The position numbers and the translations under genes were made by a program. Below the pieces are notes generated by a model, which did not search any database, was not told the DNA's origin, and saw only the letters and a list, made by a program, of their open reading frames with translations. From Pycnococcus provasolii (taxonomy: Eukaryota > Chlorophyta > Pseudoscourfieldiophyceae > Pseudoscourfieldiales > Pycnococcaceae): a DNA stretch of 64,000 nucleotides. Shown in pieces: positions 1-64,000 of the stretch (its first letter is position 1; every line of letters starts with the position of its first letter). The DNA is taken from contig OW568873.1 in assembly GCA_938743325.2 (NCBI GenBank), positions 434,001 through 498,000 on the forward strand, read 5' to 3'.

Positions 1-3000
1 ATGGCAGCGTGCGACGCCGAGGAGGAAAAGGCGGCATCCGCGCTGCAGCTTGCGAGAGTCTCGACTGCGGAGAGCCTCAGCGAGGACCTCGCCAGGGCGG
101 ACAAGGAAACGCAGAGAACATTTGAGGACATCAAGCTTCGGCGCATGGAGACGCAGATGGGCATCGACGCGAGAACGCGCAAGGATGCCGACGAGAGGGC
201 GGTGGCAGACTCCGACCTCTCTGCCGCCGCGGCTCTGGAAGAGGAGGCGACCGCGGACGACACACGCGCGGAGGAGGCTCTCAAGGAGTCTGCAACGATC
301 ACCGAGCGCGTGCGGCTCGAGACCGAAGAGCTACTTGCATCCGGCGAGGCTGAGAGGGAGGTGGCGCAGCGTTCCGCGCAAAGCCAGGAAGCAAGCGCGC
401 TGAGCACACTCGCCAAGGAGCGAGAACCTGTGGAAAGGGAGCTTGAGCGGCGGCTTGGCGTGGCGAAGGCCGAGGCTGAGGCAATTTGGGCGATCGATCC
501 GATCAAGATCGACGCCGATCGAACCCTCGCAGATGGGCAGGCAGCGCAGACAGCGTGGCAGACTGTTGCCGACGAGTTAGCCGTTGCGCAGGGCGAATAC
601 GACCTAACAACAGAGCGACGAGCCCAGGAGTCGCGCAACAAGACGAAGGAGTGGAGTGACATGGAGACAAAGTTCGACGCTCAGCTGAAGGTGCTACGAA
701 AGCAGCTTGCGGATGCTACTGAGGCGGCACGTCCGGAGGGCGAAGCGATCGAGGCGGAACTTGATAAGTTTGCCAAAGAAAGTGAAAAAGACGTGGCAGA
801 AATCCGCGAGAAGGAGCGGCGCATGCGTGCAGAGGGCGAGAAGCTGGTGATGGAACGAGAGGAAGTAGCTCGCACGAAGCAGAGAAAACTCGAGGATGAA
901 TGGTTCGAAACGCAGGCGACGCGGGGTAAGGTGATGGAAAAAGTCTTGACTGTGGAGGAGGATACGAAGTCGAAGAAAGAGTGGAACGCCGAGGCGCTCG
1001 ATCTCGCAGGGCAGGCGGCGGACGAGCTGGAGACTCTTCTACGTAATCAGGAGAAGGAAATGCTGTCCGAGAAGCGGGCGGCCGAGAAGGAGTTCAACCA
1101 GCTGCGCGCCGAGGTGCGCGACGAGGAGGCGGTGCTGGACGAAAAGTTTCAGCCGGAAGAGGCGGCGCTTCGTGAGGCGATCGCGGTGCTTCGAGCGGAC
1201 ATGGAGAATGACCTAGCTGCTATGCGCGAGGAACTTGCAGCTGAGAATCTGAGGCACGAAGAGAAGGTGGTGCCACTCGAGAAGGAAGCGAAGGATAAAC
1301 TCAAGGAGCTGAGCAAGGCTGAGGCGGCGGTGATCGAGGCACGCACGTCGCTTGACAAGGAGCTCGCGCGTCTGCAGGAGGAGACGGCGCTACGCACGCG
1401 CGAGACGGAATCTGTGGCAGCACGCACGGACGAGCTGAAGGAGAGCGCACCGTTGCTATCGGCAACGGCGCAGCTGCGGCTCGTGGGCGTGCAGCTGGCC
1501 GCTCTCCCTCTGCAGCGCGAGCAGCCGCTGAAGAATCTCCTGCAGGACGTCGCGATATGCCGCGAGGAGCACGCTCGCGTTGACATGGAGCTTAAGAATG
1601 AGAAGTCGCGGCACGAGCGCGCGGCGAAGCGCTTCGATCGGATGCTGGAAAGGCGCAAGGCACTGTTCGAAGATGATGCCAGCGCAAGAACGGAGGAGCT
1701 GCGCGACGAGAAGGTCGCGGCGCGCGCGGTGCTGCGCGCACGATTCGAGGCGGCAGAGCAGCGCATGACGGCCATCTCTGAATCTGTGCAGAAGGGTGTC
1801 GACTCGCTCTCGGAGCTCCAGGATGCCGCGTCGCCGGCGCTGGATACGCTCGCACTGGAGGAGGAGCGTGTGGACAAGGATCGCGTCAATCGTGACCGCG
1901 AGGCGATTCAGATGCGTCGCCGAACGGAGCTTGACGCGAAAAAGGAGAAGGAGGACTACTTCAAGGCAATGGAAGAACTCGCGACGGAGAATCGAGAGGC
2001 GGAGGAGAAGCTGGCGGCAGAGCTCGCACGCATCGAGGCGGCAATTGCGGAGGAGCTGTCTCAGCTCGAGAGTCGAGAGAGTGAACGTCGCACGGAGGTG
2101 GAAATTCAGACAAGGAATCTTGCACACGTGCGTCGGCACGCGGCAACGGCTGCTAAGATGCTGCACGAGGCAGAACAGTCGCTCGCCTCAGAGACTGCGG
2201 AGAAGGATTCCAGATTCGGGTCATTGGAGGGGTCGCTGGCGTCGAAGCAGCACGAGCTTGAGCAGCACATCAGCAATCTTGCGCAGAAAGAGCACGAGTT
2301 GAGCAGTGAGAACAACATCAAGTCTCAAATCATGCGAGAGGGCGAGGCGAAGCGCGAGAGAAAGTACGCGGAGGTATTCCACCTCGTACATGCGATCGAG
2401 GCTGACCTGTCCGAGAAGCGTGGCGGGTTCGATGAGCGATTGATGAATGCACAAGAAGCACGAAAGGAAGCGGAAGCCTCGGCCAGCGAGACGTTCGAGG
2501 CGGTGCAGACGGAGGTGGAGAGGCGCCGCGAGGCTGCTGTCGAGACGAAGGCAAGCCTAGAGTCGGCGGCGAAGGAGCACCAGCTGACTGCGAAGGTGAA
2601 GCGCGACGATGCCGTGGCACGGCGTGAGCGCGCCGCCGAGAAGGCTAAGGAGTGTGAGAAGGTGGAGGCTGTGAATGCTGCGAAGGCGTCTGAGGAACTT
2701 GCCGTGCACGAGGAAGCAGAAGCGGAGGCGCGTAAGACCAACGAGGCGAAGCACGAGCAGGCGAGACAGACCCAGCGTCTTTCAGATGCGGCAGCGAGCG
2801 AGGCCCACGCTTCTCGCATTGAGGAAATTGCCGACCGCCGCCGAGAGGCGAGCTCGCGGAACCGTGACGAGGCGGAGGGAGAGGAGGTGAAGAATATGCA
2901 GCTAGAGGTTCTTCGCGCCGACGCTCGGGAGGTGGCTGCTGCAGCGCAGGAGGCTGCGTCGCACGTCCAATCTTGCCGTACGGCGTGCGATACGGGAGCG

Positions 3001-4101
3001 GTGCTGCTGGAGGAAGCTGGCAAGCAGGTGGAGAGCTGCCGTCGCGACCTCAAGCGCAGCAGCACGATAGCAAATCGCGAGCGCGAGCGCGTCGGGGTGG
3101 AGCTTCAGGCTGTTCGGAGAGACATTGAGCGTGACGCGGAGATGGTGCGCGAGGAGTTTGGCACGACGGAGTCTGAACTTCACGACGAGCTTTATGGCCC
3201 CGTTCGCGAAAAGCAGCGTTTCGTGGACGAACTTAAGGAGAAGTCGGCGCGTGACACGGAGAAGATGATGGCGAAGAGCAACGAAGAGCTTCGGCAGGGC
3301 CTTGACGAACTGCTGGACCTTGAGAGGCTGGCTGAGGAGGAGTTTGCGAAGCAGGAGGAGGCTCTCCTCGCGGCGAGCGAGGCTCGCGTTGCCGGGATTG
3401 AGGAAAATCGCCTGTCGAAGGCTGCCGAGCGACGAAAGCTGCGTCAGCAGAGTGCGGAGGCTGCTCTCAAGGCACGGTACGAGCACAAGGAGCGCATGTC
3501 CACGTTCAGCGCAAAGCTGGAGAATGCCAAGGCTGAGCTCGACCAGGCTCTCGAGCAGAAGCGCGAGGCTCTTCGCGTCGAGGTTGAGAAGACGCGTCGC
3601 AACGAGGAGCTTCGCACTCGTGCGAAGGTGGAAGCGGATGCGGAGCGCCGCCGCCTCGAGATTGACAGTATGCTTGAGGCTGAGAAGGCGCGCCTGAAGC
3701 TCGAGGCGGAGCAGGAAATGCTCGACACGGAGTTGGAGCTGCTTCGCATGGAGGAGGAGACGAGGCAGCGTCTCGAGCAGCACAAGGCAGATCGCATGTC
3801 CTCGATCGAGGCGGAGCGTCGTGCGCAGCGCGACGCGATGGAGGCTGAGTACCGTTTGCAGCGCGAGCGCATGGAGACGGAGATGAAGCGCGTGGAGTCG
3901 GAACGTCTTGCGAAAGTGGCACAGCGCTTTGCGCCCGTTCAGGGCCTTCTCGAGGCTCCCGCGCCGGCGCCGGCTCTGCTCGAAGGTCCGCTCCCGAGCC
4001 TGGGAAGTCGTCCAAGCAGCCGTTTGGACGACGAGAGCAGTATCGGGTATGCGAGCACAAAGGCTCCCGCATCGAGCGAGCGCTTCAAGGGCCTTGCATA
4101 G
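1..4101 (+). CDS. Very long coiled-coil protein, probably 5'-truncated by the window edge
   Basis: The frame is open from the first base, which happens to be ATG, so the real start may lie upstream and the 1,366 residues seen may be a C-terminal part. Composition is almost only Glu, Ala, Arg, Lys, Leu and Gln, with hardly any Gly or Pro, to about residue 1310. That is what one extended alpha-helical coiled coil looks like. The last ~50 residues change to a Pro/Ala/Ser-rich tail (APAPA, then SRPSSRLDDESS) that should be disordered. No catalytic or nucleotide-binding motif is visible. Such proteins are usually cytoskeletal, basal-body or flagellar scaffolds. Two flagellar genes 17-25 kb away fit that, but weakly. 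I recognise no specific homolog. Stop TAG at 4099-4101, followed by an AT-rich stretch suited to a 3' end. Confidence 0.8.
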   Translation: MAACDAEEEKAASALQLARVSTAESLSEDLARADKETQRTFEDIKLRRMETQMGIDARTRKDADERAVADSDLSAAAALEEEATADDTRAEEALKESATITERVRLETEELLASGEAEREVAQRSAQSQEASALSTLAKEREPVERELERRLGVAKAEAEAIWAIDPIKIDADRTLADGQAAQTAWQTVADELAVAQGEYDLTTERRAQESRNKTKEWSDMETKFDAQLKVLRKQLADATEAARPEGEAIEAELDKFAKESEKDVAEIREKERRMRAEGEKLVMEREEVARTKQRKLEDEWFETQATRGKVMEKVLTVEEDTKSKKEWNAEALDLAGQAADELETLLRNQEKEMLSEKRAAEKEFNQLRAEVRDEEAVLDEKFQPEEAALREAIAVLRADMENDLAAMREELAAENLRHEEKVVPLEKEAKDKLKELSKAEAAVIEARTSLDKELARLQEETALRTRETESVAARTDELKESAPLLSATAQLRLVGVQLAALPLQREQPLKNLLQDVAICREEHARVDMELKNEKSRHERAAKRFDRMLERRKALFEDDASARTEELRDEKVAARAVLRARFEAAEQRMTAISESVQKGVDSLSELQDAASPALDTLALEEERVDKDRVNRDREAIQMRRRTELDAKKEKEDYFKAMEELATENREAEEKLAAELARIEAAIAEELSQLESRESERRTEVEIQTRNLAHVRRHAATAAKMLHEAEQSLASETAEKDSRFGSLEGSLASKQHELEQHISNLAQKEHELSSENNIKSQIMREGEAKRERKYAEVFHLVHAIEADLSEKRGGFDERLMNAQEARKEAEASASETFEAVQTEVERRREAAVETKASLESAAKEHQLTAKVKRDDAVARRERAAEKAKECEKVEAVNAAKASEELAVHEEAEAEARKTNEAKHEQARQTQRLSDAAASEAHASRIEEIADRRREASSRNRDEAEGEEVKNMQLEVLRADAREVAAAAQEAASHVQSCRTACDTGAVLLEEAGKQVESCRRDLKRSSTIANRERERVGVELQAVRRDIERDAEMVREEFGTTESELHDELYGPVREKQRFVDELKEKSARDTEKMMAKSNEELRQGLDELLDLERLAEEEFAKQEEALLAASEARVAGIEENRLSKAAERRKLRQQSAEAALKARYEHKERMSTFSAKLENAKAELDQALEQKREALRVEVEKTRRNEELRTRAKVEADAERRRLEIDSMLEAEKARLKLEAEQEMLDTELELLRMEEETRQRLEQHKADRMSSIEAERRAQRDAMEAEYRLQRERMETEMKRVESERLAKVAQRFAPVQGLLEAPAPAPALLEGPLPSLGSRPSSRLDDESSIGYASTKAPASSERFKGLA

Positions 4102-4298
4102 TATATAATAGGAGGATATATTTCCTATTCTCTTCTATTCAATTCTATGACGGTTAATCGTTCGTACTTTATGGTACGAAAGGTTTGTTGTAAAGTTTAC
4201 ACGAAAAAGATATTATTCTTGATATACATCTCTGCGCTCAGGCGATCACAATCTACTCCATCTCACTCCCGTCTTCTTTCGAATACCGAACAAAAAAC

Positions 4299-4418
4299 AT
4301 GAGCGCGCCCTTGGTTCTCGAATCCGTCGTCTGTGGCGTCACGTGGGCCGGCGTGGTCATGGCGGCGAGGCCTTACACGAAGCAGGCAAGGCCAGTGAAA
4401 TACTTCGTACACACCATC
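4299..4418 (+). pseudogene. Possible small host reading frame interrupted by the LTR element
   Basis: An ATG at 4299 opens a frame of about 40 codons (MSAPLVLESV...) that runs into the target-site copy of the retrotransposon. Codon composition resembles the neighbouring genes. It could be the 5' end of a small host gene split by the insertion, or a chance frame. No homolog recognised. Confidence 0.25.
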
Positions 4419-5652
4419 TGTGAGACCTCCGGGGTTTGGGGCACTCCGCCTTGATGGAGGGTGTTTCCTAACCCCCACATCTACTGATTGGGGACCCCGG
4501 ATGGGCATTTGATTTAGATTCTAGAGGATTAGGTTTGTCATCCCCTGGGATCCCCGGTGACCCAAGCTTTGGTCCCGGGACCCTTTGGTGACCTCCCCCT
4601 ACTAGTAACTCAACTACTCTTAACAATTTTAGTGGCGTCGTTCCTCCTTGGAGACAACCTAGGGAGGTTTAGGATACAACCGGTAAAGTTGTCACACGTA
4701 TACGTGGACTTCTCCACGACGCTCACTTAAAATCGTAACTTGCACCATGGAGAATAATCCTCAAGCTTTCCCTCGCTACCCGGACCTGCCGTCACGAATC
4801 TCTGACAACATGGAGAGCAAGGACATAATCCGACTGCAGCGAGACCTTACCACCAACGCTCTCAATCTCATGGGCGAAGGCGACAAGAAGAGGTACGACG
4901 GCCTCAGCGACGGGTACCGCCGCTGGGAAAAAGCAATCGTCAACACGTTCAATTCCATAGGCCTTAACCACCTCGAACGCTTCTTCAAGCACAAGAACGT
5001 GAAACAAATCGGAAAGACGAACCGTGCTCTGTGGAGGAACGCTTTCTGCCAAAGCGACAGGCGCTTAATCCACAACGTCGTGCTCGGAACAATCACCGCA
5101 GAGGCCGCTTTGGCCGCCGACGACGACAGCCAAAACGGAATCCTCTTAATTGCCTACTTTTACGAGCAGTGGGGCTCACCCAGTTTGCCGAACACTATCA
5201 CTGCACTGCGCGAGCTCCTCAACACGAAAGTCGAGTACAACGACAATCCAGCACCGGCCTTCAAGAATGTCGAACGAATCATGAGGGACTTCTTTCCTGA
5301 AAGCGGCGACAACATCAAAATCGCGCTCGTTTTCATGGTGCTGAACGAGGCCAAGTACCGACCCGTACTCGACGTCTACCAAGAAATCCGTACGGCTGCC
5401 GACCAGCGAATCCCGACGTATGACGAGCTCAAGGAGAAGGTTCTCAGCTTCTTTCGTCGTAAGCTCTCTCTAAAAGGGAACGGACAACCCGCAGACAACA
5501 ATGGGATCCCCGGTGACCCAAGCTTTGGTCCCGGGACCCTTTGGTGACCTCCCCCTACTAGTAACTCAACTACTCTTAACAATTTTAGTGGCGTCGTTCC
5601 TCCTTGGAGACAACCTAGGGAGGTTTAGGATACAACCGGTAAAGTTGTCACA
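4419..5652 (+). mobile_element. Short, incomplete LTR retrotransposon with target-site duplication
   Basis: The left LTR spans about 4419-4696 and begins TGTGA. The right LTR-related copy at about 5502-5652 ends TCACA, giving the inverted termini usual for LTRs. The 151 bases shared by the two ends look identical by eye, so the insertion is young. A perfect 5-bp target-site duplication, CCATC, lies at 4414-4418 and 5653-5657. The interior holds one gag-like frame and no recognisable protease, integrase or reverse transcriptase. The element is therefore incomplete and would depend on others to move. Family: LTR retrotransposon, possibly Copia-like. A separate Copia fragment exists further along the window. 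Confidence 0.85.
4747..5547 (+). CDS. Gag-like protein of the LTR element
   Basis: The 266 codons start at an ATG about 50 bases inside the left LTR. The protein is largely helical and hydrophilic, with no zinc knuckle visible. Position right behind the left LTR, size and lack of enzyme motifs fit a retrotransposon gag. A domain search would be needed to assign it to the Copia-type gag family. Confidence 0.55.
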   Translation: MENNPQAFPRYPDLPSRISDNMESKDIIRLQRDLTTNALNLMGEGDKKRYDGLSDGYRRWEKAIVNTFNSIGLNHLERFFKHKNVKQIGKTNRALWRNAFCQSDRRLIHNVVLGTITAEAALAADDDSQNGILLIAYFYEQWGSPSLPNTITALRELLNTKVEYNDNPAPAFKNVERIMRDFFPESGDNIKIALVFMVLNEAKYRPVLDVYQEIRTAADQRIPTYDELKEKVLSFFRRKLSLKGNGQPADNNGIPGDPSFGPGTLW

Positions 5653-6286
5653 CCATCTGCGAAAAGCCAAGCCGAAGCCTCGTCGCGCGTTTCCTCGTGG
5701 CTGGAATTGGTTTTCGGCGGCGGCGGTGGTGGTGGTGGTGGTGGCTCGAAGAGCGCTTGGGTGCGGAGGAGGCTTTCGCCATCTTCCTCATCCCACAACC
5801 AGTTGGAAAATGAAAGCAGCTGGTGGTTGCTTTCAGTGGTGGAAGGAGGGGGGGGTGGCAAGTTGGGGGGAGCTGTTGTCGGTACGGTCGGTCGGTTCGG
5901 TCGGTTCGGTTCGGTCGGTACGGGACTCGGCGACCGGCGCGTCCGCCGCGTCCGCCGCGACCGGCGCGAGCGCCCCGGTTGCGATGTTTGTAGCGCGCGT
6001 TGCTACCCTTGCCAACACAACACAGGCATGCTAAAAGAGAAGGTTCTTCAACAAGTGGCTTTTGTTATTAAAAACGAGAAGTGCGCGACCGGGATCCCCG
6101 AGGGGAAAAAAAAGGGAGCATTGACAGGCATTTAACGACGGATCCCCTTTAATGATTTTCCCCTCGGGATTGGAGCACACAGTGCGCCGTCGTCGGGGTT
6201 CACCCCGAGGAAGCTTTTAGGCCGCGCCGCCCCGCCGCCCCGCACTCCCCCCATCGGCGCGCGATCTGCGCCGTCATACCGCTCTC
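5653..6286. other. Spacer before the tyrosyl-tRNA synthetase gene
   Basis: No convincing gene. It holds the second target-site copy of the LTR element (5653-5657), a GGT/GGC microsatellite at about 5718-5747, CGGTCGGT-type simple repeats at about 5881-5970, and an inverted repeat listed separately. The last ~120 bases are very GC-rich and probably include the promoter and 5' UTR of the next gene. Confidence 0.5.
6094..6170. repeat. Short inverted repeat, possible hairpin or MITE remnant
   Basis: The arm ATCCCCGAGGGGAAAA near 6094-6109 is matched in reverse complement by TTTTCCCCTCGGGAT near 6156-6170, with one unpaired base and a ~46-base loop. There is no coding content. It could be a tiny inverted-repeat element or a hairpin in the upstream region of the synthetase gene. 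Confidence 0.4.
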
Positions 6287-7459
6287 ATGCCCTCGGAGTA
6301 CAAGACGGCGTCCGGCGGCGACGCGGGCGCGTGGCGCCCCGACGGCCTCGGGCTAGGCACGCACTCGGCGGCGCTCGGGCTGGGCACGCACTCGGCGGCG
6401 CCGTGCGCGCTCAGCGCGGAGGAGCGCTACGATCTCTGCCGCAGCGTCGGCGCGGAGTGCATCCAGGAGGATGAGCTGCGCAACCTCCTCAAGCACAAGC
6501 CGAATCCCGTCTGCTACGACGGCTTCGAGCCGTCAGGACGCATGCACATCGCCCAAGGCGTGGGGAAGGCGCTCAATGTCAACAAGCTGACGGCGGCGGG
6601 GTGCACATTCAAGTTCTGGGTCGCCGACTGGTTCGCACAGCTCAACAACAAAATGGGCGGAGACTTGAAGAAGATTCAGACGGTGGGACGCTACATGGTG
6701 GAGGTGTGGAAGAGTGTGGGCATGAACCTCGACCGTGTCGAGTTTATCAGCAGCTCGGAGGAGATCAACAGCCGTGCTGACGAGTACTGGCCTCTCGTGA
6801 TGGACATCGCAAGGCGAAACTCGCTCGCGCGTGTCGTGCGGTGTTCGCAGATTATGGGGCGCAACGAGACGGACGACCTTGCCGCGAGCCAGATCTTCTA
6901 TCCGTGTATGCAGTGTGCGGACATCTTCTTCCTCAAGGCTGACATCTGTCAGCTGGGCATGGACCAGCGCAAGGTGAACATGCTCGCTCGCGAGTACTGC
7001 ACGGAGATCAAGCGCAAGCTGAAGCCGATTATTCTCAGCCACGCCATGCTGCCTGGCTTGCTCGAGGGACAGGAGAAGATGTCGAAGAGTGACCCGAACA
7101 GCGCCATCTTCATGGAGGATACGGAGCAGGAGGTGAAGACGAAGCTGAAGAAGTCGTTCTGCCCTCCCGCTATCGTCGAGGGGAACCCGTGCATAGCGTA
7201 CGCACACCAGATTGTCATGCCTTGGTTCAAGGGGTTCTCCGTCGAGCGACCAGAGCAGAATGGCGGCAATAAGACGTACACGACGCGCGAGGAGCTGGAG
7301 GCTGACTACTTGAGTGGCGCGTTGCACCCGGGCGACTTGAAGGCTGCACTTGTTAAGGGCATCAACATCATTCTTCAGCCTGTGCGCGACCACTTCAAAA
7401 ACGACCCTGACGCGAAGAAACTTCTCGACACGGTGAAGAAGTACAAGGTGACGCGGTAG
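6287..7459 (+). CDS. Tyrosyl-tRNA synthetase, cytosolic eukaryotic type
   Basis: This 390-residue class I aminoacyl-tRNA synthetase attaches tyrosine to tRNA-Tyr. The HIGH-type signature reads HIAQG at residues 87-91 and the second ATP-binding loop is a perfect KMSKS at 264-268. YDGFEPSGRMH, the Gln/Asp-rich tyrosine pocket (QCADIF...QLGMDQRKV) and AREYC are typical of the archaeal/eukaryotic subgroup. Length matches the catalytic plus anticodon-binding core. The EMAP-II-like tail found in animals is absent. The first ~45 residues are an extension with an imperfect tandem repeat of LGLGTHSAA, so translation may start a little further in. The gene converges on QCR7 with 59 bases between stop codons. 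Confidence 0.95.
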   Translation: MPSEYKTASGGDAGAWRPDGLGLGTHSAALGLGTHSAAPCALSAEERYDLCRSVGAECIQEDELRNLLKHKPNPVCYDGFEPSGRMHIAQGVGKALNVNKLTAAGCTFKFWVADWFAQLNNKMGGDLKKIQTVGRYMVEVWKSVGMNLDRVEFISSSEEINSRADEYWPLVMDIARRNSLARVVRCSQIMGRNETDDLAASQIFYPCMQCADIFFLKADICQLGMDQRKVNMLAREYCTEIKRKLKPIILSHAMLPGLLEGQEKMSKSDPNSAIFMEDTEQEVKTKLKKSFCPPAIVEGNPCIAYAHQIVMPWFKGFSVERPEQNGGNKTYTTREELEADYLSGALHPGDLKAALVKGINIILQPVRDHFKNDPDAKKLLDTVKKYKVTR

Positions 7460-7484
7460 CACTTGAAGAAGAGAGTAATATTCA

Positions 7485-7502
7485 TTACAAGAATATTTGT
7501 AA
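7485..7502. terminator. Near-palindromic shared 3'-end signal (TTACA/TGTAA)
   Basis: TTACAAGAATATTTGTAA puts a TGTAA on each strand: 7498-7502 serves the synthetase, 39 bases past its stop, and 7485-7489 read on the minus strand serves QCR7. TGTAA (UGUAA) is the known polyadenylation signal of chlorophyte algae such as Chlamydomonas. Use here is inferred from position. Confidence 0.5.
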
Positions 7503-7518
7503 CGAACACACACTCACT

Positions 7519-8237
7519 CTATGGAAGTTGGCGATCGTACGGCTTCTTCGTGCCGAGCATCTTCCTCTCCTTCATCTCCGCCTGCACTTGCCTGAGCATG
7601 GGCCTCAAGTATGGCTCGAGTGGCGTCTGTTTCGCCTGGATGTCCTTGGGCAGGTAGACGTGCTTGAGGCTAATGTCCAGCGCACGCTTAAGCCTCTGGT
7701 TGCGTGCGTCGAGCACCTCCTGCGGGAGTCGGCTCATGGCGGCGGCAACGTCCATGTTTCCCGACGGGTCGAGGAGGTCGTCGTATCGCAGTCCGTACTT
7801 CTTCAGGTCGTTTGCGACGCGCTCGCGGTACGCCGCGCGGAAGCTGTTGTAGAACGGCCTGAAAATCGCCTGCACGGACTACACATATCGAAAAAAAATG
7901 TATAACGTGTATTATGTGTGATGTGGTCGTGTGTGAACATTATTGCGTGGATTGTGAGTAAATCCACAATTCGTTCATCACCATAAAAAGAAAACAACAA
8001 ACAACAAACAACAACCAATCAAAAGAACCACTCCCTCCCGAATATTCCTTCCTTCCATGAATGAAACTCACCGAAGTGAATCAAACAAAAATCAAAAGTG
8101 CCTCAAACAAATAACCAAAACAAGTAACAAAAACCCCAAGCAATGAACCACAAGCAGCAAGCAGCACATGAGCCGACACCACACCACACCACAGCCGACG
8201 AAACGAAGAACACAGACGGACATACCTTGAGCACCAT
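7519..8237 (-). CDS. QCR7: Mitochondrial complex III subunit 7 (QCR7/UQCRB type), two exons
   Basis: Small matrix-side subunit of the cytochrome bc1 complex. Exon 2 (7878-7519) carries the family pattern KYGLRYDDLLDP, then DARNQRLKRALDISLKH and LPKDIQAKQTPLEPYL. No ATG opens that frame. Upstream on the same strand, ATG GTG CTC AAG at 8237-8226 is followed directly by a GTATGT donor, and the acceptor TGTGTAG ends at 7879. Splicing the 347-bp intron in phase 0 gives MVLKSVQAIF... and a 123-residue protein, the usual size for this family. The gene is convergent with the synthetase and divergent from SPCS2. The exon 1 assignment is my inference from splice signals and length. Confidence 0.9.
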
Positions 8238-8509
8238 GGTCTAATAATGGTTGTTGTTGCCGACACAATGGCCTTGGGTTTTATCGTACCCGTAGACAAA
8301 ACCCTCCGAGCCCTCCGAGCCCTAGGGCCCCGTGGAAGTTTCCTCCCTCGGGAACGGAAACCCCTAATTAACTGAAACCCCGAACTTGAACTTGAACCCC
8401 ACCTTGAGGACCCGTATTCCCGTTCAGGACCTGTTTTCCGAATCTCCATTCGGAACTACTCACTCATACGACAACTCTCTCATTGGCGGCGATCATTCGA
8501 AGAGTCGTC
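8238..8509. promoter_or_regulatory. Shared divergent promoter region, QCR7 / SPCS2
   Basis: The 272 bases between the two ATGs must contain both promoters and 5' UTRs. Several short direct repeats (CCCTCCGAGCCCTCCGAGCCCT near 8301-8325, GAACTTGAACTTGAACCCC near 8382-8400) are present. No TATA box is obvious. Confidence 0.5.
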
Positions 8510-9418
8510 ATGCCGTTCCTGCCTTCCTGGTGGCCTCGTTTCCTTGGTGGATCTCAGGACTCATCAGGAGCTCACTCCTCAGAAGATGCTGACGCGTCAG
8601 ATCCGACTGAGGATTCGGATGTTTCGAATGGTTTCTTTGAGGAGGTGGATCCGGTCAAGTTAGGGGATACGCCAAACATGAAACGTGTGCTGGACGAAGT
8701 CGCTTGCAACGCCATCTTAGAAGGATGGGACGAAAATACGTCAGAAGCTGACGTCAAAGCGGCGGAAGACGCGGGGGACGCACACGTACCGCCATACACG
8801 GAAACACACACAATCGCTAACGTCAAAGTCATACTAGGCTCGCTCGCGGTCGTCGCTTCCATACTCGCGCAGTTCTGGCCAGGCAAGTTCCCTGCAAACT
8901 ACACCATGACCGCTGTGTGGGTCATCACGTACGCCGCACTCAGCACGGCTCTCACCGTCTACTCGTACTTCTGCGAAAGCGAAGCGGTTCTATTCGCAAA
9001 GTCGAACCAAAAGTCAGGCTCGTCCGTCGTCGTCGCCACGAGGCTCATGCGCTTCTCAGACGTTTACCGCATACAGATCTCGAAAGAATTTGCACCCATG
9101 GATAAACCTCTACAGCCTTTGCTTGGACTTCTATACCCGCCAGGAAGCGGTGGGCCTATCGTCGACGCAGAGTGGCGTCTCGGCGACCTCTTCGACGTCG
9201 ATGGCATGCTTGATACGGTGCGTCGCTCAAAACAATAACAAAAAGAGGAATCATATACAGAGGAATCATTACTTACATACTTTTTGTCTATAAACACACA
9301 CGAACACTTTGAAACATTTATAATATAGGTGGCGACGCGCAAGCGCATACGAGAGCTGATGCGTTCCTTCGAGGCGGCATCGTCAGGAAGAGCCGTGGAG
9401 CCGAAGAAGAGCAGGTAG
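8510..9418 (+). CDS. SPCS2: Signal peptidase complex subunit 2 (SPCS2/SPC25), two exons
   Basis: ER-membrane accessory subunit of the signal peptidase that trims secretory proteins. The central stretch with two hydrophobic segments (VILGSLAVVASILAQFW and AVWVITYAALSTALTVYSYF) separated by a short loop, followed by ESEAVLFAK, is the SPC25 pattern. The N-terminal third is acidic and Ser/Asp-rich. I start at the first ATG, 8510; the frame is open slightly further up but without ATG. Exon 1 ends at 9217 before GTGCGT. The 111-bp intron ends TATAG at 9328. Exon 2 (9329-9418) adds a basic tail ending KKSR, giving 265 residues. Without splicing the frame would stop 7 codons into the intron. Confidence 0.88.
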
Positions 9419-9604
9419 TTCATTCAATATCACGTCCGCGATCGCGTAGTTGCTCTTTACGTACCGCCGCCATCGCATACTTGGCAGCAGCCTTTGCCTG
9501 TAGCACATCACGACTTTTTAAACGTGCCGATCCTGTTTTGGTAGTTTTGTAGATTTTTGTGTGGTTGGGGGGGGGGGGGAGGGATTTGGATGGCGCATTG
9601 TTCG

Positions 9605-10918
9605 TCAGCACGTCTCGTCCACAAATGCGGCAAGGCATGACCAAAACAAAACAAAACAAAAAAACGCACGAGCATCCACTTCACATCTCATGCGCACAAC
9701 ACCATTCCACTTCATAACAAGCGTGCGCCACTCTGGCTCGGGTACGAACTTCCAGAGTAACGAGGAGTTGCGCAACATCACGATATCCATCGGAAATGCA
9801 TGCAACATGGTCAGCGCATTCACTGGAGCAGCTTTGAAGCCTAGTCGACGCCAAACGCGACGTACGGCGGGGTTCTCGGCAGCGCAGAGGGTGAAAGTGT
9901 GGCACTTCAACTCACGCCCAATGCACTCAATCGACTCAATCAAGTAACGTGCCTGGCCACGCCCGCGCCATTCCGGGGCAGTGGCAAAGAACGGACACTC
10001 AAGAAAGCCAGGACCGACTCGGATCGCCGCCGCCGTAACGACAGGAGCATGTTTCGCGGCGGCGGCAGCATCGGCGCCACAAAGACGCATCGCTGGCAGC
10101 ATTTTAGGTGGTGTGGATGTGGTGATCGTGGTTGCGGCATCGGCGGTAGTCGTCGGCGACGTTTCTTGGCTAGGTGCTTCTGTCACCGCCGTTGCCGTTG
10201 CCGTTGCCGACTTTGGTGACGGCTTGGAGCCTGTCGCCTCGTCGTCGCACGTCCCCATATTTGCGTCGACGACGACGACGTCGTCGTTGTTGTCGTCGCC
10301 GCCGCATCCTTCGCTGTAACGGCCGAGGACGACGCGAAATCCACGAAAGTCTTCATATTCGTCACCCCAACCACCCTGCGCCGTGACGACGTACTCCATG
10401 TACTCCTGCAACTCTTCGCCAGGGAAGCTCTCGAAGAACCACGGCAGCGCCTCTTTGGCTTCTGAAGGGTCTGTGTAGTCGACAATTTCGTATGTGAATG
10501 GAAGTCCCGCATGGCCCGGCAATTCGAACGGTCCACTTCGCAGCGCCTTGAGCTCGTCGCGTGCCCCCTGGAATGCCGCGACGTGTGCCGCTCTCTGCTC
10601 TGCGGAAAGGTTCTGTGGCGGTGAGGGACCCCTCATGGCTTTCGCTGCTTTCGGCGCCGAACCCCTACAACCACCTGTTGTCGGTCCTGACCTCTTGCCC
10701 TTAAGGGTACCACCATTACCACCACCACCAAAGGTAGCAGCAGCAGGAGCACCATTACCACCACCAGAAGCAGTAGGAGCAGGAGCAGCGGCAGGAGCAC
10801 CATTACCACCACCACTGACACCAACAACAACACCACTGACAACACCACCACTGCCAACAACAACACCACCACTGCCAACACCGCCGCCGCCGCCGCCACC
10901 CTCCACGTCCTCCTCCAT
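9605..10918 (-). CDS. GNAT-family acetyltransferase with glycine-rich N-terminus
   Basis: About 437 residues from the ATG at 10918. The C-terminal third has the acetyl-CoA-binding motif A of GNAT enzymes (RGRGQARYLIESIE) followed by LCAAENPAVRRVWRRLGFK, the usual 'N-x-A-x-x-x-Y/W-x-x-x-GF' element. An IDM1-like or general N-acetyltransferase fold is likely. Substrate is not readable. Residues 1-100 are a low-complexity Gly/Val/Ala tract built on GGT/GTG repeats. A middle Thr/Ala-rich linker separates a small conserved-looking segment (FTYEIVDYTDP...PWFFESFPGEEL) from the GNAT domain. The last ~25 residues are hydrophobic and aromatic and may be unspliced intron, so the true C-terminus is uncertain. 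A five-unit telomere-like array lies 58 bases upstream of the ATG. Confidence 0.7.
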   Translation of the reverse strand: MEEDVEGGGGGGGVGSGGVVVGSGGVVSGVVVGVSGGGNGAPAAAPAPTASGGGNGAPAAATFGGGGNGGTLKGKRSGPTTGGCRGSAPKAAKAMRGPSPPQNLSAEQRAAHVAAFQGARDELKALRSGPFELPGHAGLPFTYEIVDYTDPSEAKEALPWFFESFPGEELQEYMEYVVTAQGGWGDEYEDFRGFRVVLGRYSEGCGGDDNNDDVVVVDANMGTCDDEATGSKPSPKSATATATAVTEAPSQETSPTTTADAATTITTSTPPKMLPAMRLCGADAAAAAKHAPVVTAAAIRVGPGFLECPFFATAPEWRGRGQARYLIESIECIGRELKCHTFTLCAAENPAVRRVWRRLGFKAAPVNALTMLHAFPMDIVMLRNSSLLWKFVPEPEWRTLVMKWNGVVRMRCEVDARAFFCFVLFWSCLAAFVDETC

Positions 10919-10976
10919 CAGGGTATAGGTATATATACTTTTAGAGAGAAAAGGCAGAAATGAGAAAACGCACACC

Positions 10977-11020
10977 AACCCTAACCCTAACCCTAACCCT
11001 AACCCTGAAACCCTAACAGG
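10977..11020 (-). promoter_or_regulatory. Telomere-like (TTAGGG)n array upstream of the GNAT gene
   Basis: Five perfect AACCCT units (10977-11006) plus one separated CCCTAA. On the coding strand of the GNAT gene they read as TTAGGG and sit about 60-100 bases before the ATG. They may be an interstitial telomeric repeat or a telo-box-like promoter element, as known in plants. Confidence 0.55.
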
Positions 11021-11130
11021 TGACTGTTGCCTCTGATCAAATTTATCTATCCCACGTGGCCACGTGGATGGACCAGACGCCGCGTCTTTTTCCCAACTGG
11101 TCTTTTTCCCAACTGGTCTCGCGTTAAATT

Positions 11131-11178
11131 CTCACGTCACGTCACGTCACGTTTCAACTTTCATGGCGACGTCACGTG
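11131..11178. promoter_or_regulatory. Cluster of ACGTCA/TGACGT motifs
   Basis: Overlapping CACGTCACGTCACGTCACGT at 11133-11152 and GACGTCACGTG at 11168-11178 give four ACGTCA hexamers within 50 bases, about 215-260 bases upstream of the GNAT ATG. ACGT-core motifs are bZIP sites in plants and algae. Just before it, TTTTTCCCAACTGGTC occurs twice in tandem (about 11087-11118). The 11021-11398 gap otherwise holds nothing recognised. Confidence 0.4.
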
Positions 11179-11398
11179 CTGCAAAGAAGTGTTTCTTTCA
11201 GCCTTGCCGCCACCGCCGCCGCTACCTCCGCCGCATGATGATGAACCAGCTTCCACACTCGCTTCTCCGTCAACCATGTTATCGCTAGACGCTGCCAAGT
11301 GTATTTATCAAAATAAATACTGATATTCAATTAAATGTAAATGTAAAAGATAAGCATTAACAGGTTTAGTATAAGTATTATCAAGTTTAGTATGTTAG

Positions 11399-12598
11399 TT
11401 ATGCGGCGCGCGCAAACACGCCAGGCTGGTCCATCATCGTCATCGAACTCAACACGCCGCCGGAGCCTGCGTAGCTCTTGCGACGCCCGCGGGACGCGGC
11501 GGACGCGCGAGCGCGAGCAACCTCACTCTCGTCCATGAATCCGTTGCTACCGCTAGCAGGACCGACCATGAGCGAACGGCCGCTGTCTGAAACGCGCGCC
11601 CCACCAGTAGACGTGCGGTGGTACATCGTCGCCACGTTCGGAACGGACAAGGCGCGTTGCTGTCTTCTTTGGTTGCCTTGGTTGCCCAGGTTCTCGACGC
11701 TTAAGCGAGGCACCACACCGCCTGCAGTCGTGTCGGCCGATGTACGGTAGTTCGGTTTCGACGTGCGGCGGTCGCCCATCGCGACGCGCGCGCGCTGCAT
11801 CTCGAAACTCATGCGGAAGTCCTCCTCCTGAGCATCCTTTCTCGCCCGAGTCTGCGACTCAAGCTGGTCGTGCTTCTGCTCGCGCAGCGACTCGAACGTG
11901 AGCTGCGCGCCTTTCGTTCGTCCTGCAGTTCTGGCGCCACGCTTGCGACTCTGCGAAACAGGTGTGAGGTGCAGTTCTACGGTGCCAATGCCACCTGTCA
12001 CCTTGTCCATGGCTCTTGCAGTGCCCTTGTTAATGGGCAGTGTCAACGCACGATCCTGCGAGCGGAAAAATCGCTCAAGCGTAGTCTCGCACGCGCCCAG
12101 CGAGCGAGGGTTTGCTGTGTTCGGGTTCACGTAGTGAATTGTCACTTGAAGGTGCTGGTCAAAGCGTAAGCCTCGTGGCAGGCGCATCGCCGGTCCCACG
12201 TGCGCTTGCACGTTAGAGGAGTTCCCCAGGTGCCTGAGAGGTGTGTGTAAACCGCCCTTGAGGTTTGGTGTGCAGCTTGCCCGGTCAGCGACCCACCACT
12301 GCGTTGCGCCGCCGCCGCCGCCCTTCGCATACAGCGCAAGTCTGAACTCCGTGTGCCGCGAGACTGTTTCGTCCGGGTTGTCGTTCCCACCAAGGTTCGC
12401 TTTGACGCGGATTGCGCTCACGTACAGCTCGCACGGCCCAGAGTCGTCTGACGTGAGGCCCGTTGTCGCGTTTTCGTTAATGGTCCCTAGAGAGCTCTTC
12501 GGCGGTCTCGTGACGTACCCTTCACCGTACTCGCCATCTTCCTCGTCCGCCGGCTCACCAGCCTCACGATCAGCGTCACGCGAGCCACAGAGGCCCAT
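11399..12598 (-). CDS. C2-domain-like protein with predicted N-myristoylation/palmitoylation signal
   Basis: The first ATG in frame (12598) gives MGLCGS: Gly2 and Ser6 fit N-myristoyltransferase substrates, and Cys4 is placed for palmitoylation. The 399-residue protein would thus be peripheral to a membrane. Residues ~55-235 contain beta-rich segments (CELYVSAIRVKANL, HTEFRLALYAK, QVTIHYVNPN, TVELHLTPV) that read like a C2 sandwich. Obvious Asp-rich calcium loops are not clear, so a calcium-independent C2 is possible. The rest is a charged helix (SLREQKHDQLESQ...) and a Ser/Arg-rich, phosphorylatable tail. No exact homolog recognised. The frame is open 27 codons upstream without an ATG, so an upstream exon cannot be excluded. 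Confidence 0.65.
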   Translation of the reverse strand: MGLCGSRDADREAGEPADEEDGEYGEGYVTRPPKSSLGTINENATTGLTSDDSGPCELYVSAIRVKANLGGNDNPDETVSRHTEFRLALYAKGGGGGATQWWVADRASCTPNLKGGLHTPLRHLGNSSNVQAHVGPAMRLPRGLRFDQHLQVTIHYVNPNTANPRSLGACETTLERFFRSQDRALTLPINKGTARAMDKVTGGIGTVELHLTPVSQSRKRGARTAGRTKGAQLTFESLREQKHDQLESQTRARKDAQEEDFRMSFEMQRARVAMGDRRTSKPNYRTSADTTAGGVVPRLSVENLGNQGNQRRQQRALSVPNVATMYHRTSTGGARVSDSGRSLMVGPASGSNGFMDESEVARARASAASRGRRKSYAGSGGVLSSMTMMDQPGVFARAA

Positions 12599-13789
12599 GC
12601 AAGCTGAAAGGCTGAGACAAGAGAACAACCCAAAAGACAAGAGGGCAAGGCCAGGACGCACAGAGAAAAAAGCCTCCACGCAAGCTGACGAATGGTAAGC
12701 AGAGAATGCAAGGCGCGACGCGTATTAACACAGGACGAACGGCCACAGCGGCGCACGTGCTGTGCTTGCTTGCTGACGCGGTGGTACGGTAAGGCTCCGG
12801 AGGCTGGGGTGATGGCCGTGATGGCCTTCTGGCGTGATGGCGTCTTATTGTCTCGGACCCCCTTAGGAACCCCTCTCGGACGGCGACCTAATGGCTATTG
12901 ACGTCTGGGATCCCACCCACTCACCCAGTCCCACTGCTCCCGCGACCAGCTTAGTCTAAGCGCGGGACAAATCACAAAACGAAACGGGAGCGGCTAATAA
13001 TAATGGTCAGTCTAATAATTAATCGGCGGACACCTGCATAAGGCGGTGTGGTGTCTGGTCGGGACAGATATTAGATTAGCACTGTGAAGCACTGTGATGG
13101 ACTGGCACTGGCACTGGACGTTGAAGGGATTGTGATTTGGGAAGGGAAGGGATTAGCCCAGAGCTGTGGCTAATCACCTCCGCTGGCGGTCTGGCCTCGG
13201 CCTGGAGTTTGCCCGTCAATTTTTGCCCGTCCAAGTTGTTCTTTCTCGTTCTCGTCCTTTCAAGGGACTTCTCAGCTACCCTAAAGGTTTAGCGGACTTC
13301 ACGGTTCACGGACACGGACAGATGAATATAGGTAGATGATCAAACAAACCTTGCGCACAAAAGCAAACCGATCACAACGAGGAAAACAACGAGGAAAAAC
13401 GACGAGGAAAACCAACTTTCTGACGATTTCATGTGACGTCGTTTCTTTGGTGTCGTTTTTATTTTTTATAGGTCTTTTGCCGGTCTTTCTTGCCCAAATT
13501 CTCATTTCCCGCAAGTCCGCGCCACCTAAACTCAGGCATAAGCGGTGATTATGCCTTACAACAACACAGGCCGAGTGGTGGCCGACGGGTAACAGCCTTT
13601 CCGTACCAGACTGACTATGGGTAAAAAGTAAAAACCCGGTTGCGGGAACCGGTACAGGTACAGTGCATACGGACATCCCCGCGATGGTAAATACAATAAG
13701 AATACAGTGGGTACTGTACACAAAGTTATGTTACACGTACGATACGGCACATACGAATTTATTTTTCATACATGATTCAACTCAGTCCC
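12599..13789. other. 1.2-kb intergenic region, no gene seen
   Basis: Between the C2-like gene and the cyclic-nucleotide-binding gene, both on the minus strand. It should contain the promoter of the former and the 3' UTR of the latter. No convincing frame, RNA gene or repeat family member was found. Confidence 0.5.
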
Positions 13790-16700
13790 TCAAGAATCTG
13801 AGCCTTTGCGGATGTATTGGGTGGACATCGTGTGCAATTCCATTCCATTTGAGTGGATGTTCGGGAGAGGGGGAACGCCGCGGCGCCTCGTCTTGGTCTT
13901 GGCATTGCTGGGAGGCTTGATCGTCTGATTGGAAACCGCTTGTTGTTGACGCCGGGTAGCAGCGCGCTTACCCGCAGTCTTGAACCGAGCAACTGACCTC
14001 ACAAGGGTCACGTGCGAGTAGACACGAGGCGGTGCAGGAGTCAACTTGTTGGTAAGCGGCGCTCTTGGCGATGTAAGGGGACTCAAAGTCGCATGCCCGT
14101 TTCCGTAATCATCGTTGTATGACGCCGTCCGAACGTAAGTCGCATTGCCTGCACGAGGACTCGCCCTTGGCGACGATGGCGCAACGGCGCGTGGATTTTC
14201 CTCTGGCGGTTTTGGGACCATCGACGGCACATCATCATCCGGTGGCACATCCTTGTCGACAACGGCGAACGGATCTAGGTCGCCCAGCCATTTGCCCAAG
14301 TTGGACGAACCCAGCTTTGGCAACTCGCTCCGCGCCAATCCTCGACGGTATGTATGCTGACGTGGTGTTCCACTTTGCTGTACAATCTCCCAAGCAGCTG
14401 CAGCTGCAGCGTCTTCTGTCTTCATCTCCGGAATCCGCGTGGCGCGCAAAGACGACGATGCATCGCCTCTCTGTAGTATGCTACGAGCTTGGTCATGCGC
14501 CTCCGCTGACGCAAGTGCTCTAGGCTCCACGCCAACATCACCGCCGAGCGGAATGGGCCAAGCAAACGCTGTGCCGAAATCCTCAGCAGGCGTCGTGCGC
14601 CTGGATAATATGCTAGGCGATCTCGCCGACCCTTGGCTCGTGGGTCTGGCAATTGTTTCGAGCACATCCCCGTGACCTTCAAACTGACTTGATACGGCAT
14701 TCCCCATGAACGGGTTGCGAATGATGGATGCGCGGCGGCCTGTGCCCGCACGCTGTGCTATGTTGCGCTCCTGATACGAATGTAGCTCCATGACAAGATT
14801 GTTCAACTTCGCAGCTTCCTTCTTCTTGTCACTGCTCTCCATCTGAATCTGCTTAAAATCGGGAATCAAGCCGTCAAGTTGGCTGGCAGCCTCAGTGGTG
14901 GCAAGGCACTGCCCGTGAATGCCAAAGACCGGACCGTCGGTGTTATCCGCGCGCGAACGCATTTCACGCGCAGTGTCAAGAGCCTTGCCTGAAATGTGCT
15001 GCACGAATCCATGCTGGCTATCGAAGCTCACGAAGTACTGCCCATACCCCATCCCGGCTGCGATGCCAAGTCTTGGGACATTCGGCACTACCGGCCTTGG
15101 AGATGCGAAAGAGTGGCGAGTCTGCTCGCTCCTGCGATACCGCAGGAACCAGCGCGCCGCCTTATCCACGTGATCTCTGACATTTTCCGGAATATTATTC
15201 AGAAAAGCTTGCGATTGCTCCCACTTCTCGAGAATTTTCACCGACACGTCACGAGCCTCGCGTCTCTCCTCGACGACGCGACCAGCCGCCCTCCAGAGGC
15301 TTCTCACGACTTGCACGAGCTTCACGACAGTGTTGCGAGGTTGACCGCTGTCAACTGCAGTACGACCGGGTCGGATCGGCAATATGACAAGCTCGTTATG
15401 CAGGAATCGCACCACGTACGCGCCGTAGACCACGCATTCGCGTTGAAAGGCATCGCACAGCTCATCGACGACGTCCAGGTCAACAAATTGGGAAGGTTGA
15501 TTCGCATCGTTTCCACCAGCTGGATGTGATGCATCGGACGCAGACTCGCCCGACGCGATTGGCTTCGACTGAACTCCTGTAAGGACGCGATGATTCATAA
15601 TCCACCCGCGGCGCTTGCGATCGGCCACGAGCGTGATGCGGATCGCAAGCACGCACCCTTGGCTATCGGATTCGACAACCGTGTCTCCAATTCCGCCCAC
15701 ACGCGGCGGAATGTTCATCAAAGGTTCACGCTGCTGTGCCGGCTCCCCCGCGATGTGAGCGGCGGCAGCTTCTGCGGCGAGCTCATCAAGCTCGGTCTCC
15801 ATCTCCTGCAGCTCCTTTCGACGAACGAACATTCCAGCGTCAGCATACTTATCGAGCGCCTTTCTGGCCTCCTCTGTAAGCTTCAGAATGCCCGCAGGAT
15901 CTTTCGCCTCTTCAGCGGCTATGCGCATGCTCCCACCCTTGGTCTGGACCATGCCCCCACCCATGCGACGGCGCTCGAACGGCCGACTGATGCTCTTCTG
16001 TGCCATCAACGTCGAATTCTGCTCGCCGCGCTTTGCCGCCACGATTCCCATGACAAGGTTCTTCTTGTACGCATTCCACGTTTGGTTTGCGAGAACCTTC
16101 TGCACCATCTCCGGCTCGTCGTAGTAGTGGTCTTCGCAGTCCTTTCGCAGCCCAGCGAGCGCATCCTGAGGAAGGCGCCGGAAAACGTCGTGACGACTCA
16201 GGCAAAGGAAAACGGAATCCTCTCTCGTGACTATGCGTCGCGTATGCGTCGACTGCAGGAGAATGGCGTCCGCGCCGAAAACGGCACCAGGGCCAAGTGT
16301 TGCGAGATGCACGTACGGCCTTTCCACGACGCTGTCCAGCTGATGATGACGCCGTGGCGACGGCGGTGTCGTACCTGCGCTGCCGTGACTTGCCCGCCGA
16401 TTGCCAAAGGTGGAGCTCAGCGAGCTGCGTGGCGTGTACATGTCGGGTTCGAAGCCTTCGTAGCCGTCGCTGAAGTGCGGCGTATTGTCGAATCCTGAGA
16501 TCATTTGCTCGACGTCGACGGAGCCTCTCGCGGTGATGTACAGGTAGTCGGGCTCGCTTCCCTGCTCGCACACGATGGTGCCCGCCTCCACCGTCTTTTT
16601 CGACAAGTACAGGCTGATCTCGCGCAGCTTGGTGAGTGACAGCATGCGAAACGTTGCGACGCGACATAGGAAGTCGACGCGCTCACGCACGCCTTGCTCG

Positions 16701-17473
16701 AACACGCTCTTGACACTGCGCTCGTACATGTCCTTGGAGAGCGTAAGAAACACCGTGTACGAGTCGCATCGCACGGTTGCGGCGCGTTTCCCCTTGTCTG
16801 CCATCAGTGCGAGCTCACCAAAGCTATCTCCCGTTTTCGCCTTTGCCAGCAGCGCGTTGTCGTCCCACGACTCGCCTTCGGGCGGAGGCGGTCCCTTCCA
16901 GATGGACACGTTTCCGTAGAGGATGACGTAGAAGATGTCGCCGATGTCGCCTTCTTTGAACACCACCTGTTGGCTTTCGCACTTGCGCACCTGCAGTCTT
17001 CTCGTGAGTTCTCGCTTCACGTTTTTGTCGAGCTTTTGGAAAAACTTGACCGTTGACAGCCATGTGACGAGTTTGGCCGTTTCGCGCTCCTGCCGCTGCT
17101 CGAACGGCTTGCCGAGCACCTTCTCGAATCCTTCGAGGAACATGCGCGTGACCCTGTCCTCCTTGTTCTCCTTGGTTACCCGTCGCCACTCGTAGAAGAA
17201 GTTGCCCGTGTCTGCATTCAGCCAACCGGACAAGATTCTGTGCGCCTTCTGCTCGCGGCTCTCGCCCACTCGCTCAGCCTGCCTTCCACCGGATGCGACG
17301 GCCGCGGCGCTCCTCTCGAAGTCGCCCGAGGCTGCGCGTCGCTCCGCCTCTTCCCTGGACGAAGTCTCTCGCGGGAGCGCGCCCGTGAGACTGAGTTTGC
17401 GTCCCTTGAGGTCACCCGCGCCGAGACCGGCAGTGAGAGCGGCCGTCTTGTCGTCCCCAAAAGGCCGCGCCAT
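13790..17473 (-). CDS. Large protein with two cyclic-nucleotide-binding domains
   Basis: A single 1,227-residue frame from an ATG at 17473. CNBD1 spans residues ~143-260: FFQKLDKNVKRELTRRL, then FKEGDIGDIFYVILYGNVSI and the phosphate-binding cassette FGELALM...RAATV with the Glu and Arg that hold cAMP/cGMP in PKA-type domains. CNBD2 (~275-430) keeps the beta-roll (CEQGSEPDYLYITARGSVDV, FGADAILLQSTHTRRIV) but its cassette is degenerate and split by an ~80-residue Ser/Pro insert, so it may not bind nucleotide. There is no kinase, channel or GEF domain. The remaining 780 residues include a helical stretch near 540-620 and long Ser/Pro/Arg-rich disorder. It probably is a cAMP/cGMP-responsive scaffold. 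A ciliary role is plausible given nearby flagellar genes but unproven. Confidence 0.85.
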   Translation of the reverse strand: MARPFGDDKTAALTAGLGAGDLKGRKLSLTGALPRETSSREEAERRAASGDFERSAAAVASGGRQAERVGESREQKAHRILSGWLNADTGNFFYEWRRVTKENKEDRVTRMFLEGFEKVLGKPFEQRQERETAKLVTWLSTVKFFQKLDKNVKRELTRRLQVRKCESQQVVFKEGDIGDIFYVILYGNVSIWKGPPPPEGESWDDNALLAKAKTGDSFGELALMADKGKRAATVRCDSYTVFLTLSKDMYERSVKSVFEQGVRERVDFLCRVATFRMLSLTKLREISLYLSKKTVEAGTIVCEQGSEPDYLYITARGSVDVEQMISGFDNTPHFSDGYEGFEPDMYTPRSSLSSTFGNRRASHGSAGTTPPSPRRHHQLDSVVERPYVHLATLGPGAVFGADAILLQSTHTRRIVTREDSVFLCLSRHDVFRRLPQDALAGLRKDCEDHYYDEPEMVQKVLANQTWNAYKKNLVMGIVAAKRGEQNSTLMAQKSISRPFERRRMGGGMVQTKGGSMRIAAEEAKDPAGILKLTEEARKALDKYADAGMFVRRKELQEMETELDELAAEAAAAHIAGEPAQQREPLMNIPPRVGGIGDTVVESDSQGCVLAIRITLVADRKRRGWIMNHRVLTGVQSKPIASGESASDASHPAGGNDANQPSQFVDLDVVDELCDAFQRECVVYGAYVVRFLHNELVILPIRPGRTAVDSGQPRNTVVKLVQVVRSLWRAAGRVVEERREARDVSVKILEKWEQSQAFLNNIPENVRDHVDKAARWFLRYRRSEQTRHSFASPRPVVPNVPRLGIAAGMGYGQYFVSFDSQHGFVQHISGKALDTAREMRSRADNTDGPVFGIHGQCLATTEAASQLDGLIPDFKQIQMESSDKKKEAAKLNNLVMELHSYQERNIAQRAGTGRRASIIRNPFMGNAVSSQFEGHGDVLETIARPTSQGSARSPSILSRRTTPAEDFGTAFAWPIPLGGDVGVEPRALASAEAHDQARSILQRGDASSSLRATRIPEMKTEDAAAAAAWEIVQQSGTPRQHTYRRGLARSELPKLGSSNLGKWLGDLDPFAVVDKDVPPDDDVPSMVPKPPEENPRAVAPSSPRASPRAGNATYVRTASYNDDYGNGHATLSPLTSPRAPLTNKLTPAPPRVYSHVTLVRSVARFKTAGKRAATRRQQQAVSNQTIKPPSNAKTKTRRRGVPPLPNIHSNGMELHTMSTQYIRKGSDS

Positions 17474-18361
17474 GCTTTTCTTTTTACCCAGGTGAGAAAA
17501 AAAAACCCAACGACAAGCAAGCGTCTTAAGAGGCTTTCAAGACGTCTTAACACAACGCACACGAAGCACGCACGAAGCACACGAAGCACTCACTCACGGT
17601 ATGGCGGTATGGCGGACAGGTGTCTTCGAGCCGAGCCGAGCCGAACGTTGGTTGAAGTTGGTGTGGTGCTGTGGACTTGGGCAGCCGACGAAAGGTGAGC
17701 CTCCTTTGACGCCCGCCTGTGTCAACTGGGATGGCCTAATACTGGTGCTTGCGACTGAGTTGCAGCACACCTGGCCTGGTTGCAGCACACCTTAGTGGTG
17801 GAGAATTCACAAATGGGTTGACCACCTACCTTTAAGGGTAACCTTTCGTAGTCTATGTATGTAGGATAGTTTATTACCAGGTAAGTAGGCTTCCTAGTTG
17901 AGAACGGGCTTGATTCATGGCCTTGACGACGGCCTTGACCAAGTTAACCTTAATAGACTACGAGGTACTTTAAGGTTTCACCAGTCCAAAATGACGTTGA
18001 CAAATGCCGTTGACAAAGCCTACTTTATCGATATTCTACAGTTTCATCCCATCCGCCAAGCAGGACAGGATTCCATGGTCAACCTGACTCTCATGGAAAC
18101 TCCATGGCAAGTCGGCAAATTTAGGCGAAGAAGCTCTAAGCTGATTGATTAGCTGAGTGGTTTTAGTCCTTACCATAGCACTCGAACGACTCGCTGACCA
18201 CCCTTTTTTAAGGCTTCTATCTCTTTTCACAACAGCGTGTCACACACTTAAGGCTTGTTGGTAGGGTAGTACTACTGTATCTCGTAACAGAAGGAATTTT
18301 ATGGGGAGTCGTTTACATTTCTTGGATGGTAGTGGTAGGAAAGTAGGTCCATGGCAGAAGC
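17474..18361. other. 0.9-kb intergenic region, no gene seen
   Basis: Between two minus-strand genes; it should contain the promoter of the CNBD gene and the 3' UTR of the UGPase gene. CACGAAGCACGCACGAAGCACACGAAGCACT direct repeats lie at about 17559-17590. No other feature recognised. Confidence 0.45.
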
Positions 18362-20152
18362 TTACCTAAATAAGCAACCGAAGCAACCTGTCGCCCGTGC
18401 CTTAGAAGGCACGGCGGCGTCGTTGTCTGCAGTGGCCGTGCCACTCGCAGTGAGGTCGATGTCGCAATCCACGTACGTCTTCGGAGGAAGCGTCACGGCA
18501 TCCGCGCCGTGGTTCACGATGCGACACGAACCCTTAAGCGTCGTGCCCGCGACGAAACGAACGGGGCCTTGCACGGTGAGCTTCGTGCACGCGGACAGGC
18601 TCGGCGCCGCCTCGACAAGCGCGTCCAGCTTGTCGACGAGCTTGTAGTGGTCGTCATCCAGCTTCACCACGGGCGACTTGGCCACGCCGGGTGTCAGCTG
18701 CACGCGAGAGTCTGGGAGCGTCGTGTACGCATCGCTGCGCAGCACAAGCAGGTCTGCGCACGTCTTGACGGGCGCAAAGCGCGTTCGCGGCACGCAGACG
18801 GCGCCAGCCTTGTCGAAGCACGCAATCGCAGATCCCATGGCTGTCTCGAGCTGGTAAACCTTGGGCGTCTTTTTGTTGCGCGGGTCCACCGTCTTCTCGT
18901 TGAAGATGGTGGGCAGCGGCAGGAGCCCGCCATGCTTGCTCATCGTCGCCTTCAGGTGCACGAGGTTCACCCAAAGGTTGTTGGTGTTGAAGAAGCGGTG
19001 CTTCGTCACGTCCTGGAAGCTACCCTCGTCCTCCTTGGGGCACTGCGCCGACTCGCGGAGGATCAGCCCGTTGGTGGCGTTGCTCACGGCAAGGTGGCCA
19101 CCCTTTTTGTCACTCTCCGTTCTCTCGCAAACCTCCATGAGGAAAGGCGCGCCAGACTCGTTGGCGAAATACGCGAGAAGGTCGAGGTCCAGGGTGGCGC
19201 CGAGGTTGTCAGAGTTGGACACGAAGAGGTACTTCACTCCGTCCTCCAGCAGTCGGTCGAGCGTTCCCGTCCCAAGCAGCGCTGGGTAGATGTCTCCGTG
19301 TCCTGGTGGGCACCACTCGAGCTTAGGATTTTCTTCAAAGACGGCAGGTGTCTTGGTCGCCTTGTCAATCTTCGGGCTCATGTTTTGCATGAGTTCCGTC
19401 CACTGTAGCTGAGGGAAGCGCCCTCCGAAGAACTCCTTCGTGTCGTCGGACGTGCTGAACGAGTTCATGAGAAGGAACTTGAGGTTGGGCGCGCCGTGCT
19501 GCTTGCGCATGTGCTCCACCTGCCTTCCGATGAGGTCGAGGAACGTCGTGTCGTTTCCTCGCACGGGGAGCAGGCTCTTCGCTTTCTCGAGCCCCATGGA
19601 CGTTCCGAGTCCTCCGTTGAGCTTGACGACCGCCGTCTGGCTGAGCAGCTCGGCGATGCCTTTTCCGGGTAGCCTCGCCGCCGCCCCACGCGTGCTTTCG
19701 TACGTCGGAAGTCCCGAAGCGGGTGTGATGGCATCCTCAGGGATCATGCCCGTTTCTCCGTTGACGAGGCTCTTGTAGTTATTTTCGAACGCCGCGATGG
19801 ACGCGGTCGAGCAGTCTTCTTTGCGCATTTTTAAACGAAACAGGTCGAAGCCTGGAACAGGTGTTTTCTCCACCACGTTGGAACCACCCCGTCCGTCCGT
19901 CACAGGAGGTGCAGACGAAGCCGACATGGATTGCTCCTCAGGCTCCTCCCCATCCCCATCAACATCCGCAGATTTCGAAATATCCAGAGACAAACTCAAG
20001 GAACTCAAAGAGGCTGACAAACTCATGGAGGATGACGGGAGGTGCGAGGTCACTTCCAGCGGAGAATCCGTCTCTGGAGGGAGGTAGTCCCTGGAGGTGG
20101 AGGCAGTCATGACACCCGGTGGCGGCGCCAACACATTATTATCAAGAGGCAT
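18362..20152 (-). CDS. UTP-glucose-1-phosphate uridylyltransferase (UDP-glucose pyrophosphorylase)
   Basis: Makes UDP-glucose from UTP and glucose-1-phosphate for glycans, sulfolipid precursors and sucrose-type sugars. The nucleotide-binding loop VVKLNGGLGTSMG (residues ~175-187) followed by the lysine of EKAKSLLPVR, the CPPGHGDIYPALLGTGTLD block and FVSNSDNLGATLD are diagnostic of eukaryotic UGPase (UGP1/UGP2). The C-terminal left-handed beta-helix segment (KLTVQGPVRFVAGTTLKGSCRI) is present. Total 596 residues against about 470-510 usually. The extra length is a Ser-rich N-terminal extension of ~95 residues (SLSASLSSLSLSLDISK) that could be a targeting or regulatory region. The ATG at 20152 is the first in frame. 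Confidence 0.96.
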   Translation of the reverse strand: MPLDNNVLAPPPGVMTASTSRDYLPPETDSPLEVTSHLPSSSMSLSASLSSLSLSLDISKSADVDGDGEEPEEQSMSASSAPPVTDGRGGSNVVEKTPVPGFDLFRLKMRKEDCSTASIAAFENNYKSLVNGETGMIPEDAITPASGLPTYESTRGAAARLPGKGIAELLSQTAVVKLNGGLGTSMGLEKAKSLLPVRGNDTTFLDLIGRQVEHMRKQHGAPNLKFLLMNSFSTSDDTKEFFGGRFPQLQWTELMQNMSPKIDKATKTPAVFEENPKLEWCPPGHGDIYPALLGTGTLDRLLEDGVKYLFVSNSDNLGATLDLDLLAYFANESGAPFLMEVCERTESDKKGGHLAVSNATNGLILRESAQCPKEDEGSFQDVTKHRFFNTNNLWVNLVHLKATMSKHGGLLPLPTIFNEKTVDPRNKKTPKVYQLETAMGSAIACFDKAGAVCVPRTRFAPVKTCADLLVLRSDAYTTLPDSRVQLTPGVAKSPVVKLDDDHYKLVDKLDALVEAAPSLSACTKLTVQGPVRFVAGTTLKGSCRIVNHGADAVTLPPKTYVDCDIDLTASGTATADNDAAVPSKARATGCFGCLFR

Positions 20153-21396
20153 CGCAACACAGATTGATATCAGGAGAGTGATGGGGGAGGGGAGTGGGGG
20201 AGCGGGGCGGCCCCATACCCATCACAGGTTCTGATTTCCTCGGACAATTATCCCGATAAAATTCCCCAGGCTGCGGGGCCGGAAATCCTGGGAAATCCGG
20301 GTTTCATTTTCATTTTATCGTACCCTACCCGGCTACCCGGTACAGTAGCCGAAATCTAACGCCGGGTATGGTAGGTACAGAACTACAGGTAGGCGCGGGA
20401 AATGCATCAAACTCCAGCCTCCAGGGACTTTCGGAGGTTAAAACTTAAAAAAGGTGCATGTGTGGATATAATTTCGCATGAGAGGAGGAGGTATAAATAG
20501 TACTACTTATCGTGGTACTTACGCGCTGCCACAGGCATCGTTATGCAAGGTTCCATCGACGAAATTGGACGCGATGGCGTTCAACGCGTAAGTTGACAAA
20601 TGTACGAACTTAAGTTAGTTAAGGGTATAGGTAGGACTGCCATAATAGAAAGTAGGGACGTGACCGTCGTTGCATGGCGACGCGCACTCACGTCATGACG
20701 TCAAGCAAGAAGACGGGACGACGAGCTTCCATTCCAAAGGGATCCCCAAACCAAGAAGAAACGAGGGAAAAAAAGGAACCCCGAAAACGAGGATCGGAAC
20801 GCCAGAACGTGAGCCAGAACGCAGCCAGAACGTATGCGGGATGGGGGCGAGGCAAAGGAGGAGGCCCCTGTTCATGCCTCAAAGCAGCATGAACGGTCTC
20901 CCTCTCCTGAGGTTCGCCTACAAGGAGTGTGCACAGACCACCCACCCACCCACCCCGGTACAGTACCGTGTGCGAGAGTGCGAGAGTGCAAGGGGCCCGC
21001 CCAGTACCCACAAGGCCACAACTCACAAGGTGTCCGATGAACGATGAAGATGAAGGAGGTCGGACCGTCTATTGTCGGACTTTCCTAAAGGGAGACTCCA
21101 TTCTACGATAGGGACCCTCGCGAAAGGAAACCGAAAGCGAGCCTCGCGACCACCTCCTAAGGTTACTGTATGTACCTAGGGGGGGGACGACGCGAGTGCG
21201 AGTGGCGCGTCTTAGGAAGTACATAGTCTAGTCGGAGTCGCAAGTCCACAAGTGAGCTCCGGCCGGTAGGGGGGGGGGGGGGGAGCTCCGAGGGGCCGCG
21301 AGAACACCGACCCTTAAGGACGAACCAGCCGGTGGGGGGCCTTTTTTCACCCACTTAAGAAGAAACCCACCCTTAAGGTCCGTCTTACCCTTGGCC
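20153..21396. other. 1.24-kb divergent intergenic region, UGPase / CFAP251
   Basis: Shared upstream region of two divergently transcribed genes. It contains a run of 15 G at 21269-21283 and several CCTTAAG-containing short motifs close to the CFAP251 start. Small frames inside lack codon bias and homologs. No RNA gene seen. Confidence 0.5.
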
Positions 21397-24177
21397 ATGG
21401 CGCCGCCCTCCTCCTCCTCGGCTCCGGAGGAAGCTTTGTCCTTGTCTTGGTCGTTCGGGGTATCGACCTCGTCTTTCTTAGGTGGTGGTGGTGGTGGTGC
21501 GTCCTTCGGTGATGTTATTAGTGTTGGCGTCTCGTCTCTTCCCGGCGAACGTGTCGCGTATGTCGCCGCACATACAGCCCTCTTATACGAACGTGCGTCG
21601 CACACGCAAACTGCACTTCAAGGACACGCCAACGCGATTTCTTGCCTCGCGACGTCCGCCCAGAAAACCATGCTCGCAACCGCGGATGCTGGACCAGGTG
21701 CTATGGTGATTCTCTGGAACGCAAACACGGGAGAGCCCGTACGTACCATACCTCTCGGCGAGTCGACGAACGGGGCGCTGTGCGTCGACTTCGCGCCTGA
21801 CGGTGCGTCGCTCGCCGTGCTCACGGCGGCCGACGGAGACGGACTCAGCCAGAACCAGGAGGTGCTCATCTATGACCTCAAGGCACCCGCGAACGCGCCG
21901 CCGGTGTGCGCAACCGAGGTGCCGCCGGGCGACATGCAGACGTGCCTGCGCTTCCCGACGAACAGGAACACGGAGCTCGTTTCCAACGGAAAACAGCGAA
22001 CCTTCTTCTGGACGCCGAGCCCGTCCACAGGATCGCTCGCATTCCACTCGCCGCCCGTGAGGAGCCGAGACTTCAAGCAGGCGCTTGGCGCGTTCACGCA
22101 GAGCGCTTTCATACCGCGCAGCACAGCCGCAGCCACGGGAACCAGCGACGGAGACATCGTGCTCTGGGAGGAGGGCCTTCTCGCCGAGCCTGGAGCACGT
22201 GCGAGCGACCGACGCGCAACCAAGGTGCTGCGCATTCACTCCGCTGCCGTGACCACACTTGTCGCGCACGGGAGGTACCTCGTCAGCGGAGGAGAGGATG
22301 GCTTCGTGCGCTTCTTTGACAACAAGCTCAAGCTTAACGCATGGTTCGAGGAGATCGACGCTGGGCCTGTTATGGCCATTTCGTTCGACGCGCGGGGGGG
22401 AGGTGCCGCGGCGGAAGACGAGGTGGACGGCGAGGACGCGCCACGCATGGGACCGGACAACTTCGTTGCGCCGGACATGGTGGTCGCCACGGGAAACGGG
22501 CGCGTCATCGCGATTCGCGCAGACTCGTTTGACCTCCCCAGCGGGTCGCCCGCCAAGCGAGGTGTCACTTGGCTCGAGGGAACGGTCGCCAACGCCACGG
22601 CGATTGCAGTGCACCCAAGCCGCTACGAGCTGCTAATCGTGAGCTCCACGGGAAGCCTGCAGGTGTGGGACTACGCGAGGAGGCGGCTGATGACGACCAT
22701 GGCAAAGGAGAAGTGTGCCGGATCGTGCGTCGCGTACACACCCGACGGCTCTCTCGTTGCCGTTGGTTGCTCGACGGGACACCTGCGCCTGCTCACGGCG
22801 CCGCCGTCGCTCAGCGACGTCGAGTCATTCCGCTTCACCACGTCGCCCATCACGCACGTCGAGTTCAGCCCCGACGGGAAGATGGTGGCCGTGGCCGATG
22901 CAAGGCATACCGTGGCTCTCGTGAGCCATGGCCACGGTAAGAGCGGCGAGCGGTGGGAACTCGTGGGAAAGTACAACGCGCATGCGACGAAGGTGCTCAA
23001 GGTGCTTTTCTCGAGCAACGGCGCGGTGCTCACGTCGCTCGATGCCGAGGGCGTGCTTGCATCGTTCGACGCGCGGGAAAGCACGCCGCAGAGCGGCCTG
23101 CGTCTCCTGCACCACGGCGGCATGACGCACGTGGACGCCAGTCCGACGGCGTTCACCATGCTTCCGTCGACGTCGGTTAGTGGTGCAAAGGGTGAGCCTG
23201 TGATCGTGGCGGCGGACGCAAATCTCAAGCTTAAGACGTACGAATTGAACCAGTTCAGCTGCGTTGCCACGGCACTCGGGCCGGCGTATGGAGGTGCTGT
23301 CGAGCACCTCACGCCGCTGTCACGAGAAGCGTTGGGCGCGAACGAGTCTCTCAAGGTGCTCGGGAAGGATGTGCTTTGCTACGCGTGCAGCGAACGCGCC
23401 GCGGGACTGTGCCTGTACCCACACACGGGAGATCCCAAGGCGTCGCTGGCGCTTGTCGTTCACCCGGGCGGCATCAGCGCATGTTTGCCGACGCCGGATG
23501 CACGTAAGCTGATCACACTCGGCGATGACGGCATTGTGAACTTGTGGACCATTTCCGTGGACGCGCTTGCAGCTCCGCTTGTGGCGGACGAGTCTGAAGC
23601 CGTCGCCACGGAGCGCACGCTGGACGCGTTGATAGAGGGCGGGTCGACAGGAGAGATGTTGTCGGAGGCGCGCGATTACTTCTACTATGCGCAGCTTCGA
23701 GCCCAGGGTGAGGAGACGACAGAACCGCGGCTTACTCCCGGAGTTGTGGTTGCTTCAGACGTGCCAGACATGCTGTGCGCGATGGGCTACTACCCATCGG
23801 AGGCGGAGGTGCAGGACCTCCTTGCGGAGTGCCAGGCGGAGGACGTGAACGCGAGCGCGGACGTCGAGGGGAGCAGCGTGACATTTGCGAAGATGATGCT
23901 CCTGTTGGCAAATCACCGTCCTCTCAAGGGCGTCGATCGCGCAGACATCGAGGCTGCCTTCCGAACGCTCGGTGCGGACTCGGAAACGGGCACGCTGTCG
24001 AAGAGACAGCTTGTCGAGGCTCTCATCTCGTACGGCGAGTACATGAGCGAGGATGAGCTGAATGGCTGCCTGGGTGCGCTGTATGGCGCCGGCGCGAGTG
24101 CTGACGCCTTGCCCGAGGAGATTGACGCGCGCTATTTCGCAGAAGGAGTGCTTGGATTCGAAGATCTTGGCAGTTGA
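21397..24177 (+). CDS. CFAP251: Cilia- and flagella-associated protein 251 (WDR66-like WD40 protein)
   Basis: A 926-residue protein from the ATG at 21397. Many WD40-type blades fill residues ~60-700 (GHANAISCLAT, VILWNANTGEPVRTI, LVSGGEDGFVRFFD, LQVWDYARRRLMTTMA, ITLGDDGIVNLWTIS). The tail has EF-hand-like helices (MLCAMGYYPSEAEVQDLLAECQ and FRTLGADSETGTLSKRQLVEALISYG). This WD40-plus-calmodulin-like layout is that of CFAP251/WDR66, part of the calmodulin- and spoke-associated complex at the base of radial spoke 3 in motile axonemes. It implies that the organism builds motile flagella at some stage. The second EF-hand loop (ADSETGTLSKRQ) lacks the final Glu, so calcium binding is doubtful. 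Tail to tail with the next gene. Confidence 0.88.
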   Translation: MAPPSSSSAPEEALSLSWSFGVSTSSFLGGGGGGASFGDVISVGVSSLPGERVAYVAAHTALLYERASHTQTALQGHANAISCLATSAQKTMLATADAGPGAMVILWNANTGEPVRTIPLGESTNGALCVDFAPDGASLAVLTAADGDGLSQNQEVLIYDLKAPANAPPVCATEVPPGDMQTCLRFPTNRNTELVSNGKQRTFFWTPSPSTGSLAFHSPPVRSRDFKQALGAFTQSAFIPRSTAAATGTSDGDIVLWEEGLLAEPGARASDRRATKVLRIHSAAVTTLVAHGRYLVSGGEDGFVRFFDNKLKLNAWFEEIDAGPVMAISFDARGGGAAAEDEVDGEDAPRMGPDNFVAPDMVVATGNGRVIAIRADSFDLPSGSPAKRGVTWLEGTVANATAIAVHPSRYELLIVSSTGSLQVWDYARRRLMTTMAKEKCAGSCVAYTPDGSLVAVGCSTGHLRLLTAPPSLSDVESFRFTTSPITHVEFSPDGKMVAVADARHTVALVSHGHGKSGERWELVGKYNAHATKVLKVLFSSNGAVLTSLDAEGVLASFDARESTPQSGLRLLHHGGMTHVDASPTAFTMLPSTSVSGAKGEPVIVAADANLKLKTYELNQFSCVATALGPAYGGAVEHLTPLSREALGANESLKVLGKDVLCYACSERAAGLCLYPHTGDPKASLALVVHPGGISACLPTPDARKLITLGDDGIVNLWTISVDALAAPLVADESEAVATERTLDALIEGGSTGEMLSEARDYFYYAQLRAQGEETTEPRLTPGVVVASDVPDMLCAMGYYPSEAEVQDLLAECQAEDVNASADVEGSSVTFAKMMLLLANHRPLKGVDRADIEAAFRTLGADSETGTLSKRQLVEALISYGEYMSEDELNGCLGALYGAGASADALPEEIDARYFAEGVLGFEDLGS

Positions 24178-24409
24178 ATGGATGGAACCTGACGACGACG
24201 ACGACGACGACGACGAGTAAAGTTCCGTTTAACAAATTCAGACACGTACCACAATTTCCAAAGACATGCACAACACAGTCACGCACTTAAAATCAAGAAA
24301 GGTGATGCGATAAATCATCTTTTGCCTCACCACATCATTCCCCCATTCTTCTGGATGTGTGGCTGCGTGTGAAGATCGTGAAAGTTGTTATTTACGAGTG
24401 GTAACATCG

Positions 24410-26948
24410 TTAACGCCCTCGGCTCATTCGCTCCGCTTTCAGCTTGACAACTGCTCGATCGAGCACCTCGCCGTCGTCTCCCTCCGTAGGTCCGAGTTCA
24501 TCCATTTCAATGATCTCACGCAACTCAAGATAGCCGCTCTTATCCTGGTCGAGCCTCTTGGAGAAACGAAGCATCTCATGCACGGTGACGGGAAATCCAA
24601 GCTTCGATACTGCTTGCGATAGCTCGCGCGGATCCACCTCGCCGCTTCCATCATCATCGGCAGCCTGTACGGCGCGTGGAATCAGATGCCTGTGGTCCGT
24701 CATCCACTCCCTGATCTGAGCATCTCGCACTTCTCGCGCATGTGCGGCGGTCATCACGCGCCGGTTGTTATCACCCAGCGTAGTTTCCTCCATCTTTATG
24801 CCAACTTTCTCCGGCTCGAAGCGCGCGGAAGGGTCGATACCAGCCTCCTCGATCATCGCCAATTTCTTTTCAAGATTCTCCGACAGCTTCCCTAAATTGA
24901 AGAGAGAATTTTTCTCGTACGCGGGAATGTCGTACCCGCTCGGCTTCGTCGCCGGCTGAGACATGGATGCGCTTGAGGCACGCTTCTGCATCCCCGCAGC
25001 GGCGTGTTGCGACGTATCGTCCACCGCTGCCAACGCATGACCTCCCTCGCCATCTTCTGCAGGCGCACCGGCTTGCGCCTCATCTCCGCCATCTGCGGTG
25101 CCATCATTCGCTTCCGTCGGCTCCTTGTCCGCAGCAGACCCCGCAATATTCAGAGGTGGGACGCCCTCAGGAATGGAGGTTGTCGCGCGCTTTAGCGATC
25201 CCGTCGCGCTGTCTTCCACCTCACGCATGTGCCCGATGCACTCGTCGAGATTCTTGATCATCGTCATGAGTGCAGTGCTGCGCATCGACAACTTCTCGAC
25301 ATCTCTTTGCTTTTTGCTCACCTCGATCATCACGTCGTCATACGGCATCTTCATTTCGCCGCCACCCACGTCCGGTCCCTCGCCGAATCTCCACTTCATC
25401 AGCTGCGAGTCTAGCTCCTTTTCCTCTTTCAGAAGGTCCTCCCTACGCGTCGACGCGACGCCCATCTGCTCCTCGAGCTTAGCTTTCGTCGAGTCCTTGT
25501 TCACGAAAAACGATACGAGGCTGTCCAAGTCATTGGAGTTGGTGAGGTTCATGAGCACCTCGAACGAGCGCGCAAGGTGCTTTGCTTCCTTCTCGAGCTT
25601 GATGGAGTCGACGACCGCGCTTTCGACGCGCTTCTTCTGCTTGTCAGCCTCCTTGCGCGCCTTCATGTAGTACATTTCTTTCACCTTTAATCGGATCGCC
25701 TCACGCGAGTCCGCGGAAGTCTCGAAAGCGTCGTAGATGGAGTCCTCTGACTCGAGCTGATCTTTGAGGTTGTTGACGACTCCCATCCACTCGGCAATCT
25801 CGCCTCGCCTCTTGGACGCGACGAAGTTCTTCTCCTCTTTCGCGACAATCTCCGAGTTGTGCACGTCGCGCTGGTTATTTCTCAGGCTTGTGATCGCCTT
25901 GTCCGCGCGGTTGACCTCGTCTCTCAGGTCGCGTATTTCGCTGTGCACCTTCGCGTTCGACTCCGTGATGCGGTGGATCATCTGCTTGTACGTGCCCTGC
26001 TTCAAGCGCGCGACGTCGTACCCGTCGTTGATCTCGTCGAGCTTGCTCTCGTGCTCCTCCACCTCATGGGACCTGTCTGTTAGGCGGTACCTCAGATTCT
26101 TGTTGCGCCACGCCTCCATCTCCTTCAGCTTCAGCACGTGCTGCTTCTCGAGGTTCTCCTTCATCAGCAAGTTCAAGACGACTTTCATGCTGTCGATCTC
26201 CACCTCAAGCTGCCGTGACGTCAGCGCGTTCGCCTTCGGGTTGGGCAGAGGCAGCTTGCGCACCTTAGACGCGCTCTGCTCCATGCTGAGGCGCATCATC
26301 GAGCTCTCCTTCAGAGGAATGCCGTACGCGTGCGTGAGTGTAATGGGCGACTTTTTCGACAGCGTGGATGCCGAGCGTGTCCGGCTGCCGACAGTCTGTC
26401 TGCTCGACTCCGCCTTTAGTGTGCCCGGTGTCGTGTACCCTCCCATGGCTGACGCCGCTCGCGGCGGTCTTGCGGATGAGCCAATGTCTGGAAGGCTGCT
26501 TTCTGATAAGAGCTGCTGTCCATAGCCACCTGTGTTGGATGTTGTTCTGCTGCGCGCCTGTGTTTGTTTCAAAGATGGGTTGTGAGGAGTTGGTATTGTA
26601 AAGTGAACGAGAGAGAGAGAGAAAAAAAAAATCAAATCGGGCAAGTTTTGCATGGCGTACCTGCACACTGTTAGGCCTTTTATTTGCAGCTGCGACGGCT
26701 GGCGTCGCATATCGAGAGCTCGAGCTGACACTGCTATTTTCCTTTTGAAGGGAAAGCTGTTGGGCCTTTTCGAGAAAGCTGGAAGAGTCTTCGTTCGTTG
26801 TATTCTCGGGAAAGTCATCCCGAGGATTCGCCTCAGGATACGGCGATGCCCTTGAGAGTTTGAACGTGCTCGACGGCCCTTGAGCTAGTCCAGTAGCACG
26901 AGTTGTAGCACTCGTGGGTGCAGGTGTGGGTGCAGAAATAGCCGCCAT
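24410..26948 (-). CDS. Coiled-coil EF-hand protein, outer-dynein-arm docking-complex-like, two exons
   Basis: Exon 1 (26948-26661) encodes 96 residues from an ATG and ends before GTACGC. The 103-bp intron ends AACACAG at 26558. Exon 2 (26557-24410) continues in phase 0, giving 811 residues. Residues ~180-590 are long helices with heptads (KHVLKLKEMEAWRNKNLRYR, DRSHEVEEHESKLDEI), the style of the ODA1/CCDC114/CCDC63 docking proteins. Two EF-hands close the protein: loop DDDGSGEVDPRE and loop DQDKSGYLELRE, both with all coordinating positions. The mix of docking coiled coil and calcium sensor recalls DC1 plus DC3 in one chain. Neighbouring CFAP251 supports an axonemal role. The exact subunit identity is inferred, not certain. 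Confidence 0.75.
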
Positions 26949-27993
26949 GATATTTACTTAACCTGCTGTGTTGCCTGCTGCCTGCTGTGCTTGTGCTTGT
27001 GCTTGTGCTTGTGCTTGTGGCTCAACGGACTCTTAAGGTAAACACTCACTCAAGAGAGGACAACTTAAATTAATGTCGTCAACGAACGACTTTCTCTCCG
27101 GCCGAAGACTTTCTGAAACAAACGCAACGACGAGACTGAGGTTGCCTGAGGGGGGAGGTGGAATGGGCCCACGATTAGCACGATAGTGTAGGGGAGGGGA
27201 ACGTCGTTCATCCAGATTCCAGAGCAAGTTAGTCTATCAAGTGGCCAGTCAAGACCAGTCAAGGCGAGTCAAGAGGTGGTCAAGGACTCGAGTCTCTCGC
27301 CTTGTGTGTACTCGGAATCCAAGCAACACTGTCCGAAGAACACTTGTAAAAGCGAGGGGAATAATACGCGAGGCGAGTCAAGTCCAGTCAAGGCGAGTCG
27401 AGGATACCACCAGGCACGTTCCAACTTTCAAGGGCAACCAACCGTCCAATGAGTCAATGGCGGTTTGTGCGTTTTGTATCGTCGCCTGAAAGAAATAATG
27501 CTCCACTGGACAGTCACAACGACAGTAGGATTCCGCAGCGTGCCTATTATCTTAGTCCTATACTCGTTTTTTGAGCTCAGCAAGGACCACGATCGCCACC
27601 TTGCTTGCATCGCCGTTGAGCTTGACCATGCACCGCCACCTTGACCATGCACCGCCACCTTGCATCGCCACCTTGCATCGCCACCTACTACTGTACCCTA
27701 GCTGCAGCCTGCAGGTAGAGTAGTACTGTAAGTGTGACCCTTGAGTCATGCTTGGTTGGTGGCGATGGCGACGACATCAACGGAATCAAGTCGCAACCGG
27801 AGACCTCACTCAGCCAACGAAAGCGCCCTGATAGAGTGATACGAGCTTCGAAATCACCTGCGCAATGTACAAAAACGCGAAGTGAATGGAACCGGTGAAT
27901 GCGCTGAATGGTGAAAGTGAATGGTGTGAATGGACAACCGCTGGATAGAGCAAAGTACACTTCGTTACTGAATGAGGGATCTCAGTCGTAAAC
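26949..27993. other. 1.05-kb intergenic region, no gene seen
   Basis: Upstream region of the docking-complex-like gene and 3' region of the Nudix gene. It shows TGTGCTTGTGCTTGTGCTTG repeats at about 26986-27017, AGTCAAG-type repeats at 27247-27280 and 27375-27400, a CACCTTGCATCGCCAC cluster at 27600-27685, and one copy of a dispersed repeat listed separately. Confidence 0.45.
27906..27990 (-). repeat. Dispersed 3'-UTR repeat, copy 1
   Basis: About 84 bases, roughly 85-90% identical by eye to 36000-36084 (shared core GGTGTGAATGGAC, ACCGCTGGA, AAAGTACACTTC, TTACTGAA, GAGGGATCT). It starts 3 bases beyond the stop codon of the Nudix gene, in the same orientation relative to the gene as copy 2. 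Confidence 0.75.
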
Positions 27994-28614
27994 TTAAGAG
28001 CTTAGCGTGTCGTGAATCTCACTCACCTCCTCGAGAGTGAAGTGCTTCAGCACGGTGGTTTTCTCGAAGTGAAACGTGCCCCGGAAAAGCTTGTCGGCGA
28101 AAAACAGCGGATGCCAGTGCTGGTCGTCCTCCCACATGCGCCCGTCGTACAGCTCCGGAACATTGTCCACGTCCATCCACACGGGTGCCATTTCGTCCGT
28201 TTCGACGACGTCGCCCTCACACTCCGTGCATTTGTAGACGTGCACATCCCACGGCTGTGCGTTTGGCGAGCTTTGTTCTGCTTCTGCGTCGTCCCAGATG
28301 AAAGTGAGCACACCTTTAAGCGCGAGGTCAGTGGGCACGAGTCCACTCTCTTCTTTCATTTCGCGCGCAGCGGCTGTTAGTATGGATGCGTCGGAAGCTT
28401 CGACTTTCCCGCCGAAGCCGTTGTAGAATCCCTGTCCAAATCCTCGTTTTTTGCGACCGAGTAAAACCCGAGGAGAGTGCGAATTGCGAGAGCTGTCACC
28501 ACCACCACCACTTTTCACAAACAAAACGAGTGTGAGCAGCTTGTGTCCCTCACGACGGGACAGAGGGCGTTCACCACGCACTCCACTGGAGTTGGGAGGG
28601 ACCGCCATCGCCAT
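27994..28614 (-). CDS. MTH1/NUDT1-type Nudix hydrolase (oxidised purine nucleotide sanitiser)
   Basis: A 206-residue protein from the ATG at 28614. The Nudix box GGKVEA...REMKEESGL at residues ~68-90 fits G-x5-E-x7-R-E-x2-E-E-x-G. Around it, GRKKRGFGQGFYNGFGGKV, WDVHVYKC, ETDEMAPVWMDVDNVP and the C-terminal HWHPLFFADKLFRGTFHFE follow vertebrate MTH1 closely. MTH1 hydrolyses 8-oxo-dGTP and 2-OH-dATP, keeping oxidised bases out of DNA. Relative to MTH1 there is a Gly/Ser insert near residue 40 and a modest N-terminal extension. Divergent from the methyltransferase gene with only 186 bases between start codons. Confidence 0.92.
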   Translation of the reverse strand: MAMAVPPNSSGVRGERPLSRREGHKLLTLVLFVKSGGGGDSSRNSHSPRVLLGRKKRGFGQGFYNGFGGKVEASDASILTAAAREMKEESGLVPTDLALKGVLTFIWDDAEAEQSSPNAQPWDVHVYKCTECEGDVVETDEMAPVWMDVDNVPELYDGRMWEDDQHWHPLFFADKLFRGTFHFEKTTVLKHFTLEEVSEIHDTLSS

Positions 28615-28800
28615 GCATGCGAACGGCAAAAGTCGTCACAAGGAAAAAAAAAAAAAATTCAAAAGAACAAAAAATCAAACCCCGAACTGATTCGGGGATG
28701 GATTTTTCGGATTTCTATTGTTTCTTCTTCGCCGCCGCCGCCGCCGCAGCCGGCTGACGTGACTGCGAGGAAGCCGCAGGTCCAGGTGGCGAAGGTGGCG

Positions 28801-30009
28801 ATGGCAGGAGCGGTTGCGTCGTCCGCAAGTGGCCTTTGTTCGGCGCTCGTCGACACGCTGAATGACATCTCGACTAACCTGAAGAAGGTGGTGTCGAGTT
28901 GGCTGAGTAGTGTGCCGCCGTCGAAGACGACGACAAATGCGAAAGCGGCGTCGGGGCGTCTGGTCGGGGCGTCTGAGAATTTGTCGTCGTCACCAGGTGT
29001 TGATGATGACACCATGACGATGGATCACACGTGGATTTTGTCGTCGATGCGTTCCGTCTCGCCTGAAGTCTTCGACGCCTACGAACCTCTGTTGAAACAG
29101 TGCGCCCTGATCGTTCCGAAATGGCGTGAAAGATTCTGCAATCCACAGTCACCTGCGCACAACAAGACGCTCTGGCTCAAGCTGATGAAGCGTGAAAACT
29201 CAACAGGCTCAAACAGGGAACAAGTCCCAAAAATGTTCAAGGAAGTCGTCGAGTGCGCGCCCGTCCTGCAAGCTGCCATTGATACCATACAAAATCTGCC
29301 GGACAAACAACGCGCAACCGTTGTCGACCTCGCGTGCGGGAAGGGGTTCCTCTCCATGTTCCTGTCAGAAATGCTGCCGCCGGCAAAGTGCGTGGGCATC
29401 TTGCTCGCAGACAAAGGTTGGCCACTCAAAGGCGAGGAGATCAAACAGCACCACATCTCACCCGCGCACATCTACGGAACGGGATGCTACGATTCGTGGC
29501 CCATCCCTCTCGACATATGGAGGCGTGACCTGAAGCAAATTCGCGAAATCAAGGCGATCGCAAGGAGACTCGAGGAACGCGCGAATACCGAGGGACCTAC
29601 CATCATCCTGGGTGTTCACCTGTGCGGACTCCTGTCAATACGCGCCGTCGAGCTGTTCAACATGTTGGGCCGTGATGCCGCGCGTCTGATGGTACTCAAA
29701 CCGTGTTGTCTGCCGCCGGCGCCAAACAGGCAGGAGCAGGAGCGCGTCTTCGAACTGGGCAACCACACATTCCCAATGTCGGACGTCGCAGGTGAGGGAG
29801 GACGTTGGAAAAAGAATGTGTGGGTCGGACCACCGCGAACACACCTCAGGGCGAAGTTTGGCACGTGGTGCGACCACTTGGAAAAAGGCATTGTGGCGGA
29901 CGACATTTCGCGCGCCACAGAGAATCTGCAGACGGGCGGTGGATTTCAGAACGTGTACTTGTTCGCCAGAAATAATAATAAGGAAGCAGCAGTAGCAGCA
30001 GCTGTGTAA
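28801..30009 (+). CDS. SAM-dependent methyltransferase, METTL25/TRM13-like
   Basis: A 402-residue protein from the first convincing ATG at 28801; the frame is open upstream but has no usable ATG. SAM motif I is VVDLACGKGFLSMFL (residues ~173-187). Downstream come GVHLCGLLS and LKPCCLPPAP. The combination D-x-x-C/G-G-K-G, H-x-C-G and a C-C motif occurs in the METTL25/RRNAD1 and TRM13 families that modify RNA. The substrate cannot be read here. The first ~75 residues are Ser-rich and probably disordered or a targeting region. The TAA stop is embedded in TGTAA, the chlorophyte poly(A) signal. Convergent with the ankyrin-RING gene. Confidence 0.75.
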   Translation: MAGAVASSASGLCSALVDTLNDISTNLKKVVSSWLSSVPPSKTTTNAKAASGRLVGASENLSSSPGVDDDTMTMDHTWILSSMRSVSPEVFDAYEPLLKQCALIVPKWRERFCNPQSPAHNKTLWLKLMKRENSTGSNREQVPKMFKEVVECAPVLQAAIDTIQNLPDKQRATVVDLACGKGFLSMFLSEMLPPAKCVGILLADKGWPLKGEEIKQHHISPAHIYGTGCYDSWPIPLDIWRRDLKQIREIKAIARRLEERANTEGPTIILGVHLCGLLSIRAVELFNMLGRDAARLMVLKPCCLPPAPNRQEQERVFELGNHTFPMSDVAGEGGRWKKNVWVGPPRTHLRAKFGTWCDHLEKGIVADDISRATENLQTGGGFQNVYLFARNNNKEAAVAAAV

Positions 30010-30186
30010 AACTAGAACTGTCTTTTTTATTTCTATTACGCTTTTCACAAACACAAAACTCGTTCTCTTTCTTGCTTTTATTTTGTTTCGAAGTGATCTC
30101 CTCTCTCCTCTCTCCTATTTCTCTCTTCTCTCGTAAACGACACAACAAAAAAAGGGGGATGAGATGATTTGACACGCGCACAGCAA

Positions 30187-31419
30187 CTATGACGAAGTCG
30201 TTCGTGCCAGTGGGCTCGTTGCCGCGTCGCGAGCATCCTTTTGAAGGGCTTGCAGTCGTCCAGGTGCCGCCGTATTCTCTGACCTGCGTGCGAGCGGACT
30301 TCTTGCCTGCCCACGTAGCAAGCTGGGGAGACGCTGCACAAGGTCGCGCAGCGTCGTATTCACGCGCAGCTCAAGATGCCGCGAGTACACCTGCCTGTCG
30401 ATGGGGCAACGAAACGAGTGAGGCACGCCCTCACCTCCACCAGGTGGGCACCCACGCAACGTCTGCACACAACTTTGGCAGAATGTGTGCCCGCAAGGCA
30501 GTGTCACAGGTTCCGTGCCTCGCTCGGTACAGTACCGACGCAGGCAAACGAGGCAGTCGAGTCCGTCGATGTTGCTGAGTCCTGGACTGCAGGGTGCTTG
30601 CTGTGGTGGCGGCTGTGTCGTCGTCGTGTGCGGTGACGTCGGTGTCAGCGGAGGTCGGCGGCCACGCAGCGACATCGGGCTTGCAGGTTTGCGACGGCGT
30701 GCAGAACTCCGATGGGTGGAGGACGACGGTCGTGGCACGGGTGGCGAAGGAGGTGTCTTTGCGGCTGCCGTCGTCTTTGATGGGTTGTTATTAGGAGGTG
30801 TTCGAGTCGTTTGTTGAGTCGAAGGTGAGGCGTTGGATGGCGAGGAAGCTGCGGGAGCTGCGGGAGCTTCCAGCTCCGAACGCCGTCTCGCCTCTGCGGC
30901 GATGGCGGCCCTTGTGGCTGCATTTTTGGCGACGGCTATGGGTGCCTTTCCGTCGTCGTTGCGCAGTGTCAGACTCGCTCCCGCCCTGAGGAGGGCGTTT
31001 AAGATTTCGTGCACACCATCTTCCGCCGCCTTGTGCAGTGGCGTAGCAGCTTGGCTGTTTCTCGCGTCAACGTCCGCTCCAGCCTCCAGCAGGATGTTTG
31101 TGACCTTAGCGTGTCCGAGTGCCACCGCCTTGTGCAAGGCTGTCCCTAGTGCGTCGCGCAGGTCTTCTTCGTGCTGTTCTCGTCCCGCCTGTAGGACGCT
31201 CGTCACGCGTCGCGGCGATCCACTTCGCACGGCTGCGTATAAAAGGGACCGTTCGTACGTGAGAGGCGAGCGAGCAGCTTGTTGTTGTTGTGAAGGCGAG
31301 GGTGTCTTTTGTGCTTCTTGTTGTTGCTGCTGCTGCTCACGAGAGGATGACGAAGAAGACGTGGAGGGTGAAGAACTTGAGGTTGTTTTTTGGTGGGAAG
31401 ATGACGACGACGGACGCAT
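30187..31419 (-). CDS. Ankyrin-repeat RING-type protein, likely E3 ubiquitin ligase
   Basis: 410 residues from the ATG at 31419. The N-terminus is a Ser/Gln-rich tract. Three ankyrin repeats follow at ~55-165 (SLLYAAVRSGSPRRVTSVL, TALHKAVALGHAKVTNILLEAGADVDARN, TPLHKAAEDGVHEILNALLRAGASLTLRN). A Pro/Thr-rich linker leads to a RING at ~290-345: CLVC, a 14-residue gap, CGHTFCQSC, then CPID. The last zinc ligand is Asp instead of Cys, as in TRAF-type CPVD RINGs. The expected role is recruitment of a target by the ankyrin part and ubiquitin transfer through the RING. The target is unknown. Confidence 0.85.
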   Translation of the reverse strand: MRPSSSSSHQKTTSSSSPSTSSSSSSREQQQQQQEAQKTPSPSQQQQAARSPLTYERSLLYAAVRSGSPRRVTSVLQAGREQHEEDLRDALGTALHKAVALGHAKVTNILLEAGADVDARNSQAATPLHKAAEDGVHEILNALLRAGASLTLRNDDGKAPIAVAKNAATRAAIAAEARRRSELEAPAAPAASSPSNASPSTQQTTRTPPNNNPSKTTAAAKTPPSPPVPRPSSSTHRSSARRRKPASPMSLRGRRPPLTPTSPHTTTTQPPPQQAPCSPGLSNIDGLDCLVCLRRYCTERGTEPVTLPCGHTFCQSCVQTLRGCPPGGGEGVPHSFRCPIDRQVYSRHLELRVNTTLRDLVQRLPSLLRGQARSPLARRSENTAAPGRLQALQKDARDAATSPLARTTSS

Positions 31420-32420
31420 ATCTTTGCTTTCTTTTTTTTCTGAGGATTGCGAGCTTATGAGTAAGATGCAGAACCAAAGAACAGAGAGGTCTATATCTTA
31501 AGCTGAAGGATGTGGTACCAACTCCTGAGAGTAAAAATAGAGAGAGCGAGAGAGAGAGAGAGATCTGGTGAGTGAGTGAGTGGGCAGAGATATATATATC
31601 TCAAGATGAGAACACACAACAACACGTACCTGCAAAAGCGCTGCTCAGCTGATCTTTTGGTGTGTGCAGACGCAAACTTCACTTTAAGATGACACCAAAG
31701 AAACACCAAGAAACTGGTACCAAGCGAAGAAGATGAGGTTCCAACAAGCTACGAAACGGACCCTACTACACGTATAAAGTAGCGAGACACACACAAGATA
31801 CACACTGTTAACACACAACACACAACGTTCACACACTGGTGAGCGAGCACACACAACAGAACGCAGCCGAGTGAGTGAGTGAGCGAGAATGACAAGGAGG
31901 ACGAAGAGTGAGCCGAGCGAAGAGCGCAGACAGGATGAACACGAGCCTCAAGGAGAGATGAAATGGACAGCAGCGCCTTAATAATAAACAACACCAACAA
32001 GTTAGTACAACGAACTTGCAGATAAGAGAACAGGCAGAAGGGGCCAAGGGGGGGGAGGGGGGAGGCCTTGCAGTGCGGTGCAGTAGTACTATCGTAGAGT
32101 GCAGTGAGTGGGGAAACTCGAACTTTGAGTGAGGAAGTTTTTAAAGAAGAAATTGACAGATAGAATAATTGTTCCACTAGTTTTGTAGGGAGGAGGGAGG
32201 AGGTTTCTTTGCTTTGGGGGACAACCCTCGAGGGATTGGTTGGTGGGGTCCCGACGTCCGAAGGCTGTGTTTAGGAGGAGTGTCGGGTGAATGGGAGTTA
32301 ACAACCCCTATCGTAGTACGCAACTGCCGCTGGTTGTTGTTGGTTGTTGTTGGGAGGGGAAAAGGCTGGAGGAAAAAGTAAAAGAGTAAAAAGGAAAAGG
32401 AAAGAATGTGCTGGTCGCCT
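31420..32420. other. 1.0-kb intergenic region, no gene seen
   Basis: Upstream of the ankyrin-RING gene and 3' of the next minus-strand gene. It is AC/GT- and GAGA-rich, with a GAGAGAGAGAGA run near 31540-31562 and a G-rich run near 32046-32064. No coding frame or RNA gene recognised. Confidence 0.45.
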
Positions 32421-33809
32421 TCACCTTGCACTCTTGACTGAGCGGTTGGAAGGTAGAACGGATGGAGGAAGCGGAGGAAGGTCGACACTTCGCCTCGCCT
32501 CCTGCACCTCGGCGAGCTCCGCCTGCAACTGTGCGAGCTCAGCGGTAGCTGCGCCAGTGTCGACGACGGCGTGTTCACTCGCAGGAGCTTGAGGCTGCTC
32601 GTGATTTGCAGCGACGGTGCGCTGCCTCGCCTCCTGCACCTCGGCGAGCTCCGCCTGCAACTGTGCGAGCTTTGCCGACGTCTGCAGGATCGCAAGCTCG
32701 GCGTACAGTGCCGAGAGCTCTTCACTATGTCCAGTAGGTGGCACAACTTCCTCAAGAAGGCCCGCATGACAGTCCTCCAGCATGACAATACAGTCCTCCT
32801 CATGCTCTTGCTTGACGTTGTTCTCCTCGAGCTGAGGTATCGCCGCGGAAACGACGTTGTTCTCCTCAGCCACGCGTATGTTTCGCCTCGCTTCCTGCAC
32901 ATCCGCGAGCTCCGCCTGCAGATGTGCAAGCGCGTAAAGCTCCGCCGCCTGCTCGTTCGCCTTGCGCCTTTCATCTTGCACGACGGCAAGTTCGGCGTAC
33001 AGTGCCGCGAGCTCTTCCTTATTTTTGTACTCCGTTGGCGTCGCCGCTGGGGCGCGTTTTTCGTCGCTGGGACTGGCTGGTTGCTGCTTCGTGGATGCTA
33101 TTTTCTGATTCTTGTTTTTGTTTTGGTTGTGTTTTCCACCACGTCGCAGAGCCGCCAAGGTCGCGCCGACGATCGCCCCTCCGACGAACGACGGAACGTC
33201 GGGTGTCGTAACCATCGTCGCGGTTGACTTGGCTGCTGTCACCGACGACGACGATGTGCTGCTGCTGTTTGTGGTGGTGGTGAGATGAGCCGCGGCTACA
33301 TCATGTGCTGCAGGATTGATGGTTGTTTTTTTTTTTTGTTGTTGCTGCTGCTGCTGTTGCTGGTTGTCATATTTATTGTTTTCTGAACCATTGTGCGCGT
33401 GCGCTTGTTGTCCCCCCAATCCAATCTGCTCTGAAGAGACATCCTCCACCTCTGGTGTTGCGTTTGACGGGGATGACGACGAGCCAGAAGAAGAGGAGGA
33501 ATTCCCACCACGGCGATTCCTCCAAAAGAACGCACGCAATGCACCACCACGCGAAGCACCACCACCACGTGACGCACCACCACCAAGAGGAGGAGCAAGC
33601 GAAGCACCACCAAGAGGAGCACCAAGAGGAGCACCACCACGAGAACGCGAAGCACCACCACCACGTGACGCACCACCAAGAGGAGCACCACGAGCACGAA
33701 GCCCTAACCCTACCCTGAATCCAGATGAGGGTGAGCGCATTGATGCAGACATTGATGCAGACGCCACAGAAGAAGAGCGCACACTTATAGCACGCGAGAC
33801 GGAGGACAT
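32421..33809 (-). CDS. Plastid-leader-like protein with ELAALYAEL/LQAELAEVQEAR repeats (paralog 1)
   Basis: 462 residues from the ATG at 33809. The start is Ser/Ala/Arg-rich and lacks acidic residues (MSSVSRAISVRSSSV), like a chloroplast transit peptide. A low-complexity GGAS/GGAPL region follows, encoded by purine-biased imperfect repeats at 33540-33700, then a Gln/Thr/Ser linker. A short hydrophobic Gly-rich segment (PSFVGGAIVGATLAAL) could span a membrane. The C-terminal half is a run of related helical units: ELAALYAELAVVQDERR, AHLQAELADVQEARR, ELSALYAELAILQ, AQLQAELAEVQEAR (twice). The same order of elements recurs in the next gene upstream, so they are paralogs. No homolog recognised; no function assigned. 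Confidence 0.75.
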   Translation of the reverse strand: MSSVSRAISVRSSSVASASMSASMRSPSSGFRVGLGLRARGAPLGGASRGGGASRSRGGAPLGAPLGGASLAPPLGGGASRGGGASRGGALRAFFWRNRRGGNSSSSSGSSSSPSNATPEVEDVSSEQIGLGGQQAHAHNGSENNKYDNQQQQQQQQQKKKTTINPAAHDVAAAHLTTTTNSSSTSSSSVTAAKSTATMVTTPDVPSFVGGAIVGATLAALRRGGKHNQNKNKNQKIASTKQQPASPSDEKRAPAATPTEYKNKEELAALYAELAVVQDERRKANEQAAELYALAHLQAELADVQEARRNIRVAEENNVVSAAIPQLEENNVKQEHEEDCIVMLEDCHAGLLEEVVPPTGHSEELSALYAELAILQTSAKLAQLQAELAEVQEARQRTVAANHEQPQAPASEHAVVDTGAATAELAQLQAELAEVQEARRSVDLPPLPPSVLPSNRSVKSAR

Positions 33810-34262
33810 GGAAATGGCACAACCACCTGCGGAATGCAAGTTTGAAAAGAGTCTATAATAAGAGGAAAGGGGGAGAACAAGCTGTTCAAAAAATACAACC
33901 CGTAACCCTAACCCTAATAGCCCGAACCCGTAACCCTAACCGTAACCCTAACCCTAATAGCGTGACCAGTGTATGTCGTCGGCGGCGTCGGCGTCGGCGG
34001 CGTCGTCGGCGGCGTATACGTACATATGGTCTGCACGGAGGTTTCTGCACGGTACCTTATTTTAAATAAGGTTAGGTGGGAGAGAGTGGTCTATGTATTT
34101 TGTGGAAAGCTTGTTTTCCATTTTATTTTTATGAAAAAATAATAATCAATTTCAATCATGAAAAGAACTCATTCCAACCACCATCAGCAGGAGCAGCAGC
34201 AATCAAGAGTGATGCGCTGCGCTGCGCACAGCACGTGTGCAAATGCTCTTGATTTGCATGCT
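33810..34262. other. Spacer between the two paralogs
   Basis: 453 bases holding the telomere-like cluster (listed separately), a GGCGGCGTCGGC microsatellite near 33979-34012, and an AT-rich stretch near 34055-34150 that probably includes the 3' UTR of the upstream minus-strand paralog. Confidence 0.45.
33898..33961 (-). promoter_or_regulatory. Telomere-like (TTAGGG)-type cluster
   Basis: Degenerate CCCTAA/CCCGTAA units in tandem, TTAGGG on the coding strand of the paralog 1 gene, 90-150 bases upstream of its ATG. Same orientation and a comparable distance as the clusters near the GNAT and SPX genes. Confidence 0.5.
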
Positions 34263-35093
34263 CTACTTGCTCGCGTGACTCGCTTGTTGCGACCCATCCC
34301 AACCTTCCGCTTTGTATTGCGCACGCGTCATCAGAGGAGGCAGCTCGCTCGACGACGACGATGTGCCGTCCTGCTGCTCGAGTGGGAGCACGACGCGCGT
34401 GCCACCAACTCCACGCACAGCAAGCTCAGGAAAGTCGTGCTGGTCCACGAACGGGCACGGCGCGCGCGGCTCCTCGTATCGCGAAGCATTATTGAGCACC
34501 TGCACAGCCGGCACGACATGCTCCTCGTTCCGCCGCCTCGTCTCCTTAAGGCCCGCGAGGTCCGCGCGCATCTGCGCAAGCTGGTCCTTGCCGCGCTGCT
34601 TGCTGCTCGCAATCTGCTGGCTCATTTCGCGCATTTCACTCTCCGCTTTCTGCATCTCCGCGTACAGAGCCGCAAGCTCCTGCTTCGCGGCGGTAACGGC
34701 GGTGCTGCGAGAAGTAGGGGGGGTAGGTGTCATCCGACCGGTGAGTGACTGCGCCACCGCGGACACTGCACCGAGCAGCGAGCCTCCCATGAGCGGCACG
34801 TCCATGAACGAGGGGCTCGACGGCTTCTTATTCTCTTCGTGACGGTGTTCGTGGTTGTTCAGGTTCGGCACCTTTTCAATCCTTTGTTTGTTGATTTGCT
34901 GCTGCTGACTGCTTGTGAGCACGCCGGAGGAGTAGCCTCCGATACCCATGTTCTTGCGCCTGTTGCGCTGCGAAGCGGTTTGAAAGAACGGGTTACCGAA
35001 CAGCAGGAGTACGCGCGTGGGGCGCCGCTGTATGCTGAGTCGCGGCCGTGAGGAGGAGGCCACCCGCAAGGCGGGCGGGGCCACCACCACCAT
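34263..35093 (-). CDS. Plastid-leader-like coiled-coil protein (paralog 2 of the ELAALYAE family)
   Basis: 276 residues from the ATG at 35093. The leader (MVVVAPPALRVASSSRPRL) looks plastid-type. It is followed by a Gln-rich linker, a small hydrophobic Gly/Ala segment (DVPLMGGSLLGAVSAVA) and one helical block with ELAALYAEMQKAESEM and AQMRADLAGLKETRRRNEE. These match the hydrophobic segment and the repeat units of the adjacent gene in sequence and order, but here there is one set instead of several. The C-terminus has ELPPLMTRAQYKAEGWDG. Tandem same-strand position and shared architecture point to an old gene duplication followed by repeat expansion in paralog 1. Function unknown. Confidence 0.72.
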   Translation of the reverse strand: MVVVAPPALRVASSSRPRLSIQRRPTRVLLLFGNPFFQTASQRNRRKNMGIGGYSSGVLTSSQQQQINKQRIEKVPNLNNHEHRHEENKKPSSPSFMDVPLMGGSLLGAVSAVAQSLTGRMTPTPPTSRSTAVTAAKQELAALYAEMQKAESEMREMSQQIASSKQRGKDQLAQMRADLAGLKETRRRNEEHVVPAVQVLNNASRYEEPRAPCPFVDQHDFPELAVRGVGGTRVVLPLEQQDGTSSSSSELPPLMTRAQYKAEGWDGSQQASHASK

Positions 35094-36094
35094 GAGCTGC
35101 GGGACTGCGTGGGACAATGGATTGTTCGCGTCAACGCAGCGCACTCAGCTGAGGTTTGTAGTTGCGTTGGCGCGTGTTTTGGACTCGTAAAATAATGCAT
35201 GCCCGCAAGGCAAGGGATGCATGCACACGGCGATTTGATTCATTGAACATTTTCTTCCTCCTGAAGGTGGATTGATTGGATTGATGCAAGGTTTGCCCGA
35301 TATCGTCAAAACTCCTCAAAACGGTCTTTGCGATGCATAGACAATTTGCATGCACAAACAAACAATAAAGGTGAAAGGTTCGTTCCTGCAAAAAATCAAC
35401 GGATAGTCTAGTTAGTTAGTTTAAGGTAGTTCTTACCCGGTAGACGATAGTTGTGTTTCATTCATGCAGGCGTTGATTCTTGCGTTGCGTTGCTTCTCTC
35501 TCACACTGTCCTGACCTGACAGTCCTGACCATGAGACTTGAGAGTTGCCTTTAGTAGCGTGAGCACTCACTGCACTGCACGGTTTCAGCGAATCTGATTT
35601 GGTTTTTCCGTTTTGGTTTGTTTTTTATCGTCTGGGCTCTGGGAAACCGCACGACCACCACGGCCATCATAGCCGCCACACATAACTTACTCCCAAGTCC
35701 CAGCCAACTAGCCGTTGGAGATGGCGGGCTGTGCGTGTACTGGAGAGCTTTACGAAGTCATAGCCCGGTGAGTACTTTTTCGTTTTCCAACTGTCTGTCG
35801 CACACTTTATGTACTGTATTGGGCCGCTCTTCCCGATGATTTTCTTTTCCAGAAAAAGCGCGTTCGCTTTATGTATGCACTATGTATGCAAGTGGTGGCA
35901 AGGGAGATCTATCCCAGACGCCAGTGGACGCCAGAGCCAGATTTCTGATTTCGGGGTTTAGCGGTGAGTTTGGCCTGATGGCACCGCGACAAGGGCAGTG
36001 AAGGGTGAAAGGGAATGGTGTGAATGGACGACCGCTGGACGGAGTAAAGTACACTTCATTACTGAACGAGGGATCTTATCGTAGTTTTACATCT
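35094..36094. other. 1.0-kb intergenic region with dispersed repeat
   Basis: No gene recognised. It contains the promoter of the paralog 2 gene and, at 36000-36084, copy 2 of the dispersed 3'-UTR repeat. TATGTATGCA is duplicated near 35872-35890. Confidence 0.45.
36000..36084 (-). repeat. Dispersed 3'-UTR repeat, copy 2
   Basis: Counterpart of 27906-27990. It ends 10 bases before (downstream of, on the minus strand) the stop codon of the TPM-like gene. Similarity fades beyond ~84 bases on the far side. Confidence 0.75.
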
Positions 36095-37243
36095 TCACTC
36101 ATCAGTCACTTGACTTTTGGTCGTCTGATCGAACAGCTTCCACACCGCGACTCCGAGTACCGCGCTGATTAGGAAATTCGCCGCAATTGGCAGGGCACCC
36201 GCATCACGCTGCACGAGAGGGACGAGGCCGTACGCGACGAGCATCGGTCCCCAGAGCGGGCTTGTCGGTAGGGCTGTTCCGGTGAAGGCGGCGCTGAAGC
36301 CCGCAATCAAGCCGGCAGAGATGCTGAAGACGAGCGTGACGTAGTACTGGTCTAGGTCTAGGCCAGGCACCTGCGCGCACCCGCCGTCGCTCTCGAGGCA
36401 GGATACGAGCACGTCCGACGCGGAGACGAGTGCCTCGTCTGGACCGTTGTCACGTATGTAGAACATGTTGCCGTAACGTCCTCTCAGCTCAGGAAGGAAG
36501 TCTCCACGAAGCTGTGTGGGAGCGTCCGCGCCTTGCACCACCTGTATGGCGTTGGGTGCGGATGGGTCGAAGAGCAGGAGAACGGACTTTTTCTTTTCTT
36601 CGGCGGTGTCGAAGAAGTACGCCTGTGCCTCGTCGACGATCGTCGAGTCTCTTCCCTGAAAGATCCCGTCAGCTATCCATATTCGTAGACGCCACGGCGT
36701 TTCGTCTTGCAGCTTTTTAATTTTCTCCGTGATTTGAGACGACTGGCGCGTCGACAGAACCGACGAGCGGTCGACGAGGACCATGGATGGCGATGGTGTC
36801 GACGTTGGTGATGGTTGGGTCGGAAGCTCGTCTGCGAGAGCTTGTGCTGAGGGTGGCGTCAGGTAGATTGCGAGAGATAGGGCGAGAGATGCGGCGACTA
36901 AGCTGTTTGGATTCGGTCCAGACGACGAAAGCAAGTCATCACGCCAGCAAGCACGCAACAAGTGAAGCTGCTTAGGGTTAGCAAAGGAAGGACGAGCATT
37001 ATTATTCCGTTGGTGACGCAACAATGCTGACGACGAATCATCATCATCGCCGTGAAGATGATGATGATCATCACCATCACCGTCACGTCTTCTTCTTCTT
37101 CTACTTAAGGCGTGACACTTAGGTTCCCTAAGAGTTTGATTACCATTACCACCACCACCAGCACCACGACGACGACGACCAAAAAGAACCACCTGATCCT
37201 GCAGACCTACCCCTACCCCTAACCCAGGACGACTACAGAACAT
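36095..37243 (-). CDS. Predicted thylakoid membrane protein with TPM-like domain
   Basis: 382 residues from the ATG at 37243. A long Arg/His/Asn-rich leader is followed near residues 110-135 by a hydrophobic stretch ending PPSAQA, which has the look of a lumenal (Sec-type) signal with an AxA cleavage site. The mature part starts with a TPM-like alpha/beta domain: VLSTRQSSQITEKIKKLQDE, RLRIWIADG, KKKSVLLLFDPSAPNAIQVVQG, LRGRYGNMFYIRDNG. Two further membrane segments follow (TLVFSISAGLIAGFSAAF and FLISAVLGVAVWKLF). TPM-domain proteins such as TLP18.3 work in photosystem II repair in the thylakoid lumen. This one would expose its TPM part to the lumen and be anchored C-terminally. The domain call rests on pattern only. 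Confidence 0.65.
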   Translation of the reverse strand: MFCSRPGLGVGVGLQDQVVLFGRRRRGAGGGGNGNQTLREPKCHALSRRRRRRDGDGDDHHHLHGDDDDSSSALLRHQRNNNARPSFANPKQLHLLRACWRDDLLSSSGPNPNSLVAASLALSLAIYLTPPSAQALADELPTQPSPTSTPSPSMVLVDRSSVLSTRQSSQITEKIKKLQDETPWRLRIWIADGIFQGRDSTIVDEAQAYFFDTAEEKKKSVLLLFDPSAPNAIQVVQGADAPTQLRGDFLPELRGRYGNMFYIRDNGPDEALVSASDVLVSCLESDGGCAQVPGLDLDQYYVTLVFSISAGLIAGFSAAFTGTALPTSPLWGPMLVAYGLVPLVQRDAGALPIAANFLISAVLGVAVWKLFDQTTKSQVTDE

Positions 37244-37892
37244 CACTTTGGAATAACCAGTTTGTTAAGTAGAAGTTGTGTTGTGTGGGAATACAGTCTT
37301 GAAGGCGTGATATCTGTGTGCTGATGATGATATATGATGGCGACGATCGATGAAGATAACCCTCGAGGGGAGGGCCTCAAAACGAGAAGAACGAGAACGA
37401 ACCACAAGAGCCACAAACCCGCCAACTGGTCAGCTCATAGAAGAACCGGCGAGGAACGAAACCCCGAATGCAAACCCCAATGCAAACCCCGAATGTAAAC
37501 CCCGAATGCAAACCCAAACCCCGAATGCAAACCCAAACCCCGAATGCAAACCCAAACCCCGACCTTCCCCCCCGACCAAAGGACCTTCCCCCCCGACTTT
37601 TCTTGCTTGTCCCTTGTCCTTTTTCAGTTTTTCACCCCCCCCTGAGGCCCTGCCTGCCTGATCTTTTCCCACCATGGGGCTGCACCAGTACCACAACAAC
37701 ACAACACAAGCTTGTCGAACGAACCCTTTTGGGGGAATGGGTGGGTGGGTGGGGCGAACGACGGGTCCACAGTAGGGCCATCCTACGGTGCCCTTTTTCT
37801 TTTTTTAGTTTTTTTCTTTACCTCGATTGATCGATCTCACCTTGTTTCCCATCATCACTTTTTCGTTTTTACTGTGCGTAGGGGCTGAAGTG
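37244..37892. other. Divergent intergenic region TPM-like / phosphoserine phosphatase
   Basis: 649 bases serving as upstream region for both genes. It contains a tandem repeat (next entry), C-rich stretches and a T-rich tract just before the phosphatase ATG. No gene seen. Confidence 0.45.
37461..37562 (+). repeat. Tandem repeat, unit CGAATGCAAACCC / CGAATGCAAACCCAAACCC
   Basis: About seven units of 13-19 bases with few mismatches, non-coding, about 330-430 bases upstream of the phosphatase ATG. C-rich on this strand. Confidence 0.7.
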
Positions 37893-38924
37893 ATGTCGTC
37901 TTTGTGTGCTTCATCGATCGTGTCTGCGTCGTCGTCATCTTCTGCGTCTCGTTATCGTGCTCATCATCGTGGTGGTCTGTCTAGGTCATCATCGTCGTCT
38001 CGTTTTTGGCGTCAGCACAGGTCTTCGTGTCTTGCTTCGTCGACTTCGTCGTCATCTCGGCAGCATCCCTTCTCGGTGGTTTTCGGGGGATCGCCATCGT
38101 TCACAGTTCGTCGATCGTTGAATCATAGCAGTGGTAGTGGTACTAGTAGATATCACTTCCTTTCACTCAGCTGTGCTGCAAGTGCGATGATGTCGTCAGA
38201 GTCGGAATCGACCGCCGCAAACTCAAATAATGACGAGCAGCAGCAGATCAAAGTGACGCGCATGGCGGAATGGCTGAAAAAAGCGGATGCCGTCTGCTTC
38301 GACGTCGACTCCACCGTCATCAACACAGAAGGCATAGACGAACTTGCCGACTACTTTGGCGCAGGGGAGGCGGTCGCAAAACTCACCAAGGAAGCCATGG
38401 AAGGAGGCATGAAGTTCGAGGAGGCGCTCGACGCGCGACTCAAACTCATCAACCCGACGCAGCAGGGTGTGGACAAGTTCATGGCCCTGCACGCCTTTCC
38501 CATCATGCCTGGCATGCGTGAGCTCGTCGTCAAGCTGCTGACGAGCGGGAAGCAGGTGTTCCTCGTGAGCGGAGGTTTCCGGCAGATGATCGCGCCTGTG
38601 GCGAACGAAATCGGTGTTCCCGTCAACAAGATATATGCAAACAACATCATGTTCGACGAGGAGGGGAAATACGCAGGGTTCGACGACACGGAGCCGACGA
38701 GCCGAAGTGGTGGAAAGGCGGAGGCTGTGAAGAGGATAAAGGCGTCGAACGGATTCCAGACGGTGGTTATGGTGGGAGACGGCATGACGGACCTGGAGGC
38801 GCGCGTCGAAGGTGGCGCTGACGCCTTCATCTGCTTCACGGGCGTCGTGAGACGAGACGCGGTGGCGGAAGGGGCGGACTTGGCTGTTGGCGAGATGGCG
38901 CAAATCATGGATTTGCTGCTGTGA
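37893..38924 (+). CDS. Phosphoserine phosphatase, plastid-type leader
   Basis: Last step of the phosphorylated serine pathway: phosphoserine to serine. A 343-residue HAD-superfamily enzyme: motif I FDVDSTV with nucleophile and acid Asp (137, 139), motif II LVSGGFRQM, the lysine region SGGKAEAVKRIK, and motif IV MVGDGMTDLEA. ADAVCFDVDSTVI...EGIDELA and YAGFDDTEPT closely follow human PSPH. The first ~100 residues are Ser/Arg-rich without acidic residues, as in chloroplast transit peptides. The start is the first ATG (37893). This is the only complete copy. Two 3' fragments of the same gene lie inside the tandem array downstream. Convergent with the RCC1-like gene, 58 bases apart. Confidence 0.95.
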   Translation: MSSLCASSIVSASSSSSASRYRAHHRGGLSRSSSSSRFWRQHRSSCLASSTSSSSRQHPFSVVFGGSPSFTVRRSLNHSSGSGTSRYHFLSLSCAASAMMSSESESTAANSNNDEQQQIKVTRMAEWLKKADAVCFDVDSTVINTEGIDELADYFGAGEAVAKLTKEAMEGGMKFEEALDARLKLINPTQQGVDKFMALHAFPIMPGMRELVVKLLTSGKQVFLVSGGFRQMIAPVANEIGVPVNKIYANNIMFDEEGKYAGFDDTEPTSRSGGKAEAVKRIKASNGFQTVVMVGDGMTDLEARVEGGADAFICFTGVVRRDAVAEGADLAVGEMAQIMDLLL

Positions 38925-38982
38925 TTCTTCTTCTTCTTTTAACGACAAATGTTCGTTCATTCTTCTCTTCTCAAAAAAATTG

Positions 38983-39951
38983 TTACAACTCTTCCGTCAT
39001 GAATGGACCAGTGACGCCGTCGGGAGGTGCCTCGCCGGAGCCGTTGTAGCCCAAGCACGCGATCCTGCCGTCGCGTCGTAGCGCCAGCGAGTGAACCCAA
39101 CCCGCAGCAATCGCGACGAAGTCTCCGTCGACGCCGTCGGGAGGCGCCTGGCCGAAATCGTTGTTACCCCAGCACGCGATACTGCAGTCGCGTCGGATCG
39201 CCAGCGAGTGACCGTCACCCGCGGCGATGGCGACGAAGTCGCCTTGTATGCCGTCTGGAGGCGCCTCGCCGTTGTAGTTGCGTCCCCAGCACACGACGCT
39301 GCCGTCGGGTTGAAGCGCCAGCGAGTGCTGCAAACCTGCAGCGATCGCGACGAAGGCGCCGTCGACGCCGTCAGGAGGCGCCTGGCCGTCGGCGTTGCGT
39401 CCCCAGCGCGCGACCCTGCCGTTGCGACGTAGCGCCAGCGAGTGAGCGCCCCCCGCGGCGATCGCGACGAAGTCACCGACGACCCCGTCGGGAGGCGCCT
39501 GGCCTTGGGTGTTGCGTCCCCAGCAAGCGATGCTGCCGTCGCCTCTGAGCGCCACCGAGTGAGCTTCACCTGCGGCGATCGCGACGAAGTCACCCTCGAC
39601 GCCGTCGGGAGGCGCTTGGCCTTCGGCGTTGCGTCCCCAGCACGTGATGCGGCCGTCGCGTCGAAGTGCCAGCGAGTGACGCAAGCCCGCAGCAACCATG
39701 ACGAAGTCGCCATTGACGCCGTCGGGAGGCGCCTGGCCGTGGCGGTTGCTTCCCCAGCACGCGACCCTGCCGTCGTGTCGAAGTGCCAGCGAGTGGTCGA
39801 GACCCCCAGCAATCACTCTGGACGAGAACCGCGCGGCATTAACTCGCTCACGTTCTTTGGCGAGGCGTCTCTCACGCTGCCACGGTATGAAGGCGAGGCG
39901 GAGCGCTTCGTACGCTAGCGCTCCGAGCTCCATAGGGGCGAGTGCTGACAT
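38983..39951 (-). CDS. RCC1-like repeat protein, copy A
   Basis: 322 residues from the ATG at 39951, the start shared with copies B and C; the frame is open further up in this copy only. After a charged leader (WQRERRLAKERERVNAAR) come seven repeats of 39 residues of the form FVAIAAG-x2-HSLALR-x-DG-x-IACWG-x-N-x2-GQAPPDGV-x-GD. The AAG-xx-HS-x-AL and CWG-x-N-xx-GQ hallmarks are those of RCC1/BNR blades, so a seven-bladed propeller is expected. Typical RCC1 blades are longer (50-60 residues); compact blades like these are common in algal and bacterial proteins of unknown role. Repeats 1-3 are distinct from 4-6 here, unlike copies B and C. Partner unknown. Head to head with the oxygenase gene (105 bases). 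Confidence 0.88.
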   Translation of the reverse strand: MSALAPMELGALAYEALRLAFIPWQRERRLAKERERVNAARFSSRVIAGGLDHSLALRHDGRVACWGSNRHGQAPPDGVNGDFVMVAAGLRHSLALRRDGRITCWGRNAEGQAPPDGVEGDFVAIAAGEAHSVALRGDGSIACWGRNTQGQAPPDGVVGDFVAIAAGGAHSLALRRNGRVARWGRNADGQAPPDGVDGAFVAIAAGLQHSLALQPDGSVVCWGRNYNGEAPPDGIQGDFVAIAAGDGHSLAIRRDCSIACWGNNDFGQAPPDGVDGDFVAIAAGWVHSLALRRDGRIACLGYNGSGEAPPDGVTGPFMTEEL

Positions 39952-40056
39952 GGCGACGAATGAGGGGACGTAAATTTCCAGACGGGTGAGGGGACGTCTT
40001 CGAAAAGGGGACCCCGACCCATCGCTTTTTATCCACTTTTTTATCTCGAAAACATA

Positions 40057-41577
40057 ATGTCGGCGGCGCCGCATACGCGCGTGCGCGACGTGCGCGTGCG
40101 CGTGCGCCTTTCACTCCGCCGCCTTTGTCGTCGTCGCTCGTCAGTCGTGCATTCTTCCGCAGAAGTCTCGTCATATCCACCCGTCGACGAAATTCATGTC
40201 GCACGACCCGCAGAAGACAACACAAACGCAACGCTGTTTCGTAAAAAGTACCTGCTTGGAAAGAAACCGTGTGTGCTACGTGGTGCATGTCCACAGGTTG
40301 CAGAGAACCCGCCACTCACACGCTCTGAGCTCACCTCTATGGCGCGCATTCTTCCTTCACGTGCGCTTACACGTGGGCCAACCGAACAGCCGAATGACTG
40401 GAGCGTCACGAAAGGGCGTCTCGCGGTGGAGGCGTTTGAAGACAGCGACGACGGCAAGTGCTCAATTCTCGTGGTCAACAACATAGACCGCTTGCACCTT
40501 GGCGTTTCAAAGATTGCCGACGACGTTTTGAGCATCATCGATGCGAGTGGCGCGCGCATGGTTCTCGACGACGTGCAGATATCCCTCGGCGCACGCGCCG
40601 GTGCGTCGGTGGGCCCTCACACCGACTCATACTCCGTATTCCTGCTACAAGTCGGCTCTCCCAAGCGCTGGGTGGTATCAAGCGGGGCGGTCGACTCGCT
40701 TGCGCCACACGTCGACGACGCGCACGTCGCTGACTGCCCCGTGCGCGTGCTTTCTGACAGTGCTATCGCAGAGTCGAAGGCTGAGCTCCTTGAGACTGTG
40801 GTCCAGCCGGGTGACGCGTTGTACGTCCCGCCTCACTGTGTTCACTACGGTTCGAGCGTTGACGACAGCGACAACTACACGTACTCGGTTGGTGTGCTCG
40901 CACCGTCGGCGCAGGACGTCCTGCTCAGTTTCGCGGCATTTGCCAGCGAGCAAGCAGCCTTCACGAATCACGCAAATGGCAGTACGAGGCGCTTTGACAT
41001 AGTTCACGAGGTAGCGGCGCTGGATGAGGAGAGGGAAATGTCAGCTGCGCATGGCACGATATCTCATGCACATGTACGTGCGACTCAGGCTTTCTTGCGC
41101 TCTCTCGCGGATGACGAAGATCTCGTGCGTGAATGGCTCGGCGAACACTTCACCGAGGCTGGCATGCATGTGATGCCAGCACGCATGCCTCTGGACAACG
41201 ACGAGCCTGCTGTGCGTGCACCTGGATCTCGAATTTTATTTGATGCCGCGCGAAGCTGCTTGTATGCGAATGGCCATAAGCATACATTGTCGGAGGATAA
41301 TGCTGCGTGGGCTCAGTCTCTAGCGGACGAAGGCATCGCACAGAGATGTGTCACGGACGGTGAGAAGGTTTTGGCTGCATCACTCCTCGAGGAAGGTGCC
41401 ATATGTGTGGCGGCGGACGCTGAAGAATTGGCCAGGGTTAGGGAGGAGGAGACGATGCAGCAGGGAGAGGATGATTGGCTAGGTTCTACTTCTTCTTCCT
41501 GGGACATGGCTGGCAACCCCGGCATGGATGATGGGTGGAGCGACGTGGGTTGGGGTGCAGACGACCCGAATGATTGA
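40057..41577 (+). CDS. JmjC/cupin ribosomal-oxygenase-like protein, copy A (full length)
   Basis: 506 residues. The N-terminus is Arg-rich and without acids (RVRVRLSLRRLCRRRSSVV), suggesting organelle import. Residues ~170-280 form a 2-oxoglutarate/Fe(II) cupin: H188-x-D190 in VGPHTDSYSVFLLQVGSPKRW and the distal His in GDALYVPPHCVHYG, followed by YTYSVG. This is the layout of RoxA/YcfD and MINA53/NO66 (cupin_4) enzymes that hydroxylate ribosomal proteins, so an organellar ribosomal-protein hydroxylase is the likely role. The C-terminal region resembles the winged-helix tail of that family (ILFDAARSCLYANGHKHTL...LADEGIA) and ends in an acidic, Trp/Gly/Asp-rich tail of 36 residues. Copies B and C have lost this tail. 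Confidence 0.85.
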   Translation: MSAAPHTRVRDVRVRVRLSLRRLCRRRSSVVHSSAEVSSYPPVDEIHVARPAEDNTNATLFRKKYLLGKKPCVLRGACPQVAENPPLTRSELTSMARILPSRALTRGPTEQPNDWSVTKGRLAVEAFEDSDDGKCSILVVNNIDRLHLGVSKIADDVLSIIDASGARMVLDDVQISLGARAGASVGPHTDSYSVFLLQVGSPKRWVVSSGAVDSLAPHVDDAHVADCPVRVLSDSAIAESKAELLETVVQPGDALYVPPHCVHYGSSVDDSDNYTYSVGVLAPSAQDVLLSFAAFASEQAAFTNHANGSTRRFDIVHEVAALDEEREMSAAHGTISHAHVRATQAFLRSLADDEDLVREWLGEHFTEAGMHVMPARMPLDNDEPAVRAPGSRILFDAARSCLYANGHKHTLSEDNAAWAQSLADEGIAQRCVTDGEKVLAASLLEEGAICVAADAEELARVREEETMQQGEDDWLGSTSSSWDMAGNPGMDDGWSDVGWGADDPND

Positions 41578-42346
41578 TTTGTTGTGTGGCTCGGCGTCGC
41601 GAAGTACCGCCGCAGCGTCACAACATCGTATTTTAATGTACTCTTGCCTTCTTTTTTCATTCCGCATTTTTTTTGTATCCCAATGCCGCCGGTGCCTATC
41701 GCAGCTTGTTGCTTCTCTTAAGAAGTCGTCGGACAGTGGCCTCCCGCACACTTCACCGCCGCTGGTAGTATGTTTTCCAAAAAAAAAGTGCAAAAAAAAT
41801 GTTTTATTCTTGTGTCAAGTTGACAACGTGCTGAAATGTGTATTTCATCGTTAGGTCGAGAGTCGGAGAGGAGAGGTTGTAGTTGGTATGAAAGTAGAAC
41901 TTACGAATACTAACCGTTATACGATCACGACTGAAAGGAGCTTGAATTTCTTCAAGGACGAGCTGAGCGTCGCCGTGACAGGCTGATTTGGTAGAGGAAT
42001 GTAAGAGAATGCTTCTTCGAACAGATTCATATTGTTTTTAGAAACGAATGACTTACGAGTCGAACCCTCTGCAAATGAGAATGGAGGATGTGAGAAAGCC
42101 GCTTTTGATGGAATTCTTGCGATGCTGTGATCGAAGGAATGTCGTACGGTCTCCACGGAACTGATTGGTAGAACCGCTGATGTTGTGATAGCGATTGGTG
42201 AATGTACCTGTACAGATACGTCGTCGTATGTCTTCCGCCAGACACACAAACACACACACCCCGCCGGCTTCCGCCGCCGCCGCAACCAACGCATTTATTT
42301 ACGACGCACAACAATCGCCACCACTGTCGTTGTTCCGTTCCTCCTC
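41578..42346 (+). promoter_or_regulatory. PRMT3 upstream region, duplicated copy A
   Basis: 769 bases matching 47542-48310 and 53506-54274, so in its original setting this is the 3' UTR of the oxygenase gene plus the promoter/5' UTR of PRMT3. The minus strand shows GTAAGT donors and pyrimidine-AG acceptors, but no clean spliced reading frame results. Confidence 0.5.
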
Positions 42347-42613
42347 ATGTCGGACAACAACAACAACAACAACTCGGACGACGACGACAACAACTCTTGG
42401 TCCAACTGGTCCGAGGACAACCTCTTCACCACGGTTTGTCCGTTGTGCTGTTGGAAACCGCCGGCCCGAGAGCGCGACGACCACGCCCGCGATGCTTGCA
42501 CCTTGATACGCCAACGTGGCATCGACGTGCGCGAAAGCGTCGCTGCCTCGCTAAACGTCATCGCGCACGTCCACGACACCTCGCTTCCTGGCATAAATTA
42601 TGCCTGTGTCTAG
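42347..42613 (+). pseudogene. PRMT3 5' fragment with foreign tail, copy A
   Basis: The first 34 codons equal those of the complete PRMT3 gene (54275), down to the CPLC half of its zinc finger. At 42448 the sequence departs and continues for 54 unrelated codons (CWKPPARERDD...) to a stop, an 88-codon frame. It lacks all the methyltransferase motifs. It keeps a full copy of the PRMT3 promoter, so it could be transcribed. Confidence 0.85.
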
Positions 42614-42925
42614 ACGATGCCCAGCACGGAAGAGAGAGAGCGAGCTGCAAGCGCGCGACGCGTCGCGCCGCCAGAGATGCCCATGCTGCGCTCTCCTAGC
42701 CACATATTACTTTACTTATCATCACCATTATTCCGTATTTACTCAAGACGTAGTCTGCTCAAGACGTAGTCTGATTGGTCGGGGCTGTCACTTTCCCAAC
42801 TCAAGACGATCTCTGGGTGGGAGAAGGCAAACCATCACCACCCAGGGGCAACAAAATAGATTCGGGGGGTCTGCGAGCTCCAATCCCACAATTAAACCCC
42901 CAATCCAAATCTCTCACTCGCTCAC

Positions 42926-43131
42926 GGACGAAACACATCGACGTGCGCCTTAAGAACTTGCGTGACCACGTTAAGCGCAAGGCTCTGGAGCTGCAGCACA
43001 TCGACACCAAGGAGCAGATCGCTGACATCTTCACGAAAGGATTGGGGCGCGATGCGTTCCAGTTTCTCAGCGGGCAGCTCATGGGAGAGCCAAGCCTGCG
43101 CTCCCTGCAATCGGTTGCTCGGGAGGAGTGA
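42926..43131 (+). mobile_element. Copia-type retrotransposon fragment (end of RNase H), copy 1
   Basis: Encodes the familiar Copia C-terminus: KHIDVRL, then LQHIDTKEQIADIFTKGLGR and FLSGQLMG. Only this end of the polyprotein is present. The downstream purine stretch and TGTCAC may be the start of an LTR. It is a broken fossil carried inside the array filler, old relative to the array duplication, because both units carry the same fragment. Confidence 0.8.
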
Positions 43132-43841
43132 GCGAGGGAGGACGGAGCTCGCAACCGAGCTTGGGGCATGTCACAGATCTGTGGGGACTTATGGGATCTC
43201 TGTCCCCCGAGGGAAAGAGGGGACTTAGAGGGAAAAGGGAATTCGCGTTTATTCTTGTTGTTTTGTTCTTGTAACGAAGCAGCGAGTCTTCACCTTAAGA
43301 GTTTCTTTCACAAAACGGATGCCTCAGTCCATGGCGCGGGCCTGCGCATGTTCCTCGAGGGTGATGCCGATGTTGACGACATGATGCAAGTCGTTGGGAG
43401 GTGGCGCTCACGCGCCATAGGCCTTAAGGCTGAGTTTGTGCTCGTGTTGCTGCCGGGTGTCGTCGACGGGCGACCCGTTCGGACAGAGTCGGCACCATTC
43501 CTTTTAAACGCCGAGCCGGGTGGTGGCATGGGGCATTACCGTCAAGCCGATAGACCGGTGGTGACGGCGACAGTGACGGCGACACAGCTCGTCTCCGCTC
43601 GCGGCGGCGGCGGCGGCGGCGGTAATGCTAAAACTACATATCCAAAGGGACCTCTGGGAGGTCCCACACGAAGTAAACGTCGGGAATGTGCGCGCCGCCA
43701 TGAGCCCATGAATGTTGGCACAACCGGGATCCCAAAAGTCCCACCCCTATTCTCGACCAGGGGAAGACACCAGCGACGAATCCCATCCCCGCAGGGCAAA
43801 ACCCACCGAACCTAGAAAGGACCTCACCAACACCAACTACG

Positions 43842-44042
43842 CCACACACACGCTCTGAGCTCACCTCATGGCGCGCATACTTCCTTCACGTGCGTACACG
43901 TGGGCATGTCAGAAAGCACGCGCACGGGGCAGTCCGCGACGTGTGCGTCGTGGCGCAAGCGAGTCGACCGCCCCGCTTGTTTTGACGACAGCGACAACTA
44001 CACGTACTCGGTTGGCTCGCACCGTCAGCGCAGGACGTCCTG
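43842..44042. other. Shuffled pieces of the oxygenase gene inside the filler, copy 1
   Basis: Three abutting patches match the oxygenase gene: ~43842-43905 direct (around CACACGCTCTGAGCTCACCT), ~43907-43979 in reverse complement (AGCGAGTCGACCGCCCCGC), ~43981-44042 direct again (CAACTACACGTACTCGGTTG). A fourth patch at ~44396-44425 matches the oxygenase 3' flank (41592-41622). Small internal gaps occur. Non-coding. Confidence 0.8.
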
Positions 44043-44368
44043 CGGATACGTCGATGGACGACGATCGCGCAGCTGCTCGAGCATGACGACCAACTACCAC
44101 AGTCGCGGCGACAGGTCTCGTGTGCATCGAGCTGTACAAGGTGATTGAGGGCGACGATGCAACACGTTCGAGCTTTGCCGCCTACTGTGTGTCGTCGGCT
44201 AGAAGCAGTCTGCTCTACAACTGTACACGACGAAGCAGACTATCCCCCGGCATTTTGACGTTGTCGTCGCCTGCGAGGATGACTAACGAGTGACTTGGAC
44301 GTGAACTTTAGTCTGTGTTTGGCCTGGAATGGCCTGCTCGTCTCGGAGCCTCGCGGACCTCCTACGCA

Positions 44369-44884
44369 ATGCGCGTCGAGGCGCTGGCCGTCGAGCGGCG
44401 TCGCGAAGTACCGCCGCAGCGTCACATGCTGGGTGTGGTCATGGCCATGCACGCCTTTCCCATCATGCCTGGCATGCGTGAGCTCGTCGTCAAGCTGCTG
44501 ACGAGCGGGAAGCAGGTGTTCCTCGTGAGCGGAGATTTCCGGCAGATGATCGCGCCTGTGGCGAACGAAATCGGTGTTCCCGTCAACAAGATATATGCAA
44601 ACAACATCATGTTCGACGAGGAGGGGAAATACGCAGGGTTCGACGACACGGAGCCGACGAGCCGAAGTGGTGGAAAGGCGGAGGCTGTGAAGAGGATCAA
44701 GGCGTCGAACGGATTCCAGACGGTGGTTATGGTGGGAGACGGCATGACGGACCTGGAGGCGCGCGTCGAAGGTGGCGCTGACGCCTTCATCTGCTTCACG
44801 GGCGTCGTGAGACGAGACGCGGTGGCGGAAGGGGCGGACTTGGCTGTTGGCGAGATGGCGCAAATCATGGATTTGCTGCTGTGA
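44369..44884 (+). pseudogene. 5'-truncated phosphoserine phosphatase, copy B
   Basis: Homology to the complete gene starts near 44431. Upstream, a foreign leader of ~24 codons with its own ATG happens to be in frame, giving 171 residues. The nucleophile motif FDVDST is missing, and motif II reads LVSGDF instead of LVSGGF. The rest is intact, including VGDGMTDLEA. It cannot be an active phosphatase as read. Confidence 0.9.
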
Positions 44885-44948
44885 TTCTTCTTCTTCTTCT
44901 TCTTTTAACGACAAATGTTCGTTCATTCTTCTCTTCTCAAAAAAATTG

Positions 44949-45917
44949 TTACAACTCTTCCGTCATGAATGGACCAGTGACGCCGTCGGGAGGTGCCTCG
45001 CCGGAGCCGTTGTAGCCCAAGCACGCGATCCTGCCGTCGCGTCGTAGCGCCAGCGAGTGAACCCAACCCGCAGCAATCGCGACGAAGTCGCCGTCGACGC
45101 CGTCGGGAGGCGCCTGGCCGAAATCGTTGTTACCCCAGCACGCGATACTGCAGTCGCGTCGGATCGCCAGCGAGTGACCGTCACCCGCGGCGATGGCGAC
45201 GAAGTCGCCTTGTATGCCGTCTGGAGGCGCCTCGCCGTTGTAGTTGCGTCCCCAGCACACGACGCTGCCGTCGGGTTGAAGCGCCAGCGAGTGCTGCAAA
45301 CCTGCAGCGATCGCGACGAAGGCGCCGTCGACGCCGTCAGGAGGCGCCTGGCCGTCGGCGTTGCGTCCCCAGCACGCGACCCTGCCGTTGCGACGTAGCG
45401 CCAGCGAGTGAGCGCCCCCCGCGGCGATCGCGACGAAGTCACCGACGACCCCGTCGGGAGGCGCCTGGCCGTCGCGGTTGTGTCCCCAGCACGCGATACT
45501 GCAGTCGCGTCGGATCGCCAGCGAGTGACCGTCACCCGCGGCGATCGCGACGAAGTCGCCTTGTATGCCGTCTGGAGGCGCCTCGCCGTTGTCGTTGCGT
45601 CCCCAGCACACGACGCTGCCGTCGGGTTGAAGTGCCAGCGAGTGCTGCAAACCTGCAGCGATCGCGACGAAGGCGCCGTCGACGCCGTCAGGAGGCGCCT
45701 GGCCGTCGGCGTTGCGTCCCCAGCACGCGACCCTGCCGTCGTGTCGAAGTGCCAGCGAGTGGTCGAGACCCCCAGCAATCACTCTGGACGAGAACCGCGC
45801 GGCGTTAACTCGCTCACGTTCTTTGGCGAGGCGTCTCTCACGCTGCCACGGTATGAAGGCGAGGCGGAGCGCTTCGTACGCTAGCGCTCCGAGCTCCATA
45901 GGGGCGAGTGCTGACAT
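44949..45917 (-). CDS. RCC1-like repeat protein, copy B
   Basis: 322 residues, same start, length and seven 39-residue repeats as copy A. Repeats 4-7 are nearly unchanged. Repeats 1-3 have turned into near-copies of repeats 4-6 (GRNADGQAPPDGVDGA, LQHSLALQPDGSVVCWGRN, DGHSLAIRRDCSIACWG), which points to gene conversion or unequal exchange between blades. The frame is fully open, so the protein may still be made. Convergent with the truncated phosphatase, divergent from oxygenase B. Confidence 0.88.
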   Translation of the reverse strand: MSALAPMELGALAYEALRLAFIPWQRERRLAKERERVNAARFSSRVIAGGLDHSLALRHDGRVACWGRNADGQAPPDGVDGAFVAIAAGLQHSLALQPDGSVVCWGRNDNGEAPPDGIQGDFVAIAAGDGHSLAIRRDCSIACWGHNRDGQAPPDGVVGDFVAIAAGGAHSLALRRNGRVACWGRNADGQAPPDGVDGAFVAIAAGLQHSLALQPDGSVVCWGRNYNGEAPPDGIQGDFVAIAAGDGHSLAIRRDCSIACWGNNDFGQAPPDGVDGDFVAIAAGWVHSLALRRDGRIACLGYNGSGEAPPDGVTGPFMTEEL

Positions 45918-46028
45918 GGCGACGAATGAGGGGACGTAAATTTCCAGACGGGTGAGGGGACGCCTGAGAGGAGAGGGGACCCCGACCGGTCGCTTTTTAG
46001 TCTATCCACTTTTTCTCTCACAAACATA

Positions 46029-47438
46029 ATGTCGGCGGCGCCGCATACACGTGTGCGCGGCGTGCGCGTGCGCGTGCGCCTTTCACTCCGCCGCCTTTGT
46101 CGTCGTCGCTCGTCAGTCGTGCATTCTTCCGCAGAAGTCTCGTCATATCCACCCGTCGACGAAATTCATGTCGCACGACCCGCAGAAGACAACACAAACG
46201 CAACGCTGTTTCGTAAAAAGTACCTGCTTGGAAAGAAACCGTGTGTGCGTGCATGTCCACAGGTTGCAGAGAACCCGCCACTCACACGCTCTGAGCTCAC
46301 CTCTATGGCGCGCATACTTCCTTCACGTGCGCTTACACGTGGGCCAACCGAACAGCCGAATGACTGGAGCGTCACGAAAGGGCGTCATGCGGTGGAGACG
46401 TTTGAAGACAGCGACGACGGCAAGTGCTCAATTCTCGTGGTCAACAACATAGACCGCTTGCACCTTGGCGTTTCAAAGATTGCCGACGACGTTTTGAGCA
46501 TCATCGATGCGAGTGGCGCACGCATGGTTCTCGACGACGTGCAGATATCCCTCGGCGCACGCGCCGGTGCGTCGGTGGGCCCTCACACCGACTCATACTC
46601 CGTGTTCCTGCTACAAGTCGGCTCTCCCAAGCGCTGGGTGGTATCAAGCGGGGCGGTCGACTCGCTTGCGCCACACGTCGACGACGCACACGTCGCTGAC
46701 TGCCCCGTGCGCGTGCTTTCTGACAGTGCTATCGCAGAGTCGAAGGCTGAGCTCCTTGAGACTGTGGTCCAGCCGGGTGACGCGTTGTACGTCCCGCCTC
46801 ACTGTGTTCACTACGGTTCGAGCGTTGACGACAGCGACAACTACACGTACTCGGTTGGTGTGCTCGCACCGTCGGCGCAGGACGTCCTGCTCAGTTTCGC
46901 GGCATTTGCCAGCGAGCAAGCAGCCTTCACGAATCACGCAAATGGCAGTACGAGGCGCTTTGACATAGTTCACGAGGTAGCGGCGCTGGATGAGGAGAGG
47001 GAAATGTCAGCTGCGCATGGCACGATATCTCATGCACATGTACGTGCGACTCAGGCTTTCTTGCGCTCTCTCGCGGATGACGAAGATCTCGTGCGTGAAT
47101 GGCTCGGCGAACACTTCACCGAGGCTGGCATGCATGTGATGCCAGCACGCATGCCTCTGGACAACGACGAGCCTGCTGTGCGTGCACCTGGATCTCGAAT
47201 TTTATTTGATGCCGCGCGAAGCTGCTTGTATGCGAATGGCCATAAGCATACATTGTCGGAGGATAATGCTGCGTGGGCTCAGTCTCTAGCGGACGAAGGC
47301 ATCGCACGGAGATGTGTCACGGACAGTGAGAAGGTTTTGGCTGCATCACTCCTCGAGGAAGGTGCCATATGTGTGGCGGCGGACGCTGAAGAATTGGCCA
47401 GGGTTAGGGAGGAGGAGACGATGCAGCAGGGAGGATGA
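46029..47438 (+). CDS. Ribosomal-oxygenase-like protein, copy B (C-terminally shortened)
   Basis: 469 residues. The iron-binding HTD and distal His are intact. Versus copy A: six bases fewer near 46245 (CVLRGACP becomes CVRACP) and two bases fewer near 47431, which shifts the frame and ends the protein at MQQGG, removing the 36-residue acidic tail. The tail coding sequence is still present downstream in another frame. Activity of the cupin core is possible. Confidence 0.85.
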   Translation: MSAAPHTRVRGVRVRVRLSLRRLCRRRSSVVHSSAEVSSYPPVDEIHVARPAEDNTNATLFRKKYLLGKKPCVRACPQVAENPPLTRSELTSMARILPSRALTRGPTEQPNDWSVTKGRHAVETFEDSDDGKCSILVVNNIDRLHLGVSKIADDVLSIIDASGARMVLDDVQISLGARAGASVGPHTDSYSVFLLQVGSPKRWVVSSGAVDSLAPHVDDAHVADCPVRVLSDSAIAESKAELLETVVQPGDALYVPPHCVHYGSSVDDSDNYTYSVGVLAPSAQDVLLSFAAFASEQAAFTNHANGSTRRFDIVHEVAALDEEREMSAAHGTISHAHVRATQAFLRSLADDEDLVREWLGEHFTEAGMHVMPARMPLDNDEPAVRAPGSRILFDAARSCLYANGHKHTLSEDNAAWAQSLADEGIARRCVTDSEKVLAASLLEEGAICVAADAEELARVREEETMQQGG

Positions 47439-48310
47439 TTGGCTAGGTTCTACTTCTTCTTCTTGGGACATGGCTGGCAACCCCGGCATGGATGATGGGT
47501 GGAGCGACGTGGGTTGGGGTGCAGACGACCCGAATGATTGATTTGTTGTGTGGCTCGGCGTCGCGAAGTACCGCCGCAGCGTCACAACATCGTATTTTAA
47601 TGTACTCTTGCCTTCTTTTTTCATTCCGCATTTTTTTTGTATCCCAATGCCGCCGGTGCCTATCGCAGCTTGTTGCTTCTCTTAAGAAGTCGTCGGACAG
47701 TGGCCTCCCGCACACTTCACCGCCGCTGGTAGTATGTTTTCCAAAAAAAAAGTGCAAAAAAAATGTTTTATTCTTGTGTCAAGTTGACAACGTGCTGAAA
47801 TGTGTATTTCATCGTTAGGTCGAGAGTCGGAGAGGAGAGGTTGTAGTTGGTATGAAAGTAGAACTTACGAATACTAACCGTTATACGATCACGACTGAAA
47901 GGAGCTTGAATTTCTTCAAGGACGAGCTGAGCGTCGCCGTGACAGGCTGATTTGGTAGAGGAATGTAAGAGAATGCTTCTTCGAACAGATTCATATTGTT
48001 TTTAGAAACGAATGACTTACGAGTCGAACCCTCTGCAAATGAGAATGGAGGATGTGAGAAAGCCGCTTTTGATGGAATTCTTGCGATGCTGTGATCGAAG
48101 GAATGTCGTACGGTCTCCACGGAACTGATTGGTAGAACCGCTGATGTTGTGATAGCGATTGGTGAATGTACCTGTACAGATACGTCGTCGTATGTCTTCC
48201 GCCAGACACACAAACACACACACCCCGCCGGCTTCCGCCGCCGCCGCAACCAACGCATTTATTTACGACGCACAACAATCGCCACCACTGTCGTTGTTCC
48301 GTTCCTCCTC
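47439..48310 (+). promoter_or_regulatory. PRMT3 upstream region, duplicated copy B
   Basis: Contains the frame-shifted remnant of the oxygenase tail, then the same 769 bases as 41578-42346. Confidence 0.5.
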
Positions 48311-48577
48311 ATGTCGGACAACAACAACAACAACAACTCGGACGACGACGACAACAACTCTTGGTCCAACTGGTCCGAGGACAACCTCTTCACCACGGTT
48401 TGTCCGTTGTGCTGTTGGAAACCGCCGGCCCGAGAGCGCGACGACCACGCCCGCGATGCTTGCACCTTGATACGCCAACGTGGCATCGACGTGCGCGAAA
48501 GCGTCGCTGCCTCGCTAAACGTCATCGCGCACGTCCACGACACCTCGCTTCCTGGCATAAATTATGCCTGTGTCTAG
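48311..48577 (+). pseudogene. PRMT3 5' fragment with foreign tail, copy B
   Basis: Identical in structure to 42347-42613: 34 PRMT3 codons, then the same 54-codon foreign tail. Confidence 0.85.
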
Positions 48578-48889
48578 ACGATGCCCAGCACGGAAGAGAG
48601 AGAGCGAGCTGCAAGCGCGCGACGCGTCGCGCCGCCAGAGATGCCCATGCTGCGCTCTCCTAGCCACATATTACTTTACTTATCATCACCATTATTCCGT
48701 ATTTACTCAAGACGTAGTCTGCTCAAGACGTAGTCTGATTGGTCGGGGCTGTCACTTTCCCAACTCAAGACGATCTCTGGGTGGGAGAAGGCAAACCATC
48801 ACCACCCAGGGGCAACAAAATAGATTCGGGGGGTCTGCGAGCTCCAATCCCACAATTAAACCCCCAATCCAAATCTCTCACTCGCTCAC

Positions 48890-49095
48890 GGACGAAACAC
48901 ATCGACGTGCGCCTTAAGAACTTGCGTGACCACGTTAAGCGCAAGGCTCTGGAGCTGCAGCACATCGACACCAAGGAGCAGATCGCTGACATCTTCACGA
49001 AAGGATTGGGGCGCGATGCGTTCCAGTTTCTCAGCGGGCAGCTCATGGGAGAGCCAAGCCTGCGCTCCCTGCAATCGGTTGCTCGGGAGGAGTGA
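48890..49095 (+). mobile_element. Copia-type retrotransposon fragment (end of RNase H), copy 2
   Basis: Duplicate of 42926-43131, carried along with the tandem unit; not an independent insertion. Confidence 0.8.
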
Positions 49096-49805
49096 GCGAG
49101 GGAGGACGGAGCTCGCAACCGAGCTTGGGGCATGTCACAGATCTGTGGGGACTTATGGGATCTCTGTCCCCCGAGGGAAAGAGGGGACTTAGAGGGAAAA
49201 GGGAATTCGCGTTTATTCTTGTTGTTTTGTTCTTGTAACGAAGCAGCGAGTCTTCACCTTAAGAGTTTCTTTCACAAAACGGATGCCTCAGTCCATGGCG
49301 CGGGCCTGCGCATGTTCCTCGAGGGTGATGCCGATGTTGACGACATGATGCAAGTCGTTGGGAGGTGGCGCTCACGCGCCATAGGCCTTAAGGCTGAGTT
49401 TGTGCTCGTGTTGCTGCCGGGTGTCGTCGACGGGCGACCCGTTCGGACAGAGTCGGCACCATTCCTTTTAAACGCCGAGCCGGGTGGTGGCATGGGGCAT
49501 TACCGTCAAGCCGATAGACCGGTGGTGACGGCGACAGTGACGGCGACACAGCTCGTCTCCGCTCGCGGCGGCGGCGGCGGCGGCGGTAATGCTAAAACTA
49601 CATATCCAAAGGGACCTCTGGGAGGTCCCACACGAAGTAAACGTCGGGAATGTGCGCGCCGCCATGAGCCCATGAATGTTGGCACAACCGGGATCCCAAA
49701 AGTCCCACCCCTATTCTCGACCAGGGGAAGACACCAGCGACGAATCCCATCCCCGCAGGGCAAAACCCACCGAACCTAGAAAGGACCTCACCAACACCAA
49801 CTACG

Positions 49806-50006
49806 CCACACACACGCTCTGAGCTCACCTCATGGCGCGCATACTTCCTTCACGTGCGTACACGTGGGCATGTCAGAAAGCACGCGCACGGGGCAGTCCG
49901 CGACGTGTGCGTCGTGGCGCAAGCGAGTCGACCGCCCCGCTTGTTTTGACGACAGCGACAACTACACGTACTCGGTTGGCTCGCACCGTCAGCGCAGGAC
50001 GTCCTG
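49806..50006. other. Shuffled pieces of the oxygenase gene inside the filler, copy 2
   Basis: Same three patches as 43842-44042, duplicated with the unit. Confidence 0.8.
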
Positions 50007-50332
50007 CGGATACGTCGATGGACGACGATCGCGCAGCTGCTCGAGCATGACGACCAACTACCACAGTCGCGGCGACAGGTCTCGTGTGCATCGAGCTGTA
50101 CAAGGTGATTGAGGGCGACGATGCAACACGTTCGAGCTTTGCCGCCTACTGTGTGTCGTCGGCTAGAAGCAGTCTGCTCTACAACTGTACACGACGAAGC
50201 AGACTATCCCCCGGCATTTTGACGTTGTCGTCGCCTGCGAGGATGACTAACGAGTGACTTGGACGTGAACTTTAGTCTGTGTTTGGCCTGGAATGGCCTG
50301 CTCGTCTCGGAGCCTCGCGGACCTCCTACGCA

Positions 50333-50848
50333 ATGCGCGTCGAGGCGCTGGCCGTCGAGCGGCGTCGCGAAGTACCGCCGCAGCGTCACATGCTGGGTGT
50401 GGTCATGGCCATGCACGCCTTTCCCATCATGCCTGGCATGCGTGAGCTCGTCGTCAAGCTGCTGACGAGCGGGAAGCAGGTGTTCCTCGTGAGCGGAGAT
50501 TTCCGGCAGATGATCGCGCCTGTGGCGAACGAAATCGGTGTTCCCGTCAACAAGATATATGCAAACAACATCATGTTCGACGAGGAGGGGAAATACGCAG
50601 GGTTCGACGACACGGAGCCGACGAGCCGAAGTGGTGGAAAGGCGGAGGCTGTGAAGAGGATCAAGGCGTCGAACGGATTCCAGACGGTGGTTATGGTGGG
50701 AGACGGCATGACGGACCTGGAGGCGCGCGTCGAAGGTGGCGCTGACGCCTTCATCTGCTTCACGGGCGTCGTGAGACGAGACGCGGTGGCGGAAGGGGCG
50801 GACTTGGCTGTTGGCGAGATGGCGCAAATCATGGATTTGCTGCTGTGA
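50333..50848 (+). pseudogene. 5'-truncated phosphoserine phosphatase, copy C
   Basis: Same as copy B: foreign in-frame leader, no FDVDST nucleophile motif, SGD in motif II. Confidence 0.9.
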
Positions 50849-50912
50849 TTCTTCTTCTTCTTCTTCTTTTAACGACAAATGTTCGTTCATTCTTCTCTTC
50901 TCAAAAAAATTG

Positions 50913-51881
50913 TTACAACTCTTCCGTCATGAATGGACCAGTGACGCCGTCGGGAGGTGCCTCGCCGGAGCCGTTGTAGCCCAAGCACGCGATCCTGCCG
51001 TCGCGTCGTAGCGCCAACGAGTGAACCCAACCCGCAGCAATCGCGACGAAGTCGCCGTCGACGCCGTCGGGAGGCGCCTGGCCGAAATCGTTGTTACCCC
51101 AGCACGCGATACTGCAGTCGCGTCGGATCGCCAGCGAGTGACCGTCACCCGCGGCGATGGCGACGAAGTCGCCTTGTATGCCGTCTGGAGGCGCCTCGCC
51201 GTTGTAGTTGCGTCCCCAGCACACGACGCTGCCGTCGGGTTGAAGCGCCAGCGAGTGCTGCAAACCTGCAGCGATCGCGACGAAGGCGCCGTCGACGCCG
51301 TCAGGAGGCGCCTGGCCGTCGGCGTTGCGTCCCCAGCACGCGACCCTGCCGTTGCGACGTAGCGCCAGCGAGTGAGCGCCCCCCGCGGCGATCGCGACGA
51401 AGTCACCGACGACCCCGTCGGGAGGCGCCTGGCCGTCGCGGTTGTGTCCCCAGCACGCGATACTGCAGTCGCGTCGGATCGCCAGCGAGTGACCGTCACC
51501 CGCGGCGATCGCGACGAAGTCGCCTTGTATGCCGTCTGGAGGCGCCTCGCCGTTGTCGTTGCGTCCCCAGCACACGACGCTGCCGTCGGGTTGAAGTGCC
51601 AGCGAGTGCTGCAAACCTGCAGCGATCGCGACGAAGGCGCCGTCGACGCCGTCAGGAGGCGCCTGGCCGTCGGCGTTGCGTCCCCAGCACGCGACCCTGC
51701 CGTCGTGTCGAAGTGCCAGCGAGTGGTCGAGACCCCCAGCAATCACTCTGGACGAGAACCGCGCGGCGTTAACTCGCTCACGTTCTTTGGCGAGGCGTCT
51801 CTCACGCTGCCACGGTATGAAGGCGAGGCGGAGCGCTTCGTACGCTAGCGCTCCGAGCTCCATAGGGGCGAGTGCTGACAT
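50913..51881 (-). CDS. RCC1-like repeat protein, copy C
   Basis: 322 residues, protein identical to copy B by eye. One silent base change (CTG to TTG) distinguishes the genes. Blades 1-3 are the converted type. Confidence 0.88.
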   Translation of the reverse strand: MSALAPMELGALAYEALRLAFIPWQRERRLAKERERVNAARFSSRVIAGGLDHSLALRHDGRVACWGRNADGQAPPDGVDGAFVAIAAGLQHSLALQPDGSVVCWGRNDNGEAPPDGIQGDFVAIAAGDGHSLAIRRDCSIACWGHNRDGQAPPDGVVGDFVAIAAGGAHSLALRRNGRVACWGRNADGQAPPDGVDGAFVAIAAGLQHSLALQPDGSVVCWGRNYNGEAPPDGIQGDFVAIAAGDGHSLAIRRDCSIACWGNNDFGQAPPDGVDGDFVAIAAGWVHSLALRRDGRIACLGYNGSGEAPPDGVTGPFMTEEL

Positions 51882-51992
51882 GGCGACGAATGAGGGGACG
51901 TAAATTTCCAGACGGGTGAGGGGACGCCTGAGAGGAGAGGGGACCCCGACCGGTCGCTTTTTAGTCTATCCACTTTTTCTCTCACAAACATA

Positions 51993-53402
51993 ATGTCGGC
52001 GGCGCCGCATACACGTGTGCGCGGCGTGCGCGTGCGCGTGCGCCTTTCACTCCGCCGCCTTTGTCGTCGTCGCTCGTCAGTCGTGCATTCTTCCGCAGAA
52101 GTCTCGTCATATCCACCCGTCGACGAAATTCATGTCGCACGACCCGCAGAAGACAACACAAACGCAACGCTGTTTCGTAAAAAGTACCTGCTTGGAAAGA
52201 AACCGTGTGTGCGTGCATGTCCACAGGTTGCAGAGAACCCGCCACTCACACGCTCTGAGCTCACCTCTATGGCGCGCATACTTCCTTCACGTGCGCTTAC
52301 ACGTGGGCCAACCGAACAGCCGAATGACTGGAGCGTCACGAAAGGGCGTCATGCGGTGGAGACGTTTGAAGACAGCGACGACGGCAAGTGCTCAATTCTC
52401 GTGGTCAACAACATAGACCGCTTGCACCTTGGCGTTTCAAAGATTGCCGACGACGTTTTGAGCATCATCGATGCGAGTGGCGCACGCATGGTTCTCGACG
52501 ACGTGCAGATATCCCTCGGCGCACGCGCCGGTGCGTCGGTGGGCCCTCACACCGACTCATACTCCGTGTTCCTGCTACAAGTCGGCTCTCCCAAGCGCTG
52601 GGTGGTATCAAGCGGGGCGGTCGACTCGCTTGCGCCACACGTCGACGACGCACACGTCGCTGACTGCCCCGTGCGCGTGCTTTCTGACAGTGCTATCGCA
52701 GAGTCGAAGGCTGAGCTCCTTGAGACTGTGGTCCAGCCGGGTGACGCGTTGTACGTCCCGCCTCACTGTGTTCACTACGGTTCGAGCGTTGACGACAGCG
52801 ACAACTACACGTACTCGGTTGGTGTGCTCGCACCGTCGGCGCAGGACGTCCTGCTCAGTTTCGCGGCATTTGCCAGCGAGCAAGCAGCCTTCACGAATCA
52901 CGCAAATGGCAGTACGAGGCGCTTTGACATAGTTCACGAGGTAGCGGCGCTGGATGAGGAGAGGGAAATGTCAGCTGCGCATGGCACGATATCTCATGCA
53001 CATGTACGTGCGACTCAGGCTTTCTTGCGCTCTCTCGCGGATGACGAAGATCTCGTGCGTGAATGGCTCGGCGAACACTTCACCGAGGCTGGCATGCATG
53101 TGATGCCAGCACGCATGCCTCTGGACAACGACGAGCCTGCTGTGCGTGCACCTGGATCTCGAATTTTATTTGATGCCGCGCGAAGCTGCTTGTATGCGAA
53201 TGGCCATAAGCATACATTGTCGGAGGATAATGCTGCGTGGGCTCAGTCTCTAGCGGACGAAGGCATCGCACGGAGATGTGTCACGGACAGTGAGAAGGTT
53301 TTGGCTGCATCACTCCTCGAGGAAGGTGCCATATGTGTGGCGGCGGACGCTGAAGAATTGGCCAGGGTTAGGGAGGAGGAGACGATGCAGCAGGGAGGAT
53401 GA
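51993..53402 (+). CDS. Ribosomal-oxygenase-like protein, copy C (C-terminally shortened)
   Basis: 469 residues, same as copy B including both deletions relative to copy A, so those changes precede the last duplication. Head to head with RCC1-like C (111 bases). This copy directly precedes the complete PRMT3 gene, which probably reflects the ancestral order. Confidence 0.85.
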   Translation: MSAAPHTRVRGVRVRVRLSLRRLCRRRSSVVHSSAEVSSYPPVDEIHVARPAEDNTNATLFRKKYLLGKKPCVRACPQVAENPPLTRSELTSMARILPSRALTRGPTEQPNDWSVTKGRHAVETFEDSDDGKCSILVVNNIDRLHLGVSKIADDVLSIIDASGARMVLDDVQISLGARAGASVGPHTDSYSVFLLQVGSPKRWVVSSGAVDSLAPHVDDAHVADCPVRVLSDSAIAESKAELLETVVQPGDALYVPPHCVHYGSSVDDSDNYTYSVGVLAPSAQDVLLSFAAFASEQAAFTNHANGSTRRFDIVHEVAALDEEREMSAAHGTISHAHVRATQAFLRSLADDEDLVREWLGEHFTEAGMHVMPARMPLDNDEPAVRAPGSRILFDAARSCLYANGHKHTLSEDNAAWAQSLADEGIARRCVTDSEKVLAASLLEEGAICVAADAEELARVREEETMQQGG

Positions 53403-54274
53403 TTGGCTAGGTTCTACTTCTTCTTCTTGGGACATGGCTGGCAACCCCGGCATGGATGATGGGTGGAGCGACGTGGGTTGGGGTGCAGACGACCCGAATG
53501 ATTGATTTGTTGTGTGGCTCGGCGTCGCGAAGTACCGCCGCAGCGTCACAACATCGTATTTTAATGTACTCTTGCCTTCTTTTTTCATTCCGCATTTTTT
53601 TTGTATCCCAATGCCGCCGGTGCCTATCGCAGCTTGTTGCTTCTCTTAAGAAGTCGTCGGACAGTGGCCTCCCGCACACTTCACCGCCGCTGGTAGTATG
53701 TTTTCCAAAAAAAAAGTGCAAAAAAAATGTTTTATTCTTGTGTCAAGTTGACAACGTGCTGAAATGTGTATTTCATCGTTAGGTCGAGAGTCGGAGAGGA
53801 GAGGTTGTAGTTGGTATGAAAGTAGAACTTACGAATACTAACCGTTATACGATCACGACTGAAAGGAGCTTGAATTTCTTCAAGGACGAGCTGAGCGTCG
53901 CCGTGACAGGCTGATTTGGTAGAGGAATGTAAGAGAATGCTTCTTCGAACAGATTCATATTGTTTTTAGAAACGAATGACTTACGAGTCGAACCCTCTGC
54001 AAATGAGAATGGAGGATGTGAGAAAGCCGCTTTTGATGGAATTCTTGCGATGCTGTGATCGAAGGAATGTCGTACGGTCTCCACGGAACTGATTGGTAGA
54101 ACCGCTGATGTTGTGATAGCGATTGGTGAATGTACCTGTACAGATACGTCGTCGTATGTCTTCCGCCAGACACACAAACACACACACCCCGCCGGCTTCC
54201 GCCGCCGCCGCAACCAACGCATTTATTTACGACGCACAACAATCGCCACCACTGTCGTTGTTCCGTTCCTCCTC
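53403..54274 (+). promoter_or_regulatory. Upstream region of the complete PRMT3 gene
   Basis: Shortened-tail remnant of oxygenase C, T-rich stretch with TTTTATTCTTG, then AC-rich sequence before the PRMT3 ATG. The frame of PRMT3 is open for 54 codons upstream of the ATG without a better start. Confidence 0.5.
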
Positions 54275-55888
54275 ATGTCGGACAACAACAACAACAACAA
54301 CTCGGACGACGACGACAACAACTCTTGGTCCAACTGGTCCGAGGACAACCTCTTCACCACGGTTTGTCCGTTGTGCCCAGCCACGTCAGAGAGCCCCTCT
54401 CTTATGCTCCGCGACCACCTCCCCTCCATCCACAACCTCAACCTCCTCAACCTGCGCTCCAAGCACTCGTGGGACTACCACTGCTGCGTGCGTGCCGTGA
54501 ACTACTTAAGGGCCGGTTACGACCCATCTGCACTCGAAGCCACAATCTCATCTGTCCCTCGCGACTCGCCGCAGTACCTCACGCCTGTCCTGGAGAACGA
54601 CGCTCTGTTATCCTGCGATGACTTCCTGGACGACGACGACGACGACGACGACAACCCTGACGACACAACTTTGCAAACTTTGCAACAACTACAAAGAGAA
54701 AATGCACTTCTTCATCAGCGCCTCTCATTAATCCAGTCTTCGCTACTCCAAGAAGACGACGAAAAAGAAAAAATCTCCTCCTCATCTCCTCCCGCTTCTT
54801 CCGAATCGTCCATTATTGACCCAGGCTACTTCCGTTCCTACGCCCGCTACGACATTCACCGCCAGATGCTCTTGGACGACACGCGCACACTTGCCTACAG
54901 ATCCGCTCTCTTAACCCTCTCAAATAACAAGCGCGTTCTCGATGTGGGCACAGGCACAGGCATCTTAACGCTCTTTGCCGTGCAAGGTGGCGCAAGTTCT
55001 GCCGTTGCCATTGAAGCGTCCGAACCTCTAGCCCCCCTAGCCCAGTCTCTGCTCGCCGCCAACGACCCAAACAAAATAGCCACCCTGTTCAAAGGACGCT
55101 CAGAATCCTACCAAACCAACGAGCCGTTCGACATCATCGTCAGCGAGTGGATGGGATACGCTTTATTATTCGAGAACATGCTGCCCTCCGTGCTTCACGT
55201 GCGCGACCGCCTCTTGAAACCAGGCGGCGCGATGGTCCCGAGGCGCGCCACCATGTCGCTGGGATTCGCATCCGCGCGCACGTCGTACCACCTCCTCGGA
55301 CACCGCCAGGCGACGCCAGCAAAGGACATGGCGTGGGGCGACGTCTACGGCATGGACTTTTCGGAGGTGGGACGTCGATGGCACGCCGAGGAACTCAAAA
55401 CAGCGACGGTCATGCACATGTCCAGCGCAACGCCGACGTTTGAGCGCAATCCTGACATCCTCACAACGGACGCCGTGTTCGTGGACCTTGACTTGCAAAC
55501 GTGCTCGTCTGACGATCTTGAGTTCACGAGGCCATTCCGCGTCGACGTCGTCAGCACAGACGCCGCACAGTCGATGCCAACAAACACACCTCACCCCAAC
55601 TCTCTGCACTCCTGCGCGCTCTGGTTTGCCACCGAGCTGGCGGACGGCATCTGGCTGGACACGTCGCCGCATGGTGCTGACACGCACTGGGGGCAGGTGG
55701 TCCTCCAGCTGCCCGAGCCCATCGTCGACGCCAGGACGATCGAGGGCACCATCAGCTTCGCGCGCGAAAAGCCTTCAAACGACAACGAGTCGGCAAGAGG
55801 GTATGACATCGCACTAACGTATCGCATCGTGTACGTCGACGGCACGTCGTCGTCTGACGAGGTGACGCGTGTGTACGAGCTTCACTAG
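54275..55888 (+). CDS. PRMT3: Protein arginine methyltransferase 3
   Basis: 537 residues. The N-terminal C2H2 zinc finger (CPLC...LRDHLPSIH) is the PRMT3 hallmark and in other eukaryotes recruits ribosomal protein uS5 (RPS2). An acidic/Gln-rich linker follows. The catalytic core shows ARYDIHRQMLLDD, SAM motif I VLDVGTGTGILTLFA, the double-E loop SEWMGYALLFENML and the THW loop DTHWGQ. It would place asymmetric dimethylarginine on ribosomal and other proteins in the cytosol. The start is the ATG at 54275, right before a Asn/Asp run. Both partial copies upstream diverge at codon 34. The stop lies only 26 bases from the stop of the convergent PHR-like gene. Confidence 0.94.
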   Translation: MSDNNNNNNSDDDDNNSWSNWSEDNLFTTVCPLCPATSESPSLMLRDHLPSIHNLNLLNLRSKHSWDYHCCVRAVNYLRAGYDPSALEATISSVPRDSPQYLTPVLENDALLSCDDFLDDDDDDDDNPDDTTLQTLQQLQRENALLHQRLSLIQSSLLQEDDEKEKISSSSPPASSESSIIDPGYFRSYARYDIHRQMLLDDTRTLAYRSALLTLSNNKRVLDVGTGTGILTLFAVQGGASSAVAIEASEPLAPLAQSLLAANDPNKIATLFKGRSESYQTNEPFDIIVSEWMGYALLFENMLPSVLHVRDRLLKPGGAMVPRRATMSLGFASARTSYHLLGHRQATPAKDMAWGDVYGMDFSEVGRRWHAEELKTATVMHMSSATPTFERNPDILTTDAVFVDLDLQTCSSDDLEFTRPFRVDVVSTDAAQSMPTNTPHPNSLHSCALWFATELADGIWLDTSPHGADTHWGQVVLQLPEPIVDARTIEGTISFAREKPSNDNESARGYDIALTYRIVYVDGTSSSDEVTRVYELH

Positions 55889-55894
55889 TAAAAA

Positions 55895-55904
55895 TGTAAT
55901 TACA
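55895..55904. terminator. Palindromic TGTAATTACA between PRMT3 and the PHR-like gene
   Basis: A perfect 10-bp palindrome, 6 bases after the PRMT3 stop and 10 bases after the PHR-like stop, offering TGTAA on both strands. It is placed as a shared bidirectional poly(A) signal in a 26-base gap. Confidence 0.5.
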
Positions 55905-55914
55905 AACCTTTGTC

Positions 55915-57052
55915 TTATGGATCAGGTGGAGATGCTGCACCACCACCACCACCACCACCGCCTGCGCCTGCGCTAGGGTTAGAAATCAGGCTTTTCAAGT
56001 AGGTACCGTGCTCCTCAATCGTCAGCTGCAGCTGACGTTGCAATTCCACCTGCTCCTCAAGTCGCTTCTGCATCTCACGCTGCCGTTTCAGTGCAGAGTC
56101 GATGAGAGCTGCACGCTCGGCAGGAAGGTTGTCCTTTTCCTCCGTCCCATCGGCGACGCCAACAAGCAGCTCGTCAATCGGATCAGCCGCGGGAAACGCA
56201 TCAGTACCTAGCTGCTGCGTTCTCTTCTTCTCCTCGTCCTCCTCTTCCTTTTGATCTCTCCTCCTTTTCGCTACTCTCACTGCTTCTTCATCATGCTTCT
56301 CCTCCTTTACAACATGCTCCTCCTCTTTCACCGCAGCATTATCAGCCGCAGCCAATTCAGCAATCGCAGCCTCCACCGCCTCGTCGTCTATGTCATCCAT
56401 GTCCAGCTCGGGCTCCGCCATAGCGGCGGCGGCAGCAGCCGCCTCCTTGTTTCTTGCGTGGATCGTCATCTTGCTCCTACTACTCGGATTCGGGCTCTTC
56501 ACGTGGATACGGAATTTCTGCAGATGGCTCTTCACGTGGTAGATCGTCATACCCTTCACTCCCATCTTCTTCAGGATAGCCTTAGGTGTAGCCTTCTCAG
56601 GCCCATTCAGCTCCTCCACCACGCGCGTGAACATGTCATGTAGCTCTGGCGTCCAGCGAAGCCTTGCTTTGTTTGCCGCCTCCTCCGCCGCCGCCGCCGC
56701 CGCAGCAGCTGCTGCCGCGGAAGAGGACGAGTTCGACGCGTTGCCTGCACCACGCGCGCTGGAGGCACCTGCACCACGCTGCTGCACCTGCGCCGCCTGC
56801 TGCTCAGCAACAGGCGCGGCCGTGGAGGCGCCCATCGCCGCGGTCGTTCCACCCACTGCGGCACTCATACCATGTTGTGGCACTGCGCCTGCGGCGGCGG
56901 CGGCGGCGGCGTAGGGGTGCATATGGTGTGTGCCATCGTGAGCAACGAATACTGTGTTCGACACCTGCTGCTGCACGGTCGAGGGCGTAAAGATCACGTT
57001 CATCCCAGACGTCGCATGCTCGCCACCGAAGTGAAATTGCCCTTGTGTAAGC

Positions 57053-57096
<44 letters not shown>

Positions 57097-57172
57097 AAGT
57101 TGTCGTTGCCATTCGAGCGGATCTATGGTCACGGGAACTGCCACGGGTACGGGAACCAGCACGTGCTGCTGC

Positions 57173-57203
<31 letters not shown>

Positions 57204-57705
57204 GCTGCTGCTGCTGCTGAACCGCATACGGGTACGCTCCCTGTCCTGTTTGTCCGCTGTCCCCCATCCACGTGTTAATCTCTTCCATGTCGAGTTGTGC
57301 GAGCGGCGCTTCCGGCCACAGGGGTACGTCGTCGAGTTCCTCCGTGAGTAGGTCGTACAGCGTTCCACCAGGCGTTCCTGCACCGCCCCCACCTCCTGCT
57401 CCTTCATTTGTAGGTAGTTTGTTTCCAGAAGCCGTCACATGTCCTCCTCCGAAGGCTAGTTCCATATTCTGACCACCACCACCACCACCACCTCCCAAGG
57501 TTTCTCCAGGATGATGCTGAACCCCGTCGTCGTTCCCCATCATCGCGTGAGTACCTCCAGGGAAACCTCCCTGTAATCCCGATCTTGGTGGAATGCTCTC
57601 TCTGGTTGATCCGTCGTCAGCCAGCGCGTTCGACGCCTCCTTCAAACCACCAGGACCACCACCACCACCAGGACCACCACCAGGAGGGCCATAAGGAGTG
57701 GGCAT
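55915..57705 (-). CDS. PHR1/PSR1-like MYB-CC (GARP) transcription factor
   Basis: 596 residues from the ATG at 57705; the frame is open ~40 codons further without ATG, so an upstream exon is possible. The GARP/MYB domain at ~346-403 reads [20 protein letters not shown], then [20 protein letters not shown] and SHLQKFR. A MYB-CC coiled coil at ~531-575 has [20 protein letters not shown] and EEHGTYL. This pair of domains defines the PHR1/PSR1 class that switches on phosphate-starvation genes in plants and Chlamydomonas. A basic patch ([14 protein letters not shown]) may be the NLS. The N-terminal half holds two polyglutamine runs (CTG/TTG repeats) and Gly/Ala tracts, typical of activation regions. 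Divergent from an SPX gene, whose products inhibit PHR factors in plants. Confidence 0.92.
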
Positions 57706-58883
57706 CGAAGCAGGCCCAGTGGTGATTTCACCACTGAATGGCGGATGGGGAACGGCTAATGAAAGCGGCTTCTGGGTCCCACAACAGGAGGTCAAATGGT
57801 AATGGTGGGTGTAATTGGCTCGTCAGAACATTCGGAATAGGGTTTCCATCAAAACCGGCTTAGGGTTATCGTAGTACCGGGTAATTGTAATTTTCTAGCT
57901 TATTAGCTTGGGTTACGGTGGTTGGGTTGGGTTGGGATTGGGTTGGGTGGCTCTTTTTTTAAAGGCATGTGCAGGTTGGTTGTTGTTTTTCCTCATCAGG
58001 TTGGTTTTCTCAGCTCAGGTTGTTGACGAGGTGAATAAATAATAAATTGCAGTGATTTGCCTTGGTGATGGTGGTGGTCACCATCATGATGGCCACCGAC
58101 CGCCATGTGGTCATGTCAGCTCAGCTTTTCGTCGTTTCTTTTTTTTTTGTTCTTTGTTCTTTTTCCCGTTGGTTGTTTTTGCTGGAATCTTTTTCCTGGT
58201 TTCTCCCTTTTCTCCAGGAGATTCCTCGTGTTGATTGGGTGATGTGGAGGAATCTTTTGTCCCCGGTTTTGGTTTTGGTTGTAGTTTGGGATTGGTTTGG
58301 TGGTCAAGTTCCGTGCAGCTTGGAATTGTTCTCACTCAGCTTGGAATGGGCAACAAGACGTTCCAACCAATCGGGAGATTGCCTCCCAAGGGGTTTCGTG
58401 GTTGAAAATCCGTCTGATGAAGGGAGAATGGCGTCCGCGTCCGCGCGTGTGGACTGTTAGAGTCTGGAGAGAACACAAACCTGCCCAAACCTCACCCAAA
58501 CTACAACTGTGGCAGCCAAACGCCAACCAAACTGATAAGCCCTAACCACCAACAGTTAGGGTTAGGGTTAGGGCTAGGGTTAAAGGTTTTAGGGTTAGGG
58601 TTTCTTAGGCCGGATCTCGCAGCGAATCGTTTGGCCCCTCCCTCCCCTTTGATCCCTTGGAGTCCCTTGGGCGTGTGCGCTCACTCGGATTCTTTGGAGT
58701 TGTCATTCACTCGCAGCATTCACTGGTGCACTTGTGGTGTCGTCTGCTTCGTTCGTCTAATCAAAGCAAGTCTGCTTCATTATTGTGTGTAGGTAGGTAG
58801 GTAGACTACAGTGTTCATTCTTGTTCGTTTCATTTCACTTCAGTTCAGTTCAGTTCTTAAGTAGTCAAAGGTCTTTTTCAAGC
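57706..58883. promoter_or_regulatory. Shared 1.18-kb upstream region, PHR-like / SPX
   Basis: Promoters of two divergent genes. It contains GGTTGGGTTGGG repeats (57919-57949), a long T/GT-rich stretch (58128-58300) and the telomere-like cluster listed next. I looked for the PHR1 site GNATATNC and found none; even ATAT is absent. Short GAATC half-sites occur (58186, 58250). Confidence 0.5.
58540..58612 (+). promoter_or_regulatory. Telomere-like (TTAGGG) cluster upstream of the SPX gene
   Basis: TTAGGGTTAGGGTTAGGG, GCTAGGGTTAAAGG and TTTTAGGGTTAGGG in tandem, TTAGGG on the coding strand of the SPX gene, about 270-345 bases before its ATG. A CCCTAA copy precedes it. Confidence 0.55.
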
Positions 58884-59917
58884 ATGAAGTTTGGTAAGCT
58901 TTTGAAGAAGTTTATCAGTGTGACGAACCCCGAGTGGGCGCATTCGTTCTTGGACTACAAACAACTCAAGAAACGGATCAAGCACCTTCGACCGATGACG
59001 CCTGAGCAGGATGGCAATGACAATAATCCTGGCGGCGGCGGCGACATTTCAGCAGCAGCAGCAGCAACGAATCATCCACCACCACCACCAAATAATAATG
59101 CTCAAAACAACAACAACAATAATGGTTCCTCCGGTATCCTCACGAGTACGGAGGAACGTGAGTTTGTCATGCTCATCAACGAGGAGATGAAAAAATTTAA
59201 CGAGTTTTTCATCGACAAGTGCGTTTTTCACAAACCAAACATATAAAAACTTTCACACACTAACAACACCCCAAACCAAACAAACACCTCAGAGAGGAAG
59301 AATACGTCATCAAGCTCAAGGACCTCGACGACCAGCTGACGGAGTGGCGCACATCACACAACGACGACTCCACTCCGCCGCAACAACCCACAACAACGAC
59401 GTCATCGGACAGTAGCCAGTCAGACAGCGAGGAGACTCTAGCAAGACTTCGAACGTCGTTTGTCACTATGCACGGCGAGCTCGTTCTCCTATTGTCGTGG
59501 AGCCAGCTCAACTACCAGGGTTTGGTGAAGATTCTCAAAAAGCACGACAAACACAGCAGCCTCACGCTAAAAAACCCGTTTCTCCAAAATGCGCTGCAGC
59601 AGCCGTTCAAGAGCGACGGCGTGCTAAAGCAGCTCGTCGACAAGGCGGAGCAGCGGTTCCTTGAGCTCAGCAAGACGTGCTCGATGGTTTCTTCGAATGA
59701 GCTTCTTGCGCTTGTACCACCTCAGGATCCCGACGCGGAGTGCACCGAGGACCTGAAGAGGCGAACGGAGGCTGCACTTACAAGCTGGCAGAGCTTGACG
59801 CGTCCTGGGACTGCAAATGCCGATGGACACAACGACGACGACGACGACGACGACGACAGCGACGACGACGAACCAGCAGGGGCGGGCAACACCGCGAAAC
59901 GAGCTCGCACAACATGA
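58884..59917 (+). CDS. Stand-alone SPX-domain protein, two exons
   Basis: Exon 1 58884-59218, 74-bp intron (donor GTGCGT, acceptor CACCTCAG), exon 2 59293-59917; 319 residues. The SPX domain begins MKFGKLLKKFISVTNPEWA with LDYKQLKKRIK (lysine cluster) and continues NEFFIDKEEEYVIKLKDL across the splice site. The C-terminal helices QLNYQGLVKILKKHDKHS and FLQNALQQPF carry the second lysine cluster. In known SPX proteins these lysines bind inositol pyrophosphates and report phosphate status; in plants the loaded domain binds and blocks PHR. No EXS, RING, VTC or transporter part follows, only an Asp-rich tail ending KRARTT. The 3' end of the gene is repeated downstream. Confidence 0.92.
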
Positions 59918-60365
59918 AAAGTAAACCTCAAATTGTTTTTTCTTCTTCTTCTTTTTTGTTCAGCTACGCAGCGGTTCCTTGAGCTCAGCAAGACACCACC
60001 TCAGACCTGAAGAGGCGAACGGAGGCTGCACTTACAAGCTGGCAGAGCTTGACGCGTCCTGGGAATGCAAATGCCGATGGACACAACGACGACGACGACG
60101 ACGACGACGACGACAGCGACGACGACGAACCAGCAGGGGCGGGCAACACCGCGAAACGAGCTCGCACAACATGAAAAGTAAACCTCAAATTGTTTTTTTT
60201 TCTTCTTCTTTTTTGTTCAGCTACACTTCGGCTGCACTTACAAGCTGGCAGAGCTTGACGCGTCCTGGGACTGCAAATGCCGATGGACACAACGACGACG
60301 ACGACAGCGACGACGACGAACCAGCAGGGGCGGGCAACACCGCGAAACGAGCTCGCACAACATGA
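59752..60365 (+). repeat. Imperfect tandem triplication of the SPX gene 3' end
   Basis: The segment from GACCTGAAGAGGCGAACGGA through the (GAC)n run, the stop codon and a pyrimidine-rich tail (59752-59963) recurs at about 60005-60220 and, shortened, at about 60229-60365. The copies differ in GAC number and small indels. The two tails 59921-59963 and 60178-60220 both look like 43-bp introns (GTAAAC ... TTTTTTGTTCAG). Confidence 0.85.
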
Positions 60366-60444
60366 AAGTCAAATTGTTTTTTTATTCTTTTTTCACACAC
60401 ATACACATACACACATACAAGTATATCATCATCATCATCATCAT
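60366..60444. repeat. Microsatellite-rich gap between SPX and WDR89-like genes
   Basis: CACATACACATACACACATA, an ATC run (60426-60444) and then the CACCAC run that encodes the Gly-rich end of the next gene. No gene. Confidence 0.5.
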
Positions 60445-61950
60445 CTATCTTTTCTTCTTCCGCTTCACACCACCACCACCACCACCACCACCACCACCAC
60501 TTTCACTTTCACTTTTCAATTGTTTTGCAATTCTAAATTCCCACAAGCACAACTTACCCTCCTCGCCCACGCTCACCGCCAAGCAGCTCTTACCCTCCTC
60601 ACCTACGCTCACCTCGCTCACAACAAACAAGCCACGCACGACATCTGTGTGCGCACGTCCTTCCCCCTCTTTGCCGCCACCGGCAAAAACAACGAGCGCG
60701 TCGGCAGCACGACCAGGCACCAGGCAGCGAGCATCAAATAGTCCCGCGCTGCCATTCGACGTGCCGAGTGCCACCATGCGCGAGCCTCCGCACCGCACGA
60801 CGCCGATGACGTACGTCGCATCGCTTCCATCCACGCGGCGCCAACCACCGTCGCCTGGGAGGTGCTCCGTCTCGCTTGCCGCGACAAGTGCACCGACGGG
60901 TGGCGGTGAAATGCGTCGGGCGTCAGAACTTCCAAGCGTCTCTGTTGCACCCATCAGGTCGGCGTCCACGTCGTACAGGAAAACGCCCTCGTCCGTCGTC
61001 TGGCATGCAATGTTCGCACCGCTCTCGCACGAATGGTCGTGATCGTCGCCGGCAAACGTCCAGACGTGCTCGCACGCGGATCCGACGGGCACGACGCCAG
61101 CGAGCAGCTCGTCGTCCTCGTCGTCATCCTCGTCGTCGTCATCCTCGTCGTCGACGTACTCGTCGTCGTCGTAGCTTTCCGGAGGAGAGACGCGCGTCTT
61201 TTGCCTCTTTGGAGTTGCCGCGGGCGCACTCTCACGTGCCGCCGCCGCCGTTGTCGCGGTGGTACCCGTCGCCCTTGCAATGTCAAAGAGGCAAATCAAC
61301 CCGTCTTGTGCCGCCGTGAAGATCATCGGCCTGTCGTCGAAAGAGTACGACGCCATCCCCGTCACGCCCTCGCTGTGAAACGATCTCAGCGTGGCAATCG
61401 CCTCGTCCGCCTTCCGCGCGTCGAAGAGCTGAATCGTGCCGTCCGACCTTCCGACGGCGACATTCCAAGGCAGGTGCTGTGCAGGTGCACCACACACGGC
61501 CCACGCCTCCGCTCCTGGCGTTTGCAGGATAGCTGCTGGCGTACTTGCTGCACTCCCTTCTTTGTTGACGTCGAAGCACTTGACTGATCCGTCGGCACAG
61601 CTTGCGACGAGCCACTGCGTTCCTTGTGCGTTGTTCCCTCCTTCAAAGGAGCCAGGTTGCATGTTGACGAACTCGCACGCCGTAATTTTCCCACCAAATG
61701 CGCAGGTTCCTACATGGGTCAAAGACGGCGTTGAAGACGGTGCGTTATAGGTAAGTCGGTACCAGTGCAGTTCGCATGATGATGTCGCGCATGCGACGTG
61801 AACAACACCCTGCCCCTTCAAACAGGAGGATACGCACAAACTCAGAGCTACGGACGCCTGAAATCCTTCTCCTTCCCTGGGAGAAGGTAAGGCGATCTGA
61901 GCGACTAAACGTGCCGCCGTCTGGGGCATTAAAGCCGCCGCCGACGCCAT
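60445..61950 (-). CDS. WDR89-like WD40-repeat protein
   Basis: 501 residues from the ATG at 61950. WD40-type blades are visible: WLVASCADGSVKCFDVNK, WNVAVGRSDGTIQLFDARK, MIFTAAQDGLICLFDIAR, MVALGTSNGSAGLFDARC, KLCLWEFRIAK. The blade order with an acidic Asp/Glu insert (DDDEYVDDEDDDDED) between blades resembles WDR89, a poorly characterised WD40 protein. In the last blade VSVGEEGK-x-CL is duplicated in tandem by a ~42-base repeat. The C-terminus is polyglycine followed by KRKKKR, possibly a nuclear signal. Convergent with the SPX gene. Confidence 0.75.
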   Translation of the reverse strand: MASAAALMPQTAARLVAQIALPSPREGEGFQASVALSLCVSSCLKGQGVVHVACATSSCELHWYRLTYNAPSSTPSLTHVGTCAFGGKITACEFVNMQPGSFEGGNNAQGTQWLVASCADGSVKCFDVNKEGSAASTPAAILQTPGAEAWAVCGAPAQHLPWNVAVGRSDGTIQLFDARKADEAIATLRSFHSEGVTGMASYSFDDRPMIFTAAQDGLICLFDIARATGTTATTAAAARESAPAATPKRQKTRVSPPESYDDDEYVDDEDDDDEDDDEDDELLAGVVPVGSACEHVWTFAGDDHDHSCESGANIACQTTDEGVFLYDVDADLMGATETLGSSDARRISPPPVGALVAASETEHLPGDGGWRRVDGSDATYVIGVVRCGGSRMVALGTSNGSAGLFDARCLVPGRAADALVVFAGGGKEGEGRAHTDVVRGLFVVSEVSVGEEGKSCLAVSVGEEGKLCLWEFRIAKQLKSESESGGGGGGGGGGVKRKKKR

Positions 61951-63010
61951 TGATCCAAAAGGTGTGTCGCCGCCGCCGCCGGAATCACGAACACAAAAAG
62001 ACAGGGGAGGGGCGGGGACTTTGGGGATCCCGCTCGGGGGGTCACCCCGACCATTTTGCACTGGCAGGAGGATTTGTTGTAACGGGAAGAAGGTTCCATT
62101 TCAACTGCCTGAACGAAACAGTAATAATGGCGTCCACGCGCTACGGTACCTCGAGGGTCCGCCGACCCACCCATTGCCGTCCGTCGTGCAGCGGATGGCG
62201 ACGTTGCAAACGGCGCGGGAGGTGGAGCTGCGCCTGGAGTTCGCTTTCAAGTTTCAAGACGAAGAAGTACTATCGCCAAGTCGCCAAACATCGACGACGA
62301 CGACGTCGAGGTGGTTGCGTACGAAGTGGCAATGCAACACGCAAAGTCGCAAACGACCTCAATAACGCTTCCGAACCGAAATTCATGTTGCCATTGCGTA
62401 CGCCCTTGCCTGCGAAAAACACGGAAAAACATCCTACAAGAACTTCTACAAACCAACAGACAGGCTCTCAAAAGACGTCCATTTGGTGGAAGGCCTTTCG
62501 TAAGGGCGGAAAAGCATGTGCATAACCGCCTAAATCACGAGTTCGCTGATTGCGTGGGTGGCGTCGTGAAGGAATTAGATGAGTTGCATGTCGTACCCGT
62601 TGAGGTAACTTTGAGTGATAGGCGGACGTGATTATGAGCCTTTCGCCGATCGCGCAAGCGACGGTTTGGCTTCGGAAGCAGCACACAATTGTCGTGGCGA
62701 TGGCGGGCGTGACCACGGCGAACGTGGAGACGGATTACGACGGAAGCGAGTATGGGAAGGCGCCGAATGGCGTCGTGTACCACTGTACGAAGGGGGCGTA
62801 CGCCGTACGACGGCTTGCACAATGCACGCCATGATGATTCTGGGATTCGATTCGAATTCGGGGATTCATGAACCTTTGTTGGGCCAAAGTTCTCTGAACT
62901 CTCAAAGTTTTCTTTTCCCCCTTGATTCGGACCGGACCGGATCGGAGCAACCTTGCAAGAGATCAATGGCGCCCCGATCCGAACCTGCATCACGCAGCAG
63001 GGTTACGGCC
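61951..63010. other. Intergenic region with decayed-looking coding sequence
   Basis: Divergent upstream region of the WDR89-like and the sialyltransferase-like genes. The middle part holds the pseudogene-like stretch listed next; the flanks hold nothing recognised. Confidence 0.45.
62127..62631 (+). pseudogene. Possible broken host gene, unrecognised
   Basis: Protein-like stretches follow one another in different frames: RMATLQTAREVELRLEFAFK, then DDDDVEVVAYEVAMQHAK, then HVAIAYALACEKHGKTSYKN, then NRLNHEFADCVGGVVKELDE. Codon use looks coding, but no single frame spans the region and splice sites joining them are not obvious. It is either a decayed gene or a multi-intron gene I cannot resolve. 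Confidence 0.3.
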
Positions 63011-64000
63011 ATGGCGTCGTCGTCGCTGTCGTCGTCGTCGTCGTCGGCGGCGGCGGCCTCTTTTATATCTTATGTAGGAATAGCTGCTTGCTCGGTGGTC
63101 CTACCTGTCTTAAACATGTTGATATTGGCCGGTTCTCTTCCACCACCACCGGTTGCCTCAAAATCAGCTGTGAGAAGAAGAAGAAGAAGAAGGAGAAGTT
63201 TATCGGCAGCAATGTGGCAATTTGGCGTCTTATATACGTTCTCTGCGCGCCGCTTCTCCTCCTCCTCCTCCGCCGCCACCGCTGCAACAGCACCAGCATC
63301 AGCATCAGCGGACACAGCAAAGCTCACTCACCACCAAATATCATCAAATATGGACGCCTGCACGCCTCATCATCACTTCTCACCAACTCTCCTCCAAAGC
63401 TCGTCAGAAGAACGCACACAAGCACACATGGGAGAGCACAGCGTCTTCGCCCGCCAAAACGCCAAAACCATAATACCCACAAACTTCAAACACCCTTCGA
63501 ACGAAGACGCGGAAACATTGAGAAAGAAGTATTACGGAAAACTCAAAAGGTGGAGAGATAAAGCTCCAACGTGCTGTGAACCAGACTCCTCCTCCTCCTC
63601 CTCCTCCTCCTCGCCACCGCGACAACGACAACAACCAACAAACACAAGCACGTGGACGCTTGAGGACGATGAAACGTCCTCTTCAACGTCCTCTTCAACG
63701 TCCTCTTCAACGTCCTCTTCAACGTCCTCTGAAACGTCCTCTTCAGAAGACGCAACCACCACCACCACATGCACCCCCTGCAGCACACCGCGCCTGAAAA
63801 CTCATGCTTTAGGCTCTTGTGCAGTCGTCTCACTCAGTGATACGCAACTGAGAAGGAAGCCGCTTGGGCACGAGATTGACTCTCACGACACGGTCGTGCG
63901 ACTCGGGTACGCACCTACCGAAGGGTACGAAAAGTACGTCGGCAGACGGGTGGACGTCACACTCATACGCATGCACACGCGGAAGCGTGACTGCAAGCTC
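63011..64000 (+). CDS. Sialyltransferase-like (GT29) glycosyltransferase, 3' end outside the window
   Basis: The frame is open from the ATG at 63011 to the last base (330 codons, no stop). After a Ser/Ala run, a hydrophobic segment at ~17-42 (SYVGIAACSVVLPVLNMLIL) would be the signal anchor of a type II Golgi protein. A long Ser/Thr/Pro-rich stem follows, including a TSSS repeat from a TCAACGTCCTCT tandem repeat (63671-63740). At ~272-325 comes sialylmotif L: GSCAVVSLSDTQLRRKPLG, HEIDSHDTVVRLGYAPTEGY and VGRRVDVTLI, matching the family pattern C-A-V-V...G-x-E-I-D-x-H-D-x-V-x-R. The motifs S and VS should lie beyond the window. Algal and plant members may not use sialic acid; the donor is unknown. 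Confidence 0.85.
   Translation, partial: MASSSLSSSSSSAAAASFISYVGIAACSVVLPVLNMLILAGSLPPPPVASKSAVRRRRRRRRSLSAAMWQFGVLYTFSARRFSSSSSAATAATAPASASADTAKLTHHQISSNMDACTPHHHFSPTLLQSSSEERTQAHMGEHSVFARQNAKTIIPTNFKHPSNEDAETLRKKYYGKLKRWRDKAPTCCEPDSSSSSSSSSPPRQRQQPTNTSTWTLEDDETSSSTSSSTSSSTSSSTSSETSSSEDATTTTTCTPCSTPRLKTHALGSCAVVSLSDTQLRRKPLGHEIDSHDTVVRLGYAPTEGYEKYVGRRVDVTLIRMHTRKRDCKL

What the first reader, a model, noticed from the sequence alone, without database searches (positions are those of the whole stretch)
42449..54376. Near-perfect 5,964-bp tandem unit amplifying an RCC1-like/oxygenase gene pair
Seen: two head-to-tail units of identical length with one base difference noticed, plus an older, more diverged third copy of the gene pair at 38983-41577. 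Only the outermost phosphatase and PRMT3 are whole; the inner copies are cut at the same points. This suggests an initial rearrangement followed by a very recent unequal exchange. It could reflect dosage selection on the RCC1-like/oxygenase pair, ongoing copy-number variation, or an assembly artefact.
Basis: partly seen in the sequence, partly recalled or inferred. Interest (0 to 1): 0.78.

Follow-up and report, generated by a model that had tools for sequence, protein, structure and literature searches.

The report
Repeatedly rearranged tandem duplication in Pycnococcus
A stretch of chromosome 13 of a tiny marine green alga carries two almost identical copies and one older partial copy of a block with two genes; it is a real but ordinary kind of duplication, built in several steps, and some database proteins that differ from it carry one of its joints.

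Summary
In detail: units 42449-48412 and 48413-54376 are both 5,964 bp and differ at one base (45053 G / 51017 A). An earlier partial copy runs 38479-42448, so the array is Y_A-X-Y_B-X-Y_C. Y (3.97 kb) carries the 3' end of a phosphoserine phosphatase (PSP), an RCC1-like gene, a YcfD-like JmjC oxygenase and the 5' end of PRMT3. X (1.99 kb) is a mosaic of retrotransposon debris, a decayed gene-family member, a dispersed repeat and scrambled oxygenase scraps. X ends in a joint (J1) between the oxygenase 3' end and the inside of PSP. Three database proteins (source 'ena', none identical to the window) read across J1, so the founding head-to-tail duplication is hardly an assembly artefact. The third copy's divergence is mostly one 246-bp RCC1 conversion tract; its last 982 bp differ at one base. 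Best explanation: an old J1 duplication, a second junction through X, a crossover near 41467-41500, then a very recent unequal exchange; the middle steps are inferred. Dosage selection is not shown: A and B/C oxygenases differ by a frameshift. Copy number still needs reads. The genome is very probably Pycnococcus provasolii CCAP190/2. Ordinary kind, legible history.

The parts
37827..38924 (+). whole phosphoserine phosphatase-like gene (HAD), left-hand donor; tandem homology starts inside it at 38465/38479
   Evidence: PF12710 1.2e-15, PF00702 1.4e-15; relatives named phosphoserine phosphatase
38479..42448 (+). Y_A, older partial copy: PSP 3' end, RCC1-like, JmjC oxygenase, intergenic, PRMT3 first 34 codons
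38983..40074 (-). RCC1-like gene, copy A, seven RCC1_2 repeats
   Evidence: PF13540 6.3e-66, 7 stretches
39505..39750 (.). tract where A and B/C differ at 48 of 246 bases; B/C here is 95.9% identical to the block three repeats (351 bp) away and 80.5% to its own counterpart: intragenic conversion
40057..41577 (+). JmjC_2/ROXA-wH oxygenase, copy A, 506 aa
   Evidence: PF08007 2.8e-17, PF20514 7e-07; solved relatives
41467..42448 (.). 3' part of Y_A that differs from Y_B at one base in 982; contains the longest identical A/B run (41500-42448, 949 bp), inferred crossover site
42449..44438 (.). X (first copy): mosaic segment; whole X found only twice in this 32.3-Mb genome
42506..42620 (+). X58-172: 97% to C24:76644-76758, which encodes part of an unnamed protein family
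42629..42925 (-). X181-477: truncated piece of a 443-bp LTR of a copia-type element at C5
   Evidence: 97%; LTR pair; PF07727 RVT_2 8.8e-24 in the C5 element
42925..43310 (+). X477-862: end of a copia-type pol frame and downstream sequence; X632-862 100% to C19:428417-428647
   Evidence: tblastn to the C5 copia frame 2e-12 and to the L032 frame 5e-37. The L032 frame itself has no retroelement Pfam match
43315..43551 (+). X867-1103: another piece of the same unnamed protein family (62-66% aa identity to C6, C7, C23 members)
43601..43813 (.). X1153-1365: dispersed repeat found at many places in the genome
43840..44043 (.). X1392-1595: three oxygenase scraps, orientation +, -, +, nearly abutting
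44396..44438 (+). J1 (first copy): 31 bp identical to oxygenase 3' end 41592-41622, then TGCT, then PSP GGGTGTGG (38465-38472)
44439..48412 (+). Y_B
44369..44884 (+). chimeric truncated PSP reading frame starting in X, 171 aa
   Evidence: database protein P0123 matches it at 99% over its whole length
44949..45917 (-). RCC1-like gene, copy B
46029..47438 (+). JmjC oxygenase, copy B, 469 aa; after the wH domain the frame differs from A by a 2-bp indel, so that A's last 36 residues are replaced by one
48413..50402 (.). X, second copy, identical to the first
50380..50402 (+). J1 core, second copy
50403..54376 (+). Y_C, one base from Y_B
54113..55888 (+). whole PRMT3-like gene, right-hand donor
   Evidence: PF22528 5.9e-16; the PRMT3 zinc-finger model PF21137 only at 0.075, below cut-off; several relatives named PRMT3 or rmt3

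Best explanation
A multi-step tandem duplication. (1) The joint is shown, its place in the order is inferred: a head-to-tail duplication joined the oxygenase 3' end (41622) to the inside of PSP (38465) with a 4-nt TGCT insertion (J1), giving a unit of about 3.16 kb. (2) Inferred: a second junction joined the 5' part of PRMT3 to J1-side DNA through X, a patchwork of retrotransposon debris, gene fragments and oxygenase scraps, most simply by error-prone joining or template switching. (3) Inferred: a homologous crossover near 41467-41500 removed the left J1 and left Y_A as a hybrid, 5' part old, 3' part young. (4) Very recently, unequal exchange between Y copies, most simply inside the 949-bp identical run 41500-42448, added one 5,964-bp unit. 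RCC1 repeats were meanwhile homogenised by a conversion shifted by 351 bp. As far as the evidence goes, the gene pair is a passenger.
For: Two units, 1 difference in 5,964. J1 core twice in the window, 0 in 100 shuffles. P0123 (171 aa, 99% over the whole chimeric frame), P0126 and P0127 read from oxygenase 3' sequence or X's end into PSP; the residues of P0127 and P0126 at the joint fit the same TGCT insertion (codons inferred, DNA not seen). X mosaic. Divergence step: 18 of 2,580 substitutions in the 5' part (two clusters left out after seeing them) against 1 of 982 in the 3' part, Fisher p 0.036, Poisson 0.008. Longest A/B identical run 949 bp from 41500. Conversion: B tract 95.9% to the block 351 bp away, 80.5% to its counterpart.
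Against: Steps 2 and 3 are deduced from one genome; no intermediate haplotype was seen. The PRMT3-X joint has no independent support: of the proteins I read two close relatives, P0002 and P0004, and both run on as ordinary PRMT3 past the joint's place, and P0124 and P0125 are whole PSPs without J1. The divergence step is modest and could be chance or plain gene conversion. A pseudogene at C38 shares X's joint between a dispersed repeat and the oxygenase at about codon 85, so some scraps are older than the present locus or have moved. 352 bp of X (1596-1947) have no assigned source. J1 outside the window was read at protein level only; what lies further left in those contigs is unknown.
Confidence: 0.7

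Rival explanations
1. The second 5,964-bp unit is an assembly error, for example two haplotypes laid in tandem or a repeat counted twice.
For: B and C differ at one base only; curation of the matching assembly removed 6 haplotypic duplications and it is not fully phased.
Against: 444x HiFi, QV 58.2; one SNV separates the copies; J1 occurs in database proteins that differ from the window. None of this fixes the count of near-identical units.
Confidence: 0.15
2. Selection for more RCC1-like/oxygenase product kept the copies.
For: RCC1-like genes are a large family here with a tandem cluster on C7; the HxD...H residues (motif recalled) are present in A and B; non-synonymous changes are 5 of 11 with one indel-linked codon left out, against an assumed neutral 73%, p 0.049; with all 12, p 0.076.
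Against: Tiny counts and an assumed neutral ratio; frame difference at the oxygenase end; the RCC1-like family is amplified elsewhere without an oxygenase; no expression data.
Confidence: 0.1
3. X is one mobile element that captured gene pieces (Helitron- or Pack-TIR-like) and its insertion started the duplication, as proposed for EPSPS in kochia.
For: X holds fragments that match several loci and shares a chimeric oxygenase joint with C38.
Against: No second whole X outside this array; X begins inside PRMT3 and ends in J1; no inverted repeats of 100 bp or more in 36000-58000. Shorter terminal motifs were not tested.
Confidence: 0.1

Closest known systems
Naturally evolved CUP1 tandem arrays of yeast (PMC4232551, passages read)
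   Same: single-copy gene duplicated head to tail at joints with little or no homology, several joint types in natural strains, unequal exchange in existing arrays
   Different: here the joint carries a 2-kb mosaic insert and the amplified genes have no known dosage role
EPSPS tandem duplication of kochia (PMC6808082, passages read)
   Same: repeat units with an inserted segment at their borders; growth by unequal crossing over proposed
   Different: there a 16-kb mobile element with predicted genes and herbicide selection; here 2 kb of broken fragments and no selection shown
Complex duplications with templated insertions (microhomology- or theta-mediated joining; seen in a search listing only)
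   Same: short pieces from several loci, including inverted local pieces, at a duplication joint
   Different: identity of the pieces to their matches ranges from 73 to 100%, so a single event cannot be claimed
YcfD/RoxA uL16 arginine hydroxylases
   Same: JmjC_2 domain, ROXA-like winged helix, HxD...H residues
   Different: gene of an alga's chromosome; substrate untested

Membership tests
Tandem duplication by unequal homologous exchange (unit B to C) | head-to-tail copies of equal length with high identity | tested here: met
   5,964 bp each, 1 difference
Tandem duplication by unequal homologous exchange (unit B to C) | extended homology available at the exchange site | tested here: met
   Y_A and Y_B share 949 identical bases from 41500
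Tandem duplication by unequal homologous exchange (unit B to C) | reciprocal or copy-number variants in the population | not testable with these tools
   no reads or other strains held; only single proteins with J1
Non-homologous founding duplication (CUP1 type) | joint without homology between the two ends | tested here: met
   J1: oxygenase 3' end, TGCT, PSP GGGTGTGG
Templated-insertion joint | insert pieces match other loci and local DNA, abutting | tested here: met
   X pieces; 352 bp remain unassigned
Templated-insertion joint | pieces formed in one event, near-identical to templates | tested here: inconclusive
   identity ranges from 73 to 100%; C38 shares one inner joint
Transposable element as unit X | repeated whole element with defined ends | tested here: not met
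   whole X only in this array
YcfD/RoxA-type uL16 hydroxylase | JmjC_2 domain | tested here: met
   PF08007 2.8e-17; 4csw 7.6e-16
YcfD/RoxA-type uL16 hydroxylase | ROXA-like winged helix | tested here: met
   PF20514 7e-07, 29.7 bits against a cut-off of 22
YcfD/RoxA-type uL16 hydroxylase | hydroxylates Arg of uL16 | not testable with these tools
   needs an assay

The most novel reading that the evidence does not exclude
The PSP-oxygenase interval is a structural-variation hotspot that segregates in wild Pycnococcus: one J1 duplication is shared by several lineages, each has altered it differently (small insertions at the joint, a missing 15-residue PSP stretch, or X with the PRMT3 piece), and copy number keeps changing by unequal exchange, which would make it a natural test case for the birth of tandem arrays in a picoalga.
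Probability: 0.45. Interest if true: 0.5.

Novelty: new member of a known kind. Interest (0 to 1): 0.35.

Why it matters
It gives a readable record of how a tandem array can start (a joint without homology), be re-broken with transposon debris, and then grow by homologous exchange, in an early-branching green alga; and the founding joint can be traced in database sequences, so array birth and growth could be followed in natural populations. It also corrects the picture of the third copy: much of its apparent age is one conversion tract.

Tried and rejected
Simple duplication with X as ordinary flank: rejected, X is absent from both flanks in this window apart from a 29-bp GGC-run match. RNA family: none at E up to 1 in 38000-45000. 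X as tyrosine recombinase: my first impression from the reading frame 43132-43815, not borne out by Pfam (no family for that frame or for the relatives L052 and L053; the third relative, L054, has only PF16101 at E 0.013, 15.8 bits against a cut-off of 38.6, taken as chance); it is a piece of an unnamed local family. J1 as a DNA pattern: 0 hits in viral contigs and in genome contigs, neither of which is a collection of eukaryotes. Oxygenase and PRMT3 searches for named close relatives gave none from a named alga of this genus. Literature: six searches; only one search was aimed at this locus's genes and organism (825 papers, 10 listed), and none of the listed titles concerned it; one search found nothing.

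Control: one other stretch of the window (57900-59750) matched elsewhere only through its telomere-like repeat (86 of 87 matches, the other being itself). Y without most of the RCC1 gene (45790-48412) matched elsewhere through the RCC1 start, the C38 fragment, X's own scraps, a piece of about 70 bp at C20 and C40 and one of 42 bp at C5. So X's many patches stand out against these two stretches; no wider control was run.

The output was cut; the rows cited are from the part shown.

Full report
Observation. The two units 42449-48412 and 48413-54376 are both 5,964 bp and differ at one base, 45053 G against 51017 A; near-identity at that offset runs from 41467 to 54376 with two mismatches. The difference is silent in the RCC1-like protein. 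Before them lies a partial copy, 38479-42448, so the array reads Y_A-X-Y_B-X-Y_C, Y being 3.97 kb and X 1,990 bp. Whole PSP is left of the array, whole PRMT3 right of it; the inner pieces are cut at the same bases.

Genes. PSP is a HAD phosphatase; the RCC1-like gene has seven RCC1_2 repeats; the oxygenase has JmjC_2 and a ROXA-like winged helix. Its four sequence matches among solved structures (E up to 0.01) are one cupin-4 protein (4csw; I recall it as R. marinus YcfD) and three 50S L16 arginine hydroxylases, so it works most likely as a YcfD-type ribosomal oxygenase and not clearly as a NO66/MINA53 type; no assay. In a search of this genome the oxygenase matched only here and at a fragment on C38 (7 matches: 5 in the array, 2 pieces at C38), whereas 40 matches to the RCC1-like part were listed elsewhere (a lower bound, 39 of 183 candidates scored), among them nine full copies in C7:286864-306924. 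The pair therefore seems to exist only in this array.

Copies A and B. Of 76 substitutions (one search gives the same count: 99 differing columns less 22 gap columns and the one that separates only B from C), 48 lie in 39505-39750 and 9 in 39961-40060. The B/C sequence of the first tract is 95.9% identical to the block 351 bp (three repeats) away and 80.5% to its own counterpart: an intragenic conversion. With these two clusters left out, a choice made after seeing them, the counted parts of 38479-41465 have 18 of 2,580 and 41467-42448 has 1 of 982 (Fisher p 0.036; Poisson 0.008). The oxygenases differ at 6 synonymous and 6 non-synonymous codons (one of the latter beside a 6-bp indel) and by a 2-bp indel that replaces A's last 36 residues by one in B/C; which state is ancestral is not known. 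Database protein P0001 (98%), read and aligned, sides with B at some sites and with A at others, so both copies have changed; it lacks the region of the 2-bp indel.

X. Whole X was found only in this array; 51 matches were listed, 2 of them whole. Pieces: X58-172 (97% to C24), X181-477 (part of a 443-bp LTR at C5), X477-862 (end of a copia-type pol frame and beyond, 100% to C19 over X632-862), X867-1103 (unnamed protein family), X1153-1365 (dispersed repeat), X1392-1595 (three oxygenase scraps, +, -, +), X1948-1978 (31 bp identical to 41592-41622). The C24 piece encodes part of the same unnamed family as X867-1103, in order (E 3e-4; one search also lists 42377-42628 weakly, 1.4e-5, partly through low-complexity residues), so X seems to hold a decayed family member split by retrotransposon debris. 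X1596-1947 is unassigned. C38:159735-160135 holds another oxygenase fragment whose left joint is the one in X.

J1. X ends with the oxygenase 3' end up to 41622, TGCT, then PSP from 38465 with 6 bp missing. A protein search with the chimeric frame 44369-44884 found 203 proteins, 120 listed; I read the first 8 and aligned 7. P0123 matches over the whole chimeric frame at 99%, including the part that lies in X, and has SGGF like Y_A where B has SGDF. P0126 reads oxygenase 3' sequence (41570-41620), then PSP from 38462, with a change of frame; P0127 reads 41574-41621, then PSP from 38466. Both carry short extra residues in the oxygenase part. In the single-copy order PSP lies upstream of the oxygenase, so this joint needs a head-to-tail duplication or an equivalent rearrangement. 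The clusters stand for 4, 25 and 1 sequences (clusters at 90% identity; not every member need carry the joint). P0126, P0127 and P0129 lack 15 PSP residues, by deletion or by gene model. P0124 and P0125 are whole PSPs without J1. The sources are given only as 'ena'; that they are independent of the window's assembly rests on their differing sequences and short contigs. P0123 shows the last part of X only; whether the rest of X lies beside it is unknown.

Genome. G000 has 46 contigs and 32.33 Mb; C13 has 867,455 bases and C16 757,545. The published P. provasolii CCAP190/2 assembly has 44 chromosomes plus two organelles, 32.25 Mb, scaffold N50 757,545, chromosome 13 of 0.87 Mb, 444x HiFi, QV 58.2 (first of three parts of the text and the genome report section read).

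Mechanism. J1 is the founding joint: no homology, a 4-nt insertion, shared with database proteins. A second joint links PRMT3 to J1-side DNA through X. The step in divergence at 41467-41500 fits Y_A being a hybrid made by a crossover between an old and a young Y, which also removed the left J1. The B/C unit then arose by unequal exchange; a crossover left of 41499 would have left A-type bases in Y_B, so the last 949 bp of Y are its likely place. Steps two and three are inferred, and the PRMT3-X joint was seen nowhere else.

Verdict. Real, ordinary in kind, with an unusually legible history. Selection on the gene pair is not shown; copy number needs reads.

Noticed in passing
G000:C7:286864-306924: Nine full RCC1-like copies in tandem, about 2.1-2.8 kb apart, in the same genome.
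   Followed up: no
window 10977-11017, 33897-33957, 58555-58602: Short internal arrays of a GTTAGG/AACCCT hexamer; the one at 58555-58602 matches arrays at several contig ends, so telomere-like repeats lie inside the chromosome.
   Followed up: partly
window 4546-4697 and 5502-5653: 152-bp exact direct repeat.
   Followed up: no
G000:C38:159735-160135 (L041): Oxygenase pseudogene fragment with an internal deletion, sharing its left joint with X.
   Followed up: partly
G000:C5:824000-833999 (L028): A copia-type element with 443-bp LTRs, nested in another LTR element with integrase domains.
   Followed up: no
X1153-1298 and loci L038, L039, L040, L047: Dispersed repeat of about 140 bp with a GGC run at one end and a short self-complementary stretch.
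   Followed up: partly
P0001: Database oxygenase (cluster of 61) that leaves the window's sequence after about residue 365 and ends in the 3' region: another variant of the same 3' end.
   Followed up: no
L043, L045: An acetyltransferase reading frame (Pfam for L045) preceded by a repeat related to X1215-1365.
   Followed up: no
window 47799-47869: About 70 bp of Y's intergenic part, 87-88% identical to places on C20 and C40.
   Followed up: no
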